Below, one piece after another: positions 1-64,000 of a stretch of 64,000 bases of DNA. Where the stretch lies: NCBI RefSeq assembly GCF_010550675.1, contig NZ_JAAGOA010000012.1, positions 124,001 through 188,000 of the forward strand, read 5' to 3'. Made by a program: the position numbers and the translations under genes. Origin of the DNA: Phytoactinopolyspora halotolerans. GTDB taxonomy: Bacteria > Actinomycetota > Actinomycetes > Jiangellales > Jiangellaceae. Every line of letters begins with the position of its first letter. Position 1 is the stretch's first letter. The notes beneath the pieces are model-generated. The model ran no database searches. It saw only the letters and a list, made by a program, of their open reading frames with translations, and was not told where the DNA came from.

Positions 1-650
1 TTGGCATCGAGCCAGGCATAGATCCGCTCCGCCGTATCCAGGTACGCCCGGTCCCCGGTCGCCGCGTACAGACGCATCGCGGTGTAGACGGCGGTGGCGT
101 TCGTGGCGACGTTCTTCTCGTTCCTGGTGCCGTCGCCGACGTCGACGTTCTTCCACCAGATGCCGCCGCCGTAGGTGGTGTCCTCGTAGGCGGCGATGAA
201 ATCGAACATGGCCTGCGCGGCGTTCAGGTACTCCGGATCTCCGGTGATCTCGTAGGCACGGATGCTGCCGCGCGCCCACCACCCGATGTCGTCGTTCCAG
301 TCGTTCTCGCTGAAGTCGGGATACGCGGCCCGGAAACCGTCGTAGACGTCGTCGATCAGCTGACGCGAGTCCGTGCTGCCGGTGCGTTCGTAGGTGTCCA
401 TCACCATCTCCCACAGCTGCGCCTCCCACCAGTAGTCCGTGTAGAGGCCGCCTTCCGGTCCGTGCGCATGCTCGGGGTGGATCTCATGGTCGCTATAGGT
501 GAAGAAGTAGTCGGCCTCGTCGTCCCAGTAGACGTCGACGAAGGCATCGAAGGCATCCTCCGCCTGATCCGGCGTCAGGCCCGTAGCGACCGGGGACGTG
601 AACACGGTCATGATGCCGGCGGCTGCGATGGCGAGTGGCGCGATCCTCAC
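1..650 (-). CDS. Secreted GH76 endo-alpha-1,6-mannanase, N-terminal part (runs off the window)
   Basis: Reading leftward from GTG at 650, the frame stays open to the window edge (about 216 residues; the family is usually 350 or more). The start is supported by a perfect AGGAGG at 655-660. Residues 1-23 look like a short signal peptide (hydrophobic run ending VATG). The motif NDDIGWWARG at about 119-128 carries the paired Asp (120 and 121) that serve as nucleophile and acid/base in GH76. GH76 enzymes cut alpha-1,6-mannan backbones of fungal or mycobacterial glycans. Inferred role: outside-the-cell step that makes oligosaccharides for the importer encoded divergently from 936. Because a signal peptide is predicted, it should work at or beyond the membrane, unlike the second GH76 at 5522-6565. 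Confidence 0.85.
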   Translation of the reverse strand, partial: MRIAPLAIAAAGIMTVFTSPVATGLTPDQAEDAFDAFVDVYWDDEADYFFTYSDHEIHPEHAHGPEGGLYTDYWWEAQLWEMVMDTYERTGSTDSRQLIDDVYDGFRAAYPDFSENDWNDDIGWWARGSIRAYEITGDPEYLNAAQAMFDFIAAYEDTTYGGGIWWKNVDVGDGTRNEKNVATNATAVYTAMRLYAATGDRAYLDTAERIYAWLDA

Positions 651-668
651 TGATCCTCCTAAGCTTAC

Positions 669-678
669 CAATATATTG
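669..678. promoter_or_regulatory. Operator-like AT-rich palindrome upstream of secreted GH76
   Basis: CAATATATTG is a perfect 10-bp palindrome in an otherwise GC-rich region, 9 bp upstream of the GH76 ribosome-binding site. It shares the ATAT centre and flanking TTGA with the 12-bp palindrome in front of the AraR-type regulator gene (7692-7703). Proposed, not proven, as a binding site of that regulator. Confidence 0.45.
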
Positions 679-847
679 AATCTTGAACCTAACCGCAGTG
701 CCGCCAGCCGTCAATGTTTCGATGAGCGCGAGAGTCACATCCGCGCCGAGAACGTCGTCGATCATCGCCCCCCGGCATACGCGCTGATCAGGCCTGCTCC
801 CGGCCACCCCCGGCTCCACCGCCGCGCGGAACGACATCATCACGAAA

Positions 848-859
848 TAAACATATTCA
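848..859. promoter_or_regulatory. Operator-like site upstream of the GH125/ABC operon
   Basis: TAAACATATTCA matches the palindrome TGAATATATTCA at 7692-7703 in 10 of 12 positions. It lies 77 bp before the GTG start of the GH125 gene, inside the divergent promoter region 651-935. Two such sites in one divergent region and one before the regulator gene suggest a small autoregulated mannan regulon. Inference from sequence similarity only. Confidence 0.45.
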
Positions 860-935
860 AAGGTTTCAATAGATTCTTTGGGCTTGCTGGTCTACACTCG
901 CTACGATCCAGCGCCGACGCCGAGGAGGATGCACT

Positions 936-2246
936 GTGGCTCATTGGACCGACGGCCTCGTCCGGGAGGTCACCGGCGATGTCCGGGCAGAACTCGGAAC
1001 GTCGGTGGCACGCGTCTTCGAGCGCTGCTACGCGGACACCCTGGGCTCGACCCTCACCGAGCTCCCGGACGGCACCGTGTTCATGCTCACCGGCGACATC
1101 CCCGCGATGTGGCTGCGCGACTCCACCGCCCAGCTCGCGCCGTACCTGCACGTCGCCGCCCGCCACCGCGGCGTCGCCGACCTGCTCGCCGCGGTCTCGC
1201 GCCGGCAGATCGACTACATCGCCGTCGACCCCTATGCCAACGCGTTCAACTCCGCACCGAACGGCCACGGTCACCATGCCGACCTGACCGAGATGTCGCC
1301 ATGGGTCTGGGAGCGCAAGTACGAGATCGACTCGTTGTGCTTCCCCGTCCAACTCGCCTACGACCTCTGGACCGCCACCGGACGGACCGACCATCTGGGC
1401 GAGCCCTTCCGCTCCGCCGCCCGCACCATCATCGGGCTCTGGCGCACCGAGCAGGACCACGAGAACCGCTCCCGCTATCGGCTCCAGCGGCTCGACGGCC
1501 CGGCCAGCGACACCCTCACCCGCGAAGGCCGCGGACCCGAGACCGCCCTCACCGGCATGACCTGGGCCGGGTTCCGCCCGAGTGACGACGCGTGTACCTA
1601 CGGGTACAACGTGCCCGGCAATATATTCGCGATCGTCGCGCTGGGATATATCGCGCAGCTGGCCGACGAGGTGCTCGACGATGCCGTACTCGCCGCCGAC
1701 GCTCGGTCCCTGGGCGACGAACTCGAGGCCGGCGTCGCCCGGTACGGCACCGTCGTCCATCCGGAGTTCGGCGAGATCTACGCCTACGAGGTGGACGGCC
1801 TGGGAAACGCCGTGCTCCTCGACGACGCCAATATGCCCAGTCTGCTCTCGCTGCCGTACATCGGCTGGTGCGCACCCGACGATCCGATCTACAGCGCCAC
1901 CCGCTCGTTCGTGTTCAGTGAGCACAACCCGACCTTCACCGTCGGCACCGCCGCCCGCGGGTTGAGCAGTCCGCATACGCCGCCGCGGCACATCTGGCCG
2001 ATCGCGCTCGCCGTCGAAGGGCTCACCACCGACGACGCGGCCGAGAAAGAACGCCTCCTGCAGACCCTGCTGGCCACCGACGCGGGCACGTCGCTGATGC
2101 ACGAGTCCTTCCACGCCGACGACCCGAGCACGTTCACGCGTGCGTGGTTCTCCTGGGCGAACGCGATGTTCTGCGAGCTCGTGCTGGACATCGCCGGACT
2201 CCGCACCGTCGAGCGGCAGCGTGCCGTGAGGTCGACCAGGCCATGA
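936..2246 (+). CDS. GH125 exo-alpha-1,6-mannosidase
   Basis: 436 residues, the normal size for GH125 (formerly DUF1237). The family signature TGDIPAMWLRDS is at 52-63 and a C-terminal MHESF motif near 385 fits the active-site region of the family. GH125 enzymes remove alpha-1,6-linked mannose from the non-reducing end of mannooligosaccharides by inversion. No signal peptide is seen, so the enzyme should act in the cytoplasm on imported sugar. The GTG start has a GAGGAGG seven bases upstream (922-928); an ATG at 929 is out of frame. It is the first gene of an operon and its stop overlaps the next start (ATGA). Confidence 0.9.
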   Translation: MAHWTDGLVREVTGDVRAELGTSVARVFERCYADTLGSTLTELPDGTVFMLTGDIPAMWLRDSTAQLAPYLHVAARHRGVADLLAAVSRRQIDYIAVDPYANAFNSAPNGHGHHADLTEMSPWVWERKYEIDSLCFPVQLAYDLWTATGRTDHLGEPFRSAARTIIGLWRTEQDHENRSRYRLQRLDGPASDTLTREGRGPETALTGMTWAGFRPSDDACTYGYNVPGNIFAIVALGYIAQLADEVLDDAVLAADARSLGDELEAGVARYGTVVHPEFGEIYAYEVDGLGNAVLLDDANMPSLLSLPYIGWCAPDDPIYSATRSFVFSEHNPTFTVGTAARGLSSPHTPPRHIWPIALAVEGLTTDDAAEKERLLQTLLATDAGTSLMHESFHADDPSTFTRAWFSWANAMFCELVLDIAGLRTVERQRAVRSTRP

Positions 2247-3217
2247 CCGCGTCCCGGATTCCACCCGCCGACGGCACCGTCGCCGTCGTGACCGACCCCG
2301 CGCGGCCGCCTGGCCGGGCGCGGCCGGCGCGGACCACCGCGAAGCAGATACGCCGCAGCGCCTGGCTCTTCCTGCTCGCGCCATGCGCGTTGTTCCTGAT
2401 CTTCGTGCTGCTGCCGAACGTGATCGCCGCCGTGCTCAGCTTCACCGACTACGCCATCGTCGGCGACACGGCGTGGGTCGGGCTGGAGAACTACGCCCGC
2501 ATCGTCGACGATCCGTACTTCTGGATCGCGCTGCGGAACACGGCGTACTACACGGCGCTCTTCGTGCCGATGGGGTTCGCCATCGCACTCGGCGCGGCTC
2601 TGTTGCTCAACCGCAGCCGCCGGGCGGTCCGCCTGTTCCGGACGCTGTTCTATGTCCCGGTCGTCTCCTCCACGGTGGCCACCGCAACGATCTGGTACTG
2701 GCTGCTCAACCCGCAACGAGGCCTGCTCAACGTCGTCCTCGGCTGGTTCGGCATCGACGGCCCGGCCTGGCTCTACGACTCCGAATGGGCGATGTTCGCG
2801 ATCGTGCTGATGTCGGTCTGGGCCACATTCGGCACCAACATGATCATCTTTCTCGGCGGCCTGCAGGGCGTGCCGCGTGACCTGTATGAGGCCGCGAGGC
2901 TGGACGGAGCCAACGCCTGGCAGCAGTTCCGCTACGTCACGCTGCCGTCGCTCTCCCGGACCAGCTTCCTGGTGTCGACGCTGCTGATCATCGCCGCGTT
3001 CCAGGTCTTCGACCAGGCCTACGTGCTGACCAAGGGCGGCCCGGGCAACTCCACGATCACGATGGTCTACTACATCTACGACAAGGGCTTCGGAGCGCTG
3101 GAGATGGGTTACGCCTCCGCGCTGTCCTTCGTCCTCTTCCTCATCATCATGATCTTCTCCATCGCCAACGCGTGGATCTCCCATCCCCGTGAGAAGCGGA
3201 AGGCGGCGCCACGATGA
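2243..3217 (+). CDS. ABC sugar transporter permease (MalF type)
   Basis: 324 residues with about six membrane helices and the binding-protein-dependent transport signature EAARLDGANAWQQF, which docks the ATPase. The start was set at the ATG overlapping the stop of the GH125 gene (ATGA, translational coupling); an open frame extends further upstream but lies within that gene. It is one half of the carbohydrate-uptake (CUT1) channel made with the next gene. Substrate is inferred from context as alpha-1,6-mannooligosaccharides. No ATPase gene lies in the locus, so a shared MsiK-type ATPase elsewhere, common in actinomycetes, is likely. Confidence 0.9.
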   Translation: MTASRIPPADGTVAVVTDPARPPGRARPARTTAKQIRRSAWLFLLAPCALFLIFVLLPNVIAAVLSFTDYAIVGDTAWVGLENYARIVDDPYFWIALRNTAYYTALFVPMGFAIALGAALLLNRSRRAVRLFRTLFYVPVVSSTVATATIWYWLLNPQRGLLNVVLGWFGIDGPAWLYDSEWAMFAIVLMSVWATFGTNMIIFLGGLQGVPRDLYEAARLDGANAWQQFRYVTLPSLSRTSFLVSTLLIIAAFQVFDQAYVLTKGGPGNSTITMVYYIYDKGFGALEMGYASALSFVLFLIIMIFSIANAWISHPREKRKAAPR

Positions 3218-4152
3218 CCACCATCTCGCGACCGGGCGTCGACGACCGGGTGCGGTCGCATTCCGCACCGGCCCGCCGCAACACGAAGCCGCGCCGCGCG
3301 GGCGTCACCACCGCGTGCTGGTACGTCGCCGTCGTCGCGCTCAGCGTGGTGACCGTCGCCCCGCTCGTCTGGACACTGTCCACCGCGCTCAAGCCGGCAG
3401 GCGAGATTCTCGGCGGTGCGCTCAACCTGATCCCGGAGAACCCGACACTGCAGAACTTCCGGGAGGCCTTCACGGCGGTGCCGTTCGCCCGGTACCTGCT
3501 GAATTCGCTGATCATCGGCGTCGGCGGCGCCGTCACCAACGTCTTCTTCGGCGGCCTCGGCGGCTATGCCCTGGCGAAGTTGAACTTCCGCGGGCGCAAG
3601 GCGCTGTTCGCCCTGTTCCTCTCTTCGCTGATGATCCCGGGGATCGTGACGATGATCCCCTCCTTCCTCATCCTGCGGTACTTCCCGCTCGCCGGAGGCA
3701 ACGATCTGCTCGGTCAGGGCGGCCTGGGGTTGATCAACACCTATTGGGCCGTTCTTCTCCCGGGAGCCGCCGGCGCGTTCGCGGTGTTCTTCATGAAGCA
3801 GTTCTTCGAAACCCTTCCGGACGAGCTCGGCGAGGCCGCCCGGATCGACGGGGCGAGCGAGTTCCGCATCTTCGCGCAGATCTACTTCCCGCTCGCGAAG
3901 GCCGGGCTCGCGGTGCTGGCCATCCTCACCTTCCAAGCGGGGTGGAACAACTTCCTCTGGCCGCTCATCGTCTTGAACAACCAGGAGATGATGACGGTCC
4001 AGGTGGGTCTGGCCTCATTCGTCAACAACTACGAGACCAACTTCGGTCCGCTGATGGCCGGCACGGTACTCGCCAGCCTGCCGGTGCTGGCGGTCTTCAT
4101 CGTCGCACAGCGCTACATCATCGAGGGCGTCGCGCACGTCGGAAGCCGATGA
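3214..4152 (+). CDS. ABC sugar transporter permease (MalG type)
   Basis: 312 residues, about six membrane helices after a polar N-terminal tail of 35 residues, and the EAA loop GEAARIDGASEFRIFAQ. It forms the heterodimeric membrane channel with the preceding permease. The start ATG overlaps the stop of that gene by four bases, so the two are translationally coupled. The same pairing and order (permease, permease, binding protein) is usual for CUT1 importers. Confidence 0.9.
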   Translation: MTTISRPGVDDRVRSHSAPARRNTKPRRAGVTTACWYVAVVALSVVTVAPLVWTLSTALKPAGEILGGALNLIPENPTLQNFREAFTAVPFARYLLNSLIIGVGGAVTNVFFGGLGGYALAKLNFRGRKALFALFLSSLMIPGIVTMIPSFLILRYFPLAGGNDLLGQGGLGLINTYWAVLLPGAAGAFAVFFMKQFFETLPDELGEAARIDGASEFRIFAQIYFPLAKAGLAVLAILTFQAGWNNFLWPLIVLNNQEMMTVQVGLASFVNNYETNFGPLMAGTVLASLPVLAVFIVAQRYIIEGVAHVGSR

Positions 4153-4198
4153 GCCGCCGCCCGTCCACACCCACGCACACCACCACCTGGAGGATTCG

Positions 4199-5446
4199 AT
4201 GAAGAAGCCCACCACCCTGCTCACGACGGCGTTCGCCGCACTGCTCGCCGTGGCCGGCTGCTCGTCGGGCGACGACGGCGGCGCCACATCCGAGGGGCGC
4301 GAAGACGTGGTGATGTGGGGGTCCTGGTCCGGGGAACAGGTCGACCAGCTCGAGGAGCAGGCGGCCGCGTTCAACGAGTCGCAGGACCAGTACGAGGTCA
4401 GCTATGTCTCTCAAGAACTCGTGGAGGAGAAACTGCTGACCGGCTTCGCCAGCGGCGACGTGCCTGACGTCGTGCTGTGGGACCGCTATCAGACGTCGCT
4501 GTACGCCCCGAAGGGCGCACTCGCACCGATCGACGACTACGTCTCCTCCGACGGCGTCGACACGGGCATGTTCTACGAGCCGGCGGTGGAGGAGATGACC
4601 GTGGACGGGACCCTGTACGGTCTCCCGCTGCTGGTCGACAACCGGTCACTGTTCTACAACACGACGCTGCTGGACGAGGCGGGCGTCGATGTGCCGGACA
4701 CATGGAGCGGGCTGAAGGACGCGGCCGAAGCGCTGACCGTGCGCGACGGTGGCACCCTCACGCAGGCCGGGTTCGACCTCGGCGATCCGGGGCTGTTCAA
4801 CATGTGGCTCGCGCAGGCCGGCGGGCATCTGGTCACCGAGGACGAGACGGCCACCGCGTTCAACAGCCCCGAAGGACTCGACGTGCTCCGGTTCTGGCAG
4901 GAGCTACTCGACGCGGGCGTGTACGAACAGGGCTTCGGGGATGGCATCGACGCGTTCGCCGAAGGCTCGACGGCCATGAAGCTCGACGGCCCGTGGGCGC
5001 TGACCTCGCTCGACGCCGTCGACGGGCTGGAGTACGGCGTCGCCGAACCGCCGCGAGGTCCAAACGGCGACACCGGCGCCTACATGGGCGGGTTCGGCCT
5101 GGTCATCCCCGAGGGCGCCACGAACGCCGACGGCGCCTGGGAGTTCATCAAGTGGTGGACGACCCAGCCGGAGAACGGGGTCGACTTCGGCAGGATCTCC
5201 GGCTGGATCCCGGCGAACGTCGAAGCCGCCAACGATCCGTACTTCACCGACGACGAGCGGTACGCGGCCTTCATCGAGACCATGAACTACGCCCAGGTCC
5301 GGCCCAGTGTCGAGGGCTACTCCGACGTGGAAGGCAAGGCGCTCGTCCCGGCCCTGGAGCAGTTCCTCTCCGGCGAGCTCTCCGCCGAACAGGCGCTCAA
5401 CCAGGCCCAAGAGCAGGGTGACCGCATCCTGGCCGACGCCCGCTGA
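4199..5446 (+). CDS. ABC sugar-binding lipoprotein
   Basis: 415 residues. The N-terminus is a lipoprotein signal with lipobox LAVAGC and the lipidated Cys at 21, followed by a short Ser/Gly/Asp linker. The rest is a family-1 extracellular solute-binding protein (MalE-like), with the typical VMWGSWSG start of the first lobe. It would capture the sugar outside and hand it to the two permeases encoded just upstream. A TGGAGG box precedes the ATG by five bases. Being the high-abundance component, it has its own good ribosome-binding site and a 46-bp gap from the permeases. Mannooligosaccharide specificity is inferred from the flanking GH76 and GH125 genes. Confidence 0.9.
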   Translation: MKKPTTLLTTAFAALLAVAGCSSGDDGGATSEGREDVVMWGSWSGEQVDQLEEQAAAFNESQDQYEVSYVSQELVEEKLLTGFASGDVPDVVLWDRYQTSLYAPKGALAPIDDYVSSDGVDTGMFYEPAVEEMTVDGTLYGLPLLVDNRSLFYNTTLLDEAGVDVPDTWSGLKDAAEALTVRDGGTLTQAGFDLGDPGLFNMWLAQAGGHLVTEDETATAFNSPEGLDVLRFWQELLDAGVYEQGFGDGIDAFAEGSTAMKLDGPWALTSLDAVDGLEYGVAEPPRGPNGDTGAYMGGFGLVIPEGATNADGAWEFIKWWTTQPENGVDFGRISGWIPANVEAANDPYFTDDERYAAFIETMNYAQVRPSVEGYSDVEGKALVPALEQFLSGELSAEQALNQAQEQGDRILADAR

Positions 5447-5495
5447 GCAGCCACGGCACCCGCACGACCAGCCGACGCCACGCGGCACGGCACGA

Positions 5496-5521
5496 CAACA
5501 CGACACGGCAACACGACACGA
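5496..5521 (+). repeat. 13-bp tandem repeat, two copies
   Basis: Two copies of a 13-bp unit (CAACACGACACGG/A) sit in the 75-bp gap between the binding-protein gene and the cytoplasmic GH76 gene and run up to the ATG. No Shine-Dalgarno sequence is visible in front of that gene, perhaps because the repeat replaced it. Confidence 0.6.
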
Positions 5522-6565
5522 ATGGTGCGCATGAACAGCGAGATCCCGACATGGCCGGAACGGGCCGACATCGCCCAGCGAAGCCTCGACCACTACTTCG
5601 GCACTGACCGGCCCCAGTTTCTGGAGAACTACCACCCGGCCGGAGCCGGCGACAGCACCACGTTCAACTACTGGTGGCTGGCGCACGTGATCGATGCGCG
5701 GATCGACGCCTGGGAGCGCAGCGGCGACGGCCACTGGCTCGACCTGGCGCGTCGTACCCACCAGAACATCCTGGAGCGCAACGGGGGTTCGCTGTTCAAC
5801 GACTACTTCGACGACATGCTGTGGCTCGGCCTGGCGCTGCTCCGGCTGGCCGGGGCGACCGGCGACGAGCGCTACCGCCGCGACACCGTGGCGATCTGGG
5901 AGCACGTGGTGGCAGAAGGGTGGAACGACACCTTCGGGCCGAGCCTCGCATGGCGGAAGCCGCAGCTGGACTACAAGAACACCCCGGCCAACGGACCGCT
6001 GGTGATCCTCTCGGCCCGGCTCGCGGACAGCGAGTACCTGCGGTACGCGCATGCCGCGTTCGACTGGCTGACCCACACGCTCGTCGGCGACGACGGGTTC
6101 GTCGAGGACGGCATCAACCGGGAACGCGACGGCCGCATCGACCGGCACTGGCAGTTCACCTACAACCAGGGCCTTTACGTCGGCGCGGCGGTCGAGCTGT
6201 ACCGGCGGACCGGCGACGCCGAGTACCTGAAGCGCGCCACCCGCACCGCCCTCACCGCCGTGGATCGGCTCAGCGATGGCACAGTCTTCCGCGGCGAGGG
6301 CAGCGGCGGCGACGAAGGACTGTTCAAGGGTGTCTACTATCGCTATCTCGGCCTGCTGCTACCGCTGCTGTCCGCCGACGATCCGGACCGAGCGAGGCTC
6401 GAGCGATTCGTCCGGGACAGCACGGACGCCCTGTGGCGCACGTGCTACCACGACTGTCACCTCCGCGCCGGCAACGACTGGTCCGCCCCGTCCGCGGAAC
6501 CGATCCCCTACTCCACGCAGCTCAGCGCGATCATGGCGATCGAGCAGCGGTGCCGCCTCGGCTAG
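5522..6565 (+). CDS. Cytoplasmic GH76 alpha-1,6-mannanase
   Basis: 347 residues with the GH76 motif LFNDYFDDMLWLGLA; the paired catalytic Asp are 97 and 98. There is no signal peptide, so it probably trims imported oligosaccharides together with the GH125 exo-enzyme. The chosen ATG (5522) has no clear ribosome-binding site; another in-frame ATG follows at 5531. It is the last gene of the rightward operon. Its TAG stop is the palindrome CTAG shared with the convergent regulator gene, leaving no room for an intergenic terminator. It resembles the secreted GH76 at 1-650 only in the family core, so the two are probably functional partners rather than a recent duplication. Confidence 0.85.
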   Translation: MVRMNSEIPTWPERADIAQRSLDHYFGTDRPQFLENYHPAGAGDSTTFNYWWLAHVIDARIDAWERSGDGHWLDLARRTHQNILERNGGSLFNDYFDDMLWLGLALLRLAGATGDERYRRDTVAIWEHVVAEGWNDTFGPSLAWRKPQLDYKNTPANGPLVILSARLADSEYLRYAHAAFDWLTHTLVGDDGFVEDGINRERDGRIDRHWQFTYNQGLYVGAAVELYRRTGDAEYLKRATRTALTAVDRLSDGTVFRGEGSGGDEGLFKGVYYRYLGLLLPLLSADDPDRARLERFVRDSTDALWRTCYHDCHLRAGNDWSAPSAEPIPYSTQLSAIMAIEQRCRLG

Positions 6566-7674
6566 TCCGCGCGGGGCGGCGCCGTCGAGTCTCCCTCGAT
6601 CAGCTCCGTCGGCAGCACCACCTTCTCGACCTGGCGGCGGTCGTGAATCTGGGCCTGGACCCGCTCGATCGCCGTCCGGCCGAGCTGACGCTGCTGCTGG
6701 CGGACGTGGGTGAACCGGAACAGTCCGTCGTCGAAGTGCGCCTCGGGGTGGTCGAAGCAGACGATCGAGATGTCGTCCGGGACCGCGAGGCCGATCCGGC
6801 GGCACGCCTCACGCAGCAGCAGCGCGATGTTGTACTCGGCGGCGAGGTAGCCGGTGATGGCCGGATGGTCGCGGACGAACGCCGTCAGGGCCTCGATGTC
6901 GGCTTCCTTGTCCGTAGTGCTGCCGGGGATGGTCGAGGCCAGCGTGCGCAGCTCGGCACTGTTCTCCAACGGGATGTGGAAGGTGGCGTGCGCGTGCACG
7001 TAGCCGTTGCGCCGGTCGTCGCTGGTGGAGACGTGACTGGCGGAGCTGACGAAGCCGACCGTGCGGTGTCCGAGCTTGAGCAGGTGCTCGGTGGCGTTCC
7101 GCGCCCCGCCGAGATTGTCCGAGCACACCGCGGAGACCGGGATGCCCTCGAAGATTCGGTCCAGGATCACGATCGGGAACTGCTGGGTGACCAGTTCGAG
7201 CGCCGCAGGTGGGATGTACTCCGACGAGCTCGGCAGCAGCACCAGCCCGGCGACGCCGGCGTCGATGAGCGAGCGGATGTGCTCGTCCTCCTGGTCGACG
7301 TCACCCATCGACCTGGTCACGATCAGGTGCGCGTCGGTACCGGCCGCCGCCATCATTCCCTCGATCACGTGAGTGCCGAAGGTGTCGTCGAAGTTGGTCA
7401 GCACCATGCCGATCAGCGGCGTCCCTGCTGCGGAGTCCCCGCCCGTGCGCTGCGGCGCCGGCGTCGAGCTGGTCACAAAGGTGCCGAGACGCGGGCGCCG
7501 CACGATGAGCCCGTCAGATCGAAGCAGCTCGAATGCGCGCTTGACGGTGATCGCACTGACCGAGAAGGTCCTCGACAGCTCGGCCTCGGACGGTAACTTC
7601 GTTCCGACCGGGTACGTCCCGTCGAGGATCCCCCGACGCAGCGCCTCGTAGACGCGCTTGTACAGAACGGCCAT
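6562..7674 (-). CDS. AraR-type regulator (GntR winged helix plus LacI-type sensor domain)
   Basis: 370 residues. Residues 1-70 form a GntR-type winged helix-turn-helix (KLPSEAELSRTFSVSAITVK), and about 95-360 is a LacI/periplasmic-binding-protein-like sensor domain (LIGMVLTNFDD at its start). This chimeric build is that of AraR, which represses sugar operons until the sugar binds. The ATG at 7674 has GGAG four bases upstream; an upstream TTG at 7704 is in frame but lies in the operator, so I reject it. The palindrome TGAATATATTCA lies 18 bp before the start, suggesting autorepression. Neighbouring genes make alpha-mannan oligosaccharides or mannose the likely inducer. Confidence 0.85.
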   Translation of the reverse strand: MAVLYKRVYEALRRGILDGTYPVGTKLPSEAELSRTFSVSAITVKRAFELLRSDGLIVRRPRLGTFVTSSTPAPQRTGGDSAAGTPLIGMVLTNFDDTFGTHVIEGMMAAAGTDAHLIVTRSMGDVDQEDEHIRSLIDAGVAGLVLLPSSSEYIPPAALELVTQQFPIVILDRIFEGIPVSAVCSDNLGGARNATEHLLKLGHRTVGFVSSASHVSTSDDRRNGYVHAHATFHIPLENSAELRTLASTIPGSTTDKEADIEALTAFVRDHPAITGYLAAEYNIALLLREACRRIGLAVPDDISIVCFDHPEAHFDDGLFRFTHVRQQQRQLGRTAIERVQAQIHDRRQVEKVVLPTELIEGDSTAPPRAD

Positions 7675-7691
7675 GGCTCTCCAAAGTAGAA

Positions 7692-7703
7692 TGAATATAT
7701 TCA
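7692..7703. promoter_or_regulatory. Operator-like palindrome before the mannan regulator gene
   Basis: TGAATATATTCA is a perfect 12-bp palindrome, strikingly AT-rich for this genome. It overlaps the expected promoter or leader of the regulator gene and recurs in related form at 669-678 and 848-859, in front of the two mannan-degradation transcripts. Confidence 0.6.
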
Positions 7704-7744
7704 ATCTACAGGATGCCGGGTGCCACGCGCGATGCGGCGCGCCG

Positions 7745-10700
7745 TCAGCGCGCTTCTATGCTGCCCCGCCGCGCGGCCTTGGCTGCCACCACCGTCCCGA
7801 CGACGGCGGCCCCCAGCACGATGGTCCACGCCACCGGGCCCAGCGGCGTGCACCCGAGGAACTGACTCAATCCCGGCGTCTGCACCGCGGCGATCAGCGC
7901 CAGCACCGACGCCGCCGACGTACCCACCACCAGCTTGCTGTCCCGTCCGATCAGCAGGGTCTGCCCCAGCTGGGTCAAGACCAGCGCCGCCAGGCCCATG
8001 GTGCCGGCGCGCTGCCGCCGACCGGTCCAGCGGCCGGCGGTCCAGGCCAGAGTCGCACCCAGTGCGGTGGCGCCGCCGCGCACGGCCACCGCCCTGGTCA
8101 GAGACGAGCCGAGCAGGGAACCGACCGGCTCGTCGTCGTCCGCATCGTCGTTGCGTCCGCCCGCGACCGCGATCGCCAGCGCGGGGAACATGTCGGTGAG
8201 CATGTTGACCAGCAGCATCTGCCGCGTGTTGATCGGCGCCTGTCCGGCCAGCGTGGTCCCCAGCACCATGAAGGCGACCTCGCCCGCGTTGCCTCCCACC
8301 AGGATCGAGACCGCGTCCCGCACCCGTCGCCACAACGCGCGCCCCTCCAGCAGCGCATCATGCACCTGCCGCATGTCCGCGCCGCTCAACACCAGATCGG
8401 CGGCGGACTGCGCCGAGGCCGACCGACGCGCTCGCACGCCGATACCCACGTCGGCCATCCGGATCGCCGCGGCATCGTTGATGCCGTCGCCGATCATCGC
8501 CACCACCCGTCCGGACTTCTGCAGTGCGGCGACGATCTGCGTCTTCTGTTCCGGGGTCACCCGCGCGAAGACCGTGCACTCCGCCACCCGGCGGATCCGT
8601 TCCCGCTCCGGCATCCGCTCCAGGTCGGCGCCGGTCAGCACCTCGCCGTTGGCGATGCCGGTCTTCGCCGCCGTCGCCCGTGCGGTCTCCGGGTGGTCTC
8701 CGGTGACCATGATGGGGCGCACACCCGCGTCTGAAAGCCGGCGCACACCCTCCGAGGCGTCCGCACGAGGCGTGTCGGCTATGCCGACGAAGCCGAGCAG
8801 GGTCAACTCCCCCACCAGCGGCTCGACGTCGTCGGTCTCCTCCGGCAGGTCGTGCCGTCGCTCCGCCACGGCCAGCACCCGCAGCCCGTCGGAGGCCAGC
8901 TCCTCGGCCATCGCCGACGACGGTGCGTCGCGGCACATCGGCAGCACCGACTCCGGTGCTCCCTTGACGGCCAAGACCATGCCGTCGTCGTCCAGCCGGC
9001 CCAGCGTCGCCGAGTAGCCGCGCTGGGTCTGGAACGGCAGCTCGGTCACCGACTTCCAGCCGTTCCGGTGCACCTGCCCGGCCACGTCGGCATGCTCTAG
9101 CACGGCCCGGTCGGTGGCATGCGGCACGGACCCGACACGGTCCGGCGGCACATCCGGGCTGGCGTGTGCGGCGGCCGCGAGCAGCGACCGTCCCTCCGCG
9201 CCGTCCGGGTCCAGGTCCGCGTCGGCGGACGCCAGCCGGCTGACCCGAAGCCTGCCCTCGGTGAGCGTGCCCGTCTTGTCGAAACACACCACGTCCACCC
9301 GGCCGAGCGCCTCCAGTGCACGCGACGCCCGCACCAGGGTCCCCTGCCGCGACAGCCGCCGCGCTCCACCGGCCTGCGCCACCGTGGCCACCAGCGGGAG
9401 CCCTTCCGGAACCGCCGCCACCGCCACCGAGACGCCGGCCGCCACCGCGTCCCGGAGTGGCATGCCGCGCAGCATCCCGATACCGGTGACCGCGGCACCG
9501 CCGATCGCCGTCGCCGGTAGCGCCTTCTTGGTCACCTCGTGCAGTCTCGCCTGCACACCGGCGGGCCGAGGGGCGCTCCGCGCCGTCCGGGTGGCACGGC
9601 CGGCCTCCGTGGCCTGCCCCGTCGCCACGACGACGGCGTAGGCCGACCCGGTCAGCACGCTTGTCCCGTCGAACACCATGCCGCTGCGTTCCGCCACCGC
9701 CGCGCCCGGCGTCGCCTCCGTGTCCTTCGGCACCGGCATCGACTCGCCGGTGAGCGACGACTCGTCGACCTCCATCTCCTCCGCCGTCAGCAGCCGGGCG
9801 TCGGCCGGCACCAGGTCGGACCCGCGCAGCTCGATCACGTCGCCCGGCATCAGCCGGCGCGCCGGAACCTTCTCCACCTTCGCGTCGGCGAGCCGGTCCA
9901 GATCCTCGACGACGACGCGACGCGCCACCACCTCCTGCTCTGCCGTCAGTTCCCGCAGGGCGCGCTCCGCGCGCAGCCGCTGCACCCCGCTGAGCATCGC
10001 GTTCCCGGTCATGACCGAACCGACCAGAATGCCGTCGACCCCGGATCCGACGACGGCCGAGGCGACCGCCCCGACCGCCAGCACCGGTGTCAGCGGGTCA
10101 CTGAGCTCGTCCCGGACGGACCGGAGCATGCCGAGCGCGTCCCGGCTCTGCTCACCGATGACGCCCACACCGGGAACGGTGAGCTCCAGCACAGGGCGCA
10201 AGGCGCGCATCGGCCACGACCCGTCCGCGCCGTTCGGCGACGGCATCGACGCACGCCGCTGCAGCCGGTGGTAGACCTCGTGCGGGTCCAGCTCATGCCA
10301 GGCCACGTGCTCGACGCGTCGCGGCTCACCGAGCCGGGTGGCTCGCAGCCCGGCGGCCGTCCCGCGGGCCAGTGCCAGCAGCGCCGCGACCTGCACCGGA
10401 GCCAGCCCGAAGGAGGACAGCCGGGTGCGTGCGGCCACCAGGGCATGCAGCGCGCCGAGCGCGGAGCCGGCCTGCGCCAGGTGGACCGAACTCTCACTCA
10501 CCGCGCAGGCGACCGCCGCCGCGCGCAGCACGCGCCAGACGTCGGCCAATCCGTTCTCGCTCGCGACCAGGTCCGCGGACCACCAGGCCGCCGTGTTCGT
10601 CCCTGGGAGGGCGACGCCGACGTCGGCGGCGACCAGTGCCTCCTCGTCGTCCGCGGACACCACCAGCACGCCATGCCCCTCGCCCTGCAGCCGCCGGACG

Positions 10701-12061
10701 TGGTCGGTCAGCGTCCCGTCGTCGATCGTCTCGTCCACCCGGGCCAGCAAATCCTGCGCCGCCGGATGCGTGCTCATCAGTACCGTCGACCCACCACTGC
10801 CGGCGGCGTCGAGTACCGCGTCCGCGAGCGGGTCCGGTTCCCCGTCATCGGAGACCAGCACGCCGGCGTCGATCACCACCGCGGAGACCCGGTCCAGCCG
10901 GCGGTACGCCCCGGCGTTCATCGTCACCACGCCGCGCCGGGACATCTCCCTGCCGACCGCGGTGGCGAATCCCTCGCGGCCGTACCGGGCCGCCCTAGGC
11001 ACCGCCGCCTGCAGCGCATCGGCGGCCCGGCCCGCGTCGCGGGTGAGTGCCAGTACCGTTCCGGCCACACCGGGAGCCAGCGGCGCCAGCCGATCGTTCC
11101 ATCGCTCGATCGGGCCCTTCGGTCGCGGCCCGGGCCGCGGCGGCGGGTGCGGCGCCGACCGCGGAACGGATTCCGCCCGGCCGGCCAGCTCCGGCTCCCG
11201 CCGCTGCCACGTCCGGCGGCGGCTCACCACATCCGCGAGCAGCGACGTCCGATACAGGCTGTCGACGGCCGGCGTCGCGATGCCTTGGGACAGCCCGTGC
11301 ACGGCGGCATTCGCCAGCGTGAGCACGAAATCTGTCTCGATCGGTCCGATCCGGCGCTTCAACCCCCGCCGCAGGTCACGCTCCACCTCCAGCAGCGCCA
11401 GCGCGCTGCGGAGCCGCCGCGGCAGCGGAGAGATCCGGAAGAAGGTCTGGAACGCCGCCGCGCCGGTGGCCACGCAGTCGGCGGCCAGCTCGGTCGCCAC
11501 CGCGGCGATCGGCGTCGCGTCGCCCGGATGGGTCGGCTGCCGCCAGGAGAAGTCATCACTCCGGGTGCCGTGCTCCCGCTCCACGTCACGGACCGTGTCC
11601 AGCAGGGTCGACAGGTCCACCCGGCCCTCGTCGAACGCGACCAGCACCTGCCCGGTCACCGCGTTCACCTGGGCCCAGCGCACACCCTTCAGGCCACGCA
11701 GCGCCCGCGGCACGCTCTGGGCCAACCGGCTACGCCGGCCGGTGTCCGCCGCCGTCATGCCGCGGACGTCGATGTGTGCGGTACCGTCACCGGACCAGAC
11801 CCGGCGCTGCTGCCGTCGCGGATGCGTATCGGTGAGCGCACGGGTCGCCGCCAGCGCTTCCCGCGCCGGTTCGTTCGGCAGCATCTCGGCGGCCGCCCGC
11901 GGGAGCGCGGACGCCGCCTTCGGTACTGAGGACAGGGCTTGCGTGGCAGCCTGCGGCAGCACCTTCGCCGTGCCCTTCGCCACGCCTACCGTGTAGGCGG
12001 CACCAGACACTCCGGCCATCACCGCACGCGCTCCTAGCCGCGCCACGCCAGCACCCAGCAT
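7745..12061 (-). CDS. ctpI: Giant P-type cation-transporting ATPase, CtpI-like
   Basis: About 1438 residues. The C-terminal half is a complete P-type ATPase: TGES phosphatase motif, phosphorylation motif DKTGT with its Asp at residue 928, the GDGINDAA hinge near 1190, and a block of C-terminal membrane helices. The N-terminal half holds a degenerate heavy-metal-associated-like region without its CxxC, and at about 395-600 what looks like a second, inactive phosphorylation-domain copy (VVIDAGVL where DKTGT would be). Size and layout match mycobacterial CtpI. The transported ion is unknown. The start is uncertain: ATG 12061 is used, and a longer frame begins at 12112. It may be transcribed alone. 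Confidence 0.8.
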   Translation of the reverse strand: MLGAGVARLGARAVMAGVSGAAYTVGVAKGTAKVLPQAATQALSSVPKAASALPRAAAEMLPNEPAREALAATRALTDTHPRRQQRRVWSGDGTAHIDVRGMTAADTGRRSRLAQSVPRALRGLKGVRWAQVNAVTGQVLVAFDEGRVDLSTLLDTVRDVEREHGTRSDDFSWRQPTHPGDATPIAAVATELAADCVATGAAAFQTFFRISPLPRRLRSALALLEVERDLRRGLKRRIGPIETDFVLTLANAAVHGLSQGIATPAVDSLYRTSLLADVVSRRRTWQRREPELAGRAESVPRSAPHPPPRPGPRPKGPIERWNDRLAPLAPGVAGTVLALTRDAGRAADALQAAVPRAARYGREGFATAVGREMSRRGVVTMNAGAYRRLDRVSAVVIDAGVLVSDDGEPDPLADAVLDAAGSGGSTVLMSTHPAAQDLLARVDETIDDGTLTDHVRRLQGEGHGVLVVSADDEEALVAADVGVALPGTNTAAWWSADLVASENGLADVWRVLRAAAVACAVSESSVHLAQAGSALGALHALVAARTRLSSFGLAPVQVAALLALARGTAAGLRATRLGEPRRVEHVAWHELDPHEVYHRLQRRASMPSPNGADGSWPMRALRPVLELTVPGVGVIGEQSRDALGMLRSVRDELSDPLTPVLAVGAVASAVVGSGVDGILVGSVMTGNAMLSGVQRLRAERALRELTAEQEVVARRVVVEDLDRLADAKVEKVPARRLMPGDVIELRGSDLVPADARLLTAEEMEVDESSLTGESMPVPKDTEATPGAAVAERSGMVFDGTSVLTGSAYAVVVATGQATEAGRATRTARSAPRPAGVQARLHEVTKKALPATAIGGAAVTGIGMLRGMPLRDAVAAGVSVAVAAVPEGLPLVATVAQAGGARRLSRQGTLVRASRALEALGRVDVVCFDKTGTLTEGRLRVSRLASADADLDPDGAEGRSLLAAAAHASPDVPPDRVGSVPHATDRAVLEHADVAGQVHRNGWKSVTELPFQTQRGYSATLGRLDDDGMVLAVKGAPESVLPMCRDAPSSAMAEELASDGLRVLAVAERRHDLPEETDDVEPLVGELTLLGFVGIADTPRADASEGVRRLSDAGVRPIMVTGDHPETARATAAKTGIANGEVLTGADLERMPERERIRRVAECTVFARVTPEQKTQIVAALQKSGRVVAMIGDGINDAAAIRMADVGIGVRARRSASAQSAADLVLSGADMRQVHDALLEGRALWRRVRDAVSILVGGNAGEVAFMVLGTTLAGQAPINTRQMLLVNMLTDMFPALAIAVAGGRNDDADDDEPVGSLLGSSLTRAVAVRGGATALGATLAWTAGRWTGRRQRAGTMGLAALVLTQLGQTLLIGRDSKLVVGTSAASVLALIAAVQTPGLSQFLGCTPLGPVAWTIVLGAAVVGTVVAAKAARRGSIEAR

Positions 12062-12183
12062 GCCGCTTCTGTTACCCGGAGAACAGCGTCCTAAAAGAGG
12101 GCCGCCCCGCAAGCGAACGACATCCCGGTCGCTCCGACGACCCCGATGTCTGCTTGTCCCTGCGGTCGTCGGGCGTTGCCAGG

Positions 12184-13455
12184 TCAGCGGCGGTGGTTGA
12201 ACCCGGCCAGGGCAGCGGTGCCGTCGCTGAAATGCTGGATCTCGGTGACCGAGCCCGGCATGGGCTGCATCCGGAACATCGCCGTCGGCGGCGCCTCGAG
12301 CGTCAGCCGGACCAGCGAGCGGATCGGCAGCGAGTGGGTCACCACGACCACGGTCTGGCCCGGATGGTCGCGGACGATCCGGTCTTGTGCGGCCACCACC
12401 CGTGCGGCGACCTCATCCAGCGATTCGCCGCCAGGCGGCCGTGCCGAGGTGGAGCCGAACCATTCAGCCAGCTCGTCCGGGTAACGCTCGCTGATCTGCG
12501 CGAGGGTGAGCCCTTCCCAGGCGCCGAACTCGCATTCCCGCCACTCGGGCTCGATCACGATGTCGGCGGCACCGAGCCGGGCGGCGACCGCCTCCGCGGT
12601 CTGCTTGGTCCGCACCATCGGGGACGCCACCACCAGCGGCGGTTCGATCCCGGGCATCAGTCCGGAAGCGGCGGTGGCGTCCGTGGCCGCGCTGGTCTCC
12701 GCCTGTCCCGCCGGGACCCTGCCGTTGGCCGCCGGCAGCCGCAGGATCGCCTCGGAGCCCGTCAACAGCTCGGCCGCCCGTTTGGCCTGCCCGTGTCCGA
12801 CCTCATCCAGCGGAGGTCCGTCGACGCTGCCACCGCTGAACACGTGTCCGCGGGTCATCGCGGTCTGGCCGTGCCGGACCAGGACGAGGGTCGTCGGCGG
12901 CGCCATGTCGGCCGACCACGGCGCCGGTGTGACGGCGGCCTCGCCGCTCCTCGTCGTGACCGGCGGCGTCGAACCGGCGTCCGTGACCGCTGACTCCGCA
13001 CCGGCACCGGTCTCGCCTCGCGCGAGTTGTTCGGCCGTCGGCTGCGGCGTCGGCGTGCCGTCCAGGGCATCGTTGAGCAGCCGGTCCGCGTGCGCGTTCT
13101 GGGCGCGGGGCACCCAGGTGTACGTCACCGCGTCGGGCGGGAAGATCCGCTGCGCCCGCAGCGCCAGCGGCCGCATGTCCGGGTGCTTGATCTTCCACCG
13201 GCCGGACATCTGCTCGACCACCAGCTTCGAGTCCAGCCGCGCCTCCACCTCGGCGTGCGGATCGATCGCGTACGCCATTTCCAGGCCCGCGATCAGCCCT
13301 CGATACTCGGCGACGTTGTTGGTCGCCACGCCGATGCTCTCGCCGGCCTCGGCCAGCACGGCTCCGGACTCGGCGGCACGCACCAGCGCACCGAAGGCCG
13401 CTGGACCAGGATTGCCACGCGATCCGCCGTCGGCCTCGACGATCAGCCGCGACAT
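12184..13455 (-). CDS. Bifunctional RNase HI / histidine-phosphatase (CobC-like) protein
   Basis: 423 residues. Residues 1-130 are an RNase HI of the actinobacterial type (EADGGSRGNPGP with catalytic Asp 9, then NNVAEYRG, DSKLVVEQMSG and a late AHADRLLNDAL). A Pro/Thr-rich linker leads to a phosphoglycerate-mutase-like domain with LVRHGQTAMTRG, the alpha-ribazole phosphatase CobC family. The same fusion is known from Mycobacterium (Rv2228c). It would remove RNA from RNA-DNA hybrids and dephosphorylate a small phosphate ester, possibly a cobalamin precursor. The ATG at 13455 is chosen because the RNase H fold begins there. The phosphatase has a poorly conserved 35-residue insert after its first helix. 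It lies five bases after the zinc-ribbon gene in one operon. Confidence 0.85.
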   Translation of the reverse strand: MSRLIVEADGGSRGNPGPAAFGALVRAAESGAVLAEAGESIGVATNNVAEYRGLIAGLEMAYAIDPHAEVEARLDSKLVVEQMSGRWKIKHPDMRPLALRAQRIFPPDAVTYTWVPRAQNAHADRLLNDALDGTPTPQPTAEQLARGETGAGAESAVTDAGSTPPVTTRSGEAAVTPAPWSADMAPPTTLVLVRHGQTAMTRGHVFSGGSVDGPPLDEVGHGQAKRAAELLTGSEAILRLPAANGRVPAGQAETSAATDATAASGLMPGIEPPLVVASPMVRTKQTAEAVAARLGAADIVIEPEWRECEFGAWEGLTLAQISERYPDELAEWFGSTSARPPGGESLDEVAARVVAAQDRIVRDHPGQTVVVVTHSLPIRSLVRLTLEAPPTAMFRMQPMPGSVTEIQHFSDGTAALAGFNHRR

Positions 13456-13460
13456 GTCGC

Positions 13461-14204
13461 TCACAGACCGGAGTCGGGGACGCGAACCAGGATGCGCCGG
13501 CACTCGTCGTGCCGGATGACCACCTCGGGCGCGAAGCTGGCGATCCGTTTCACCTCCGCCGGGTCGAGCTGCATCTGGCAGCCCTCGCACATGCGACGCC
13601 GCAACGCCGCCGCACCGATGCCGCCCGACGAGGCACGGATCTTCTCGTACAGCGCGAGGAGTTCATCGGGAAGCTGCCCCGCCAGTTCGGCGCGCTGCGC
13701 GCGGGCCTCCTCGGCCTCCTGGTCGATCTCGGCCCACTTGGCATCCCGGTTCTGCTGCACCTCGCGGACCCGTTGCTCCGTCGTCTGACGCTGAGCGGTC
13801 AGCGCGTCGACCTCACCCTGGGCCTGCTCGAGCCGCTCCATGATCTCCAGCTCGGCGTCTTCCAGCTCGGACTGGCGCCGGTTGAGCGACTCGACCTCCC
13901 GCTGCAGACTCTCCAGCTCCTTCGGCGAGGAGACCTGCCCGGAGTCCAGCCGTTTCTGGTCGCGTGCCTTGCGCGTGCGCACCTGCTCCACGTCGGCGTC
14001 GGCACGCTTCTGTTCACGTTCCAGATCGCCCACCGTCGTCTGCGCCACGACCAGGGCGTCGCCCAGCCGGGTGTGCTCGGCGGCGATGCTCTGCACCTCG
14101 GCCACCTCCGGCAGCGTGGCGCGCCGGTGTGCCAACTGATCAAGCTTCAGGTCCAGCTTCTGCACGTCGAGGAGGCGGAGCTGGACTTCCGGGTCAACGT
14201 TCAG
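13461..14204 (-). CDS. Coiled-coil zinc-ribbon protein (Rv2229c / CT398 type)
   Basis: 247 residues: a long antiparallel coiled coil (about 20-170, rich in Glu, Gln and Arg) followed by a C-terminal zinc ribbon. The first knuckle is CEGC; the second reads HDEC where most relatives have two cysteines, giving a C3H instead of a C4 site. Its place between RNase H/CobC and Nif3 genes is conserved in actinobacteria. Function is not settled; a nucleic-acid-related role has been suggested from structure and neighbours. No ATG, GTG or TTG fits: the family N-terminus aligns at a CTG (14204) preceded by GAAGGG, so a CTG start is proposed. It overlaps the Nif3 gene by 11 bases. Confidence 0.75.
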   Translation of the reverse strand: MNVDPEVQLRLLDVQKLDLKLDQLAHRRATLPEVAEVQSIAAEHTRLGDALVVAQTTVGDLEREQKRADADVEQVRTRKARDQKRLDSGQVSSPKELESLQREVESLNRRQSELEDAELEIMERLEQAQGEVDALTAQRQTTEQRVREVQQNRDAKWAEIDQEAEEARAQRAELAGQLPDELLALYEKIRASSGGIGAAALRRRMCEGCQMQLDPAEVKRIASFAPEVVIRHDECRRILVRVPDSGL

Positions 14205-15384
14205 CAGTAGTCCCTTCCTCGGGCACGGCCGCCCCGGTGGGCCGGGACGGCTCGTGCAGCGTCCATGGATCTGTCGGTACCACGGATACGTGGGTCTCCA
14301 CCCTAGTACCTTCCCCGGAGAGATCGGCTCGCAGCCGGTTGGCCGCGCGGACCAGCCACGGCCACTCCCCTGCCCAGTGCGCCACGTCGACGAGTGCGGG
14401 CCCTCCGTCGTCCATCGCCTCGGAGACCGGATGGTGCCGCAAGTCCCCGGTGACGTAGGCGTCCACGCCGGCTCGACGCGCGGCCTGGAGAAACGAGTCG
14501 CCGGCTCCGCCGCAGATCGCGACCTGGCGGATCTCCGCGTCCGGGTCCCCGGCCGCCCGCACTCCGGCGACCGTCGACGGCAGCGCACCGGCCACCCGCC
14601 GGACGAACTCGCGAAGCGTCTCCGGCTGCTCGAGCGTGCCGATCCGGCCCAGGCCAGTCGACGCGGGCAGCGCCGCCAGCTCGTAGATGTCGTAGGCCGG
14701 CTCCTCGTACGGATGCGCCGCGGTCAAGGCATCGACGACGGCGGCCCGAAGCCGGCGCGGTAACACCATCTCCAGCCGGAACTCCGCGACCTCTTCGATG
14801 TCGCCGACCCGCCCGATGGTCGGGTTCGCTCCGGCGCCGGGGCGGAACGTGCCGGTGCCCGAGGTCGTCCAGGCGCAGCGCTCGTAATTGCCGATCACAC
14901 CGGCACCGGCCGCAGTCAGCGCGTCCAGCACTCGCCCGGCATCCGGCTCAGGCACGAAGACGATCAGCTTGTCCTGCTGCTCACCGGGATGCGGACTGAG
15001 AGGACGCAGATCCCGCAGGCCGATCGCGGCGGCGAGCGCGTCGTTCACCCCGTCGGCCGCGCTGTCCGCATTGGTGTGTGCGACGTACAGGGCGATGCCG
15101 TTGGAGATCAGGCGATGGACCAGGCGTCCCTTGGGCGTCGTCGCGGCCACCCCGTGCACCGGGCGCAGGAAGAGCGGGTGGTGTGTGACGATCAGGTCAG
15201 CGCCCCAGTCGATGGCCTCGTCGGCGACCACCGCCACCGGGTCGACGGCGAACAGCACGCGCCGCACCTCGGCGTCGGGATCGCCGCAGACCAGCCCGAC
15301 GGCGTCCCATGACTCCGCCGTCGCGGGCGGGTAGTGCTGCTCCAACACGTTCAGAACATCCGCGAGCTTCGCCACAGCCGCCAC
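14194..15384 (-). CDS. Nif3-like dinuclear metal-centre protein (YqfO type)
   Basis: 396 residues, including the extra middle domain found in the YqfO branch. The metal-binding motif IVTHHPLF near residue 68 and HTNADSAADG near 105 mark the Nif3/GTP-cyclohydrolase I type 2 family. The biochemical role is unresolved; the fold is a toroidal hexamer with two metal ions per subunit. Two GTG starts are possible: 15384, and 15375, which is better placed behind AAGG. It belongs to the leftward run methyltransferase, Nif3, zinc ribbon, RNase H, and its end overlaps the next gene. Confidence 0.85.
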   Translation of the reverse strand: MAAVAKLADVLNVLEQHYPPATAESWDAVGLVCGDPDAEVRRVLFAVDPVAVVADEAIDWGADLIVTHHPLFLRPVHGVAATTPKGRLVHRLISNGIALYVAHTNADSAADGVNDALAAAIGLRDLRPLSPHPGEQQDKLIVFVPEPDAGRVLDALTAAGAGVIGNYERCAWTTSGTGTFRPGAGANPTIGRVGDIEEVAEFRLEMVLPRRLRAAVVDALTAAHPYEEPAYDIYELAALPASTGLGRIGTLEQPETLREFVRRVAGALPSTVAGVRAAGDPDAEIRQVAICGGAGDSFLQAARRAGVDAYVTGDLRHHPVSEAMDDGGPALVDVAHWAGEWPWLVRAANRLRADLSGEGTRVETHVSVVPTDPWTLHEPSRPTGAAVPEEGTTAER

Positions 15385-16136
15385 CTTAGTTCAGGAGCCT
15401 CGACCCTCGACCGTGGGTCGATTGGCGAGCACGGCAAGCACACTCGGAAGCGTGGCGCGGTCTTCCCGGGGCTCGGTTGAGCCGGGCCCGGATGACTCAT
15501 CCCCCATGCGTCCCGGTCCGGCTCGGCGACGCGGGCGATGCTCAGGCGGGCGGCGATGATGGCGTTGACGAGGTCCGCCAACGGCACGTGGCGCATGCCG
15601 ACCCGATCACGGATGCCGCCGCCGTTCCACCATGGAGCGCGTTCGTGCCAGCCGGCGCGACGATACGTCGGGTGGATGATGCGCCGCTCGTCGTCGGCCC
15701 ATTCGACGAACGGGCCGTTGAAGCACGGGTGCACGCCGTAGAAAAGGAACAGACCGCCGGGCACCAGGACCCGAGCCACCTCACCGACGGTGCCGCGGAA
15801 GTCGTCGACGTCGGTGGACACCCACGTCGCCACCACAGTCTCGAATGTGCCGTCGGCGAAGGGAAGCCGTGCGGCGTCCCCCCGGATCAGTGCGCGTGTC
15901 CGGCGCCGCGCGACGCGCAACTGGTCCGCCGAGATGTCGATACCGACGACGGTCCGCCCAGTAGACCGGAGAACATCGAGATACCGACCGGTGCCACATC
16001 CGAGATCCAGACAACGCCCCGTGCCCGGCCCCAGCAAGGCGCTCACGATGCGGCCGTGCTGTGACGCCGCCTCGGAGCTCCACTCGTCATACCACTCGGC
16101 GTGGCCGTCGTAGCGCGGGCGGTCGAGAACCGGCAT
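15351..16136 (-). CDS. SAM-dependent methyltransferase, probably frameshifted near its C-terminus
   Basis: Class I methyltransferase with CLDLGCGTGRYLDV (motif I) and a C-terminal extension. The ATG at 16136 has GGAGG six bases upstream. As read, the frame runs 33 bases into the Nif3 gene and its last 45 or so residues look out of frame (Pro/Arg/Cys-rich). Adding one base to the run of five C (15501-15505 on the plus strand) restores a tail ending in TLPSVLAVLANRP and a stop at 15391-15393, seven bases before the Nif3 GTG, which is the usual family ending and operon spacing. So this is either a real recent frameshift or a sequencing error in a homopolymer. Substrate unknown. Confidence 0.75.
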   Translation of the reverse strand: MPVLDRPRYDGHAEWYDEWSSEAASQHGRIVSALLGPGTGRCLDLGCGTGRYLDVLRSTGRTVVGIDISADQLRVARRRTRALIRGDAARLPFADGTFETVVATWVSTDVDDFRGTVGEVARVLVPGGLFLFYGVHPCFNGPFVEWADDERRIIHPTYRRAGWHERAPWWNGGGIRDRVGMRHVPLADLVNAIIAARLSIARVAEPDRDAWGMSHPGPAQPSPGKTAPRFRVCLPCSPIDPRSRVEAPELRWRLWRSSRMF

Positions 16137-16211
16137 TTCCCACCTCCGCGGAGGGCGATCACTGTGATCCACTGTAGCGGCGGGAGATTCCCGAACCGGC
16201 TGCCTTCTCTC

Positions 16212-16328
16212 TCAGCGAATCCGCGCGAGGCCGGTCCAGAGCAGTTGGAATGTCTCCGCCGGATCGTCGACCTTGACGATGCCGTGCGCCGCCAGCCGTG
16301 TCAGGCAGCGCTCCTGCTGCAAGACATC
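16212..16328 (-). pseudogene. Possible relic of a TetR-type regulator C-terminus
   Basis: The last 38 codons before a TAG read like the final helices of a TetR-family sensor domain (a Leu/Ala-rich helix, then IVKVDDPAETFQLL). No start or DNA-binding domain is present: upstream the frame runs into the end of the NanE gene. This occupies most of the 190-bp gap between the methyltransferase and NanE genes. Weak similarity by eye only. Confidence 0.25.
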
Positions 16329-17034
16329 ACGCGCCCGGCGCGCTCCCGCCCGCACCCGCACGAACAGCCCGCGTGATGCTCCGTGTGATCCACAGGGGCG
16401 AGGTGATCGCGTTTCCCACCACGACGGCATGCGCGCCCGCGCTCAACGCCCGGGTGACGTCCTCGGCGCAGCGGTACCGCCCTTCGGCCATCACCGGCAC
16501 CGATGACCGGGCCACCAGCTGAGCGAGCAGGTCCAGGTCGGGACCATCGGTGGTGGACCCCGAACCCGTGAAGCCGGACAGCGTCGTCGCGATCGCATCC
16601 GCGCCGGCGTCGGCCGCGGCGAGCCCTTCGTCGACCGTGGCCACATCGGCCATCACCATCGCGGACGTCCGCGCGTGGACCGCCTTCGCCGCCTCGGCGA
16701 ACGTGCTGCCGTCCGGGCGCGGCCGATCCGTCGCGTCGATCGCCACCACCGTCGCTCCCGCCTCCGCGGCCGCCACGGCATGCGCCACCGTCGGGGTGAT
16801 CACCACCGGGCCCGGGCCGTCCTTGACCAGGCCGATGATCGGGACGTCCACAACGGCGGCGACCGCGACGATGTCGTCCACGCCGTTGACCCGGACGCCG
16901 ACCGCGCCACCCCGCACAACGCCTGCGGCGACGCGCGCCTGCACGTACGCATCGCGCATGGGATCGTCCGGCTCGTCCGGCAGCGGCTGGCAGGACACCA
17001 CCAGGCCACCACGTATCCGGTCCAGCGCGTTCAC
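16327..17034 (-). CDS. nanE: N-acetylmannosamine-6-phosphate 2-epimerase
   Basis: 235 residues forming a TIM barrel typical of NanE: start GGLVVSCQPLP, the active-site Lys region IGLVKDGPG, VVAIDATDRPRP, the late ADVATVDEGLAAADAGAD, and IATTLSGFT. It converts ManNAc-6-phosphate to GlcNAc-6-phosphate in sialic acid or ManNAc catabolism. The start is GTG 17034, whose last bases form GTGA with the stop of the ROK kinase gene; GGAGG lies four bases upstream. The long upstream open frame is inside that gene and is ignored. The pair kinase plus epimerase suggests ManNAc use; no sialic acid lyase is in the window. Confidence 0.9.
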   Translation of the reverse strand: MNALDRIRGGLVVSCQPLPDEPDDPMRDAYVQARVAAGVVRGGAVGVRVNGVDDIVAVAAVVDVPIIGLVKDGPGPVVITPTVAHAVAAAEAGATVVAIDATDRPRPDGSTFAEAAKAVHARTSAMVMADVATVDEGLAAADAGADAIATTLSGFTGSGSTTDGPDLDLLAQLVARSSVPVMAEGRYRCAEDVTRALSAGAHAVVVGNAITSPLWITRSITRAVRAGAGGSAPGA

Positions 17035-17945
17035 GCATCCTCCAAAGCCATCCGGGCCGCCCCGATCGCGACCGCGTGCGGACCAAGCTCTCCCGGCACC
17101 AGCCGGCATCGCGCATACGGCGCCAGCCGCTCCGCTTCGAAGGCCGTCGACGCGTGCACCATGAGGGACTCTGCCGCCCCGCCGGCCAGGACCACCACAT
17201 CCGGATCCAGCAAGCCGACAACTCCGGCCACTGTCCGCCCGAGCACGTTTCCCGCCCGTTCGAGCACCCGGCGCGCGACCTCATCACCCTGCTGAGCACG
17301 ACGCGCGACGTCCGCTCCGGACGCATCGATGCCGGTCGCCTCCGCGTAGGCCCGGCCGAGCGCGGTGCCGGAAGCCACGGCTTCGAGGTGGCCGGTCCGC
17401 CCGCAGCCACACGGATCCTTGGCGTCGGTGGCGACGACGTGTCCGATATCCAGCCCCGCGCCGCCACGTCCACGGCTGACGACACCCGCGTCGACCAACC
17501 CGCCGCCCACACCTGTGCCTACGGCGGCGAGCAGCACTGTCGAGCAGGCGCGACCGGCACCGACCCACCACTCGCCCAGCGCGGCAGCGTTCACATCGTT
17601 GTCCACCACGGTTCGGCGACCCGTACGGCCGGCAAGCTCGTCGCGTAGCCGCGTTCCCGCCCATCCCGGGAGGCTGGCGGTGGCATAACGAACGACGCCG
17701 GTCGACGGGTCGATCGTGCCCGCACTGCCCACCCCGAGCGGGGCATCCGGGGCAACGTCGAGCTCGGCCACCAGGCGTGCCGCATCGTCCAGCACCGACC
17801 GCGGACCCGACCGCGCGGGCGTGGGAGCTCGCCGCTCGGCGACGACCGTGCCATCGCCGGCGACGAGAGCCGCCAGCAGTTTCGTGCCACCGATGTCCAG
17901 GCCGATGACCGGACGAGACGCGAGGTCAGTAGACATGACCGTCAT
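17031..17945 (-). CDS. nanK: ROK-family sugar kinase, probable N-acetylmannosamine kinase
   Basis: 304 residues. The ATP-binding motif GLDIGGTKLLAAL starts at about 14, and GTGVGGGLV and the ROK zinc motif CGCGRTGHLE follow; the usual third Cys of the zinc site (GCxE) is His, a variant also seen in other actinomycete ROK kinases. The family phosphorylates hexoses or amino sugars. Translational overlap with NanE makes ManNAc the likely substrate. Two ATG starts are possible (17945, 17936); neither has a strong ribosome-binding site. Confidence 0.8.
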   Translation of the reverse strand: MTVMSTDLASRPVIGLDIGGTKLLAALVAGDGTVVAERRAPTPARSGPRSVLDDAARLVAELDVAPDAPLGVGSAGTIDPSTGVVRYATASLPGWAGTRLRDELAGRTGRRTVVDNDVNAAALGEWWVGAGRACSTVLLAAVGTGVGGGLVDAGVVSRGRGGAGLDIGHVVATDAKDPCGCGRTGHLEAVASGTALGRAYAEATGIDASGADVARRAQQGDEVARRVLERAGNVLGRTVAGVVGLLDPDVVVLAGGAAESLMVHASTAFEAERLAPYARCRLVPGELGPHAVAIGAARMALEDA

Positions 17946-17990
17946 CGTCTCAAGGGCCGGTCGGCACTCGCGTCCCGGTATCGCCGCGCA

Positions 17991-18170
17991 TCAGGCGGAT
18001 GGCTGCCGCTCCGAGCCGTCGCTGTCCAGGTCGACGTCCCGCTCGTCGTCGGCCCGCAGGTCGTGCCGTTCGGCGGTGCTCGCGCCCGGGACCGCACACA
18101 CACCATCGACGCATACACCCGCGGTCTCGTCGCCGACGACCACAAGTCCGGAGTACTTCTCATCCGGCAT
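17991..18170 (-). CDS. Small conserved-looking protein with two closely spaced cysteines
   Basis: 59 residues starting at ATG 18170, eight bases after AAGGAG located in the end of the DsbA-type gene; a GTG six bases earlier is too close to that box. The sequence MPDEKYSGLVVVGDETAGVC is followed by VDGVCAVPGA and an acidic tail. The pair of Cys five residues apart, right behind a thiol oxidoreductase gene, hints at a redox or metal link, but I do not recognise a characterised family. Confidence 0.5.
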   Translation of the reverse strand: MPDEKYSGLVVVGDETAGVCVDGVCAVPGASTAERHDLRADDERDVDLDSDGSERQPSA

Positions 18171-18172
18171 GA

Positions 18173-18829
18173 TCACAGCTCCTTCGAGGCGACACGTTCG
18201 AGCACGTCGGTGAAGACGTCGGACGGCTGCGCACCGGAGACTCCGACGCGCTCATCGAACACGTAGAACGGCACACCCCGGATGCCCATCGCGTGCGCCT
18301 GAGCGATGTCGGCGGCGACGTCGTCCGCGTACTTCCCCGACTCCAGCGCATCCCGGGCGGCCGCCAGATCCATCCCGATCTCCTCCGCCAGCGCCACCAG
18401 CTCGTCAACCCGGCCCACGTGCCTGCCCTGCTCGAAGTAGGCCTTGAGCAGCCGCTCCTTCAGGTCGGCTTGCCGGCCCAGGGTCTTGGCATGGTGGAGG
18501 AGTTCGTGCGCCTTGAGCGTCTTGGTGTGTTGGAGGGCGTCGTAGTCGAACGCCAGCCCTTCCTCGGCGGCGAGGGCGGTCATCTGGGTGAGCATCTGCT
18601 CGACCTGCGCGTGCGGCATGCCCTTATGCCGGGCCAGGAAGTCCACCTCGGAGCCGGAGAAGTCCACCGGCGTGTCCGGAGCCAGCTCGAACGAGTGGAA
18701 CTCGATCACCGCCTCCCCGTCGAAGCTCTGCAGCGCTCGCTCCAGCCGGCGCTTGCCGACGTAACACCACGGGCAGGCCACATCGGACCAGATATCGATC
18801 TTGATCGGCGAGTCGGCGGAAGAGTTCAT
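18173..18829 (-). CDS. DsbA-family oxidoreductase, FrnE-like
   Basis: 218 residues with a thioredoxin-fold active site CPWC at 19-22 (DVACPWCYVGKRRLE) and the long helical insert of the FrnE/2-hydroxychromene isomerase branch; a late cis-Pro loop reads GIRGVPFYVFDE. FrnE-like proteins are cytoplasmic thiol-disulfide oxidoreductases linked to polyketide tailoring or oxidative stress. No signal peptide is present. The ATG at 18829 is chosen because the fold begins right after it; the longer frame upstream is Arg-rich and unlike the family. Stop and next start overlap closely (TGA/ATG region at 18170-18176). Confidence 0.85.
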   Translation of the reverse strand: MNSSADSPIKIDIWSDVACPWCYVGKRRLERALQSFDGEAVIEFHSFELAPDTPVDFSGSEVDFLARHKGMPHAQVEQMLTQMTALAAEEGLAFDYDALQHTKTLKAHELLHHAKTLGRQADLKERLLKAYFEQGRHVGRVDELVALAEEIGMDLAAARDALESGKYADDVAADIAQAHAMGIRGVPFYVFDERVGVSGAQPSDVFTDVLERVASKEL

Positions 18830-18900
18830 ATGGATACTCAACCGCCGTACCGGACGCCGCATTCCGCGCCGGCGAGCGGACGGGCGGTGCGCGCTTGTCC

Positions 18901-19794
18901 TCACGTGGCGAGCACGGCCAGCGTGCGGTCCTTCTCCTCCGCCGACCCGACCGGGGTCGCGAGGAACTCGGTGACTCCGACATCTGCGAACCGCTGGATC
19001 GCACGCCGCACGGTGGCCTCGTCACCGGCGATGACGGTGTCGCCCGGACCTGCCATGCCTTGCAGCTCGAAGATCGCACGGTAGCTGGGTAGCTCTCCCG
19101 CCGCCTTCAGCTCGTCGCTCACGCGCGCACGGACGCCGTCGGGATCGTCGGTCACGCACACCGGCGCCTGCGCCACGACCTCCGGCGACGCGCGACCGGC
19201 CCGCTCGGCGGCCCGCAGCAGCGAAGGCAGCAGCCGCTCCCCCAGCGCACGCGGACCCGCCCATGTGGTGATGACGCCGTCGGCCAGCTCTCCGGTCAGC
19301 TCCAACATCCGCGGGCCCAAGGCGGACACCAGCACCGTCGGCGGCTGTGCACCCGGCAGGTCCAGCTGACCGGCGGCGGTCCAATGCTCGCCGCGGTAGT
19401 CCACCGGTTCGCCACGAAGCAACGGCATCAGCGCGGACAGGTACTCGCGCATGTTCCGTGCCGGTGCGGTGAACGGCCGGCCGTACTGACCCTCGATGAT
19501 GGGCGCGTGGCTCGGACCGAGCCCCAACGCCAGGCGCCCGCCGCTTGCCGCCTGAATGGTGAGCGCCTGCGCCGCCAAGGCCAGCGGGTGCCGCGGGTAC
19601 GTCCGCACGATCGCGGTACCGAGCCGCACCTCGGGCACCTCTCGCGCGATGACAGCGAGCACCGTCAGCGGATCCCAGGTACCCACCTCCCCGAACCACA
19701 ACGTCGCATATCCCGTTTTCCCGGCGCTTCGCGCCGCCGTCGTGATCTCCGGCATGCTCAGTCCCGAGATGTCCAGCCAGGTTCCAATCCGCAC
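18901..19794 (-). CDS. LLM-class (F420-dependent type) oxidoreductase
   Basis: About 297 residues of a luciferase-like TIM barrel: TLWFGEVGTWDPLT, RLGTAIVRTYPRHPLALA and GRLALGLGPSHAPI are hallmarks of the actinobacterial TIGR03620-like group, usually using coenzyme F420 or FMN. The GTG at 19794 follows GGAGG by six bases and gives the expected N-terminus VRIGTWLDISG. It is transcribed away from the LysR gene at 19928, a common arrangement in which the LysR protein controls the enzyme gene. Substrate unknown. Confidence 0.85.
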   Translation of the reverse strand: MRIGTWLDISGLSMPEITTAARSAGKTGYATLWFGEVGTWDPLTVLAVIAREVPEVRLGTAIVRTYPRHPLALAAQALTIQAASGGRLALGLGPSHAPIIEGQYGRPFTAPARNMREYLSALMPLLRGEPVDYRGEHWTAAGQLDLPGAQPPTVLVSALGPRMLELTGELADGVITTWAGPRALGERLLPSLLRAAERAGRASPEVVAQAPVCVTDDPDGVRARVSDELKAAGELPSYRAIFELQGMAGPGDTVIAGDEATVRRAIQRFADVGVTEFLATPVGSAEEKDRTLAVLAT

Positions 19795-19892
19795 CGCTGT
19801 CCTCCGTGTCCTCGATCCCTTACGTGTCACTCGCTAGTGAAGCGGACGGAATGCGGCGCACCAAGATTCAGTTGTCCCGTGCAGCGATAACG

Positions 19893-19902
19893 GATCATGA
19901 TC
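19893..19902. promoter_or_regulatory. Palindrome in the LLM/LysR divergent promoter
   Basis: GATCATGATC is a perfect 10-bp palindrome 26 bp before the LysR GTG, in the 133-bp divergent region. A second inverted repeat, TCACT and AGTGA with a 4-base spacer, lies about 65 bp further left. Either could be an operator for the LysR protein. Inference from position only. Confidence 0.35.
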
Positions 19903-19927
19903 GTCTGACGTGAGAGGGGGCCCAGGC

Positions 19928-20863
19928 GTGGAACTGCGCCAGTTGCGGTACTTCGTGACGGTCGCCGAGGAACTGCACTTCGGCCGGGCTGCGGAACGCC
20001 TGCATATCGTCCAGCCCGCCGTCAGCCAACAGGTTCGGCGTCTGGAGCGGGAGCTCGGAGTGACGCTGCTGGACCGGTCACCGCGGCAGGTACGACTCAC
20101 CCGCCATGGTGAGCGGCTGCTCCCTGAGGCCCGTGCCGCGATCGCCGCCGCGGACCGAGTCTCCGCCGTCGCGGCCGGGCTATCCACCGCCGGCCGCTGC
20201 GTCCTGAAGATCGGCACGGGTCCCGGCCTGAGCGGGCGGCTGGTCCGAGGCCTGGAAGCACTGCGCCGGCTGGTACCGGAGACCGAAGTCGAGATCGACA
20301 GTCGTCCGGTCGCCGAGCAGCTCGAGGCAGTGCGCACCGGCGAACTCGACGTCGCTCTCGTCCGTGCCGGCGACGACAGCCCCCTGGTGGACGCGCAGAC
20401 GCTACGTTCGACACCGCTGTGGCGGGAACCGGTCCAGGTCGCCATCACAGCCGCACATCCGCTGGCGAACGGCGTCTCGGTACGGCTCGACCAGCTGGCA
20501 GCCGTGCCGGCCCGGATGCCGCGTGACACGTGCGATCCGCTCATCCGCGGATTCTTCCTGGACGCCTGCCGCCGCGCCGGTTTCGAACCGCGGGTAGGCC
20601 GCCCCGCAGGCGCACTGCACGACACGCTGCTGGAGCTCGGCGCCGGATCACCCGCGTGGACGTTCGTCTACGGCGACGCCGCGGGCCTGGCCGGCACCGA
20701 TCGAGTCGCGGTCCTCCCGGTCGAGCCGGTGCCGACGATCACCGGCTCGCTGATCACCTCCGCCACCAGGTCGACCGCGTGCGTCGAGGTCTTGCGGCAC
20801 GCCTTCTCCACCGGTCAGCCCGCGCTTCCGGCCCCCGCGCTTACGGCCCCCGTGGTCTCGTAG
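19928..20863 (+). CDS. LysR-family transcriptional regulator
   Basis: 311 residues: winged helix-turn-helix at 1-60 (LRYFVTVAEELHFGRAAERL, then VSQQVRRLERELG) and a LysR substrate-binding domain from about 90. GTG 19928 gives the exact family N-terminus (VELRQLRYF) behind GAGAGGGGG; the upstream GTG at 19910 is less suitable. Divergent orientation and a shared 133-bp promoter region point to control of the LLM oxidoreductase gene. The C-terminus ends in a Pro/Ala-rich tail. Confidence 0.9.
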   Translation: MELRQLRYFVTVAEELHFGRAAERLHIVQPAVSQQVRRLERELGVTLLDRSPRQVRLTRHGERLLPEARAAIAAADRVSAVAAGLSTAGRCVLKIGTGPGLSGRLVRGLEALRRLVPETEVEIDSRPVAEQLEAVRTGELDVALVRAGDDSPLVDAQTLRSTPLWREPVQVAITAAHPLANGVSVRLDQLAAVPARMPRDTCDPLIRGFFLDACRRAGFEPRVGRPAGALHDTLLELGAGSPAWTFVYGDAAGLAGTDRVAVLPVEPVPTITGSLITSATRSTACVEVLRHAFSTGQPALPAPALTAPVVS

Positions 20864-20873
20864 CCGAGCTCGA

Positions 20874-20917
20874 TGAAGACGAGTTTGTGGCGTCAGAACC
20901 CACCAATCTCGTCTTCA
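20874..20917. terminator. Strong hairpin between convergent genes
   Basis: TGAAGACGAG (20874-20883) pairs perfectly with CTCGTCTTCA (20908-20917), and a further six pairs (TTG and TGG against CCA and CAA, with one mismatch and one bulge) extend the stem inward. It starts 11 bp after the LysR stop and lies 50 bp before the end of the convergent DUF559 frame. No T-run follows, as is common in GC-rich actinomycetes. Probably a bidirectional terminator. Confidence 0.6.
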
Positions 20918-20966
20918 CCAAACGGCGCGGCCGTGGTTGACCTAGCCGAGGGCGGCGAGGTCGGAC

Positions 20967-21575
20967 CTAACCGAGTTCTGCCGCACGGTAGGCGGCCTCG
21001 ATCTCGGCCAGTAGGCCGGCAGGGTCCTCCCGGATCCGCTGTGGCGTCACCGGCAGCACGCGCCATCCGAGCCTGGCGTACTCGGCGCGGCGACGCTCGG
21101 TCCGGCCGGGCGCGTCGCCGAACCCGTGGAAGGACCGTGAGTCGACCTCGATGACGAGCCTTACCTCGGGCCAGCACGCGTCGGGATAGATGCCGCGCGC
21201 ACCGGGCAGCGGACGATTCCAGCGCGGCTCCGGCAGGAGCGAACTGGAAGCGATCAGATCCCGCAACTCGCACTCGGGCGCCGAACGACACCCAGCCCGC
21301 AGGTCCTGCAGGACGCGGCGCGGGAGCGCCGTATGCCGGCGACCTGCCTCGTCGAGCGCCTTCACCAGGTCATCGAGAGAACAGGCGTGGCGTTGCACCG
21401 CTTCGCACATCAGCGCGCGCACGTTCCGGAGCGCCTGCGCCTCGTGCGAGCGACCGTTCCGGCACGCCGGGCATCCGTGCTGTTGTGCGCATGTCGGTGT
21501 CCAATCGGCGGGCAAGATCCGCGGCTTGGTGATGGTGTCGATCACCGCATGCGCCGTCGGTGCTACCGGGATCAC
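20967..21575 (-). pseudogene. N-terminally truncated DUF559 (Vsr-like endonuclease fold) protein
   Basis: 202 residues. The C-terminal half carries the DUF559 core (RLVIEVDSRSFHG, then RAEYARLGWRVLPVTP), related to very-short-patch-repair-type nucleases. In this actinobacterial family an N-terminal AbiEi-like domain of roughly 80-100 residues comes first; here the frame begins in the middle (IPVAPTAHAVID) at a GTG placed directly after an in-frame TGA and with no ribosome-binding site. I see no remainder of the N-terminal domain upstream. Most likely a decaying gene; if translated it would be a partial protein. A Cys-rich insert (CAQQHGCPACRNG) may be a metal-binding knuckle. Confidence 0.5.
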
Positions 21576-21844
21576 TCAAGGTGATCGCCCAGCGCGACCT
21601 CGCCGCCTGAGCGACCTCGCCCCGCATGAGCGACGGCGCCACCAGCTACGGTTCCGACGCCACCAGCCATGACGGCGCCACCGGCCATGGCGTCGGAACG
21701 CGTCCACTCGGTCGAGGCGCGGCGCGTCCGGCGATAGCCCTCGGGGTAGCGAGTCGCTCATACGCGCGCCGACAGCCGCTCCGCGACGCCGAGCCCATCA
21801 GAACAGAAGATCCAGCCTGTGGTACTAGGCGCCCGCCCAGGTGC
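21576..21844. other. Gap without a recognised gene
   Basis: 269 bp between the DUF559 remnant and the next leftward gene. It contains imperfect copies of a GCGCCACCAGC/GGCC motif (about 21629-21690) and two similar GCGACCTCGCC blocks (21592-21620). No coding region is supported; overlapping open frames are Arg- and Ser-rich shadows. Confidence 0.5.
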
Positions 21845-22177
21845 TCAGACGGAGAGCAGCCGATCGAAGAACGTCCGATAGCGCTGCAACGCCTGGCGCA
21901 AGTCCTCGGTCGAAGGCTCACGGCCAGCGGACCACTCCCCTTCGAGCCGTTCCCTTTCCTCGTCGAAGGTACTCCTGAGCCGGTCCAGCACGTCCTCGAC
22001 CAGCTCACGCGCTTCTTGCACCGCCCGCCGGGGGTCATCGACGAACGCCGACTGGGCGTCGTGCCAGCGTCGATGCAACTCGTCCACGCCGTCGACGAGG
22101 CCGGGTCCTTCTCCGGTCTCGCTCTCCGCCACCGCTTCGACCGGCGAGGTGGCCGGGTAGTCGTCTTCCGGTCTCAT
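21845..22177 (-). CDS. Small soluble protein related to its upstream neighbour
   Basis: 110 residues, acidic and predicted helical. Its core (RRWHDAQSAFVDDPRRAV, then LRQALQRYRTFFDRLL) matches the corresponding parts of the membrane-anchored protein encoded just upstream (ADWEVIQGQFVDEPGPAV, LREAFVHYRALFDKMI). So it appears to be a soluble, shortened paralogue. Start ATG overlaps the upstream stop (ATGA). I do not know the function; similar pairs occur in other actinomycetes. Confidence 0.7.
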   Translation of the reverse strand: MRPEDDYPATSPVEAVAESETGEGPGLVDGVDELHRRWHDAQSAFVDDPRRAVQEARELVEDVLDRLRSTFDEERERLEGEWSAGREPSTEDLRQALQRYRTFFDRLLSV

Positions 22178-22863
22178 CGCGGGCGGTCCCCTCGGTGCAA
22201 TCCGTGCGACTGTTCCCGGGTCTCGCCGTCCCGCGAGCGCCCTTCCGCTTCCGTGGTGCGGTTCCCGGCGTCCGACGCCGTCCGATCGCCGGTGTCCGAC
22301 GCCGTCCGGCCGGAGGCATCGCGGTCGGTGTCCGAACGGTCGTCATGGATCATCTTGTCGAACAGGGCGCGATAATGGACGAACGCCTCGCGCAGTTCCT
22401 CGGTCGTCGCCTGCGGACCCATGCGCCGCACGGCGTTGGCCTTCCGATAATGGTCGACGATCTCCGGGTAGTCGGCCGAGACCATGTCCGCCCGCTCGAC
22501 GAAGTCGTCCACCGGGTAGCCACGCTCGGCCATCACGGTGACGATCAGATCGTCGGCGGCGGCCACGGCCGGCCCCGGTTCGTCGACGAACTGGCCCTGG
22601 ATCACCTCCCAATCCGCCGCGTACCGGCGCTGCGAGTCCGGGGAGAGCGGCACCACCTCGACCCGGTCCCGACGGTCCGCGATGTCATCCAACTCGGCTT
22701 CGGCGTCCCGGCGATCACGTGTGCCTTCGACCGCCCGGTCATACTCCGGGCCGAACCGCTTCTTCAGCTGGGCGGAACGCCGACGGGTCACGATCACATA
22801 CGTGACCGCCGCGACGACGAGCACGACCAGCACCAGCAGGACGATCCACATCCACGTGTCCAT
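22174..22863 (-). CDS. Membrane-anchored protein with a WxxxQxxFVD repeat domain
   Basis: 229 residues: one N-terminal membrane helix (about 4-24), a charged stretch, a helical domain at 75-165, and a Thr/Asp/Arg-rich tail in which ASDTGDRT and ASDAGNRT are near repeats. The ATG at 22863 is preceded by AAAGGA. The much longer open frame upstream has no family support. It is transcribed divergently from the Mrp operon. Function unknown; the domain shared with the next gene suggests partners in one complex or signalling role. Confidence 0.7.
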   Translation of the reverse strand: MDTWMWIVLLVLVVLVVAAVTYVIVTRRRSAQLKKRFGPEYDRAVEGTRDRRDAEAELDDIADRRDRVEVVPLSPDSQRRYAADWEVIQGQFVDEPGPAVAAADDLIVTVMAERGYPVDDFVERADMVSADYPEIVDHYRKANAVRRMGPQATTEELREAFVHYRALFDKMIHDDRSDTDRDASGRTASDTGDRTASDAGNRTTEAEGRSRDGETREQSHGLHRGDRPR

Positions 22864-22962
22864 GGCTTCCTTTCTTGTGAGCCGCCTCCGGCCCACCGCC
22901 GGAGCGCATACCCCGCCAGACCCGAACAAAACCGCCCACATCGCCCAAGGCAGGTGAATGCC

Positions 22963-22979
22963 GCGGCCGCACCGGCCGC
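22963..22979. promoter_or_regulatory. Inverted repeat in the divergent region before mrpA
   Basis: GCGGCCG and CGGCCGC form a perfect 7-bp inverted repeat around a 3-base spacer, midway in the 176-bp region between two divergent starts (22863 and 23040). It could be an operator or part of a leader structure. No further evidence. Confidence 0.3.
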
Positions 22980-23039
22980 AGGCCGAGCACGGTTGCCGTT
23001 CCGTTTGGCGAGAACGGTTGCGGGTATGGCCGCTTCTAC

Positions 23040-25415
23040 ATGGTCGCGCTGCTCGCCCTGCACCTCCTTGCGGCCGTGGCGGTCTGGCGACTGTCACGGC
23101 ACATCGGCGCCCGTTCAGCTCTGATCGGGGCCATCGCCCCCGCCGTGACATTGGGCTGGCTGCTCTACCAGGCGCCGGATGTGCTCGACGGGCGGCCCAC
23201 GGCAACCACCATGACCTGGGCACCCGAACTGGGGTTGAGCCTGCCGCTCCGGCTCGACGGCCTCGCACTCCTGACCGCCATGGTCATCGCCGCCGTCGGA
23301 ATGCTGGTGCTGCAGTACTCCCGCCACTATCTGGCCGGTCGGCACGACGGCCTGGCCAGGCTGCTGGTGGTGCTCGTCCTCTTCGCCGGGTCGATGCTCG
23401 GGCTGGTCCTCGCCGACCACGTGCTCGCGCTGTACGTGTTCTGGGAACTGACCACTGTCTGCTCGTTCCTGCTGATCGGCGCCGCGGACCGGGAGAGCCG
23501 CCGGGCCGCGATGCAGGCCCTGGTGGTCACCAGCGGCGGTGGCTTCGCGATGCTGCTGGGACTGCTCATGCTCGGCGAGCAGGCCGGCGACTACCGGATA
23601 TCCGCCATCCTGGCCGCGCCTCCGTCCGGCCCGTGGGTGGAGGCCGCACTGGTCCTGATCCTGGTCAGCGCCGTCGCCAAATCCGCTCAGGTCCCGCTGA
23701 CCGGCTGGCTCTCCGCCGCGATGGTGGCGCCCACCCCGGTCAGCGCGTACCTGCACGCCGCGGCGATGGTGAAGGCCGGCGTCTACCTGGTGGCCCGGTT
23801 CGCACCGGCATTCGAGGCGACGGCCGCCTGGCGGCCGATCGTGATCGTCGTCGGTCTGACCACGCTGATCGGCTCCGGCTGGTGGGCGCTGACCCAGCAC
23901 GATCTCAAACGGCTGCTCGCCTTCGGCACCGCCAGCCAGCTCGGCCTGATGTTCGTGCTGCTCGGGGCGGGAACCCGTACCGCCGCTCTGGCCGGAGCGA
24001 CGATGCTGCTCGCGCACGCGGCGTTCAAGTCCACGCTGTTCCTGGTGGTCGGCGCGATCGAGCATGAGGCCGGCACCCGCGACCGGCGTGATCTGTCCGG
24101 TGTGCGACACACCGCGCCGGCTCTGGTCGCCGTCGCCGCAGTGGCGTGCGTCTCGATGGCAGGGCTGCCGCCGACCCTCGGCTATCTGGGCAAGGAAGCC
24201 GCCTACGAGGCGTTCGTCGAGCCCTACCCGGCCGGCGAGTGGATCCTCGCGGGCATGGTCGCCGGGTCGGCGCTGACCGTCGCCTACACCCTGCGGTTCC
24301 TCGCCTCGCTGCTGGTGGACCGGGACGCCGACAGATTTCCGGCGCGGGCTCCCGGACCGGGCTTCACCGCCGCGCCCGCCGTGCTCAGCGGCGCCGGTCT
24401 GGCCCTGGGCCTGGCACCGCCGGTGGCCGACGACCTCGCCCGGCTGCACGCCCGCGCCTACAGCGCCACCGCCGACACCCACTACGAGCTGGCGCTCTGG
24501 CATGGTTTCACGCCGGCGCTGGCGCTCTCCGTCGTCACGGTCGCGCTCGGCGTCGCGGTGTTCATGGCGACGCACGTCCTCGTCCCGCGTGCCCGCTCCT
24601 TCGGCGGCACGGTAGCGGTCTCCGACCGGGCGTCGACGGCGAGCGCAGCCCTGGCCTCGGCGATCCGCACGGCGATCACCCGCACGCACACCGGTTCGCT
24701 GCCCCGCTACACGGCGATCGTGCTCCTCAGCGTCCTCGTCGTGCCCACCGCGGCGATGCTCGCCGACGACGTCTCACTCGCCTCCATCCGGCTGTGGGAC
24801 CGGACCTCGCAAGGCCTGGTGGGCGCCGCCACCATCGCCGCCTGCATCGCCGCGGCCGCGATTCGGCACCGGATCACCGCGATCCTGCTGGTCTCCGCCG
24901 TCGGATACCTGGTGGCCGTGCTGTTCGCCATCCACGGCGCGCCCGAGCTGGCCCTCACCCAGGTGCTCGTGGAGACCCTCACGGTACTGGTGATCCTGCT
25001 CGTCCTCCGCCGGAGCTCGGAACGTGCCGCCGCGTCGCCGCCGCTGCGCCAGAGCGGCCGGGCCGCGGTGGCCTTGGCGGTCGGCGCGGCCATGACGGTC
25101 GTCGCGCTGGCCGTCACCTCCAACCACACCCCGTCGCGGGTGGTGGACGACTTCTTCACCGCCACCGAGGAGGCCGGCGCCTCGAACGTGGTGAACACCG
25201 TGCTCACCGACGTCCGTGCGCTGGACACCATCGGCGAGGTCACCGTCTTGACGGTCACCGCCACCGGCGTCGTCAGCCTCGTGCTGGTCCGGCGCCGGAC
25301 CGGAGGACCTCCCCGGCCCACCGACACCAGACACAACGACACCAGACACAGCGGCACCAGACACAGCGGCACCAGACACAGCGACGACGACGCGACATCC
25401 GCCGAGGAACGATGA
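23040..25415 (+). CDS. mnhA: Mrp-type Na+/H+ antiporter subunit A
   Basis: 791 residues, some twenty membrane helices, related to NuoL. The helix-5 glutamate needed for ion transfer is present (YVFWELTTVCSFLL, near 136-138), as are GKSAQVPLTGWLSAAM-like Lys and the AAAMVKAG helix. The C-terminal MrpA domain (residues 570-700) is included. The complex exchanges Na+ for H+ across the membrane and sets internal pH. ATG 23040 is used; the ribosome-binding site is weak. The C-terminus carries four copies of a five-residue DTRHS-like repeat. First gene of a compact seven-gene operon. Confidence 0.9.
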   Translation: MVALLALHLLAAVAVWRLSRHIGARSALIGAIAPAVTLGWLLYQAPDVLDGRPTATTMTWAPELGLSLPLRLDGLALLTAMVIAAVGMLVLQYSRHYLAGRHDGLARLLVVLVLFAGSMLGLVLADHVLALYVFWELTTVCSFLLIGAADRESRRAAMQALVVTSGGGFAMLLGLLMLGEQAGDYRISAILAAPPSGPWVEAALVLILVSAVAKSAQVPLTGWLSAAMVAPTPVSAYLHAAAMVKAGVYLVARFAPAFEATAAWRPIVIVVGLTTLIGSGWWALTQHDLKRLLAFGTASQLGLMFVLLGAGTRTAALAGATMLLAHAAFKSTLFLVVGAIEHEAGTRDRRDLSGVRHTAPALVAVAAVACVSMAGLPPTLGYLGKEAAYEAFVEPYPAGEWILAGMVAGSALTVAYTLRFLASLLVDRDADRFPARAPGPGFTAAPAVLSGAGLALGLAPPVADDLARLHARAYSATADTHYELALWHGFTPALALSVVTVALGVAVFMATHVLVPRARSFGGTVAVSDRASTASAALASAIRTAITRTHTGSLPRYTAIVLLSVLVVPTAAMLADDVSLASIRLWDRTSQGLVGAATIAACIAAAAIRHRITAILLVSAVGYLVAVLFAIHGAPELALTQVLVETLTVLVILLVLRRSSERAAASPPLRQSGRAAVALAVGAAMTVVALAVTSNHTPSRVVDDFFTATEEAGASNVVNTVLTDVRALDTIGEVTVLTVTATGVVSLVLVRRRTGGPPRPTDTRHNDTRHSGTRHSGTRHSDDDATSAEER
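25323..25382 (+). repeat. 15-bp tandem repeat, four copies, in the mnhA 3' end
   Basis: Four 15-bp units (core CACCAGACACA) encode DTRHN, DTRHS, GTRHS, GTRHS at the very C-terminus of the MnhA subunit, after the last membrane helix. The near-identity at DNA level suggests recent expansion; the tail is probably cytoplasmic and tolerant of length change. Confidence 0.85.
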
Positions 25416-25972
25416 CGACCGACCGAACACCCCACGGCCAGAGCGACAAGCCGCAGCCGGGACGGCAGGAGCCCCGGCAACGGTTGCTGCCCGCCGCGCA
25501 CCACGAGCCACCGACTCGCCGCTCGGTGCTGCTCGAGGTGGTCACCCGGGTCCTCTACCCGAGCGTGCTGGTCGTGGCTGCCTACATGGTGGTGGCCGGC
25601 GAGCACCGCACCGGCGGCGGGTTCCCGGCCGGGCTGGTGGTCGGGGCCGGCCTGTCGCTGCGTTTCCTCGCCGGTGGGCCGCACGAGTTCGGCTCCGCCA
25701 TGCCGATCAATCCGGCCAGCCTGCTCGGTACCGGACTCGCCGTGATGGCGGGCTACGGACTGGTGGGCGAACTGGCCGGCGACGGAGCGCTGTCCAGCAC
25801 CACCTGGTCGGTGGACCTGCCGGTCTTCGGCCACCTCGAGGGATCCACGGCGATGATCTTCGACGCCGGCGTGGCCATCCTCGTCGTCGGCCTGGTGGTG
25901 GACGTGCTGCGCGTCATGGGGCCGGGCGTCGCTCCCGATGATCAAGAACCGGAGGAGGAGGACCAGCCGTGA
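25412..25972 (+). CDS. mnhB: Mrp antiporter subunit B
   Basis: 186 residues: polar N-terminal stretch of about 40 residues, then the MnhB domain with four helices (GEHRTGGGFPAGLVVGAGL is diagnostic) and an acidic C-terminal tail. Small hydrophobic subunit of the Mrp complex. Start ATG overlaps the mnhA stop (ATGA). Confidence 0.9.
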   Translation: MTTDRTPHGQSDKPQPGRQEPRQRLLPAAHHEPPTRRSVLLEVVTRVLYPSVLVVAAYMVVAGEHRTGGGFPAGLVVGAGLSLRFLAGGPHEFGSAMPINPASLLGTGLAVMAGYGLVGELAGDGALSSTTWSVDLPVFGHLEGSTAMIFDAGVAILVVGLVVDVLRVMGPGVAPDDQEPEEEDQP

Positions 25973-26334
25973 ACGCCACGAATCTTTCCCTGGCGCTGAC
26001 GATCGGCGTTCTCTACGCGTGCGGCAGCTACCTTTTGATGCAGCGTGCGCTGCTGCGCGTCGTGCTCGGCTTCGTCCTCTTCGGGCACGGCGCGAACCTG
26101 CTCCTGCTGCTCGCCGGAGGCGAGGCCCGGCCCGTGCCGCACGCCGGGACCACGGCACCCGGGGAAGCATCCGACCCGCTGCCACAGGCGATGGCGATCA
26201 CCGCGGTGGTAATCACCTTCGGTACCACCGCGCTGCTGCTGGCGCTGGTCCACCGCGCGATCGTGTTGCACGGTGATGACCTGCACGCCAGCCACACGCT
26301 GCCGCCGCCGGCCGGCAAGGGTGATCAACCGTGA
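25969..26334 (+). CDS. mnhC: Mrp antiporter subunit C
   Basis: 121 residues with three helices, homologous to NuoK (GFVLFGHGANLLLLLAGG; DPLPQAMAITAVVITFGTTA). It links the large antiporter-like subunits in the complex. The GTG start overlaps the mnhB stop (GTGA). Confidence 0.9.
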   Translation: MNATNLSLALTIGVLYACGSYLLMQRALLRVVLGFVLFGHGANLLLLLAGGEARPVPHAGTTAPGEASDPLPQAMAITAVVITFGTTALLLALVHRAIVLHGDDLHASHTLPPPAGKGDQP

Positions 26335-27866
26335 ACGGCGCCGTACCTCTGCTGGTGCTGGGCCCGCTGCTCGGCTCGGCGGTATCGCTGCTGCTGGGTC
26401 CGTGGCCGCGGCTCCAGCGCGCGCTGGGCGCGGTGGTGCTGACCGGATCGCTCGCGGTGGCGGCGAGCCTGCTGGTGGCCGCGGACGACACCGGTCCGGT
26501 GGTGGCCCGGCTGAGCGGCTGGGACGCTCCCGCCGGCATCACCCTGGTGGCCGACCGGCTGTCCGCGCTGGTGCTGACGATCGCATTGGCCATCTGTCTG
26601 GCGATCTTCGGCTACGCCATCGGGCAGGGTTCCGCGGAGGACCGCGTCGAACACGTGCCGTCCGTGTTCCATCCGACGTATCTCGCCCTCGTGGCCGGGA
26701 TCAACATGGCACTGCTCAGCGGTGATCTGTTCAACCTCTTCGTCGGGCTCGAGGTGATGCTGGCGTCGTCCTACGTGCTCATCACCCTCGGCGCCACATC
26801 CGAGCGGGTCCGGCTCGGGGCGATGTACATCGTGATCAGTCTGGGCGCCTCCATCGGGCTGCTCACCACGGTGGCACTGTTCTACGCCACCACCGGCACG
26901 GTCAACCTGGCCGACCTCTCCACCGTGCTCTCGGACGTGCCTCCCCCGGTGCGGACGGCCCTGCAGCTGATGCTGCTCCTGACGCTGGCCACCAAGGCCG
27001 CCGTGGTGCCGCTGCACATGTGGCTGCCGGACAGTTATCCGAGCGCGCCCGCGCCGATCACCGCGCTGTTCGCCGCATTACTCACCAAGATCGCGGTGTA
27101 TGCCCTGATCCGCACCCAGACGTTGCTGTTCCCGCGCGAGGAGCCGTGGCTGCTGCTCCTGGTCCTCGCCGGCGCCACCATGCTGGTCGGCGTCGTCGGC
27201 GGGCTGGTGCAGGACGACGCCAACCGGCTGCTGAGCTTCCTGCTCGTCGGCCATATCGGCTACATGCTGTTCGGGCTCGCCCTCGCCTCCGCGGAGGGCC
27301 TGCGCGGCAGCATCATCTATCTCGTCCACCACATGACCGCGCAGGCCGCCCTCTTCCTCGTCATCGACCTCGCACAGCGACGACGCGGCAGCACGTCACT
27401 GAGCGAACTGGGCCGAGCGACCGCCGCCGCGCCGGCGCTGTCCGGGCTCATCCTGATCGCGGCGCTGAACTTCGGCAGCGTTCCGCCGCTGGCCGGCTTC
27501 GTCGCGAAGCTCGCGCTGCTCCAGGCCGCCGTCACGGACGGGACCGCCGCCGTGATGGCGGTCGCGGCCGTCGCCGTTCTCGCGGCTCTGCTGACGCTTG
27601 CCGTGATGGGCCGGATCTTCGTCCAGCTCTACTGGGGTGCGCCGCCGGCCGAGCTGTCCGAACCGGACGGTGACGCCATCGACGTGCATAGCCGGACCTC
27701 GATGCGACTGATGCGCGGCTCGACCACAGTGGTGGTGTCCGCCGGGATCGTGCTCGCGGCGGCCGCGGGGCCGCTGGCCGCCGTCACCGGCCGAGCCGCC
27801 GAGGACCTGACCGTGCGCACGCCGTACCAGGAGGCCGTCCTGGGTGACCTCGGAGGGCTGCCGTGA
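26331..27866 (+). CDS. mnhD: Mrp antiporter subunit D
   Basis: 511 residues, about fourteen helices, related to NuoN/NuoM. The essential helix-5 Glu is present (LFVGLEVMLASSYVLI), as are the broken-helix Lys regions (TKAAVVPLHMWLPDSYPSAP; LLTKIAVYALIR) and the lipid-side HHMTAQAALFLV. Part of the ion-translocating core with MnhA. GTG start overlaps mnhC (GTGA). Confidence 0.95.
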   Translation: MNGAVPLLVLGPLLGSAVSLLLGPWPRLQRALGAVVLTGSLAVAASLLVAADDTGPVVARLSGWDAPAGITLVADRLSALVLTIALAICLAIFGYAIGQGSAEDRVEHVPSVFHPTYLALVAGINMALLSGDLFNLFVGLEVMLASSYVLITLGATSERVRLGAMYIVISLGASIGLLTTVALFYATTGTVNLADLSTVLSDVPPPVRTALQLMLLLTLATKAAVVPLHMWLPDSYPSAPAPITALFAALLTKIAVYALIRTQTLLFPREEPWLLLLVLAGATMLVGVVGGLVQDDANRLLSFLLVGHIGYMLFGLALASAEGLRGSIIYLVHHMTAQAALFLVIDLAQRRRGSTSLSELGRATAAAPALSGLILIAALNFGSVPPLAGFVAKLALLQAAVTDGTAAVMAVAAVAVLAALLTLAVMGRIFVQLYWGAPPAELSEPDGDAIDVHSRTSMRLMRGSTTVVVSAGIVLAAAAGPLAAVTGRAAEDLTVRTPYQEAVLGDLGGLP

Positions 27867-28399
27867 TGACGCGCCGGATCGGAGACCGCATCCTGCTCGG
27901 AACGTGGTTGCTCGTGCTGTGGTGCCTGCTCTGGGGCCGGCTGAGCGCCGCCGTGGTCGCCTCCGGAGTGGTGGTCGCGGCGCTGGCCCTGGCCGCCGCC
28001 CGGCTTCCGGTGCTACCCGTCGCGTTGCGACCACGCTGGCACCGGCTGCCGGGCGCACTGGTCAGCCTGCTCGTCGACGTCGCCAGGTCCAGCGTCGAGG
28101 TCGCCGCCGCCGCGCTCTCCCGCCGGACCCCGCGCGCCGCCGTCATCAAGGTCACCTTGTCGCAGATCACCGACGTCCAGGCGACGATCGTCGCCAACCG
28201 GATCTCACTGGTGCCCGGCACGCTCGTCATCGACCTCGATCTGGACCTGGAGCGGGACGAGGACACGCTGTACGTCTACGTGGTTCCGGTGCGGGACGCC
28301 GACGACGCGCGGAACAAGGAACGACACGCGGTACAGATGGCCGAGCAGACCATCCAACTGTTCAGCGCCGCGAACCCCCAGCCGAGGAACGGAGGCTGA
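27863..28399 (+). CDS. mnhE: Mrp antiporter subunit E
   Basis: 178 residues: two N-terminal helices followed by a soluble domain with VTLSQITDVQATIVANRISL and the conserved LVPGTLVIDLD motif of MnhE. GTG 27863 overlaps the mnhD stop and has GGAGGG five bases upstream; ATG at 27866 is an equal alternative. Accessory subunit needed for assembly of the antiporter. Confidence 0.9.
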   Translation: MMTRRIGDRILLGTWLLVLWCLLWGRLSAAVVASGVVVAALALAAARLPVLPVALRPRWHRLPGALVSLLVDVARSSVEVAAAALSRRTPRAAVIKVTLSQITDVQATIVANRISLVPGTLVIDLDLDLERDEDTLYVYVVPVRDADDARNKERHAVQMAEQTIQLFSAANPQPRNGG

Positions 28400-28401
28400 C
28401 C

Positions 28402-28665
28402 ATGGCCGTGGTCTTCGTCATCACCGGCACGTTGCTGATGATCGCCGCGCTGCTCACGCTGGTCCGGATGGTCGCGGGCCCGACCACGTGGGACCGGGTG
28501 GTGGCGCTGGACGGATTCGTCTTCGTGACGGTGGGTGGCATCGCCGTGCTGGATGCGGTGCGCGGCGAGGGGTCAGCGATCATGTTGCTGGTCGTGGTCT
28601 CTCTGCTCGGCTTCGTCGGCAGCCTGATGGCGGTCCGGCTCTGGGGTGAGGAGGAGCGGCCATGA
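28402..28665 (+). CDS. mnhF: Mrp antiporter subunit F
   Basis: 87 residues with three helices and the family motif VRMVAGPTTWDRVVALD. The real start is the ATG at 28402 (GGAGG seven bases upstream), two bases after the mnhE stop; the longer frame upstream is a shadow of mnhE. MrpF resembles bile-acid and ion-binding membrane subunits of the complex. Confidence 0.9.
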   Translation: MAVVFVITGTLLMIAALLTLVRMVAGPTTWDRVVALDGFVFVTVGGIAVLDAVRGEGSAIMLLVVVSLLGFVGSLMAVRLWGEEERP

Positions 28666-29033
28666 CCGTCGCGGAGATCCTCGCGTCTGTCTTCCTGCTC
28701 AGCGGGGCGTTGCTGTCCGCCTTCGGGGCGCTCGGGCTGGTACGCATGCCGGACGTCGGCGGCCGGCTGCAGGCGGCGACCAAACTCCAGGTTCCCGGGC
28801 TGCTACTGATCCTGGCCGGTGTCGGGGTGCTCCTCGCCGGAAGCGCGGAGGTGTACCAGCTGGTGATCGTGGCGCTCTTCCAACTCGTCACCGCGCCGGT
28901 GATCGCGCAGCTGGTGGGACGCGCCAGCTACCGGTCCGGCGACATCCGCGCCGATCTGATGGTGGTGGACGACCTGAAGCAGCACCGGGTCACGGGACGA
29001 GGGGAGGCGTCACCCGAGGAGGAATCCGACTAG
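28662..29033 (+). CDS. mnhG: Mrp antiporter subunit G
   Basis: 123 residues, three helices, with ALGLVRMPDVGGRLQAATK, typical of MnhG/PhaG. Start overlaps the mnhF stop (ATGA). Last gene of the operon; a 65-bp gap then separates it from the convergent cupredoxin gene. Confidence 0.9.
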   Translation: MTVAEILASVFLLSGALLSAFGALGLVRMPDVGGRLQAATKLQVPGLLLILAGVGVLLAGSAEVYQLVIVALFQLVTAPVIAQLVGRASYRSGDIRADLMVVDDLKQHRVTGRGEASPEEESD

Positions 29034-29098
29034 CCCGTCTCCCCGGGCGCGCTCTGACGTCGAGCAGGGCACACGCGCCATTCCTGCACCCATGCGAC

Positions 29099-29515
29099 TC
29101 ATTCCGCGACGTCGAGGGTGCCGTGCATCCCGTTCTCGTGGTGCCCCGGCACCGAGCAGTCCAGCACCAGCTGTTCCCCGGCCGCGGCTTCGATCACCAA
29201 CGTCTCCCGGCCACCCGGCTCGATCATGGGGGTGCGCCACGTTCCCTGCTCTCCCTCGACGACGAGGTCGTGCACGGTGCCGCCCGCGTTGGTGACCACC
29301 AGCTCCACCTCACCCGGTCGCGCGATCGCACCACCGGTGTGGATCGACCACTCGGTCAGCCCGATCCGGATATCCGAGCTGGGTGTGCTGCTCTGTTGGC
29401 TGGGCGCGGCGGGTGCCTCGTCCTGGGCGGCCCCGCACCCCGATCCGGTCCATCCCGCCAGTACGCAGACCAGCACCGCCACCACCAGCCGTCCCGGCCG
29501 TCCCAGCCGTCTCAT
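29099..29515 (-). CDS. Cupredoxin-domain lipoprotein
   Basis: 138 residues. A basic and hydrophobic signal with Cys at 27 (WTGSGC) suggests a lipoprotein. The rest is a plastocyanin-like beta barrel with type 1 copper ligands: His 82 (VHDL), Cys 120, His 125 or 126 and Met 130 in CSVPGHHENGM. It should carry electrons or copper on the outer face of the membrane. It is the last gene of the leftward ccm operon (ATGA overlap) and so may serve the caa3 oxidase encoded divergently, as electron carrier or in CuA assembly. Confidence 0.8.
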   Translation of the reverse strand: MRRLGRPGRLVVAVLVCVLAGWTGSGCGAAQDEAPAAPSQQSSTPSSDIRIGLTEWSIHTGGAIARPGEVELVVTNAGGTVHDLVVEGEQGTWRTPMIEPGGRETLVIEAAAGEQLVLDCSVPGHHENGMHGTLDVAE

Positions 29516-30414
29516 CCGCGCTCATCTCCGTTCACCATCGATTCGGCCTGGTCCGCGGCGGGATGGTCCGGAGCGACCTCCAGGAAGCGCCGCAGTAGCT
29601 CGTCACCGGCCGGGTCGCCCTGCTGATGCCGGATGGTGCCGAGGAGCAACAGTCCCTCGGCATGCTCCGGAGCCACGTCCAGCAGCCGCTCCAGCAGCGG
29701 CTCCGCGTCCGCCTGCCGGTCGGCCCGCGCCAGCGAGAACGCCGTCAGATACAGCGCGGACGGATTCCGCGGCTCGAGCCGGGTGGCGGCCTGCAAGTGC
29801 TCGGCGGCCTCGACGTGCCGTCCGCTGTCGCCTAGGGCACGGCCCAACGCGAGCCTCAACTCGACATCACCCGGTGTCTCCTCGACCGCCCGTCCCAGTG
29901 CGCCGACGGGATCCGCCACCGGTGCCGCGGCGGCCGCCCGGTCGGCCCCCCACTGATCGTGCTCGAAGGCGAACCACGCCCCGACGACGATCGTGCACGC
30001 CGCCCCGCCGGCCAACCACCTCGCCGGACGCCCGCCACCACGCGCCCGGACCACCAGCCAGGCCGTGGCCGGTGCCACCACGAGCGGAAGCAACCAGAGC
30101 GCCAGACCGATCCCGTGCTGCGGCGGCTGGAGCAGGACCTGCTGGCCGTAGCGTTCGACGAACCATGCCCGGATCTCGTCGGGGCTCTCTCCCGCGGCCA
30201 GTTTCTCTTCCACGGTGGTCCGCATACTGGTGGCCATCGGTGCGGTCGAGTCGGCCACGCTCTCCGCCGTGCAGGTCGGGCAGCGCAACGTCGTGGCGAC
30301 GGAACGGACGTCGTCCGCGGGCGTCGTCCGCTGCGCCGCCGCGGCAGACCAGAGTCCGAACACCGCGAAGGCGATCGCGGCCAGCATTCCAGCCCAGGCA
30401 AGCCACCGCCGCAT
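29512..30414 (-). CDS. ccmH: Cytochrome c biogenesis protein CcmH fused to a CcmI-like TPR domain
   Basis: 300 residues. An N-terminal signal/anchor is followed by LRCPTCTAESVADS, the CcmH motif with redox Cys 45 and 48; then a membrane helix near 100-120, another near 130-148, and three or four TPR units from about 170 to 290, which in CcmI hold the apocytochrome. It reduces the CxxCH cysteines before haem attachment. The ATG at 30414 touches the stop of the redoxin gene (TGATG). The upstream extension of the open frame is Arg-rich and not part of the protein. Confidence 0.85.
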   Translation of the reverse strand: MRRWLAWAGMLAAIAFAVFGLWSAAAAQRTTPADDVRSVATTLRCPTCTAESVADSTAPMATSMRTTVEEKLAAGESPDEIRAWFVERYGQQVLLQPPQHGIGLALWLLPLVVAPATAWLVVRARGGGRPARWLAGGAACTIVVGAWFAFEHDQWGADRAAAAAPVADPVGALGRAVEETPGDVELRLALGRALGDSGRHVEAAEHLQAATRLEPRNPSALYLTAFSLARADRQADAEPLLERLLDVAPEHAEGLLLLGTIRHQQGDPAGDELLRRFLEVAPDHPAADQAESMVNGDERG

Positions 30415-30941
30415 CACGACGACACCAACCCGTCGAGCGTCTCGTTCAGCCACTCTCTCGTCACCGGACCCTTGTGCCGGGCGAGCACCTTCCCGTCCGC
30501 GTCGACGACGAACGTCTCCGGCAGCCCGACGACGCCCCAATCCACCGCAATGTGACCGTCGCCGTCGAACACGTTGCGGTAACCGTCGGCGCCCCACTCC
30601 TCAGCGGCCCGCTGGGCGTTCCCACGCTCGTCCTGGCTGTTCACGCCGAGCACGGCGAGTTGGTCGTCGGGGTAGCGCCGCTCCGCCTCGAGCAGCACGT
30701 CCACCTCCTGCTCGCAGGGAGGGCACCAGGACGCCCAGAAATTGACCAGGACCACATCCGCGGTGACTTCCGTCAAGTCCAAGGGCTCGCCGTCGAGGCC
30801 TTCACCGCGCAGCGTCGGTGCCGTCTCGCCGGAGGCGGCGTTGGTCGGCTCGTTGACCGCGGCTACCACGTATCCGGCGACCGCCAGCACGGCGACCAGC
30901 ACGGCCACGGGGATGAAGGTGCGCCACCCGCCCGCGGTCAT
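30414..30941 (-). CDS. ccmG: Membrane-anchored thiol-disulfide oxidoreductase, CcmG/DsbE-like
   Basis: 175 residues: one N-terminal helix (about 9-28), then a thioredoxin fold with active site WCPPC (Cys 73 and 76) and a cis-Pro loop VVGLPETFVVD. CcmG-type proteins pass electrons to CcmH and to apocytochrome c outside the membrane. ATG 30941 overlaps the ccmF stop (ATGA). The long upstream open frame lies within ccmF and is ignored. Confidence 0.9.
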   Translation of the reverse strand: MTAGGWRTFIPVAVLVAVLAVAGYVVAAVNEPTNAASGETAPTLRGEGLDGEPLDLTEVTADVVLVNFWASWCPPCEQEVDVLLEAERRYPDDQLAVLGVNSQDERGNAQRAAEEWGADGYRNVFDGDGHIAVDWGVVGLPETFVVDADGKVLARHKGPVTREWLNETLDGLVSS

Positions 30942-32950
30942 CGGGACAGCTCCTGGACCACGGCCTGTTCCGGCGCCTGTTCCGGTGTCTTCTCCGGCGC
31001 CCTCTCCGGCGTCTTCTCCGGCCGCGGAGCTCTCTCCCCCTGCGACGCCGGCACCGCCGGCCGGCTTCCGCGCCGCCTGGGTCCCGGCATCGCGGCGATC
31101 ACGCCGCCGGCGGCGATGACCGCCGCACCGACCCACAGCCACACCAGCATGGGCGTCACGGTCAGCCGGAGGGTGGCCGTCCCACGCTCCGGGTCGACCT
31201 CCAGCACAGCGACCTGGAGATCCTGACCGATGCCGGAGACGTTGGCCGGTGCGGCGGTGACGGTGGACTGGCCCGGAAAGAGGCGCAGCTCTGGTTCCAC
31301 CGTCGCCACCGGCTCTCCACCGTCGGAGAGCAGCACCCGGGCCGACGCCCGGGCTCCACCCTCGCCGTCGGCGAAGCTGCCGACCCCGAGCAGCGTGGCG
31401 GAGGCCGACCCGGAGGTCACCGACTCGCCGGCTGCGACGGTCGTCTGCTGACTAGAGCCGTTCCCGCTCGCGACGATCGCCAGGGCGGTCAAGGCCACAC
31501 CCGCGTGGGCGATGAACGCACCGATCCGCCGTCGGCTCGCCGAGGCCCCGACCTCCTGCGCAAGGCTCACGACGACGAAGACGGCGACGCCGGCCGTCAT
31601 CGGTATCAAAACGCCCTCCGCGCCGCTCACGCCCGCCAGACCGATCGCCGGCAACGCCGCTGCGGCCGGCCAGCGAAACCGGGGCGCGACTCCCCCGACG
31701 CTGTCGCGCCCCCAGCTGGTGAGCGGGCCCACCGCCATGAGCAGCAGGAGGGCGAGGGCCGGCGGCCCGGTGGTGAGGTTGAACCACGGCGCACCGATGG
31801 AGAGCCGGTCGCCGCTGATCAATTCAGTGATGACCGGCGCGACCGTGCCCGCGAAGATGACCGCCGTGATCAGCGCGAGGAGGGCCATCTGGCCGTACAA
31901 CGCGCTCTCCCGGGAGAGCAGGCCCGACACCGCCTCCGCGTCGGCGCCCAGCCGGTTCCGGCGCGCGGCGAGCAGGGCCACCCACCCCACGGACGCGACC
32001 ACGAACACCATCAGCAGCGGCACGCCGAGCGGCGAGTCACTGAAGCTGTGCACGCTGAGCAGCGCACCGGACCGGGTCAGCAACGTTCCCAGGATGACCA
32101 GCAGGAAGGCCGCACCGGCCAGGGTGACCGCACCCGCCGCCCATCCCCTGGTGTGCCTCGGCACCCGCAGCAGGTGGAGCAACGCCGTCGCCAGCAGCCA
32201 CGGCATGAGCGAGACGTTCTCTACCGGGTCCCACGCCCAGTATCCGCCCCAGCCGAGCACGGCGTAGGACCACCACGCGCCCAGGGCCACCCCGGCCGTC
32301 AGGAAGATCCACGCGGCCAGGGTCCACGGCCGGACCGCGCGCGCCCAGCGGCCATCCACCCGGCCACCGGTCAGCGCCCCGACGGCCAGCGCGAACGGCA
32401 CCGCCAGCCCGGCGAACCCGGCGTACAGCATGGGCGGGTGGATCCCCATCGCCGGGTGGTCTCGGAGCAGTGGGTTCGGCCCCGGACCGTCGTCCGGCAC
32501 AGCGTCCACCGCGTCGAACGGCGCCATCCCGAACTGGGTCAGCACCGCGAAGACGCCGACCAACCCGGTCAGCACGGCCATCGCCACGGCATGCGGCACC
32601 GCACCGGCCGACCGTCCCCACCGCCCCACGGCGACCGTGAACGTCGAGAGCACGAGCAGCCATAGGATCAGCGATCCGCCCGCGCCCGCCCAGAGTGCGG
32701 TCACCGCGTAGTAGACAGGGAGGTCGCTGCGGCCGGTCTCGGCCACGAACGCGACGCTCACATCGTTGCTCAGCAGCGCCCATTCCATCAGCAGCACCGC
32801 CGCCAATGCCGCCAGCCACGCCCCCGCGGTGCACCACCGCGCCGTGCGCCGGGCCACCGACCGTCGTGACACCCGCACCCACATGCCGGCGGCGACGACC
32901 CCGAAGAACCCGGCAGCCGTCAGCGCCGCCGTCCCCAGCGCTGGGGTCAT
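30938..32950 (-). CDS. ccmF: Cytochrome c haem lyase CcmF
   Basis: 670 residues, about fifteen helices. The haem-handling WWD region is present at about 225-250 (WSYAVLGWGGYWAWDPVEN). CcmF takes haem from CcmE and attaches it to the CxxCH motif of apocytochromes on the outer face of the membrane. A soluble loop of about 110 residues precedes the last helix. Both ends overlap neighbours by ATGA, so it is tightly coupled to ccmE and ccmG. The C-terminus is a Glu/Pro/Lys-rich tail with degenerate PEKTPERA-like repeats. Confidence 0.9.
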   Translation of the reverse strand: MTPALGTAALTAAGFFGVVAAGMWVRVSRRSVARRTARWCTAGAWLAALAAVLLMEWALLSNDVSVAFVAETGRSDLPVYYAVTALWAGAGGSLILWLLVLSTFTVAVGRWGRSAGAVPHAVAMAVLTGLVGVFAVLTQFGMAPFDAVDAVPDDGPGPNPLLRDHPAMGIHPPMLYAGFAGLAVPFALAVGALTGGRVDGRWARAVRPWTLAAWIFLTAGVALGAWWSYAVLGWGGYWAWDPVENVSLMPWLLATALLHLLRVPRHTRGWAAGAVTLAGAAFLLVILGTLLTRSGALLSVHSFSDSPLGVPLLMVFVVASVGWVALLAARRNRLGADAEAVSGLLSRESALYGQMALLALITAVIFAGTVAPVITELISGDRLSIGAPWFNLTTGPPALALLLLMAVGPLTSWGRDSVGGVAPRFRWPAAAALPAIGLAGVSGAEGVLIPMTAGVAVFVVVSLAQEVGASASRRRIGAFIAHAGVALTALAIVASGNGSSQQTTVAAGESVTSGSASATLLGVGSFADGEGGARASARVLLSDGGEPVATVEPELRLFPGQSTVTAAPANVSGIGQDLQVAVLEVDPERGTATLRLTVTPMLVWLWVGAAVIAAGGVIAAMPGPRRRGSRPAVPASQGERAPRPEKTPERAPEKTPEQAPEQAVVQELSR

Positions 32951-33342
32951 GACTCGCTCTCGGCCGGACGGTACTCGTTCGAGTGCCGGAGCAGCACGGT
33001 GTCGGCGTGGAAGACGCCATCGCCCGCCAGCCGTCCTTCGACGACCGCCCCCTCACCCGGCTGGATCGAGGCCGGCAGCCGGCCCTCATACTCCACCGTC
33101 ACGTCGACGGCACCGTCAGTGAGCAGCAACGACGACGCGTAGTCGGACCGGTCGACCGAGCCGTCCACCACCAGCCCGGACAACCGCATCCGTTCGTCGC
33201 CCGGTTCCACCCCCGCGATCTCGCTCGGCGTGCGGTAGTACACCGTACTCTCGTCGGCGAACCGAGCACCGAGCACGGCGAGGGCCACCACGACGACGCC
33301 GAGCACGGCGATCGCCGACGTCCGGCGGGTGCGCCGGCTCAT
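32947..33342 (-). CDS. ccmE: Haem chaperone CcmE
   Basis: 131 residues: single N-terminal anchor and an OB-fold. The haem-binding motif is H120 with Y124 (LLRHSNEYRP), the HxxxY form known from proteobacterial CcmE, rather than the Cys variant of some Gram-positive and archaeal relatives. It carries haem from CcmC to CcmF. ATG 33342 overlaps the ccmC stop (ATGA). Confidence 0.9.
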   Translation of the reverse strand: MSRRTRRTSAIAVLGVVVVALAVLGARFADESTVYYRTPSEIAGVEPGDERMRLSGLVVDGSVDRSDYASSLLLTDGAVDVTVEYEGRLPASIQPGEGAVVEGRLAGDGVFHADTVLLRHSNEYRPAESES

Positions 33343-34181
33343 GGCGCCTCGACGGCCGCCGCAGCGTGCAGGGCCGCATTGCGGCGCCGGATCACCCAGG
33401 CGGACACCAGCATGACCGCCGTCACGGCGGCCGCCAGGGCGACGGCCATCATGGTGTCGATCGGCGGGCTGGTGCTCGGTCCGAGGATGGTCGGCGGTTG
33501 GTGCAACGTCCGCCACCACAACACGGAGAAATGCACGATCGGGACCATCACGAATCCGCCGATGCCCGCGATCGCGGCCCAGCGCGCGCCCCGGTGAGCG
33601 TCGGAGGCGGCCTGCCGCAGCGACAACTGTCCGACGTAGACCAACAGCAGCCCGGCCGTGCTGACCAGCCGGGCATCCCACGTCCACCAGGTTCCCCACG
33701 TCACCTGCCCCCAGATCCCGCCGGTCACCAGGGTCAGCGCCGTGAGCACCACGCCCACCTCGGCGCACGCACGCGAGCCGAGATCCCAGCGGTGGTGCCT
33801 GGTGTGCAGGTAGGCGAGGCCGCAGAACAGCACGGCGGCGAAGCACAGGTAGGCGGTCCAGGCCACGGGCACGTGGATGTACATGAGCCGCTGCGCGTCG
33901 CCTTGCACCCGATCCTGCGGTGCCGCGAAGGCCAGTACGACAGCCAACGCGACCGCAGCGGCTGGGACGAGGGTCCACCGGTCGGGCCGATGCCGAGGGG
34001 CGAATCGGCGCCAAGAGTCACGCCGAGGGGCCAGTTCGCGTCGGGAATCGAACTCGTGCCCAGGATCGAACCCGCGCCCAGGATCGAGCCTGCGCCCAGG
34101 ATCGAACCGAACCCGATGCCGGCCCCGGCGGTCAGGATGGGCGCGCTCCGTGGGTCGACGGTCTGTCGTCCGCAGGGCCAT
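33339..34181 (-). CDS. ccmC: Haem exporter/presenter CcmC
   Basis: 280 residues with six helices and the WWD motif (WGTWWTWDARL near 160-170), flanked by conserved His. CcmC loads haem onto CcmE. It is the first gene of the leftward operon, with GGAGG nine bases before ATG 34181. The first 70 residues are an unusual Arg/Asp-rich extension containing six-residue FDPGRR-like repeats; the family normally begins close to its first helix. A start inside this extension cannot be excluded. Confidence 0.85.
   Translation of the reverse strand: MALRTTDRRPTERAHPDRRGRHRVRFDPGRRLDPGRGFDPGHEFDSRRELAPRRDSWRRFAPRHRPDRWTLVPAAAVALAVVLAFAAPQDRVQGDAQRLMYIHVPVAWTAYLCFAAVLFCGLAYLHTRHHRWDLGSRACAEVGVVLTALTLVTGGIWGQVTWGTWWTWDARLVSTAGLLLVYVGQLSLRQAASDAHRGARWAAIAGIGGFVMVPIVHFSVLWWRTLHQPPTILGPSTSPPIDTMMAVALAAAVTAVMLVSAWVIRRRNAALHAAAAVEAP
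34054..34107 (-). repeat. 18-bp tandem repeat in the ccmC 5' end
   Basis: Three 18-bp units sharing GCCCAGGATCGA (plus-strand) encode FDPGRR, LDPGRG, FDPGHE in the N-terminal extension of CcmC; a fourth degenerate unit follows. It is the same kind of minisatellite as in the mnhA tail and the cytochrome c lipoprotein. Confidence 0.8.
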
Positions 34182-34427
34182 CGATCGGCACCTCCGTCAG
34201 CTCGAGAATTGCGACCGACCGGCGCCGGACCGTCCGGCCCCGGGCACCGCTGGGGCAGCCCCTACCCGTTGACCGGCAAAGCATGCACCGGCGCACAGGC
34301 GCGATGCGCGACGGCTTCTCTATGGGTTGTTTGTCTCCGCCACGACGGGGTACGTCCGGCGCAAGGGCCGGCCAGTGGTCCGGCTCTGTAACAGCGGACC
34401 CGAGGCGGCGAGGGAGGGCGCTGACGC
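34182..34427. promoter_or_regulatory. Divergent promoter region of the ccm and cox/qcr operons
   Basis: 246 bp between the ccmC start (leftward) and the coxB start (rightward). It must hold both promoters. A TTGTTT element near 34327 is the only part that stands out; no clear palindrome or full sigma consensus can be named with confidence. Shared control of haem attachment and the haem proteins is implied by the layout. Confidence 0.5.
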
Positions 34428-35483
34428 GTGGTGGCGCGGCAGCACGGGAGGACACGCATCCAGCGACGGCCAGGTGGCGATGACGAGCCGCCTCGGCCGT
34501 CGTTCGTCCGGCTCGTCGTCACGGCAGCCTGTGCGCTCACCATCGCGGCCTGCGACTCCTCGGCACCGTCGACGCTGTCGCCGGCAGGTCCGGCGGCTCG
34601 CCAGATCACCGGGTTGTGGTGGCTGCTGTTCTGGATCTCGGCGGTCGTCTCCGTGGTCGTCTTCGTGCTGCTCGGCCGGGCCGTGCTGCGCGGACGGCGC
34701 GCCGGGGAGCGGGTGAACACGCGCTCCGGTAACCGCTTCGTCCTGATCATGGGCGTCGCCCTGCCGGTGCTCGTGCTTGCCGGCGTCTACGTCGTCGGAT
34801 TGCGCGACATGCGCGCCCTGCAGCACGACGGCGAGCCAGCCGCCTACACCGTCGAGGTAGTCGGCCACAAGTGGTGGTGGGAGGTGCGTTATCCCGACGA
34901 CGGCGCGGTCACCGCCAACGAGATCCACATCCCGGCGGGCGAGCCGGTCGATCTGGAGCTCACCACCGAGGACGTCAACCACAGCCTCTGGGTGCCGGAG
35001 CTGGCGCCGAAGGTGGATCTCATCGCCGGGCGTACCAACACGCTGCGGCTGGAGGCCGACGAACCCGGCGAATACCGCGGGCAGTGCGCCGAGTTCTGCG
35101 GCCTGCAGCACGCGAACATGGCGTTCATCGTCGTCGCGCATCCGCCCGAGGAGTTCCGCTCCTGGCTGGCCAACGAGAGCGAGCCGGCCCCGGAGCCCGA
35201 CACCCAGCCGGCCGCGGAAGGGCTCGAGGTGCTCGAGAGCAGTTCCTGCGCGACCTGCCACACCGTGCGCGGCACCGAGGCGGGCGGCACGCTCGGGCCC
35301 GACCTGACCCACCTCGCCGGCCGTCGCTATCTCGGCGCCGGCGCGGTACCGAACAACCCCGGGCACCTTGCCGGATGGATCTCGGACGCGCAATCCATCA
35401 AACCCGGGAACGAGATGCCGCCGCAGCCACTTCCGTCCGAGGACCTGCAGGCGTTGCTCGCCTACCTGGAGACATTGGAGTGA
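34428..35483 (+). CDS. coxB: Cytochrome c oxidase subunit II with fused cytochrome c domain (caa3 type)
   Basis: 351 residues. Lipoprotein-like N-terminus (LTIAAC), two membrane helices, then the CuA cupredoxin domain with ligands C220, C224, H228 and M231 (QCAEFCGLQHANM) and a preceding conserved HKWWWE aromatic patch. A C-terminal cytochrome c domain carries CATCH at 274-278 with a distal Met in NEMPPQPL. This fusion defines caa3 oxidases; the ordinary actinobacterial aa3 CtaC lacks it. GTG 34428 is used, GTG 34431 is possible. First gene of a nine- or ten-gene operon, divergent from ccm. Confidence 0.9.
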   Translation: MVARQHGRTRIQRRPGGDDEPPRPSFVRLVVTAACALTIAACDSSAPSTLSPAGPAARQITGLWWLLFWISAVVSVVVFVLLGRAVLRGRRAGERVNTRSGNRFVLIMGVALPVLVLAGVYVVGLRDMRALQHDGEPAAYTVEVVGHKWWWEVRYPDDGAVTANEIHIPAGEPVDLELTTEDVNHSLWVPELAPKVDLIAGRTNTLRLEADEPGEYRGQCAEFCGLQHANMAFIVVAHPPEEFRSWLANESEPAPEPDTQPAAEGLEVLESSSCATCHTVRGTEAGGTLGPDLTHLAGRRYLGAGAVPNNPGHLAGWISDAQSIKPGNEMPPQPLPSEDLQALLAYLETLE

Positions 35484-37444
35484 CGGTGAAGCCGGACACC
35501 ACAACGGCCGCGAGCGCCCCGCGTGCGGCGGATGATGCCGTCGGCGAACGGCTGTCCGAGACCTGGCCGGAGGAACACGGACTGTGGGCCTGGTTCACCA
35601 CGGTCGATCACAAGAAGATCGGCCGCCGCTATATGGTCACCGCCGCCGCGTACTTCGTCCTCGCCGGTGTCGCCGCGCTGGTGATGCGCACCCAGCTGGC
35701 CGGGCCGAACGGGGACGTCGTCGACCCGGAGCTGTTCGACCAGCTGTTCTCGCTGCACGGCACGGCGATGATCTTCCTGTTCGCCACGCCGATGCTGTTC
35801 GGGTTCGGGAACTTCCTGGTGCCGCTGATGCTGGGCACCCGGGACATGGCTTTTCCGCGGCTGAACGCGTTCGGGTACTGGGTGTTCGCGGCCGCCGGTA
35901 TCCTCATGTTCGGCAGCCTGCTGTTCGAGGCGGCACCGAACGCCGGCTGGTTCGCCTACGTGCCGCTCTCCGGCTCGGACCATTCCCCCGGCTACAACCT
36001 CGACGTGTACACGCTGGGACTGCTCTTCCTCGGGGTATCGACGACGGCCGGCGCCATCAACTTCATCGTCACGGCGCTGAAGCTGCGGGCACCGGGGATG
36101 AGCCTGAACCGGGTGCCGGTGTTCGTGTGGGCGATCGTCGTCACCTCGTTCATGGTCATCTTCGCTCTACCGCCGCTGAACGTGGCGAACGCGATGTTGT
36201 TCCTGGATCGCCGGTTCGGCACCAACTTCTTCGATACCGCGGAAGGCGGCGACGCCGTCCTGTGGCAGCACCTGTTCTGGCTCTTCGGGCACCCGGACGT
36301 GTACATCATCGTGCTCCCAGCGCTCGGGATCGTCTCCGCGATCGTGCCGACGTTCTCCCGGCGCGCCATCGCCGCCTACCCGCTGATCGTGCTGGCGACG
36401 GTGGCGACGGGGATCATCAGCTTCGGCGTGTGGGTGCACCACATGTTCGCCGTCGGCCTCCCCGACCTCTCGCTCACCTTCTTCTCCGCCGCCAGCCTGA
36501 TCATCACCGTCCCGGCCGGCATCCAGGTCTTCTGCTGGCTGGGCACCATGCTGATGGGTCGCCTGGTGCTCAACGTGGCGATGCTGTGGGTGCTCGGGTT
36601 CATCGTGCTGTTCGTGCTCGGCGGCGTCACCGGGGTGATGTTCGCCATCGTCCCGTTCGACCAGCAGACCACCGACTCCTACTTCGTGGTCGCGCATTTC
36701 CATTACGTGCTCTTCGGCGGAGCGGTGTTCCCGATCATCGCCGGGCTGTTCTACTGGTGGCCCAAGTTCACCGGACGGATGACCAGCCGCCGTGGTGGAC
36801 TGTGGTCGTTCTGGCTCACGTTCGCCGGGTTCAACCTGGCGTTCTTCCCGATGCATATCTCCGGGCTGCTCGGCATGCCGCGGCGGATCTACGTCTATCC
36901 AGGTGACACCGGATGGACCGTGTGGAACCTGTTGTCCACGCTCGGCGCATATCTGCTGACCGTCGGGTTGCTCGTCACGCTCGGCACCCTCGTGCACAGC
37001 CTGCGCCGCGGTGAGCGGGCCACCGACGATCCGTGGGGCGGGGAGACGCTGGAGTGGGCCGCCACGTCGCCGCCGAAGGTGTACAACCTGCCGGTCATTC
37101 CCACGGCACACAGCCTCACGCCGATGTGGGACGAGCGCAGCCTCGCCTCGTTCACCGATGGGATCGCCGACGACGAACGTGTGCTGGCGCACCAGCACGC
37201 CGTGCTGCGTACCTCCGAACTGGACGGCCGGCTGGAACATCCGCCGCTGGAGATGCCCGAGGACTCCCCATTGCCGCTCGTGGTGGCGGCGTCGCTGTTC
37301 GCCGGCACACTCGCGCTGCTGCTCGGCTGGTACGAGGGCACGCTGGTGCTCCTCGTCGCCGTCGCGGCGCTCTGCTGGTGGCTGTGGCCGCACCGCTCGC
37401 CGATTCCGGAGGACGGCGCCGACGGAGGAGGTGGTCAAACGTGA
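35480..37444 (+). CDS. coxA: Cytochrome c oxidase subunit I
   Basis: 654 residues. Twelve core helices with haem a, haem a3 and CuB ligands recognisable: FSLHGTAMIF, WQHLFWLFGHPDVYI (CuB His and cross-linked Tyr), VWVHHMFAVG and VAHFHYVLFGG. It reduces O2 to water and pumps protons. A C-terminal extension of about 130 residues holds a soluble stretch and two more helices, as in fused caa3-type subunits. GTG 35480 forms GTGA with the coxB stop; GTG 35486 is also well placed behind GGAG. Confidence 0.95.
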   Translation: MTVKPDTTTAASAPRAADDAVGERLSETWPEEHGLWAWFTTVDHKKIGRRYMVTAAAYFVLAGVAALVMRTQLAGPNGDVVDPELFDQLFSLHGTAMIFLFATPMLFGFGNFLVPLMLGTRDMAFPRLNAFGYWVFAAAGILMFGSLLFEAAPNAGWFAYVPLSGSDHSPGYNLDVYTLGLLFLGVSTTAGAINFIVTALKLRAPGMSLNRVPVFVWAIVVTSFMVIFALPPLNVANAMLFLDRRFGTNFFDTAEGGDAVLWQHLFWLFGHPDVYIIVLPALGIVSAIVPTFSRRAIAAYPLIVLATVATGIISFGVWVHHMFAVGLPDLSLTFFSAASLIITVPAGIQVFCWLGTMLMGRLVLNVAMLWVLGFIVLFVLGGVTGVMFAIVPFDQQTTDSYFVVAHFHYVLFGGAVFPIIAGLFYWWPKFTGRMTSRRGGLWSFWLTFAGFNLAFFPMHISGLLGMPRRIYVYPGDTGWTVWNLLSTLGAYLLTVGLLVTLGTLVHSLRRGERATDDPWGGETLEWAATSPPKVYNLPVIPTAHSLTPMWDERSLASFTDGIADDERVLAHQHAVLRTSELDGRLEHPPLEMPEDSPLPLVVAASLFAGTLALLLGWYEGTLVLLVAVAALCWWLWPHRSPIPEDGADGGGGQT

Positions 37445-38070
37445 ATGCGGTGGACATGCGGAGCGTCAGCCGGGCCACCGAGCCGGAGGCGCTGGCCACC
37501 GAACGGCCACGGGGCCGCACTCCGGCGTGGTGGGGCATGGTGCTGCTGATCACCACCGAGGTGGTCCTGTTCGCTGTCCTGCTGGCGAGCTACTTCTTCG
37601 TGCAGTTCACTACCGAGGGGCCGTGGCCGCCCGGCGGGATCCGAACGCCCGAGCTGCGCCTGCCGCTGATCATGACCGTGCTTCTGCTGTCCAGCAGCGC
37701 CCCGATGGCGTGGGCGGACCGGGCCATCCGGCGCGGGTACCAGGGCCAGCTGGCCGCCGGGCTGGCGCTGGCCTTGCTGCTCGGCGCCGCCTTCCTGACC
37801 CTGCAGGGCATCGAGTACGACACCAAACTGGCCGAGTTCACCTGGACGTCGTACGCGTACGGCTCCCTGTTCTACGCCATCACCGGATTCCACGGTTTCC
37901 ACGTGGCGGCCGGCCTGTTCATGATCGGATTCACGCTCGTGGGCACCCTGCGTGGACGGTACACCTACGAGCGGCACGAACGGGTCCGGCAGGTGGCCTT
38001 CTACTGGCACGCCATCGACGGGCTGTGGATCTTGATCCTTTCGTCGCTCTACCTGAGCCCGCACGTGTGA
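37441..38070 (+). CDS. coxC: Cytochrome c oxidase subunit III
   Basis: 209 residues with five to six helices. Family motifs include WWGMVLLITTEVVLFA at the start of helix 1, FHGFHVAAGLFMIGF and VAFYWHAIDGLWILI. It stabilises subunit I and its proton uptake. GTG 37441 overlaps the coxA stop (GTGA). Confidence 0.95.
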   Translation: MNAVDMRSVSRATEPEALATERPRGRTPAWWGMVLLITTEVVLFAVLLASYFFVQFTTEGPWPPGGIRTPELRLPLIMTVLLLSSSAPMAWADRAIRRGYQGQLAAGLALALLLGAAFLTLQGIEYDTKLAEFTWTSYAYGSLFYAITGFHGFHVAAGLFMIGFTLVGTLRGRYTYERHERVRQVAFYWHAIDGLWILILSSLYLSPHV

Positions 38071-38081
38071 GGAGCCAGCGC

Positions 38082-38525
38082 ATGCCTGCGCCTCGATCAT
38101 CGCAGCGCCGGCTCCCGGCCGGCGCCCGCCGGCTCGGTGCCGGATTGATGTGGTTCGCCGTGCTGGGCGGCATCACCGCCTGGGCGATCCACCTCGTGCT
38201 GGCCTGGGGAACCGTCGAGCTCGCCTGCACGCGTGCCGAAACCGGCCCGGGTGGCGAGGTCACCGTCCTGGGCATGTCGCTGCGTGGGTTCGTCGCCGCG
38301 GTCGCGACGGCCATCCCGCTTGCAGTCGCGATCGCCTCACTGATCGCGTCGTGGCGGTTCCGATCGCGCCAGCTCGCCGGTGAGCATCGCGAGACGGCGG
38401 GCGACGAGCCGCGGCTGGATCGCGCGGTGCTCATGGTCCAGCTGGGCCTCGGCCTGAATGTCTTCTCCGTCCTGATGATCGCCTTCGGCGGTCTGGCCGT
38501 CCTGTGGTTCTCGCCATGCACATGA
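38082..38525 (+). CDS. Small membrane protein of the caa3 operon
   Basis: 147 residues with three predicted helices (about 20-45, 62-85 and 115-140) and no haem or metal motif. It lies between coxC and ctaG, with GGAG seven bases before ATG 38082, and its stop overlaps the next start. Similar unnamed proteins occupy this place in other caa3 operons, so it may be a minor oxidase subunit or assembly factor. I do not recognise a characterised family. Confidence 0.65.
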   Translation: MPAPRSSQRRLPAGARRLGAGLMWFAVLGGITAWAIHLVLAWGTVELACTRAETGPGGEVTVLGMSLRGFVAAVATAIPLAVAIASLIASWRFRSRQLAGEHRETAGDEPRLDRAVLMVQLGLGLNVFSVLMIAFGGLAVLWFSPCT

Positions 38526-39523
38526 CGGTCCTCGCCCACGCCACCACCGAGCAGCCCGCTTGGTGGAACACCGCGGCGACCGCCGGCGGCCTCGGCGCGT
38601 TCGTCGCCGCGTACGCGGGCGGACTGCGCGTACTCGGGCGGCGAGGACGCTCTGAGAAACTGGTCCCGGAGCACGCGTCGGAACAGGCCCCGGGTCAGGC
38701 CCCGAACCAGGTTTCGGATCCGGCCCCAGATCAGGCCGCGGAGCATGCGTCGGCGCTGTGGCGCGGCGTCGAACGCCACGGCCACCTGCGCGTACTCGCC
38801 TTCGCCGCCGCGCTCGCGGCACTCGCCGTCGCGCTGCTGTCGCCGCTGGAGACGGCGGCCGAGACCTACTTCTCCGCGCACATGGTCCAGCACATGCTGC
38901 TGATCGCGGTGGCGGCACCACTGCTGGCGGTGGGAGCGCCGGGACTGCCGCTGCTGCTGTCCCTGCCGCCCCGGCTGCGGCGCGCGGTGGGCGGCCGATT
39001 GGTCCGCTGGCGACGCCGTCCGCCCGGCCGCGCGTTCGCCCACGCGCTCGCCCACCCCGTGACCGCATGGTTCCTGCACATCGGCGTGCTGTGGGCCTGG
39101 CACATGCCGGCCGCATACGATGCCACGCTGCACTCCGAGGCGGTCCATGTCATCGAGCACCTGAGCTTCGTGCTGACCAGCTGGCTGCTCTGGTGGCATG
39201 TGGCGACCCCGGGTCGCGCACGTATGCGCGGACCGGTGGCCGCGATGTACCTGTTCACCGTCTTGCTACCGAGCGCGGCCCTGGGTGCGGTGCTGACGCT
39301 GGCACCCGCACCCCTGTATGCCGAACAAGCAGCGCGGACCGAGCACGCCGGTGCCGACGCCCTGGCCGACCAGCAGCTGGCGGGCCTGGTGATGTGGGTG
39401 CCCGCCGATGTGCTCTACCTGCTGGCGATCGTGGGGCTGGTCTTCGCCTGGGTTTCCGGCCACCGGACTGCTACCCCGTTGACGGCGACCCCGCCGGAGG
39501 TGATCCACGATGCTTCGCCATAG
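38522..39523 (+). CDS. ctaG: Cytochrome c oxidase assembly protein, CtaG (Caa3_CtaG) family
   Basis: About 333 residues, seven helices, with the Caa3_CtaG signatures SAHMVQHMLLIAVAAPLL, LHIGVLWAWHMPAAYD and HVIEHLSFVLTSWLLWW; the conserved His are candidate copper ligands. It is thought to help insert CuB into the oxidase. ATG 38522 overlaps the previous stop (ATGA); ATG 38516 is in frame as well. A Gln/Ala/Pro-rich degenerate repeat (QAPGQAPNQ) lies between helices 1 and 2. Confidence 0.85.
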   Translation: MTVLAHATTEQPAWWNTAATAGGLGAFVAAYAGGLRVLGRRGRSEKLVPEHASEQAPGQAPNQVSDPAPDQAAEHASALWRGVERHGHLRVLAFAAALAALAVALLSPLETAAETYFSAHMVQHMLLIAVAAPLLAVGAPGLPLLLSLPPRLRRAVGGRLVRWRRRPPGRAFAHALAHPVTAWFLHIGVLWAWHMPAAYDATLHSEAVHVIEHLSFVLTSWLLWWHVATPGRARMRGPVAAMYLFTVLLPSAALGAVLTLAPAPLYAEQAARTEHAGADALADQQLAGLVMWVPADVLYLLAIVGLVFAWVSGHRTATPLTATPPEVIHDASP

Positions 39524-40070
39524 CGACCGCAGCCGGACCGGAGGGCTTGGCCGGCTACGAGCGGATGGCCGGCTAGGAGCGGAAGGCCGGCTAGGAGCGG
39601 AAGGCCGGCTAGGAGCGGAAGGCCGGCTAGGAGCGGAAGGCCGGCTAGGAGCGGATAGCCGGTTACGAGCGCGTGGCCGGCTAGGAGCGCGTGTCCCGTT
39701 CGCCGCACCGCTGGCGCTGTGCGCCGCGGCCGCGCTCGCCCTCGGCGGCTGTGCGGACGACGACACCGAGTCGCCCGCTCGGGTGCCCGGCGGCGATCCG
39801 GACCGTGGCCGGGAGCTCGCGGCGGAGTACGGATGTGCATCGTGTCACGTCATTCCTGGTGTCGACGGTGCCGACGGCACGGTCGGCCCGCCGCTGACCG
39901 ACTTCGGCTTGCGCAGTTACGTCGCGGGCGTGTTGCCGAACAGCGGAGAGAACCTGCAGCGCTGGATCCGCGACCCGCAAGACGTCATCCCCGGGAACGC
40001 GATGCCGGACATGGGCGTGACCGCCGAGGACGCGCGTGACCTTGCCGCCTACCTGCTGACGTTGAGATGA
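39510..40070 (+). CDS. Monohaem cytochrome c lipoprotein with an N-terminal repeat
   Basis: 186 residues. Residues 60-80 are a lipoprotein signal (ALCAAAALALGGC) and the mature part is a class I cytochrome c with CASCH near 113 and a distal Met in NAMPDMG. It likely shuttles electrons from the bc complex to the caa3 oxidase. The signal is preceded by some 55 residues of RLGAEG repeats, which is abnormal for a lipoprotein; either the signal is internal or translation starts later. ATG 39510 has GGAGG nine bases upstream and overlaps the end of ctaG by 14 bases. Confidence 0.8.
   Translation: MLRHSDRSRTGGLGRLRADGRLGAEGRLGAEGRLGAEGRLGAEGRLGADSRLRARGRLGARVPFAAPLALCAAAALALGGCADDDTESPARVPGGDPDRGRELAAEYGCASCHVIPGVDGADGTVGPPLTDFGLRSYVAGVLPNSGENLQRWIRDPQDVIPGNAMPDMGVTAEDARDLAAYLLTLR
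39551..39690 (+). repeat. 18-bp tandem repeat, about eight copies, in the cytochrome c 5' end
   Basis: Units of CGGCTAGGAGCGGAAGGC, four nearly identical in the middle and more degenerate at both edges, encode RLGAEG hexapeptides. The identity of the central copies implies recent expansion. The unit length keeps the reading frame. Confidence 0.9.
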
Positions 40071-40933
40071 GCACCATGGACCGACCGCAATCGGGCAGCC
40101 GGCACCGGCTCCGACGCGCCGCCGTGGCGGTGCTGGCCCTGGCGACCGCGGGGCTGCTCGGCTTCGGCGTGCCGGGCACCGGGTCGGCCGGCCACGGCAA
40201 CGTATCCGACCACGGGATCGCCGGCGACGACGGCATCGCCGGCGAGGCCGCAACGCCCGGGCCCGTCACCACAGACGACCCGGCCCTGGACGACAGCGAA
40301 GCCGTGCGCCGCGGCCGCGAGCTCTACGGGCAGAGCTGTGCATCCTGTCACGGCCAACAAGGGGAAGGCACCCACCGCGGGCCGTCGCTGGAAGGCGTGG
40401 GCGCGGCGAGCGCCGACTTCTACCTCTCCACCGGCCGGATGCCGATCGACCACCCGGACGAGGATCCCCGGCGTCGCGAACCGGCGCTGAACGAGGACGA
40501 GATCCACGCGCTGGTCAGCTACGTAGCCTCACTCGGTGATGGCCCACCGATCCCGACCGTCGAGGAAGGCGACGCGTCGCAGGGACGCCACCTGTACCTC
40601 GGCAGTTGTGCATCCTGTCACTCGCCCTCCACCACCGGCGGCGCGATGCCGCACGGCGAGGTCTCCCCCTCGCTCGTCCCGAGCGCCCCGACCCAGATCG
40701 CGGAGGCGATCCGGCTGGGCCCCGGGACGATGCCGCCGTTCTCCGAACACGCGTTGAGCGACGAGGAGATGAACGACCTGATCGCCTATGTGATCGCGCT
40801 GCGCGAGCCCCGGGACCATGGTGGCAACCCGCTCGGCACGTACGGCCCTGCGGTCGAAGGGCTGGTCGGCTGGGTGGTCGGGCTGGGGCTGCTGCTCGTC
40901 GTCGCCCGGATGCTGGGGAAGCGAGCGCCATGA
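40067..40933 (+). CDS. qcrC: Dihaem cytochrome c subunit of the bc complex
   Basis: 288 residues: N-terminal signal/anchor (about 17-40), two cytochrome c domains each with CASCH, and a C-terminal membrane helix (VGWVVGLGLLLVVARML). This is the QcrC layout of actinobacterial bc complexes, which pass electrons directly to the oxidase. ATG overlaps the previous stop (ATGA). The region after the signal contains degenerate DHGIAGDDGIAGE repeats. Confidence 0.9.
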   Translation: MSTMDRPQSGSRHRLRRAAVAVLALATAGLLGFGVPGTGSAGHGNVSDHGIAGDDGIAGEAATPGPVTTDDPALDDSEAVRRGRELYGQSCASCHGQQGEGTHRGPSLEGVGAASADFYLSTGRMPIDHPDEDPRRREPALNEDEIHALVSYVASLGDGPPIPTVEEGDASQGRHLYLGSCASCHSPSTTGGAMPHGEVSPSLVPSAPTQIAEAIRLGPGTMPPFSEHALSDEEMNDLIAYVIALREPRDHGGNPLGTYGPAVEGLVGWVVGLGLLLVVARMLGKRAP

Positions 40934-41784
40934 CCGGAAGCCGCGACCGCCAGGGATACGGCGCCATCACCGCCGCGTTCGGCATCACCGCACTGGCTGG
41001 CGCGGGGTTCGCCGTCGTCTACGCGCTCGATGCAGGCGTGCGGCTGCAGGGACTCACCCTGCTGGTGGCCTTCGGCAGCCTTGCGATCGGGTTCGGCCTC
41101 TGGTCCCGCCGGCACATGCCGGAAGGGATGTTCGTGGAGGAACACCCGGTGACGGTGTCCTCTCCGGACGAACGTCGCGCGTTGTACTCCGCCGTCGACC
41201 GCGCGCACGCGCCGCTGATCACCACGCCGTGGCCCCGGCGCATGCTCTTGACCGGGCTCGGCACCCTGGGTGCCGCGCTGCTCTTCCCTATCCGGTCGAT
41301 GTTCACCGGGCCAGAGCCGAACAGCTCGCTCAGTTCGACCCCCTGGCGCGCCGGAGCCCTCGTGGTGCGCGAGGACGGCAGCCCGGTCCGCCCCGGGGAC
41401 CTCGATGTCGACTCGATGCTGACGGTGTACCCGGAGGGCTACACCCATGCCGGCGACACCGCTGTCGCACTGGTGCGGTTGCGCCCGGAGCAGCTCGCCC
41501 TGGATGCCGCCGCACTCGCCGGGACCGTGAACGGCGTGGTGGCGTACTCCAAGCTGTGCACGCACGCCGGCTGCCCGGTCGGGCAGTTCGTCCCGACCAC
41601 CGCACAGCTGATGTGCCCGTGCCACCAGTCCCTGTTCGACGTGCCGGACGGCGCCGTTCCGGTGGCCGGCCCGGCCGCGCGTCCGCTTCCCCAGCTTCCG
41701 ATCGGCGTCGACGACGCGGGGATGCTCATCGCTCTGGACGGGTTCTCCGAGCCGGTGGGCCCGGGCTACTGGACGACGACATGA
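40930..41784 (+). CDS. qcrA: Rieske iron-sulfur subunit of the bc complex
   Basis: 284 residues. Two or three helices in the first 130 residues, then a Rieske domain: C210-T-H212 and C229-P-C-H232 bind the [2Fe-2S] cluster, with C215 and C231 as the disulfide pair (CTHAGCPVG; CPCHQSLFD). It oxidises quinol and passes one electron to cytochrome c. The ATG at 40930 overlaps qcrC (ATGA); the longer frame upstream is a shadow. Confidence 0.95.
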   Translation: MTGSRDRQGYGAITAAFGITALAGAGFAVVYALDAGVRLQGLTLLVAFGSLAIGFGLWSRRHMPEGMFVEEHPVTVSSPDERRALYSAVDRAHAPLITTPWPRRMLLTGLGTLGAALLFPIRSMFTGPEPNSSLSSTPWRAGALVVREDGSPVRPGDLDVDSMLTVYPEGYTHAGDTAVALVRLRPEQLALDAAALAGTVNGVVAYSKLCTHAGCPVGQFVPTTAQLMCPCHQSLFDVPDGAVPVAGPAARPLPQLPIGVDDAGMLIALDGFSEPVGPGYWTTT

Positions 41785-43175
41785 TCGGCCGTCGCGTCGT
41801 ACGGTTCGCCGACGAGCGACTACGTCTCGCGCAGATCGTCCGCAAGGGGATGGCCAAGGTCTTCCCAGACCACTGGTCGTTCATGCTCGGCGAGATCGCG
41901 CTCTACAGCTTCCTGGTCCTCGTCCTCACCGGCGTGTATCTGTCGCTCTTCTTCGAGCCCAGCACCGGCGAGCGGCTGTACACCGGAAGCTTCGAACCGC
42001 TCAACGGGGAGATGCTATCCGCGGCCTTCGCCTCCACAGTGGAGCTGAGCTGGGATGTACGCGGCGGGTTGCTGATGCGGCAGGCGCACCATTGGGCCGC
42101 GCTGATCTTCGTCGCCGCCATCGTCGCCCATCTGTCCCGTATCTTCTTCACCGGCGCGTTCCGCAAGCCGCGCGACATCAACTGGGTGGTCGGCACCACC
42201 TTGCTCCTGCTCGCCGTCTTCAACGGTTTCGCCGGTTACTCGCTTCCGGACGACTTGCTGTCCGGGAGCGGGCTACGTATTGCTTCGGCGATCGTGCTGT
42301 CCGTACCGGTGATCGGTAGCTGGATGCAGTTCGTCCTCTTCGGCGGCGAGTTCCCCGGCAACGACGTCATCGAGCGGCTCTACGCTGCACATATCCTGCT
42401 GGTGCCCGGGGCGATCGCGCTGCTGATCGGCGTCCACCTGACGATCCTCATCCGGCAGAAACACAGCCAGTTCCGCGGCCCCGGCCGCGGTGAGCGCAAC
42501 GTCGTGGGATCGCGGATGTGGCCGGATTACGCCTTCCGATCCATCGCGCTGCTGTGCGCGGTGGCGGCCGTCGTCTTCGGGCTGGGAGGGTTCGCCCAGA
42601 TCAATCCGGTGTGGTTGTGGGGACCGTTCGAACCCAGCCACGTGACGACGCCGGCCCAGCCGGACTGGTACGTCGGCTGGGTGGAAGGAGCGCTCCGGCT
42701 GTTCCCACCGGTGGAGTTCACCGTCTTCGGGCATCTGGTGCCGGCGCCGTTCATTCCAGGTGTGCTGATTCCGGCTGTGACCTTCCTGGTGATCTATTGC
42801 TGGCCCTGGCTGGAGCGACGGTTCACCAAGGACGCCGTCCATCACCATCAGCTCGACCGGCCGCGTGAGCACCCGTTCCGCATCGCCGTCGGTGTCTGGG
42901 CGCTGTGGTTCTACGGTCTGCTCCTGATCGCCGCCGCCGACGACATTATCGCCGCGGAACTGCGGATACCTGTCTTCGACCTCGTCCGGCTACTGCAGGT
43001 GGCGGTGCTGATCCTTCCGCTGCTGGCCGCCTTCATCGCGTACGTGCTCGCCCGCGCATTGCGCGCACATCCGGAACACAGGCTCACCACTATGCGCTGG
43101 CAACACCTCGGCGCCGGGCTGCCCCGGCGACGTCGCCGACACGCGTCGGCGTCCGTACGCAGGAGCACCGAATGA
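41781..43175 (+). CDS. qcrB: Cytochrome b subunit of the bc complex
   Basis: 464 residues, eight or more helices. The four haem b His are in RQAHHWAALIFVAAIVAH and YAAHILLVPGAIALLIGVH, and the Qo-site motif is PDWY (AQPDWYVGW), the actinobacterial form of PEWY. Together with QcrA and QcrC it forms the quinol:cytochrome c oxidoreductase. Shorter at its C-terminus than QcrB of the standard actinobacterial bcc-aa3 supercomplex. ATG overlaps qcrA (ATGA). Confidence 0.95.
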   Translation: MIGRRVVRFADERLRLAQIVRKGMAKVFPDHWSFMLGEIALYSFLVLVLTGVYLSLFFEPSTGERLYTGSFEPLNGEMLSAAFASTVELSWDVRGGLLMRQAHHWAALIFVAAIVAHLSRIFFTGAFRKPRDINWVVGTTLLLLAVFNGFAGYSLPDDLLSGSGLRIASAIVLSVPVIGSWMQFVLFGGEFPGNDVIERLYAAHILLVPGAIALLIGVHLTILIRQKHSQFRGPGRGERNVVGSRMWPDYAFRSIALLCAVAAVVFGLGGFAQINPVWLWGPFEPSHVTTPAQPDWYVGWVEGALRLFPPVEFTVFGHLVPAPFIPGVLIPAVTFLVIYCWPWLERRFTKDAVHHHQLDRPREHPFRIAVGVWALWFYGLLLIAAADDIIAAELRIPVFDLVRLLQVAVLILPLLAAFIAYVLARALRAHPEHRLTTMRWQHLGAGLPRRRRRHASASVRRSTE

Positions 43176-43564
43176 CCGATCAGGAGGACCGCGTTTACCT
43201 GTGGCGACAGCCGGACGGATACTGGCGGTGGCAATACGCCCTATCCGGCCAGGATGGCGTAGGTGACACCCGGCTGCTCAGCCACACCGCGTTCGCCAGC
43301 CGTGAGGAGGCGCGGGCAGCTGCGGGTACCGCCTACCCGGACGTGTCGATCGACGATCTCACGGCACGGCGGCGGCGCCGGTGGCTGACGTTCGGCTGCA
43401 TGCTGAGTGCATTGGGGGCATTGGGGGCGCTGGCGGTGGTGGCCGTCGCGGCCCGGCGCCACCACCACTCTGCACAACCGACGGCCGCGCGGCAGCGCGG
43501 CAGTACGGCAGTACGGCAGTACGGAGTCCGCTGCGCTCGAATGACCGCGCACAACCTCGGGTAA
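43172..43564 (+). CDS. Small protein with a YegP-like domain and one membrane helix
   Basis: 130 residues. The first 60 (VYLWRQPDGYWRWQYALS) resemble the small DUF1508/YegP fold; one membrane helix follows at about 72-92; the tail is His/Arg/Gln-rich. It overlaps the qcrB stop (ATGA) and so belongs to the respiratory operon, but its role is unknown. The C-terminal coding region contains three copies of an 8-bp repeat, whose copy number would change the reading frame. Confidence 0.65.
   Translation: MTDQEDRVYLWRQPDGYWRWQYALSGQDGVGDTRLLSHTAFASREEARAAAGTAYPDVSIDDLTARRRRRWLTFGCMLSALGALGALAVVAVAARRHHHSAQPTAARQRGSTAVRQYGVRCARMTAHNLG
43498..43521 (+). repeat. 8-bp tandem repeat, three copies, in a coding end
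   Basis: Three perfect CGGCAGTA units followed by CGGA. Eight is not a multiple of three, so gain or loss of one unit shifts the frame of the last 20 or so codons of the small membrane protein. Confidence 0.8.
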
Positions 43565-43573
43565 TCGCACGGC

Positions 43574-44449
43574 ATGCGAATCATGGTGACGGGATGGTTC
43601 TCGTTCGAGCACGGTGAGGCGACCGCTGGTGACCTGGCGGCAGCGGAATGGGTACACGAGTGGCTGGATAGGGCCGACGTCGCACACGACATCGCCTACT
43701 CGTCGGCGTTCAACCCGGAGATACACCTTGACGCTGTCGATCCGGGTGATTACAGCCACGTCGTCTTCGTCTGTGGCCCGGCAGCGGGTCGGCAGATCGA
43801 GGACCTGCTGACGCGGTTCAGCCATTGCGCCAAGATCGCGGTGGGGGTCTCGGTCGTCGACGGTACGGCCGAGGCGTTCGACACCGTCCTCCCCCGTGAC
43901 GACGACGAGACCGTGACTCCTGATCTCGCCCTCGGCGCCCCGGAACGTCACCTTCCGCCAGTGGTGGCATTGGTGCGCGCACACGCCCAGCCCGAGTACC
44001 CGACGGCGCGGCCCGATGACGTCCACAACCGGATCGAGGGCTTGCTCGCCCAGCGAGACGTGGCGGTCGTTCCGCTGGATACGCGCGTCGACCCAAGAGA
44101 GCTCGTCAACCGCGACACCACTCACGTCGAAGCCGTTCTGGCCCGGGCAGACGCCGTGGTGACTACCCGGTTGCACGGGCTCGTCCTGGCGCTGCGCCAC
44201 GGCGTGCCGGCCGTGGCCATCGATCCCGTCTCCGGCGGTGGCAAGGTGATCCGACAGGTATCCGTGCTGGACTGGCCGCTGGCATCGACGGTCGATCAGC
44301 TCACCGACGAGGAGTTCCACAGGTTGCTCGACGAATGCCTCAGACCATCATCCAGAGCCGCCGCCGACCGGTCCGCGAAACGTGGCCGCAGCGGTCTGGA
44401 AGGCCTCGGTGAAGATCTGCTCGCCGTGCTGAATCAGGCCGCGATGTAA
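43574..44449 (+). CDS. Polysaccharide pyruvyl transferase family protein
   Basis: 291 residues. The C-terminal part has TTRLHGLVLALRHGVPAVAI and a following GGGKVIRQ loop, typical of the CsaB/polysaccharide pyruvyl transferase superfamily; the N-terminal half is a Rossmann-like domain (VVFVCGPAAGRQIEDL). Members move pyruvate from phosphoenolpyruvate to cell-surface sugars, but many relatives are uncharacterised. No good ribosome-binding site precedes ATG 43574. It stands nine bases after the respiratory operon and may be read through from it. Confidence 0.75.
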   Translation: MRIMVTGWFSFEHGEATAGDLAAAEWVHEWLDRADVAHDIAYSSAFNPEIHLDAVDPGDYSHVVFVCGPAAGRQIEDLLTRFSHCAKIAVGVSVVDGTAEAFDTVLPRDDDETVTPDLALGAPERHLPPVVALVRAHAQPEYPTARPDDVHNRIEGLLAQRDVAVVPLDTRVDPRELVNRDTTHVEAVLARADAVVTTRLHGLVLALRHGVPAVAIDPVSGGGKVIRQVSVLDWPLASTVDQLTDEEFHRLLDECLRPSSRAAADRSAKRGRSGLEGLGEDLLAVLNQAAM

Positions 44450-44556
44450 GGCGACGCCGGCAACACAGGCTTCTCCAGCGGTGTAGCAGCCTGCGGCGCA
44501 CCCCGAATCGACGGTGACTCAGCCGTGGCTACCCGGTCTCCGCTACCGGTCTGCCG

Positions 44557-47500
44557 TCAGAAGGGCGGGATTTCGTCGTCTTCGGGACGGACGCTGAGTC
44601 GTTGTTCGCTGGGACTTGTCGTCGTGTTCTCCTCTGCGGTGCCACACCTCATGTCATCGGGTCCTGTGCTGTTGCCGGGCTCCGTCGTCTCTCCCGTGTG
44701 ATCGCCGCTGTGGGTGTGGCGATCACGCTGGTCCGCGGCCGCGGAGGTGGTGGCGTGGCGGATGCGGCGTAGTTTCTCGGCCACACGCGCCTTACTGCCG
44801 TGCCCGCCGTCGCCGGCATCGTCACTGTCGTCGTTGGTGTGGTGGTCGTTCCTGGTGGTTGCGGGGTGGGGGTTGGGCAGGGTGGGGATGATCGCTGGGG
44901 CGCGGTTGGTGTAGCGGTGTCCGAGCGGGCTGTGCCAGATGGTGGTGCCGGTGTCGGGGCGGTGGGCTTTCCAGCCGCCGTCGTGGCGTAGGCGGTGGTC
45001 GTGGCGGCATAGGCAGGCCAGGTTGCCCGCGACGGTGAGCCCGCCGAGGCAGAATTCGTGTTCGTGGTCTTGGTCGGTGCGTACGGCGGGCATGCGACAC
45101 GTCGGGTGTGTGCAGCAGCGGTCCCGGATCTGGATGTGCCGGCGCAGCCCCGCCCCGGCGCGACGCCGACGCACGCCCGCGTCCGCGTCGTCATCCGAGC
45201 CTGTCCCCGCGCCGGACCCGGAGCGTGAACCCGCCCCCGCGCCGGAGCCCATCTCGGTGCCGGTGCCGGTGGTGGTCTCGCCGGCGGTGGCGGTGGTGTG
45301 TTGGTGGGCGAGGTCGGTGATGACCGCCGCCCAGTCGGTGATGGCCGCGGCCCAGCGGGCACACTCCTGCACCGGTATCTGGGCGTGGGCAGGCTCGTCC
45401 GCCACCCGGGCGTCCGCGTCCACGTTCGCGTCCGTGTGGACGAGGGTGGCCAGGCGGGCCAGCATCGAGATGGTGACATGCAGCTCGAGGATCCCGCCAC
45501 GGCGGGCATCCCGACGCACCACTTGCCCATCCGGTGAGCGGGGCCGGGCAGTGGTGATCCCGGTCTGGATCAACTGCCCGTCGTCGTTGCAGATGGCGAA
45601 CCGCCACTGCGCGGAGTGCATTCGTGCGGCGATCTGGCGGGCCACGGCGGCGGGAACGAAGTCCCAGGCGGGTATCTCACCGGGGTGCTCGTCCACACCG
45701 AGCAGGCTCGCCAACCCGATACGCAACTCCGGCACCGACCAACCACCCACACCAGGGCGCGACGATGACGCACCCGCAGCACCAGCCGCATCAGCCGAGG
45801 CTGTGTTGTCGCCGGCAGGGCCAGTCGTGCCCGCGTCATCGTGAGGACCGGACATGTTCGTGCTGGTCGGAGGAGTGCTGGAGGGGCCACCCTTGTCGCC
45901 GCGCTGGCCGGAGTCACGGCTCGCCGGGCCGCCGCCAGAGCCAGGGCCACCGTCGCCGGCGCCGTCGTCACCGGAGCCATCGTCACCGGAGCCGTCGTCA
46001 CCGGGGCTGTCGTCGTCGGGAGCGTCAGGCCCGCTACCGCCACCCGGAGCGTCGGAACCGCCGGAGCGGTCACCAGGACCGCCGTCGTCGTCGGAACCGC
46101 CCGAACCGTCAGGGTCGCTACCGTCGTCGGAACCGCCCGAACCGTCAGGGTCGCTGCCGTCGCCCTGGTCGTCGGAACCACCAGGACCGTCGCCGCCGTC
46201 GTCGTCGCCGTCGGGGTCGCTGCCGTTGCCCTGGTCGTCGGAACCACCGGGGCTGTCGTCGGGACCGTCATTATCGTCGGGGTCGTCACCGTGGCTGTGG
46301 TCGTCGTCGGTGCCGTTGTCGGGGTCGTTGCTGGGGCAGTCGTTGCCGTTGCTGGTGGCGGTGCCATCGCCGCTGGGACGGCCGGTTCCGCCGCTGGTGT
46401 TGGTGGTGGTGTCGTCGGTGAAGGGGTGGTTGAGGATGTGGGTGATGATCTGGTCTTCGTCGAGATCTTCCAGACTCCCGTCGAGCATGCCCAGGAACAG
46501 ATCGACCCGGATGTGGTCGATCTTGCGGGTATCACCGGCCTTCTTACACGCCCGCGCCAACACATCGATACGCTCACACGCAGCAGCGGCACGATCGATG
46601 GGCAGATCGTAACCGGCCACGTTCGCGCTGCCGTCAGGGTTACGCGAACCCACCACCCGCCGACCCCGGATCGCTTTGCGGTACTTCTTCTCCGCGAACT
46701 CCGGATCGATCGCGATCGCGGCTTTCTTGATCGCATCGATCAACTCCGCCACCGTCAACCCCGGCGCATCCGGGAGCAGGAAGGCGCAGATGTAACCGGC
46801 CTGATCATCATCGAGGCCGTCGGTCCAAGACACGAACGCCTGCGCGCGGGGCTCGTCCAACACCCCGGCCAGCATCGCCTGACCCAGCATCGGCAGCCGA
46901 TGATGGATGTCGTAGGCGAAACCGAACACCCGCCCGGCGCGTGAACGCGACCACACCAACGCCGCGCGGGCCTCCTCCGGGGCAAACTCCCCCGGCACCT
47001 GTACCCGCTGCAGCGTGTCCGCCGAACCGGGTACCCGCATCCCGGTCTCCAGCAGACACAACAAGAACAACGCCCGATCCCGGGTGGCCTGCCGGTAGGC
47101 CGCCTTCATCACCTCGACCGTGTCACGACCGGACACTCCCGCGATCGGGATGTCCTCCAACATCGCCACCAACTCCGCACCCGCCGGCACCGCATCCAGG
47201 CCCTGCGGAACCGGCCACGGCCCACCACCACCACCGCCAGAGTCCTCGCCGCCACCGCCGACGCCGTGGCTAGCGTGGCCGGGCTGGTCGGCGCGGCGGC
47301 GGGACGCGGCATCACCACCACGCCGCACCGGCACGTCGCGGTCGTTATCGCGGTGCTGACCGTCGCTGAGGCCCTCGTCATCGGTGTGGGGACGCTCGTC
47401 GGCGCCGTCATCGTCGTTGCGGCGCTCCCCGCCGTCGCCATTACTACGGCGGGGCTCGCCGTCGCCGTCGCGGCGCTGACTGTCGCCGCGGCGCGTGTCG

Positions 47501-47571
47501 TGGTGGGCACGCTCGTCGCCGCTACCGCGGGGCACGGCGTCGTCGTCGCTGGGATGGGGTTGAACGGACAT
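44557..47571 (-). CDS. DUF222 / HNH endonuclease-family protein with a very long acidic Gly-rich linker
   Basis: 1004 residues, twice the usual size. Residues 1-110 are Asp/Arg/Gly-rich and disordered; 110-380 is the helical DUF222 (13E12 repeat) domain; about 385-600 is a low-complexity Asp/Gly/Ser/Pro stretch; a conserved helical block follows (about 615-730); and the HNH nuclease-like module is near 810-890 (CTHPTCRMPAVRTDQDHEHE, then LCRHDHRLRH). These proteins are abundant and repeated in actinobacterial genomes; their biological role is unknown. ATG 47571 lies nine bases after GGAGG. Its low-complexity segments and the AT-richer upstream region set it apart from its neighbours. Confidence 0.85.
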   Translation of the reverse strand: MSVQPHPSDDDAVPRGSGDERAHHDTRRGDSQRRDGDGEPRRSNGDGGERRNDDDGADERPHTDDEGLSDGQHRDNDRDVPVRRGGDAASRRRADQPGHASHGVGGGGEDSGGGGGGPWPVPQGLDAVPAGAELVAMLEDIPIAGVSGRDTVEVMKAAYRQATRDRALFLLCLLETGMRVPGSADTLQRVQVPGEFAPEEARAALVWSRSRAGRVFGFAYDIHHRLPMLGQAMLAGVLDEPRAQAFVSWTDGLDDDQAGYICAFLLPDAPGLTVAELIDAIKKAAIAIDPEFAEKKYRKAIRGRRVVGSRNPDGSANVAGYDLPIDRAAAACERIDVLARACKKAGDTRKIDHIRVDLFLGMLDGSLEDLDEDQIITHILNHPFTDDTTTNTSGGTGRPSGDGTATSNGNDCPSNDPDNGTDDDHSHGDDPDDNDGPDDSPGGSDDQGNGSDPDGDDDGGDGPGGSDDQGDGSDPDGSGGSDDGSDPDGSGGSDDDGGPGDRSGGSDAPGGGSGPDAPDDDSPGDDGSGDDGSGDDGAGDGGPGSGGGPASRDSGQRGDKGGPSSTPPTSTNMSGPHDDAGTTGPAGDNTASADAAGAAGASSSRPGVGGWSVPELRIGLASLLGVDEHPGEIPAWDFVPAAVARQIAARMHSAQWRFAICNDDGQLIQTGITTARPRSPDGQVVRRDARRGGILELHVTISMLARLATLVHTDANVDADARVADEPAHAQIPVQECARWAAAITDWAAVITDLAHQHTTATAGETTTGTGTEMGSGAGAGSRSGSGAGTGSDDDADAGVRRRRAGAGLRRHIQIRDRCCTHPTCRMPAVRTDQDHEHEFCLGGLTVAGNLACLCRHDHRLRHDGGWKAHRPDTGTTIWHSPLGHRYTNRAPAIIPTLPNPHPATTRNDHHTNDDSDDAGDGGHGSKARVAEKLRRIRHATTSAAADQRDRHTHSGDHTGETTEPGNSTGPDDMRCGTAEENTTTSPSEQRLSVRPEDDEIPPF

Positions 47572-48022
47572 GGCGGCCGGCCTCCAAAAGGCACAACGGT
47601 CAACGGACCGGGCCGGCCGCACCCGCCGAACCCACACCAACCACCACAGAACTCAAACACACCGAGCGGAAATCAGAAACAGCACCGCTCCAACACTGAT
47701 AAACACACTCTATATCGAACACACATACGAACGCAAGGCGGATCGCTGATGTCACCGGTCCCCGCGGACTGCGATCGTCCGCGCCGCCCAGACCAGAGGC
47801 ATTTCAACCATCTTCAGGCATCCCGGCCAGCCCGTCCCCCTCCCGTGGCGTCCACCATCCACAGGCGGTTTTCCGATCGTGCAGCGGGGTAGTCCATCGG
47901 ACATCGGCGATCGTCTGTCGCCATTCATCCATCTCAACACTGTCTGGGAGGCACGATGCCGCAGAACGGAAAGACTGTCATCGATCTCATCAGTCGCGAC
48001 GCTTGACGGGTAATGACGCACC
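47572..48022. other. 451-bp intergenic region
   Basis: Lies between the HNH gene (leftward) and the DUF6158 gene (rightward) and must hold both promoters. The stretch 47650-47735 is clearly AT-richer than the surroundings. I see no supported gene here; the open frames are shadows rich in Arg and Pro. Confidence 0.6.
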
Positions 48023-48259
48023 ATGGCACTTCGACCTCATGGCATCCCGCCCGCGAATCTGTCCGACGACGATCTGCGGCGCGAGATCGCACATCTGCAC
48101 CAGACCCGGCACGATACGTTGCTCGGCGGCACCGAGTCCGCGCTACACGCGCACACCGAGCGCATGTTGGCGCTCGAGGCCGAGTTTCTACGGCGGTTCC
48201 CTAAGGAGAGCGCGCCCGATCCGGAACGCACCCGGGCAGGAAAGCGGCAGCACAGCTGA
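48023..48259 (+). CDS. DUF6158-like small protein
   Basis: 78 residues. GIPPANLSDDDLRREIAHLH, then HTERMLALEAEFLRRFP, match a family of small actinobacterial proteins of unknown function (DUF6158 as I recall it). Predicted as two helices without membrane segments. Its TGA and the following ATG share a base (TGATG), so it is coupled to the PPC-domain gene. Confidence 0.7.
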   Translation: MALRPHGIPPANLSDDDLRREIAHLHQTRHDTLLGGTESALHAHTERMLALEAEFLRRFPKESAPDPERTRAGKRQHS

Positions 48260-48693
48260 TGCGTAGCAAGAAGCTGGGCGTGAGCACTCCACAGACATAC
48301 GCGGTGGTGCTCGACACAGGCGAGCCCGTGCTGGACAAACTGCGCGAGTTCGCCTCGGCTGAGGGCATCAGCACGTCACATTTCACCGCCATCGGGGCCT
48401 TCGAGTCGGTCACCCTCGGCTACTTCGACCTGGATCAGACCCGCTACCTGGAGATCCCGGTCGAGGAACAAGTCGAGGTGCTGACGATGGCCGGCGACAT
48501 GGTGGGCTCCGGGGAGGACCGACGGATCCACGCACACGTGGTGGTCGGCCGACGAGACGGGACCACGCGCGGCGGACACCTGTTGCACGCCGTCACCCGT
48601 CCGACGCTCGAGGTGATGGTCACCGAGTCTCCCGCCGAACTCGCCCGCCGCTACGACGAGACCACGGGGCTGACGCTCATCGACCCCGGCTGA
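48259..48693 (+). CDS. PPC (DUF296) domain DNA-binding-like protein
   Basis: 144 residues, entirely a PPC/DUF296 domain: AVVLDTGEPVLDKLREFASA, AIGAFESVTLGYFD, and the His-containing HAHVVVGRRDG with GGHLLHAVTRPTLEV. In plants the domain accompanies AT-hooks; in bacteria it stands alone, trimerises and may bind metal or DNA. No AT-hook is present here. Function unknown. Confidence 0.8.
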   Translation: MRSKKLGVSTPQTYAVVLDTGEPVLDKLREFASAEGISTSHFTAIGAFESVTLGYFDLDQTRYLEIPVEEQVEVLTMAGDMVGSGEDRRIHAHVVVGRRDGTTRGGHLLHAVTRPTLEVMVTESPAELARRYDETTGLTLIDPG

Positions 48694-48796
48694 ACGCGCG
48701 CGCCGCCAGCACCGCCGTGCCGAACGCCGCCTCCGGCGATCGCAGCACGGTGAGCCCGCCCCGCTCCCTGCTACGGCGGTTGATCCGGTAGCCATC

Positions 48797-48817
48797 GGGT
48801 ACCTCCTCGAGGTGCCC
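48797..48817 (+). promoter_or_regulatory. Hairpin just before the pyruvate-oxidase-like gene
   Basis: GGGTACCTC and GAGGTGCCC pair over nine positions (one G-U) around a CTC loop, ending six bases before the GAGGAGG ribosome-binding site (about 48825-48832) of the next gene. It could end transcription from the PPC gene or act as a leader structure affecting translation. Confidence 0.4.
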
Positions 48818-48836
48818 CGGTAAGCGAGGAGGAAAC

Positions 48837-50624
48837 ATGGCCAAGACCATCGGCGATTACGTCTTGCAACGACTTCGTGAATGGGACGTCGACCACGTGT
48901 TCGGCTACCCCGGTGACGGTATCAACGGCATCCTCGCGGCGTTCGGACGGGCCGATAACGAGCCACGGTTCGTTCAGTCCAGGCACGAGGAGATGTCGGC
49001 CTTCCAGGCGGTCGGTTACGCCAAGTTCAGCGGCAAAGTGGGCGTCTGCATGGCCACCTCCGGTCCGGGAGCGATCCACCTGCTCAACGGCCTCTACGAC
49101 GCCAAGCTGGACCATGTCCCCGTCGTCGCCATCGTCGGCCAGACCGCGCGCAGCGCGATGGGCGGGCACTACCAGCAGGAGGTCGACCTGCAGTCGCTGT
49201 TCAAGGATGTCGCGTCCGACTACATCGTCGAGGTGAACGTCTCCACGCAACTTCCGAACGCGCTGGACCGAGCGATCCGAACCGCCGAGGCCCGGCGGTC
49301 CCCTACCGCGGTGATCATCCCGTCGGACCTGCAAGAGCAGGAGTATGAGCCGCCCGAGCACGAGTTCAAGCAGGTGCCGTCCAGCCCGCCGAGCGTCTCG
49401 CATTCGGTGGTGATCCCACCCGACGACGAGATCGCCGCGGCCGCCGAGGTCCTCAACGCCGGCGAGAAGGTGGCCATCCTCATCGGCCAGGGCGCTCGCA
49501 ACGCCGCCGAGGAGGTACGTCAGGTGGCCGAAGCGACGGGCGCCGGCGTGGCGAAGGCATTGCTCGGCAAGGACGTGCTGCCGGACGACCTCTCATACGT
49601 GACCGGGGCGATCGGACTGCTCGGCACCCGCCCGAGCTACGAGATGATGCGCGACTGCGACACGCTGCTGATCGTCGGTTCCAACCTGCCGTACGCGCAG
49701 TTCCTCCCCGAGTTCGGCCAGGCCCGCGCCGTCCAGATCGACCTCGACGGCACCTTGATCGGGATGCGCTACCCCACCGAGGTGAACCTCGTGGGTGAGG
49801 CCAAGGCGACGCTGCGCGCGATGCTGTCGCAGCTGGAGCCGAAGGCGGACCGGAGCTGGCGCGAGACGATCGAGAGCAACGTCGCCTCCTGGTGGGAGAC
49901 GATGGAGCAGCAAGCGATGGTCGAGGCACACCTGGTCAACCCGATCCGGGTGGTGCACGAGCTCTCGGCGCGGATCCCCGACGACGCGATCGTCACCGCG
50001 GACTCGGGTTCCTCCACCAACTGGTACGCGCGCAACCTGAAGTTCCGCGGCCGGATGCGCGGGTCGCTCTCCGGCACTCTCGCCACCATGGGTCCTGGCG
50101 TCCCGTACGCGATCGGCGCCAAGTTCGCCCATCCGGAGCGGCCGGTCATCGCGCTCGAGGGTGACGGCTCGATGCAGATGAACGGCATGGCCGAGCTGCT
50201 CACCATCGCCAGGTACCAGGATCTCTGGGAGGACCGGCGGCTCGTCGTCTGTGTCTTCCACAACAACGATCTCAACCAGGTCACCTGGGAGCTGCGGGCC
50301 ATGGGCGGCGCGCCGAAGTTCGAGGAGTCGCAGACCATCCCGGACTTCTCCTATGCCGAGATGGCGCGGATGGCCGGCCTGGAAGGGATCAGGGTCGAGT
50401 CTCCGGACGAGCTCGGCGCGGCATGGGATCGCGCGTTGGCGGCCGACCGTCCTGTGGTGCTGGACGTCGTCTGCGACCCGGAGATCCCGCCGATCCCGCC
50501 GCATGCCACGTTCGACCAGATCAAATCCACTACTGAGGCGCTGTTGAAGGGAGATCCGAACGCCTGGCGGATCATGGTGCAGGGGGCGAAGACCAAGCTC
50601 CAGGAAGCCATGCCCGGCCGCTGA
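48837..50624 (+). CDS. Thiamine-pyrophosphate enzyme, pyruvate oxidase / acetolactate synthase-like
   Basis: 595 residues with three domains: PYR (GYPGDGINGILAAF, then HEEMSAFQAVGYAKFSG with catalytic Glu), a central domain with nucleotide-binding GQGARNAAEE, and PP with the TPP motif GDGSMQMNG near 442-450. It is closest in pattern to pyruvate dehydrogenase (quinone)/pyruvate oxidase and related decarboxylases, which turn pyruvate into acetate plus CO2 or acetyl phosphate. It lacks an obvious C-terminal lipid-binding helix of PoxB. Strong GAGGAGG before ATG. Exact substrate unproven. Confidence 0.8.
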   Translation: MAKTIGDYVLQRLREWDVDHVFGYPGDGINGILAAFGRADNEPRFVQSRHEEMSAFQAVGYAKFSGKVGVCMATSGPGAIHLLNGLYDAKLDHVPVVAIVGQTARSAMGGHYQQEVDLQSLFKDVASDYIVEVNVSTQLPNALDRAIRTAEARRSPTAVIIPSDLQEQEYEPPEHEFKQVPSSPPSVSHSVVIPPDDEIAAAAEVLNAGEKVAILIGQGARNAAEEVRQVAEATGAGVAKALLGKDVLPDDLSYVTGAIGLLGTRPSYEMMRDCDTLLIVGSNLPYAQFLPEFGQARAVQIDLDGTLIGMRYPTEVNLVGEAKATLRAMLSQLEPKADRSWRETIESNVASWWETMEQQAMVEAHLVNPIRVVHELSARIPDDAIVTADSGSSTNWYARNLKFRGRMRGSLSGTLATMGPGVPYAIGAKFAHPERPVIALEGDGSMQMNGMAELLTIARYQDLWEDRRLVVCVFHNNDLNQVTWELRAMGGAPKFEESQTIPDFSYAEMARMAGLEGIRVESPDELGAAWDRALAADRPVVLDVVCDPEIPPIPPHATFDQIKSTTEALLKGDPNAWRIMVQGAKTKLQEAMPGR

Positions 50625-50625
50625 G

Positions 50626-51729
50626 ATGCCCGACCCGGCCATCGACGGGCTCGACGCCACGGTGCTGCTGATACCGACGCCGGTGCCGGAGGCCGACGGA
50701 ACCCTGGAATGGGACAGCACCACCGTGATCATGGTGCACGTGCGGGCAGGCGACGTGACCGGGCTCGGGTACACCTACGCGGACCGTGCATGCGTGCCGA
50801 TCATCCACGGCTCGCTGGCCGACGTGGTGCTGGGACGGCCGCTGCTGGACGTGCCGGGCTGTTGGCTGGCCATGCAGCACCGGATCCGCAACGACGGCCG
50901 GCCGGGACTGGTCTCCTGCGCGATGTCCGCCGTGGACATCGCGCTGTGGGACGCTGCCGCGAAGACCGTCGGGGTCCCGGTCAGCCGGTTGCTCGGCCGC
51001 GTCCACAACCGGGTACCGGTGTATGCGAGCGGAGGCTTCACCACCTACGACGACGCCCGGCTCACCGAGGAACTGGAGCAGTGGGTGCACGAGCGGGCGG
51101 TTCCGAGGTTCAAGCTCAAGATCGCCGAAGCCTGGGGCGGCAACGTCGCTCGTGACCTGACCCGGGTGGCTCTTGCCCGCCGGGTGGCCGGACCGGACGC
51201 CGAGCTCTACGTCGACGCGAACGGCGGCTATACCGTCGGCCAAGCCGTCCGTGTCGGCCAGCGGTTGGCTGAGCACGGCGTCACGTGGTTCGAGGAGCCT
51301 GTCTCCAGCGATGACCTGGACGGGCTGCGGCGCGTCCGGGGGGCGGTGGCGGCCGACGTCACGGCCGGCGAGTACGGCTATCACCTGCAGTACTTCACCC
51401 GGATGATCGACGCGCGTGCGTTGGACTGTGTGCAGGTAGACGTGACCCGGTGCGGCGGCTACACCGAGTGGCTGCGGATCGCGGCTCTTGCCGCTGCACA
51501 CGGCCTGGAGATCTCCGCGCACTCCGCCCCCAACGTCTCCGCACACGCCGCCGTCGCCACACAGAACTTCCGGCACATCGAGTGGTTCTCCGATCATCAC
51601 CGGATCGAGTCGATGCTGTTCGAAGAGGTGTTGGATCCGCGCGGCGGGAGTGTGCGACCTTCCAGGTCGGAGCCCGGGCACGGCCTGGCCCTGAACCGGC
51701 GCATCCACGACCAGTACTGGGTGGGATGA
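50626..51729 (+). CDS. Enolase-superfamily enzyme (mandelate racemase / muconate lactonising type)
   Basis: 367 residues. The capping domain is followed by a barrel with the catalytic KxK (RFKLKIAE near 160-165), metal ligands in YVDANGGY, WFEEPVS and AGEYGY, and a late His region (ISAHSAPNVSAHAA). Members abstract a proton next to a carboxylate, commonly in dehydration of sugar acids. The ATG starts one base after the stop of the preceding TPP enzyme, so they are co-transcribed. Substrate unknown. Confidence 0.85.
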   Translation: MPDPAIDGLDATVLLIPTPVPEADGTLEWDSTTVIMVHVRAGDVTGLGYTYADRACVPIIHGSLADVVLGRPLLDVPGCWLAMQHRIRNDGRPGLVSCAMSAVDIALWDAAAKTVGVPVSRLLGRVHNRVPVYASGGFTTYDDARLTEELEQWVHERAVPRFKLKIAEAWGGNVARDLTRVALARRVAGPDAELYVDANGGYTVGQAVRVGQRLAEHGVTWFEEPVSSDDLDGLRRVRGAVAADVTAGEYGYHLQYFTRMIDARALDCVQVDVTRCGGYTEWLRIAALAAAHGLEISAHSAPNVSAHAAVATQNFRHIEWFSDHHRIESMLFEEVLDPRGGSVRPSRSEPGHGLALNRRIHDQYWVG

Positions 51730-51734
51730 CATCG

Positions 51735-51867
51735 TGAGGCGACGTGGTGGAGCGACGTGGTGCGCTGACGTGAGGCACTGACGTGGAGCGACGTGGTGCG
51801 CTGACGTGGTGTGCTGACGTGAGGCACTGACGTGGAGCGACGTGGTGCGCTGACGTGGTGTGCTGAG
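51735..51867. repeat. 49-bp tandem repeat in the gap after the enolase-family gene
   Basis: Two 49-bp copies (51770-51818 and 51819-51867) differ at only the last base; a partial related copy precedes them. Each 49-mer is built from 10- and 13-bp modules beginning GTG and ending GAC. The repeat sits at the start of the 208-bp gap before the SDR gene. No gene is seen in it. Confidence 0.85.
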
Positions 51868-51937
51868 GAGAGCATGCGGTGAGGCGGCGACGTACGGCGG
51901 GCGAATCTCGTCCGCTGCACGGGGTACTCGGTGGAAC

Positions 51938-53014
51938 ATGGCTGAGATCCGCGAACGCGCCTCGGCGGCGCTGCGACGGAGGTTGTCCGGGGATGCGCGC
52001 CGGCCGAAGACCGTGGTGGTGACCGGGGCCAGCGCCGGGATCGGCCGGGCCGCCGCCATCCTGTTCGGTTCCCGAGGCGACCGGGTGGGTCTGCTGGCAC
52101 GCGGCGCGGAAGGCCTGAGCAACGCCGCGGACGAGGTCACACGGGCAGGCGGCAGCGCCATGCCGGTCGAGGCCGACGTGGCCGACTACGATCAGGTGGA
52201 ACTCGCCGCACAGCGCGTCGAGTCGGCGCTGGGCCCGATCGACATCTGGGTCAACAATGCGTTCACGACCATCTTCGCGCCGTTCACCGAGATCGAGCCG
52301 GCCGAGTACCGGCGCGTCACCGATGTCACGTATCACGGGTTCGTGCACGGCACCCGCGCCGCGCTGGATCGGATGCTCCCCCGCGATCACGGCACCATCG
52401 TCCAGGTCGGTTCCGCTCTCGCCTACCGAGGCATCCCCCTGCAGACGGCATACTGCGGAGCGAAGCACGCCATTCAGGGTTTCACCGAGGCGCTGCGCAG
52501 CGAGCTTCTGCACGACGGCAGCGACGTGCACATCACCATGGTGCAGCTGCCGGCCGTCAACACACCGCAGTTCGAGTGGGCCTTGTCCCGGCTGGACCGA
52601 CAGCCGCAACCCGTGCCGCCGATCTTCCAGCCCAGCGTCGCCGCTCGGGCCATTCTGTACGCGGCCGATCATCCGCGACGGCGTGAGTACGACGCGTCGT
52701 TCAACGCCGCCGCCACGATCGCCGCCAACAAGCTCGCTCCAGGTCTGCTCGACCGGTATCTGGCGCGCACCGGGTTCGGCGCGCAGCAGACCGACACTCC
52801 GGTGCGCGCGCCCCGGCCGGGGAACCTCTGGAAACCCGCCGACGGCGTCGGCGGTACCGATTACGGGGTGCATGGGCCGTTCTCCGCGGACGCCCGCGGA
52901 AGGAGCACCCGGATGTGGCTGTCCCGGCACCGAGCTGCCCTGACCGGCCTGGCGGCCACGGCCTTGGCAGCCGCCGGCGCCGCGGCGGCCACCCGGTCGG
53001 TGATGCGCCGCTAG
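51938..53014 (+). CDS. Short-chain dehydrogenase/reductase with C-terminal membrane helix
   Basis: 358 residues. Cofactor motif TGASAGIG at 29-36, VNNA near 105, catalytic Tyr 172 and Lys 176 (YCGAK) preceded by Ser in QVGSALAYRG. After the Rossmann fold come about 80 residues ending in one hydrophobic helix (TGLAATALAAAGAAAATRS), suggesting membrane attachment. NAD(P)-dependent oxidation or reduction of an alcohol/ketone; substrate unknown. ATG 51938 fits the family start; its ribosome-binding site is weak. Confidence 0.8.
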   Translation: MAEIRERASAALRRRLSGDARRPKTVVVTGASAGIGRAAAILFGSRGDRVGLLARGAEGLSNAADEVTRAGGSAMPVEADVADYDQVELAAQRVESALGPIDIWVNNAFTTIFAPFTEIEPAEYRRVTDVTYHGFVHGTRAALDRMLPRDHGTIVQVGSALAYRGIPLQTAYCGAKHAIQGFTEALRSELLHDGSDVHITMVQLPAVNTPQFEWALSRLDRQPQPVPPIFQPSVAARAILYAADHPRRREYDASFNAAATIAANKLAPGLLDRYLARTGFGAQQTDTPVRAPRPGNLWKPADGVGGTDYGVHGPFSADARGRSTRMWLSRHRAALTGLAATALAAAGAAAATRSVMRR

Positions 53015-53114
53015 CGACGACAGCCACGACGGCCACGGCAGCCGGCAGACGCGACGGCGACGACGATGGCGACGACGGCACGGCGACAGACGTGGCCGGA
53101 CGAGAGGAGGGTTC

Positions 53115-53453
53115 GTGCAGACCGTGTGGCTGTTGGTGCTGGCCGGCACCGTTGTGCTGGCTCTCTACGGAACGTCGCTGGCGCTGCGGGCGGCCCGCCG
53201 TCCGCTGCATGCCCTGCCGTATGAGTCCGGCGCCGTTCCCCAGCAGCATGCACTGTCCCGGTACCACGCACGCTGGTACGCGGTGACCGTCGTGTTCCTC
53301 GCCTTCGACATGGAGATGGTCTTCATGTATCCGTGGGCGGTCATCGTGGCCGAGAAGGGTGGCTCCGCCGTCGTCGAGATGTTCGGGTTTCTGGCGGTGC
53401 TGATGGTCGGGGTGGTCTACGCGTGGCGTGAGGGTGCCCTGCGATGGAGCTGA
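53115..53453 (+). CDS. nuoA: Complex I-like subunit A
   Basis: 112 residues with three helices. The conserved cytoplasmic-side loop is present (PYESGAVPQQHA; canonical YExG) and helix 2 has FLAFDMEMVFMYPWAV with the conserved acidic residues. GTG 53115 has GGAGGG close upstream. First gene of the complex I-like operon, overlapping the next gene by ten bases. Confidence 0.9.
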   Translation: MQTVWLLVLAGTVVLALYGTSLALRAARRPLHALPYESGAVPQQHALSRYHARWYAVTVVFLAFDMEMVFMYPWAVIVAEKGGSAVVEMFGFLAVLMVGVVYAWREGALRWS

Positions 53454-54817
53454 GGGGTCGGCTCGACCACCTGGCCCGGCGCGTCGTCGGCTGGGCGTTC
53501 GCACGGCCGACGGTCCTCGTCGCCGACTCCCCCGGGACCACCGTGTTGCGCTGGCAGCTGGAGGCGGAGCTCGACCGGCGTCGATGGCCGATCGCCCGCT
53601 CTCCTGCCGACGCCGACCTCCTGCTGGTGCTCGGTGAGCCGGGGCCGAATCTGCAGGCCGCCTTGGATGTGGTGTGGTCGCAGGTGCCGGCGCCGCGGCA
53701 GCGATGGGACATCCAGCCTGGTGCAGACATCAGTACGGCGCTCGACCGCTCGCACGCCGCGCTTCTCGACATGGCGCGGCAGCCGGAGCCCCGCACCGAC
53801 GACCCCGGTGAGTTCCTGCCACAGAACCGTTCCCACGACGAGCACCACCACGACGACGATCATGACGACGGCGGCAACGACGGCGATCACGACGACGGTG
53901 GCGACGGCCACCATCACGATCAGCAGGGCCATGAACACGGCGGACACGACGCGGCGGGCCTGCCGATGGCCGGCACCGCGCCGGATCGAGACGGGCTCGA
54001 GCTGGACTCGCTGCACGTGCGCCTCGGACCTGTCCTGCCGTCTTGGCCGACCGGTCTGGTGATCGAGGGGCGCATGCAGGGCGACGTGCTCACCGGCGTG
54101 CACGCATCGTGGATCGATCGGCCCGCTCCGCGCAGACCGGGAGACCCGGGCGACCCTGACGATCCGGGAGGCTTGAGCGGCTTGCGCGACGCGGGCGGCG
54201 CGAGCGGCTTGCGCGACGCGGGCGGCGCGAGCGGCTTGAGCGACCCGGCCGGCGTGAGCGGCTTGAGCGACCCAGGCGGCGTGAGCGGCTTGGGTGCCTG
54301 GAGCGACCTAAGCGCGGAGGACGTGACGCTGCTGGACTGGCTGGACCGACTGGCCCGGTTCCTCGACGTCGCAGGCTGGCCCGCCGCCGCCACACGGACC
54401 CGGCGCGTCCGTCATGACGTGCTCCGTGGCGGCACCGTCAACGACGCACGTGCAGACGGCTCCGCTCGGCGTACTGTCCGCCGGATCCGGCGTTCCGCCA
54501 CGTTGCGGTGGTCCGTCGGCGGCATCGACGCTGTGCTGGACCGGGTGCACCAGTGGTGCGACCACGTCCTGGACGGTGTCGCGAACTCTCGCGGCACGAC
54601 TGGCTCTGAAGGCGACGCGGCGGGCCCTCCCGGCGGCGCGGCAGGTTCCCCGCGCACGTGGACCGACGTCGAAGCACTCGTCGACGGGCAAGACCTGGCG
54701 GCGATCCGACTGATCGTGGCCAGCCTCGAGATCGACACCGACGGCGGGTCCGGCGCATCGACCCAGCCGACACCATCCACCGCCGGCCAGACACAGATGG
54801 GCGGGGCAGATGAGTGA
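53444..54817 (+). CDS. NuoB/NuoD-like fusion protein lacking recognisable cluster ligands
   Basis: 457 residues. Residues 20-110 resemble NuoB in pattern (ADLLLVLGEPGPN, then VVWSQVPAPRQRWDI, cf. NuoB adLlivtG and yxQmPeP..vi), but no cysteine is present where cluster N2 would bind. Residues 131-169 are a His/Asp/Gly-rich linker. From 188, LDSLHVRLGPVLPSWPTGLV parallels the NuoD start (vnfGPqHPstHGvlr) without its His, and helical segments with LLDWLDRLARFLDVAG follow as in NuoD. Residues 245-280 are 9-residue repeats. It takes the position of NuoB-NuoD between NuoA and NuoH. Likely the connecting module of a complex I-like assembly without redox function. Homology by eye, not by search. Confidence 0.5.
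   Translation: MELRGRLDHLARRVVGWAFARPTVLVADSPGTTVLRWQLEAELDRRRWPIARSPADADLLLVLGEPGPNLQAALDVVWSQVPAPRQRWDIQPGADISTALDRSHAALLDMARQPEPRTDDPGEFLPQNRSHDEHHHDDDHDDGGNDGDHDDGGDGHHHDQQGHEHGGHDAAGLPMAGTAPDRDGLELDSLHVRLGPVLPSWPTGLVIEGRMQGDVLTGVHASWIDRPAPRRPGDPGDPDDPGGLSGLRDAGGASGLRDAGGASGLSDPAGVSGLSDPGGVSGLGAWSDLSAEDVTLLDWLDRLARFLDVAGWPAAATRTRRVRHDVLRGGTVNDARADGSARRTVRRIRRSATLRWSVGGIDAVLDRVHQWCDHVLDGVANSRGTTGSEGDAAGPPGGAAGSPRTWTDVEALVDGQDLAAIRLIVASLEIDTDGGSGASTQPTPSTAGQTQMGGADE
54176..54283 (+). repeat. 27-bp tandem repeat, four copies, in the NuoB/D-like gene
   Basis: Units at 54176, 54203, 54230 and 54257 share AGCGGCTTG at the start and encode SGLRDAGGA twice, SGLSDPAGV and SGLSDPGGV; a fifth partial unit follows. 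The first two units are identical. The repeat lies in a linker between two folded parts. Confidence 0.9.
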
Positions 54818-55725
54818 GGCATATGGGTGAGGCAGCGCTCGTCCTGCTCGTCGGGCTCGGCCTCGGCGCTGTGTTCGCCGCCACCGACCACGCGGTGCTC
54901 ACAGCGGACGCGCACGGGATCGGTGTCCCCATCCGGCGTGCCACGCGCCTGCTACTCACCCAGCGCCGCACCACTCTGGCACCGGATCGGCTGCTGTGGC
55001 GCATCGGCTGCGTAGCAGTGCCGCTGCTGGCGTTCGGTTCGCTCGCGGTCGTGCCGATCACCGGGTCCAGCCTGCTCTCCACCACCGCGGATCTGGTCTG
55101 GTTCAACACGATGGAGGTGCTGCTCTGGGGCGCCGTGTGGCTGGCCGGCTGGGGCCCGAACGCCGTGCATGCGCTCACCGGCGGCTATCGGTTCCTCGCC
55201 CAGGGCCTGGCCTACGAACTGCCGCTGATGTTCGCCATCATCACCGCCGGTCTCGGCGCCGGCTCGCTGAATGCCGAATCCGTGGTCGCGGCGCAGGACG
55301 GCATGTGGTTCGTCGTCACCATGCCGGTGGCGTTCGCCGCGTTCCTGCTGGGTGCCGCCGGGTTCGCGTTCTGGGGCCCGCTCTCCGCGCCGGCCGGCGC
55401 CGACATCGCCGGCGGGGTGATGTCGGAACTGTCCGGCGTGGACCGGCTGTCGGTGGAGGCCGGCCGGGCCGTGTTCCTGGGTTCGGCGGCGGCCATGGCG
55501 GCGACGCTGTTCCTCGGTGGCGGACACGGGCCCTGGCTACCCGGCACGGCATGGCTGCTCATCAAGACACTGCTGGTGATCGGCGCGATGATACTGGCCG
55601 GCCGGCGGATGCCGGTGGTGCGGCCCGAGAGGTTCATGGACGTGGCCTGGATCGTGCTGATACCGGCGACGCTGGTGCAGGCGCTGGCGGTGGCTCTACT
55701 CGTTATCTCCGGGTACTACGGCTGA
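54814..55725 (+). CDS. nuoH: Complex I-like subunit H with altered quinone-site loop
   Basis: 303 residues, about eight helices, shorter than most NuoH. FLAQGLAYELPLMFAIITAG is the diagnostic region. The loop that in NuoH reads ExxRxPFDLPExExE is here WGPLSAPAGADIAGG: the Pro and the following IAGG are kept, most acidic residues and the Arg are gone. Those residues line the quinone entry and the first proton path. GTG 54814 overlaps the previous stop (GTGA); ATG 54823 is possible. Confidence 0.8.
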   Translation: MRHMGEAALVLLVGLGLGAVFAATDHAVLTADAHGIGVPIRRATRLLLTQRRTTLAPDRLLWRIGCVAVPLLAFGSLAVVPITGSSLLSTTADLVWFNTMEVLLWGAVWLAGWGPNAVHALTGGYRFLAQGLAYELPLMFAIITAGLGAGSLNAESVVAAQDGMWFVVTMPVAFAAFLLGAAGFAFWGPLSAPAGADIAGGVMSELSGVDRLSVEAGRAVFLGSAAAMAATLFLGGGHGPWLPGTAWLLIKTLLVIGAMILAGRRMPVVRPERFMDVAWIVLIPATLVQALAVALLVISGYYG

Positions 55726-55741
55726 CACGGGAGGAGGCCCG

Positions 55742-56305
55742 ATGCTGACCGACGTCACCCTGGCGGTCCTGGGCGTGCTCGCCGTCGCGGCGGGCGGAGC
55801 CGTGTTCACCGTCGACTCGATGGCGCGCGCCACGTATGCGCTGCTTGCCTCGTTTCTGGCGGTGGCCGGGATCGTCCTGACGCTCGACCTCACCTATCTG
55901 GCCGTCGTCACGGCGCTGATGATGACGATGGAGATGGCCATCATGGGCGTGTTCATGGTCATGTTCATGATGAACCCGGGCGGGCTGATGCCGATGACCA
56001 TGATGCACAACACCCGGGGCGCGGCCGCCGTCGGCGTCGCGGTCTTCGCCCTGCTCACCACCGGCATCTGGACCATCGACTGGCCCGACGCCCGAGGCCG
56101 TCCCAGCCGGGACAGCACGCATCAGCTGGCCGAGGCGCTCATGGGTAGCCACATGCTGGTGATGGTGGTGGTCGCAGCCGCACTGTTCGCCACCATCATC
56201 GCCGGAACCGTGCTGGCCACGCACCGCGGCCGCTACGACCGGTTCGGCCCGAACCTCGACGCACGTCCGCCGCGCGATCCCATCCCCGGAGGGCTGCCGC
56301 GATGA
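55742..56305 (+). CDS. nuoJ: Complex I-like subunit J
   Basis: 187 residues with five helices; the Met-rich third helix (ALMMTMEMAIMGVFMVMFMM) occupies the place of the pi-bulge helix of NuoJ. GGAGG precedes ATG 55742. It overlaps nuoK by ATGA. The unusual density of Met in this helix is notable. Confidence 0.8.
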   Translation: MLTDVTLAVLGVLAVAAGGAVFTVDSMARATYALLASFLAVAGIVLTLDLTYLAVVTALMMTMEMAIMGVFMVMFMMNPGGLMPMTMMHNTRGAAAVGVAVFALLTTGIWTIDWPDARGRPSRDSTHQLAEALMGSHMLVMVVVAAALFATIIAGTVLATHRGRYDRFGPNLDARPPRDPIPGGLPR

Positions 56306-56607
56306 TGCTCGAGATCCTGCTGACGTTCGCCGCCGCCTTGATCGGTGTCGGCCTGTTCGGCGCCTTGTCCCAGCAGTCCATCGTCATGATCATGATGGGT
56401 CTCGAACTCGCGGTGAACGGCGTGATCGTGGCGGCCGCCTCGGCATGGTATTTCCTCACCCCGGCGGCGCCGGACGCTCAGGTGCTCGTCGTTCTCGCGC
56501 TGGTCGTGATGGCGGTGGAGATGGCGATGGGGTTCGCCGCGACGGTGGCGATCTACCGGGCACGGCAGGTCGACACCGTCGACGACGCCAAGGACCTGCG
56601 CGGATGA
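56302..56607 (+). CDS. nuoK: Complex I-like subunit K
   Basis: 101 residues, three helices. The two conserved Glu of NuoK are present: GLELAVNGVIVAAA in helix 2 and VMAVEMAMGFAATVAIYR in helix 3. ATG overlaps the nuoJ stop. Confidence 0.9.
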   Translation: MMLEILLTFAAALIGVGLFGALSQQSIVMIMMGLELAVNGVIVAAASAWYFLTPAAPDAQVLVVLALVVMAVEMAMGFAATVAIYRARQVDTVDDAKDLRG

Positions 56608-56616
56608 GGCCGCACC

Positions 56617-58551
56617 ATGCCCGCCGCTGAATCGTCCGTGCTGGCGATGCTGGTGCTGCTCCCCGCGGCGGCCGGCACTGCGCTCCTGGTGGCCGGCCGG
56701 CATGCCGACCGGGCGGCCGGGTCGGTCGCGGCCGCCGCCACGATCACCGTCACCGGGCTCGCCGTCGTCGCGGCGGACATCCGCCCGGCGGTGTCCGCTC
56801 CGTTCGTGCGGACGGTCGATTCGGGTGCGTTCGCCCTGGCAGTCGACGGCCTTTCCGCGGCGATGCTGGTGATGCTCGGGTTGACCAGCCTGGCTGTCGT
56901 CGCGTTCGGCACCGTCGACCTTCCGGCGGACGCCGCTCGCGCACGCTTCTTCGGTTTCCTGCTGCTGTTCGTCGCCGCGATGTCGGTCACGGTGACCGCG
57001 ACGACCCTCCCGGCACTACTGCTGGGGTGGGAGGTGATGGGCGCCATGTCCTACGCGCTCATCGGCTTCCACTGGCGGACGCCCGGCACGGTGCGGGCCG
57101 GGACGACCGCGTTCGTCACCACGCGCAGCGCCGACACCGGACTGTACATCGCGGCCGGCGCCGTGCTGGCCGGTTCCGGCACCCTCGGTCTCGACGCCCT
57201 GTCCGGCATGGACAACGGATGGCGGCACGTCGCGGCCGCCGGCATCCTGGTGGCCGCCTTCGGCAAGTCCGCGCAGCTGCCGTTCTCGGGGTGGCTGTCC
57301 GCCGCGATGCAGGGTCCCAGCCCGGTCAGCGCGCTGCTGCACTCGGCCACCATGGTGGCCGCGGGAGGTTATCTCCTGTTGCGGGCCCTGCCGCTGCTGG
57401 AGATCACCGCCTGGGCGGCGACCACCACGGCCTGGGTAGGAGCGGTCACCGCACTGGTCCTCGGTGCCGTGGCCTGCGCGCAGTCCGATCTGAAACAGGC
57501 GCTGGCGGCAAGCACCGCCGCCCAGATCGGTTTCGTCGTCCTGGCCGCCGGGGCAGGCGCGAGCGCCGGCGGCCTCGGACACCTGCTCGCCCATGCCGGC
57601 GTCAAGGCGGGACTGTTCGTGGCGGTCGGCGCCTGGCTGACCGCCCTCGGCACCAGCGGCTCAGCCGGGCAGCGCGGGGCCGGCCGGCGCTACCCCGCCA
57701 TGGGCACGGCCGCTGCGCTCGGCTGCGCGGTCCTGGCCGGTGTGCCGCCGCTGGGTCTCTGGGCCACCAAAGACGAGGTGCTGGCCGGCGTGGACGGCGC
57801 GGCGTTGCACATCACCGCACTCGCCGCCGGCGTGCTGGCCGCCGTGTACGCCGGCCGGATTCTGGCGACGGTGCTCGGCCCGCCGTCGCCCGCCGGAGCG
57901 CTGCACACGGAGGAGCCGGGGACGCTCCGGGTACCGGGTGGCGCCGTCGCCGTCGCGACCGGCCTGATCGTCGGGGCGGGAGGACTGGGCGTGGTGGCCG
58001 TTCCGGCCGTCGCAGACGCCGTCAAGGACCTCCTCGATGCGCCGGGTGAGCCGGCCCCGTCGGCGTCGATGATGGTGCTGTCCGGCGCCCTCGCCGTCGG
58101 CGCGCTCACGGCGACGCTGGCCCGTCCACGGAGGATCACCGAGCTCGATCGGACCGTACTGGCACGTTGGGCCGCGCTCCCCCGGCTGCTCTCCGCCCGG
58201 CCGGTCGCGGCGGTGGCGCGGTTCGCCGCCGCGGTCGACGACCACGGCATCGATCGCGCCGCACGGCGTGTGGGGGCCGGCGTCCGACGGCTCGCCGGAC
58301 GCATCGGCGCCGCCGACGGGGCAGCCGACCGGCTGGTGCACGACGTGGCCGGAAGTGTCCAGCTGGCCGCCACCACCGCGGCGACCGGCGACGTCACCAG
58401 GGTCGACCGCGTCGTCCGCGGTGTGGCGTCGACGTTGCGAGCCATCGGCGAGTCCGCGCGCCGACCACAGAGCGGGCTGCTGCACCAGTACTACGCCACG
58501 GCCGCCGCCGGTCTCGGGGCCTTGTTCCTGCTGCTGCTCGTGGTGCGTTGA
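56617..58551 (+). CDS. nuoL: Complex I-like antiporter subunit L
   Basis: 644 residues, some fifteen helices and a C-terminal lateral segment. The helix-5 Glu is kept (LLGWEVMGAMSYALIGFHW), as are the Lys region FGKSAQLPFSGWLSAAMQGP with the following His (ALLHSATMVAAGG) and ATKDEVLAG. A soluble-looking insert before the last helix (about 500-610) is rich in Ala, Arg and Asp. It should translocate H+ or Na+. Starts nine bases after nuoK. Confidence 0.9.
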   Translation: MPAAESSVLAMLVLLPAAAGTALLVAGRHADRAAGSVAAAATITVTGLAVVAADIRPAVSAPFVRTVDSGAFALAVDGLSAAMLVMLGLTSLAVVAFGTVDLPADAARARFFGFLLLFVAAMSVTVTATTLPALLLGWEVMGAMSYALIGFHWRTPGTVRAGTTAFVTTRSADTGLYIAAGAVLAGSGTLGLDALSGMDNGWRHVAAAGILVAAFGKSAQLPFSGWLSAAMQGPSPVSALLHSATMVAAGGYLLLRALPLLEITAWAATTTAWVGAVTALVLGAVACAQSDLKQALAASTAAQIGFVVLAAGAGASAGGLGHLLAHAGVKAGLFVAVGAWLTALGTSGSAGQRGAGRRYPAMGTAAALGCAVLAGVPPLGLWATKDEVLAGVDGAALHITALAAGVLAAVYAGRILATVLGPPSPAGALHTEEPGTLRVPGGAVAVATGLIVGAGGLGVVAVPAVADAVKDLLDAPGEPAPSASMMVLSGALAVGALTATLARPRRITELDRTVLARWAALPRLLSARPVAAVARFAAAVDDHGIDRAARRVGAGVRRLAGRIGAADGAADRLVHDVAGSVQLAATTAATGDVTRVDRVVRGVASTLRAIGESARRPQSGLLHQYYATAAAGLGALFLLLLVVR

Positions 58552-58584
58552 GCGATGTCATCCATGGCGATGAGGTGAACACGG

Positions 58585-60177
58585 ATGCTGACGGTCGTCG
58601 TCTTCCTGCCCGCCGCGGTGGCGGTTCTGCTGCTGGCGATACCCCGGATCCCGGACCGGCTGTGCCCGCACGTCTGGGTGGCGGCGGCGGCGCTCGACGT
58701 CGTCCTCGTCGGCTGGCTCTGGTGGCGCTACGCCGACGAGGAAGCCGGCGGAGGTATCGCGTTCGAGGCCAGACTCGACTGGATCCCCACGGTGGAGGCG
58801 GGTTACCACGTCGGCGTGGACGGGGTCTCGCTGCCGCTGATCGCGATGTCCGCCGTGCTCTTCCTCGCCTGTGCCGTCTGGTCGGTACGTGAACGGCAGC
58901 GGCCCCGCACCTACGCGGCGCTCTTCCTCTTCCTGCAGACCGTCTGCCTGGGCGCGTTCGCCGCACTCGACCTGATCCTGTTCTTCGTCTTCTTCGATCT
59001 GAGCATCGTCGCGATGTACTTCGTCATCGCCGGCTGGGGCCACGGCGACCGGCGGCGCAGCGCGCTGAAATTCTTCCTCTACACCTTCCTGGGTTCGCTC
59101 GCGTTGCTGGTCGGTTTCATCGGTCTCTTCCTGGGCGCCGACGAGCGGACGTTCGACATGGTGGCGCTCGCCGCCGACCCGCCGCTGCGGGACTCGCCGC
59201 TGGCCGCCGGCCTGGTGCTGCTGGCGATCGGCCTGGGGCTGGCGATCAAGACCCCCGTGTTCCCGTTCCATACCTGGCTGCCCGACGCGCACACGGACGC
59301 TCCCGCGCCCGGATCGGCGATCCTCGCCGGCGTGCTGCTGAAGCTCGGCACGTACGGGTTCGCGCGGATCGCGATGCCGATGCTGCCGGAGGCGTGGGAG
59401 CGATGGGCCATGGTGGTGGTGATCGTCGGCGTGGTCAGCGCCATCTGGGGTGCGCTGGTGGCACTTGCGCAGACCGACGCGAAGCGGATGATCGCCTACA
59501 CGTCGGTCAACCACATGGGATATGTGCTGCTCGCTCTCGGTGCCGTCGGGTTGGCCGGGCAGGCCGACACCGACGCGGGTGCGGTCGCAGCCGTCGGCGC
59601 GATCGTCCAGATGGTCAGCCACGGCTTGCTCACCGGCGCGCTCTTCCTGCTCTCCGGGGTGCTGTGGACGCGCGGGCGCACGCACGAGTTCAGCCAGTGG
59701 GGCGGTCTCGCCCGGCCCGCGCCCGTCTTCGCCGCGTGCCTGGCCGTCGCCGCGTTCGGGGCACTCGGGCTGCCCGGACTGTCCGGTTTCATCGCTGAGT
59801 TCCAGATCTTCGCGGGAGCCATCCAGGCCGCGCCGGTGCCCGCGATCATCGCCGTCAGCGGCATCGTGATCACCGCCGGTCTGTTCCTGCTCGCGCTGCA
59901 ACGCCTGCTCACCGGAGACACCGCGATACCGGCGCGAGTTCCGGTTCGCGCCGGAGCCGGAGCACGACGGTTCGATGACGGCGACGGCGACGATGGCGGC
60001 GAGGACCGTGGCCGCAGCGAGAACAGAACCGGCCCCATGCCGGACTTGAGCCGCTGGGAGGTCGGCGCCGTCGTCCCGCTACTCGCGCTGTCCGTGCTGA
60101 TCGGGGTGGCGCCGCGGGCGCTGCTGAACGTGGTCGAGCCGGCGGCCACGACGCTGGCATCAGTGTTCGGCGGGTGA
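58585..60177 (+). CDS. nuoM: Complex I-like antiporter subunit M
   Basis: 530 residues, fourteen helices. Key Lys regions are kept (IKTPVFPFHTWLPDAHTDAP, GVLLKLGTYGFAR, QTDAKRMIAYTSVNHMG). The helix-5 acidic residue is Asp instead of Glu (FFDLSIVAMYF against FWEMMLVPMYF). An acidic loop of 35 residues (DDGDGDDGGEDRG) is inserted before the last helix. ATG 58585 is used; no strong ribosome-binding site. Confidence 0.9.
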   Translation: MLTVVVFLPAAVAVLLLAIPRIPDRLCPHVWVAAAALDVVLVGWLWWRYADEEAGGGIAFEARLDWIPTVEAGYHVGVDGVSLPLIAMSAVLFLACAVWSVRERQRPRTYAALFLFLQTVCLGAFAALDLILFFVFFDLSIVAMYFVIAGWGHGDRRRSALKFFLYTFLGSLALLVGFIGLFLGADERTFDMVALAADPPLRDSPLAAGLVLLAIGLGLAIKTPVFPFHTWLPDAHTDAPAPGSAILAGVLLKLGTYGFARIAMPMLPEAWERWAMVVVIVGVVSAIWGALVALAQTDAKRMIAYTSVNHMGYVLLALGAVGLAGQADTDAGAVAAVGAIVQMVSHGLLTGALFLLSGVLWTRGRTHEFSQWGGLARPAPVFAACLAVAAFGALGLPGLSGFIAEFQIFAGAIQAAPVPAIIAVSGIVITAGLFLLALQRLLTGDTAIPARVPVRAGAGARRFDDGDGDDGGEDRGRSENRTGPMPDLSRWEVGAVVPLLALSVLIGVAPRALLNVVEPAATTLASVFGG

Positions 60178-61628
60178 GCGGCAGCATGGTCGACCCGTTG
60201 GTTCTTCTGCCGGAGTTCCTGCTGCTGGCCGGCGCCCTGGCCGCATTGCTCCTGGGCCTGTGGACACCGCGTGACCGGCAGCGGCGCGCCGCCGTCATCG
60301 CCGTCGTCGCGTGCGTCGCCAGCGCCGTCGCGACGGCGGGAGCGTTGCCGGGTGGCACCGAGACGGCGTTCCACCACACGTGGATCGTCGACGGCACCAC
60401 GGGCGTCACCCGCCTCGTCGTCGCGGCCGCCCTGATCGCGGCGGTCGTCCTCTGCCGGTCCGCGTTCGCCCACCATGACCGCGAGACTGAGGCGTACGTG
60501 CTGGTCCTGCTGGCCGGCATCGGCGCCATCGCGCTCAGCGCCAGCGCCGACCTTCTCGTGCTGCTCGCGTCCTATCTGCTCGCCAGCATCCCGCTGTATG
60601 CGCTGGTGGGCTTCGCCAAGGATGCACGCGGCGTCGAAGCGACCCTGAAGTACTACCTGATGAGCGCACTGGTCGGAGTACTGATGCTGCTGGGTGCGGC
60701 GACGCTGATGCTGGCCGCCGGACAGACCCGCTACGACACCCTCGAGGCGAGCCTGCCGCAGGCGCCGACCGGCGTGGTCGCTCTCGGCGCCCTCGCCGTG
60801 CTCGCCGGCATGGCGTTCAAGGCGGGCGCGGTGCCGATGCACTTCTGGCTGCCGGACGCCGCCGCGGGCGCCAGTCCGGCCGCAGCCGCGGTGATCACCA
60901 CCGTGCCCAAGGTCGGTGCGCTCGCCGCCGCCTTCCGCCTGGTGGACATGCCGTTCGCAGATGTGGACGCGAACGTGCCGGTGCTCGTCGCGGCGATCGC
61001 GGCGGCCAGCATGACGCTCGGGAATCTCGCCGCCTTCGGGCAGACCGAGGTGCTGCGGCTGCTCGCCTACTCCAGCATCAGCCAGGTCGGATACGTGCTG
61101 ATGGCGGTGGCGGTCGCGGCCCGCAGTGATCTGGCCGACGCAGGGCTGGCGGTCTACCTGGCCGCCTACGCCGTCGCCAACGTAGGTGCGTTCGCCGCTG
61201 CCGCCGTCGCGCCGCGGGCCCGCACCATCTCCGAGTGGGCCGCGTCCGCCGCCCGCAGCCGATGGCTGGTGCTGAGCCTGACGGTGTGCCTGCTCAGCCT
61301 GGTGGGCACGCCGCCGACCGGCGTCTTCGTCGGAAAGCTGGCCGTCTTCACTGCCGCAGGCGACGGCGGATTCGGCTGGCTCGTCGTGCTGGCAGCCGTC
61401 AACACGGTGGCGAGCCTGTTCTACTACCTGCGCTGGATCGCGCCCGCGTTCACCCAGCACACGGCGTCGGCGGCGAGCAGCGCAGCCGACGTCACCCCCG
61501 CCGACGTCACCCCCGCCAACGTCACCCCAGCCCAGAGCGCTCCCGCCGCCGTCGTGCACGTTACGGCGGCCGGCTCTGTCGTGCTGGGCGTGCTGTCCGG
61601 TCTGTGGCTCGCCACCACAGTCGGTTAG
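60174..61628 (+). CDS. nuoN: Complex I-like antiporter subunit N
   Basis: 484 residues, fourteen helices. The Lys of the broken helices are kept (MAFKAGAVPMHFWLPDA, VPKVGAL, VFVGKLAVF). At the helix-5 position normally Glu, the aligned sequence LLASYLLASIPLYALVGF has a neutral residue (Leu by my alignment). The stretch before the last helix contains ADVTP repeats. GTG 60174 overlaps nuoM (GTGA); ATG 60186 is an alternative. Confidence 0.85.
   Translation: MSGSMVDPLVLLPEFLLLAGALAALLLGLWTPRDRQRRAAVIAVVACVASAVATAGALPGGTETAFHHTWIVDGTTGVTRLVVAAALIAAVVLCRSAFAHHDRETEAYVLVLLAGIGAIALSASADLLVLLASYLLASIPLYALVGFAKDARGVEATLKYYLMSALVGVLMLLGAATLMLAAGQTRYDTLEASLPQAPTGVVALGALAVLAGMAFKAGAVPMHFWLPDAAAGASPAAAAVITTVPKVGALAAAFRLVDMPFADVDANVPVLVAAIAAASMTLGNLAAFGQTEVLRLLAYSSISQVGYVLMAVAVAARSDLADAGLAVYLAAYAVANVGAFAAAAVAPRARTISEWAASAARSRWLVLSLTVCLLSLVGTPPTGVFVGKLAVFTAAGDGGFGWLVVLAAVNTVASLFYYLRWIAPAFTQHTASAASSAADVTPADVTPANVTPAQSAPAAVVHVTAAGSVVLGVLSGLWLATTVG
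61485..61529 (+). repeat. 15-bp tandem repeat, three copies, in nuoN
   Basis: GCCGACGTCACCCCC twice and GCCAACGTCACCCCA once encode ADVTP, ADVTP, ANVTP in the loop before the last membrane helix. Confidence 0.85.
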
Positions 61629-62006
61629 CAAAGCAAAGACGCAGGACCGTGATCCGCCCACAGAGTCACCGCTGATCCCTCCCGCCGACGCTCTCGTCAT
61701 GGTTCCGAGTCAGCGTGGTGCACCTCGGCCGTTGCCCCAAGGAAGCTCATTTCCGCCACGGCGACCACGTGGAACCTTGGTGCTTCAGCAACGCTGACGC
61801 TCCAAGGAAGCTCGGTGTTGCTGTTGCGACCACACGGAGGCTCGGTGCCACGACGACGCGGGTTCGAGGAAGATTGGCGCGGCGACGCGGGGGCGGCCAG
61901 CCCGGCGAACAGAGAAAGACGTATAGAACGCGCGGTGCGGGGTACGGCACCGAGCACGAAGCCGGAACCGGTCTCGACGCACGATCGCACGCGGAGGTGA
62001 CATGCC
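61629..62006. promoter_or_regulatory. Region before the formate dehydrogenase gene, with a 65-bp imperfect duplication
   Basis: 378 bp without a supported gene. CCAAGGAAGCTC occurs at 61737-61748 and 61802-61813, and GCGACCAC at 61761-61768 and 61826-61833; both pairs are 65 bp apart, and sequence between and after them is partly conserved (GGTGC blocks), so two related 65-bp modules lie in tandem. GTCAGCG (about 61709) and CGCTGAC (about 61792) form an inverted pair. Probably the promoter and control region of the formate dehydrogenase gene. I looked for a tRNA-Sec here and saw none. Confidence 0.5.
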
Positions 62007-64000
62007 GTGGGCCTCAAAACGTGGCTGGATCATTGGCCCGTGTATCGCCAGCTCACCGGGACGGATCCGCTGGGCCGCGGAGCCGCCAGCAAGTCCCGGC
62101 GCAGGGCCGAGCTGACTCCGCGCACAGCCACCGCCGAACGCGTGGTCAAGTCCGTCTGTCCGTACTGCGCCGTCGGCTGCGGGCAGAACGTCTACGTCGA
62201 CGACGGCACGGTCACCCAGATCGAGGGCGACCCGGACAGCCCCATCTCCCGTGGACGGCTCTGTCCCAAGGGCGCGGCCAGTGAGCAGCTGGTGAACTCC
62301 CCGACGCGGGAGACCAAGGTCCGCTACCGCCGGCCGTACGGCACCGAGTGGGAAGACCTGGATCTGGACACCGCGCTCGACATGATCGCGGACCGGGTGA
62401 TCCAGACCCGTCGGCGGACCTGGCAGGACACCGACGAGCACGGCCGGTATCTCAACCGGACGATGGGCATCTCGCACCTGGGCGGCGCGACGCTGGACAA
62501 CGAGGAGAACTACCTCATCAAGAAGCTCTACACGGCGCTCGGGGCGATCCAGATCGAGAATCAGGCGCGCATTTGACACTCCTCCACCGTCCCCGGTCTG
62601 GGGACCTCGTTCGGGCGCGGCGGCGCCACCACCTTCCAGCAGGACCTGCAGAACTCTGACTGCATCGTCATCCAGGGCTCGAACATGGCCGAGTGCCACC
62701 CGGTCGGGTTCCAGTGGGTGATGGAGGCGAAGCGGCGCGGCGCCACGGTGATCCATGTCGATCCCCGGTTCACCCGCACCAGCGCCCTCGCCGACGCGCA
62801 TGTGCCGCTGCGCGCCGGCTCCGACATCGCGTTCCTCGGCGGCCTGATCAACTACGTCCTCACCAATGAGCTGGACTTCCGCGAGTACGTGGTCGAGTAC
62901 ACCAACGCCGCGGCGATCGTCGACCAAGAGTTCCAGGACACCGAGGACCTGGACGGGTTGTTCTCCGGGTTCGACCAGGAGAGCATGACGTACAACCCGC
63001 TGAGCTGGGCCTATGAAGGCGCACGCGCCACCGCGGCGGCGGGGCACCGGGACATGCCCAAACCGGAGGCGGGCGCTGCGGCGGCGGAGGAGGAAGCCGG
63101 TGCCGGCGCCGGCGAGGAAGCGGGCTCGGGGGGACCTCCCGTTCCCGGCAAGCCCGAGCGCGACCCGACCCTGCAGCACCCGCGGTGCGTCTACCAGATC
63201 CTCAAGCGGCACTTCTCGCGCTATACGCCGGACGTCGTCGAGCAGATCTGCGGCGTGCCCAAGGATCAGTTCCTGCAGGTCGCGCATGCGGTGACGCGCA
63301 GCTCCGGGCGGGACAAGACGACGGCGTGGGTGTACTCCGTCGGCTGGACCCAGCACACCGTCGGCGTCCAGTACATCCGCACCGCGGCCATTCTTCAGCT
63401 GCTGCTGGGGAACATCGGCCGGCCCGGTGGCGGGATCCTGGCCCTGCGCGGCCACGCGTCGATCCAGGGGTCCACCGACATCCCGACGCTGTTCAATCTG
63501 CTCCCCGGCTACATCCCGATGCCGCACGCGCACCACGACGAGACGCTGGAGGAGTTCGTCGAGTCCGACGCCGGCAGCACCGGATTCTGGGGCAACATGC
63601 GCGCGTACGCGGTCAGCCTGCTCAAGGCCTGGTGGGGACCGCACGCCACGGAGGACAACGACTACTGCTTCGGATACCTGCCCCGGCTCACCGGCGACCA
63701 CGGCACGTACCGCACCGTGCTCGACCAGATCGCCGGCAAGGTGCAGGGGTACTTCGTGATCGGCGAGAATCCCGCCGTCGGGTCGTCGAACGCCAAGCTG
63801 CAGCGGCTCGGATTGGCCAACCTGGAGTGGCTCGTCGTCCGTGACCTGCAGATGATCGAGACCGCGACATTCTGGCAGAACGCCCCAGAGCTGGAGACCG
63901 GCGAGCTGGAGACGGAGCGGATCGGCACCGAGGTGTTCTTCCTGCCGGCCGCGTCGCACACCGAGAAGGACGGGACGTTCACCAACACCCAGCGGCTGCT
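62007..64000 (+). CDS. fdhA: Selenocysteine-containing formate dehydrogenase alpha subunit (partial, runs off the window)
   Basis: Molybdopterin oxidoreductase with an N-terminal [4Fe-4S] site (CPYCAVGC near 52-59, then RLCPKG), followed by IENQARI and an in-frame TGA at 62574-62576 (codon 190), then HSSTVPGLGTSFGRGG. In FdnG/FdoG/FdhF-type enzymes exactly this position is the Mo-binding selenocysteine (ARV-U-H). The frame stays open for 1.4 kb beyond the TGA and keeps matching the family. A SECIS hairpin follows. It oxidises formate to CO2. GTG 62007 has GGAGG nine bases upstream; ATG 62002 is out of frame. A Glu/Ala/Gly-rich insert lies near 352-378. Read through the TGA, this is one gene; a standard caller would split it. 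Confidence 0.93.
62589..62605 (+). promoter_or_regulatory. Bacterial SECIS element (apical stem-loop)
   Basis: GTCCCC (62589-62594), loop GGTCT (62595-62599), GGGGAC (62600-62605): a perfect six-pair stem with the GGUCU loop found in the E. coli fdhF SECIS. The loop begins 18 bases after the TGA, the same distance as I recall for fdhF. It should bind SelB-tRNA(Sec) and recode the UGA. Confidence 0.9.

Follow-up and report, generated by a model that had tools for sequence, protein, structure and literature searches.

A complex I-derived operon with a NuoB/NuoD-like fusion in Phytoactinopolyspora halotolerans is probably an ion machine for copper handling rather than respiration

The window, a stretch of 64,000 nucleotides from Phytoactinopolyspora halotolerans, carries an eight-gene operon related to that of respiratory complex I (Table 1). 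Seven of its products are named by Pfam as relatives of NuoA, H, J, K, L, M and N, giving a complete membrane arm, and the remaining one, here termed BD, is a fusion of NuoB-like and NuoD-like parts. The open reading frames of the operon include no nuoC, nuoE, nuoF, nuoG or nuoI gene, so that the NADH-oxidising module (E, F and G) is absent, and no mrpE, mrpF or mrpG gene is found among them. This is the gene content described in the initial annotation, which had also left open whether nuoB, nuoC, nuoD and nuoI genes for this operon lie elsewhere and whether a canonical nuo operon coexists. No separate copies of these four genes were seen beside the operon. The same genome does encode a canonical set, with NuoB, D, E, F, G, H, an I-type ferredoxin and J identified by Pfam and NuoC assigned by reading of the open reading frame, and this set (at C45) forms an operon of its own.

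Table 1. Features of the complex I-like locus, in window positions.
Feature	Position	Strand	Basis or remark
nuoA-like	53115..53453	+	Pfam match
BD (nuoB/nuoD-like fusion)	53444..54817	+	residue alignment, profile, predicted fold
nuoH-like	54814..55725	+	Pfam match
nuoJ-like, methionine-rich TM3	55742..56305	+	Pfam match
nuoK-like	56302..56607	+	Pfam match
nuoL-like	56617..58551	+	Pfam match
nuoM-like	58585..60177	+	Pfam match
nuoN-like	60174..61628	+	Pfam match
selenocysteine fdhA, in-frame TGA 62574-62576	62007..64000, runs past window	+	neighbour, probably outside system

The neighbouring formate dehydrogenase gene begins 378 bases past nuoN and ends at position 6318 of L002 (equivalent to window position 65318), with fdhB and nrfD downstream. 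The membrane arm could be the pumping module of this selenocysteine enzyme, and in addition to their proximity, an fdhF gene lies near a Halomonas copy of the operon, and formate_DH_Act (E<=1e-100) accompanies BD in 22 of 33 BD genomes but is present in 103 of the 363 genomes without BD (Fisher P=1.8e-5). However, that co-occurrence comes largely from family f43 (probably Rubrobacter) and stands at 7/17 outside it, fdhA-fdhB-nrfD is near the operon at just one of 80 GTDB loci (L095; two more have weak FdhA-like matches), and the neighbouring enzyme has an NrfD of its own. The dehydrogenase adjoins the window copy, but the link is not conserved across the family, and we consider it a very unlikely partner.

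The window BD gave no match in a Pfam search (E up to 1), and in NCBIfam its sole match besides a low-complexity one is nuoB_fam (E=0.09). A profile built from 49 BDs nevertheless matches NuoB/NDUFS7 from the PDB (E=2.6e-6), and the best Foldseek matches are NuoB chains, at E=0.02, with none passing 0.001. VIA-align of the predicted structure gave Z scores of 10.9 and 13.3; since unrelated helical rows in the same list reach Z 10 to 11.8, the assignment of the NuoD half also draws on PF00346 matches of two deep relatives. BD is thus predicted, on the basis of the VIA-align scores and the sequence profile rather than of Foldseek, to keep a NuoB fold (aa 1-115) and a NuoD fold (aa 176-436), separated by a His/Asp-rich linker spanning approximately aa 120-175.

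The residues that serve redox chemistry in these two folds have been lost, as had been noted for the window copy in the initial annotation. Across 49 BD relatives, the columns that are invariant or nearly so hold no cysteine for cluster N2, and the cysteines found within the first 115 residues in 43/75 BDs are scattered; the canonical NuoB of the same genome reads GLACCAIEMM. At the histidine of the NuoD GPQHP motif, 75 aligned BDs have leucine in 72 cases and methionine, a gap and histidine in one case each. The window protein reads GPVLP at this site, and by motif GPxHP is retained in two of 94 BDs (L055 and L118) and lost in 92. The linker holds at least five histidines in 65 of 87 BDs and fewer than three in 18. 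Both BDs of the Rubrobacter family that were tested (L120 and L123) contain the HMBD domain (PF19335; 2.4e-27 and 2.1e-14) and also match Complex1_49kDa. The HMBD motif occurs in 7/94 BDs, and three proteobacterial BDs are annotated as heavy metal-binding; in the window BD, HMBD was found neither as a Pfam match nor as a motif.

The acidic quinone-entry loop of NuoH, described in the initial annotation as replaced, proved to be thinned but not gone. In E. coli numbering, among 81 sequences D213 is Asp in 15, E216 is never Glu, E220 is replaced by Asp in 78 and kept as Glu in one, and E241 is Arg in all (Arg218 of the window protein), but E228 is Glu in 80. The window NuoH-like protein keeps E135 and E205, and the NuoA-like protein keeps D65/E67. 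The view that the antiporter subunits look functional holds for most of their key residues: E139, K217, K330 and K385 of NuoL are present in 66/66 sequences, K222, K253 and E405 of NuoM in 77/77, and K246 and K388 of NuoN in 74/74, with K216 of NuoN in 70/74. It does not hold for the TM5 glutamate, which is leucine in all 74 NuoN sequences (window Leu135) and aspartate in 75 of 77 NuoM sequences (window Asp138), the other two having gaps. In NuoK, E35 is found in 81/81 and E73 in 80/81.

The gene-order survey that the initial annotation had called for shows the same eight genes in identical order at 67 of 80 GTDB loci, which are mutually related so that family counts are not independent; one more locus has an extra match and 12 are cut by contig ends. 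Because the same order recurs in two phyla, the operon is not a chance assembly. Four Streptomyces loci share the order, and plasmid copies are found in both Actinomycetota and Pseudomonadota (Halomonas, Sulfitobacter, Paracoccus and Roseivivax); Arthrobacter sp. FB24 carries the operon on plasmid 1. The group suspected from the window alone, a poorly described actinobacterial one, is indeed poorly described, though partly in print, but it extends to Pseudomonadota. None of 42 pattern matches in viruses encodes a relative. The spread is patchy: six of 60 relatives are positive, and within the genus of this organism none of the four other genomes is. One of those six (G021) shows a BD fragment alone, and one plasmid copy has an IS3 element at BD. 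Together with the lost redox residues, these two cases could be taken as signs that the operon is what is left of a complex I that is decaying or no longer works, but across two phyla the same eight genes have kept their order and share dozens of invariant residues, which makes this extremely improbable.

The family has gained methionines in three of its membrane subunits. In TM3 of NuoJ, M60, M61, M65, M68, M72, M76, M77 and H89 are present in 81/81 sequences, M85 and M87 in 80/81 and M74 in 72/81, and most of the NuoJ methionines are invariant in 13 sequences spanning both phyla. NuoJ averages 9.6% methionine, whereas the single canonical NuoJ used for comparison has 1.9%. M29, M31, M32, M70 and M74 of NuoK are likewise found in 81/81, and H45, H51, M68 and M71 of NuoA in 72/72 of the family. 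Relative to the canonical subunits of the same genome, NuoJ, K and A are enriched in methionine and NuoH, L, M and N are not. Five of eight NuoJ TM3 methionine positions fall within 80 degrees on a helical projection, but a stripe of all eight is not significant (P=0.38).

The surroundings of the operon point to copper. In the flanks of 15 of 49 loci, 18 CsoR genes were found where 0.31 were expected from genome-wide counts, a comparison that sets flanking genes matched by phmmer against whole-genome counts from Pfam and uses rounded genome sizes. Among 76 stretches upstream of nuoA, including two that repeat genomes already in the set, a CsoR-type operator is present in 10 (shuffles: mean 0.25, maximum 2) and a BlaI/CopY-type operator in five (shuffles: 0), both patterns following known operator shapes but having been written after some of the sites had been seen. 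At least one of seven classes of copper gene occurs at 42/80 loci and at least two at 33/80, where the HMA and CopA classes overlap as CopA carries HMA domains; at 47 of 100 loci none of the tested classes was found. Of 15 plasmid copies read, 12 lie amid copper or heavy-metal genes and three have no metal gene nearby. Overall, a copper regulator, operator or copper genes accompany about half of the family loci. For the window copy, neither an operator before nuoA nor a copper gene near the operon was found, in a search that covered classes other than Csp. The canonical nuo locus of the same genome likewise has no copper gene, although with a flank of about 4 kb it is a weak control. The motif CATCCG-N-CGGATG (10/76; shuffle mean 1.1, maximum 4) was chosen post hoc and is given no weight. 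Copper and metal genes, operators and a metal-binding BD linker had all been absent from the initial annotation.

Taken together, these observations make it very probable that the operon is linked to copper and does not carry out NADH/quinone chemistry. In the initial annotation, the arm was suggested to be an ion transporter driven by another partner, or to run by conformational coupling to an unknown module. We agree that it is a membrane arm and most likely an ion transporter, but no extra conserved module was found in the gene order; what recurs instead is copper and metal genes and operators.

One way to account for this would be a copper-induced pump or antiporter that transports no copper itself but exchanges H+ for Na+ or K+ so that ion balance or the proton motive force recovers under metal stress, with the BD linker merely sensing metal and gating the arm. 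The largely retained antiporter Lys and Glu residues, the copper operators and neighbours, and the printed view of marine or osmotic adaptation (PMC3314556; PMC6676996) all fit such a role. It leaves the invariant methionines of NuoJ, K and A unexplained, however, and offers no reason why these three subunits exceed their canonical counterparts in methionine while NuoH, L, M and N do not. We think it rather unlikely.

In complex I, cluster N2 and quinone meet between NuoB and NuoD, and in BD the metal-binding linker joins these two halves. Cu+ bound to BD might accordingly replace N2 as an electron donor coupled to ion pumping, as is suggested in print for Marinobacter (PMC8233155). The loss of the GPQHP histidine in nearly all BDs, the invariant NuoH Glu to Arg substitution and the lack of cysteines for an electron chain all argue against this. 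Electron transfer from Cu+/Cu2+ to menaquinone would also be uphill, and such a pump is in our view improbable.

We favour a complex I-derived membrane machine, devoid of NADH/quinone chemistry, that serves the homeostasis of copper or a similar soft metal, an explanation which as a whole we regard as evenly poised. BD would form a scaffold on the cytoplasmic face, its NuoB and NuoD folds kept and a metal-binding linker added, and would pass Cu+ to a path lined by methionines where the E-channel used to be (NuoA, TM3 of NuoJ and NuoK); export of Cu+ would be paid for by protons flowing back through NuoL, NuoM and NuoN. Transport of Cu+ coupled to protons is plausible, if not quite the expected outcome, and here we infer copper as the substrate, the direction of transport and the proton coupling. 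More tentatively still, complex I may have been rebuilt as a proton-driven exporter of Cu+ or another soft metal, in which BD replaces the N2/quinone site, the E-channel has become a methionine-lined metal path, and plasmids have carried the operon, along with genes for copper resistance, through both Actinomycetota and Pseudomonadota. The window copy presumably acts like the rest of the family.

How quinone chemistry drives the distant proton pumps of complex I is a long-standing question, and the E-channel is central to this energy coupling. A natural arm that has kept the pumps, lost N2 and the quinone-site residues and gained methionines around the E-channel offers a ready test of which parts coupling needs. 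If our reading is true, the operon would represent a new kind of transporter in bacterial copper defence, and genes published as markers of marine adaptation could be read differently.

The operon resembles complex I in its A, H, J, K, L, M and N homologues, in most proton-path residues and in the predicted folds of BD. It differs in its lack of NuoC, E, F, G and I, of N2 cysteines and of the GPQHP histidine, and in its NuoH Glu to Arg substitution, methionine-rich NuoJ and, in many relatives, metal-binding linker. It shares PF00361 antiporter modules with the Mrp Na+/H+ antiporter, but it has NuoA/H-like and BD genes and lacks MrpE/F/G; to our knowledge Mrp has no NuoA/H/B/D-like parts. Ehr (energy-converting hydrogenase-related) complexes are also complex I-like machines whose large subunit has lost its metal ligands, with an Ech-type gene set. 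In a literature search that reached few subscription journals, and in the text available to it, we found neither the BD fusion nor the Nuo methionines described. What is already in print is a partial nuo operon assigned to marine adaptation and one copper-linked cassette. The former, the 'partial NDH-1' or 'partial nuo operon' of marine Actinobacteria, is reported from Salinispora (PMC3314556), Streptomyces (PMC4018334; PMC6676996) and Kocuria (PMC6002675), with a role in marine or osmotic adaptation (PMC3314556; PMC6676996). Streptomyces griseus is stated to possess the seven nuo genes (PMC4018334). Its printed order of nuoA, a hypothetical protein, nuoH, J, K, L, M and N (PMC6676996) matches the window, in a comparison of gene order rather than of the published sequences. 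In the accessible parts of those papers the hypothetical protein is left unidentified and no copper role is drawn, whereas here BD stands in that position and the family is linked to copper. The cassette of Marinobacter atlanticus CP1, likened here by description only, comprises in the available text nuoADHJKL and one hypothetical gene, with copper genes flanking it and co-expressed; unlike the BD operon, it is described without nuoM and nuoN (PMC8233155).

Pfam names seven of the eight genes of the window operon and does not name the second, whose 457-residue product, BD, was described as a NuoB/NuoD-like fusion in the initial annotation. This description is borne out by the match of a BD profile, built from 49 relatives, to NuoB/NDUFS7 chains in the PDB (E=2.6e-6, profile positions 46-93), by an AlphaFold model of the window BD (pLDDT 77, pTM 0.77) in which residues 2-115 align with NuoB (8ud1_1B; Z 10.9, rmsd 2.6, 111 aligned) and residues 176-436 with NuoD of mycobacterial complex I (8e9h_D; Z 13.3, rmsd 6.7, 223 aligned), and by PF00346, which recognises the NuoD half in two deep-branching BD relatives (1.1e-14 and 2.7e-10). 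The alignment of the 49 relatives contains no conserved cysteine column, and the NuoD quinone-site histidine motif, GPxHP, is kept in only two of 94 BDs (L055 and L118). Judged by its residues, the product of the window operon is not an ordinary complex I.

Features of the window and of related loci (L-numbers)
Feature	Coordinates	Strand	Remark
nuoA, BD, nuoH, J, K, L, M, N	window 53115-61628		eight adjoining/overlapping genes
Selenocysteine formate dehydrogenase with FdhB, NrfD, SelB-, SelA- and SelD-like genes and tRNA-Sec	window 62007-64000 and L002 3007-14176		downstream of operon
In-frame TGA of the formate dehydrogenase	window 62574-62576		
GPR1/FUN34/YaaH-type gene	within L002 3007-14176		amid formate dehydrogenase/sel region
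Two further PF00361 antiporter-module genes	window 23412-24221, 26718-27572		perhaps an Mrp-type operon
Weak P-type ATPase match	window 8270-9886	minus	distant from operon
BD fragment	L027 5160-5795		genome G021, same family as source; other seven genes absent
IS3-family transposase	L142 9003-10165		at BD gene of Pseudarthrobacter plasmid copy

The membrane subunits of the family retain most of the residues of the proton path. Invariant positions among the aligned members are D65/E67 of NuoA (n=72), E35 of NuoK (n=81), E135 of NuoH (n=81), E139, K217, K330 and K385 of NuoL (n=66), K222, K253 and E405 of NuoM (n=77), and K246 and K388 of NuoN (n=74). In E. coli numbering, the position of NuoH E241 is arginine in 81/81; the TM5 glutamate is leucine in 74/74 NuoN and aspartate in 75/77 NuoM, with two gaps. 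Methionines have been gained as a run in TM3 and the following loop of NuoJ, and further ones lie next to the E-channel acids of NuoK and NuoA. Compared with a single canonical set, the family mean methionine content is 9.6% against 1.9% for NuoJ, 5.6% against 2.5% for NuoA and 8.8% against 6.1% for NuoK, and lies below that set for NuoH, L, M and N. Thirteen NuoJ from both phyla, Actinomycetota and Pseudomonadota, share M27, M60, M61, M65, M68, M72, M74, M76, M77, M85, M87, H89 and M138; by our reading of the alignments to PDB chains, most of these TM3 positions are occupied by Val, Tyr, Ile or Leu in the NuoJ of E. coli and Thermus. NuoJ of Halomonas and Roseivivax (L130, L134) also carries a His-rich C-terminal tail.

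A scan of GTDB contigs gave 414 stretches encoding a NuoH relative. Among the best 80 of these, precisely this set of eight genes in order is seen in 67; L072 has it with a stray additional match to NuoM, and the other 12 are interrupted by contig or locus ends. BD was found in 6/60 relatives; the five others that were fetched have the whole operon in four cases and a BD fragment only in one. Across genomes drawn from the phylum, 33/396 encode BD at E<=1e-6, and 16 of 20 stretches from them have all eight genes in order; of the remainder, two stop at contig ends, one has BD by profile only and one has a better NuoM match at the NuoL place. Plasmids of both phyla bear the operon (at least 28 records with a NuoH match), and two Blastococcus and one Geodermatophilus genomes have two copies each (L032/L039, L048/L052, L046/L061).

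The initial annotation had raised the question of whether a canonical nuo operon coexists, and one was found on another contig of the P. halotolerans genome. It comprises, by Pfam, NuoB, D, E, F, G, H, an I-type ferredoxin and J, with NuoC recognised by reading of the ORF, and the window operon is therefore an extra set. NuoF is likewise present in 45/49 operon-bearing genomes. The other four, two Arthrobacter, one Cryobacterium and one Humibacter (L034, L053, L074, L090), gave no NuoF match, indicating that the operon can exist without canonical complex I.

A link of the operon family to copper is well supported by its surroundings. When flanking genes were clustered at the best 80 of the 414 loci, the commonest cluster was an HMA-bearing protein that we read as P-type-ATPase-like (25 loci), followed by DUF305 (21), CsoR (18), an ArsR-type protein (15), and an unnamed protein, a putative MFS transporter and a Csp-like DUF326 protein (11 each). 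In a test on 49 genomes with 141 CsoR matches in all, 18 CsoR genes were counted in the flanks, at 15 loci, against an expectation of 0.31. CsoR-type operators, by a pattern that follows the general shape of such sites and was set down after some of them had been viewed, precede nuoA in 10/76 stretches against 0.25 in shuffles. At L120, a copA-like gene, csoR, an HMA protein gene, a csp-like gene and nuoA follow one another on one strand. Copper/heavy-metal genes surround 12/15 annotated plasmid copies, including those of Halomonas, Sulfitobacter, Roseivivax, Acuticoccus, Paracoccus, Arthrobacter FB24, Pseudonocardia and Curtobacterium, and not those of Gordonia, Rhodococcus and Pseudarthrobacter. 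Against the link, none of the tested copper-gene classes occurs in 47/100 loci. A palindrome, CATCCG-N10-CGGATG, spotted post hoc upstream of nuoA in L032, L043, L044, L046, L049, L057 and others, is perhaps an ArsR-type operator.

Neither a copper neighbour nor an operator before nuoA was found for the window copy, whose link to copper is one that we infer. Its formate dehydrogenase genes are followed in the same region by SelA-, SelB- and SelD-like genes, identified by reading, and tRNA-Sec. Formate dehydrogenase was rejected as a general partner of the operon, since this neighbour link is not general in the family.

In the window BD, the two halves are joined by a His/Asp-rich linker with pLDDT <50 at 131-170. 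Over the 87 of 94 BDs in which it could be measured, the linker has a median of nine histidines, with at least five in 65 and fewer than three in 18. Seven deep BDs (L119-L125, family f43, taken as Rubrobacter) carry the linker motif CxMHP...CxxCxM, doubled in two of them, and in both BDs tested Pfam labels it HMBD, a heavy metal binding domain. Three alphaproteobacterial plasmid copies have a 'heavy metal-binding domain-containing protein' annotated in the BD place. We favour a model in which the operon-encoded complex would carry out Cu+/H+ transport, since this is the one that would account jointly for the linker, for the gain of methionines and for a proton path that is largely intact.

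Parts of this family have appeared in the literature under other descriptions. Seven membrane nuo genes of Salinispora are called a marine-adaptation operon (PMC3314556), and the same seven have also been reported from Streptomyces and Kocuria (PMC4018334, PMC6002675, PMC6676996), one report noting a hypothetical gene after nuoA and the origin of its strain in copper-rich mine water (PMC6676996). Within the portions of the literature covered, we found no work linking the marine-adaptation operon with the Marinobacter cassette, identifying BD or noting the methionines. That cassette is reported to be complex I-like, to lie inside copper genes and to be co-expressed with them, and copper redox was proposed as its possible power source (PMC8233155).
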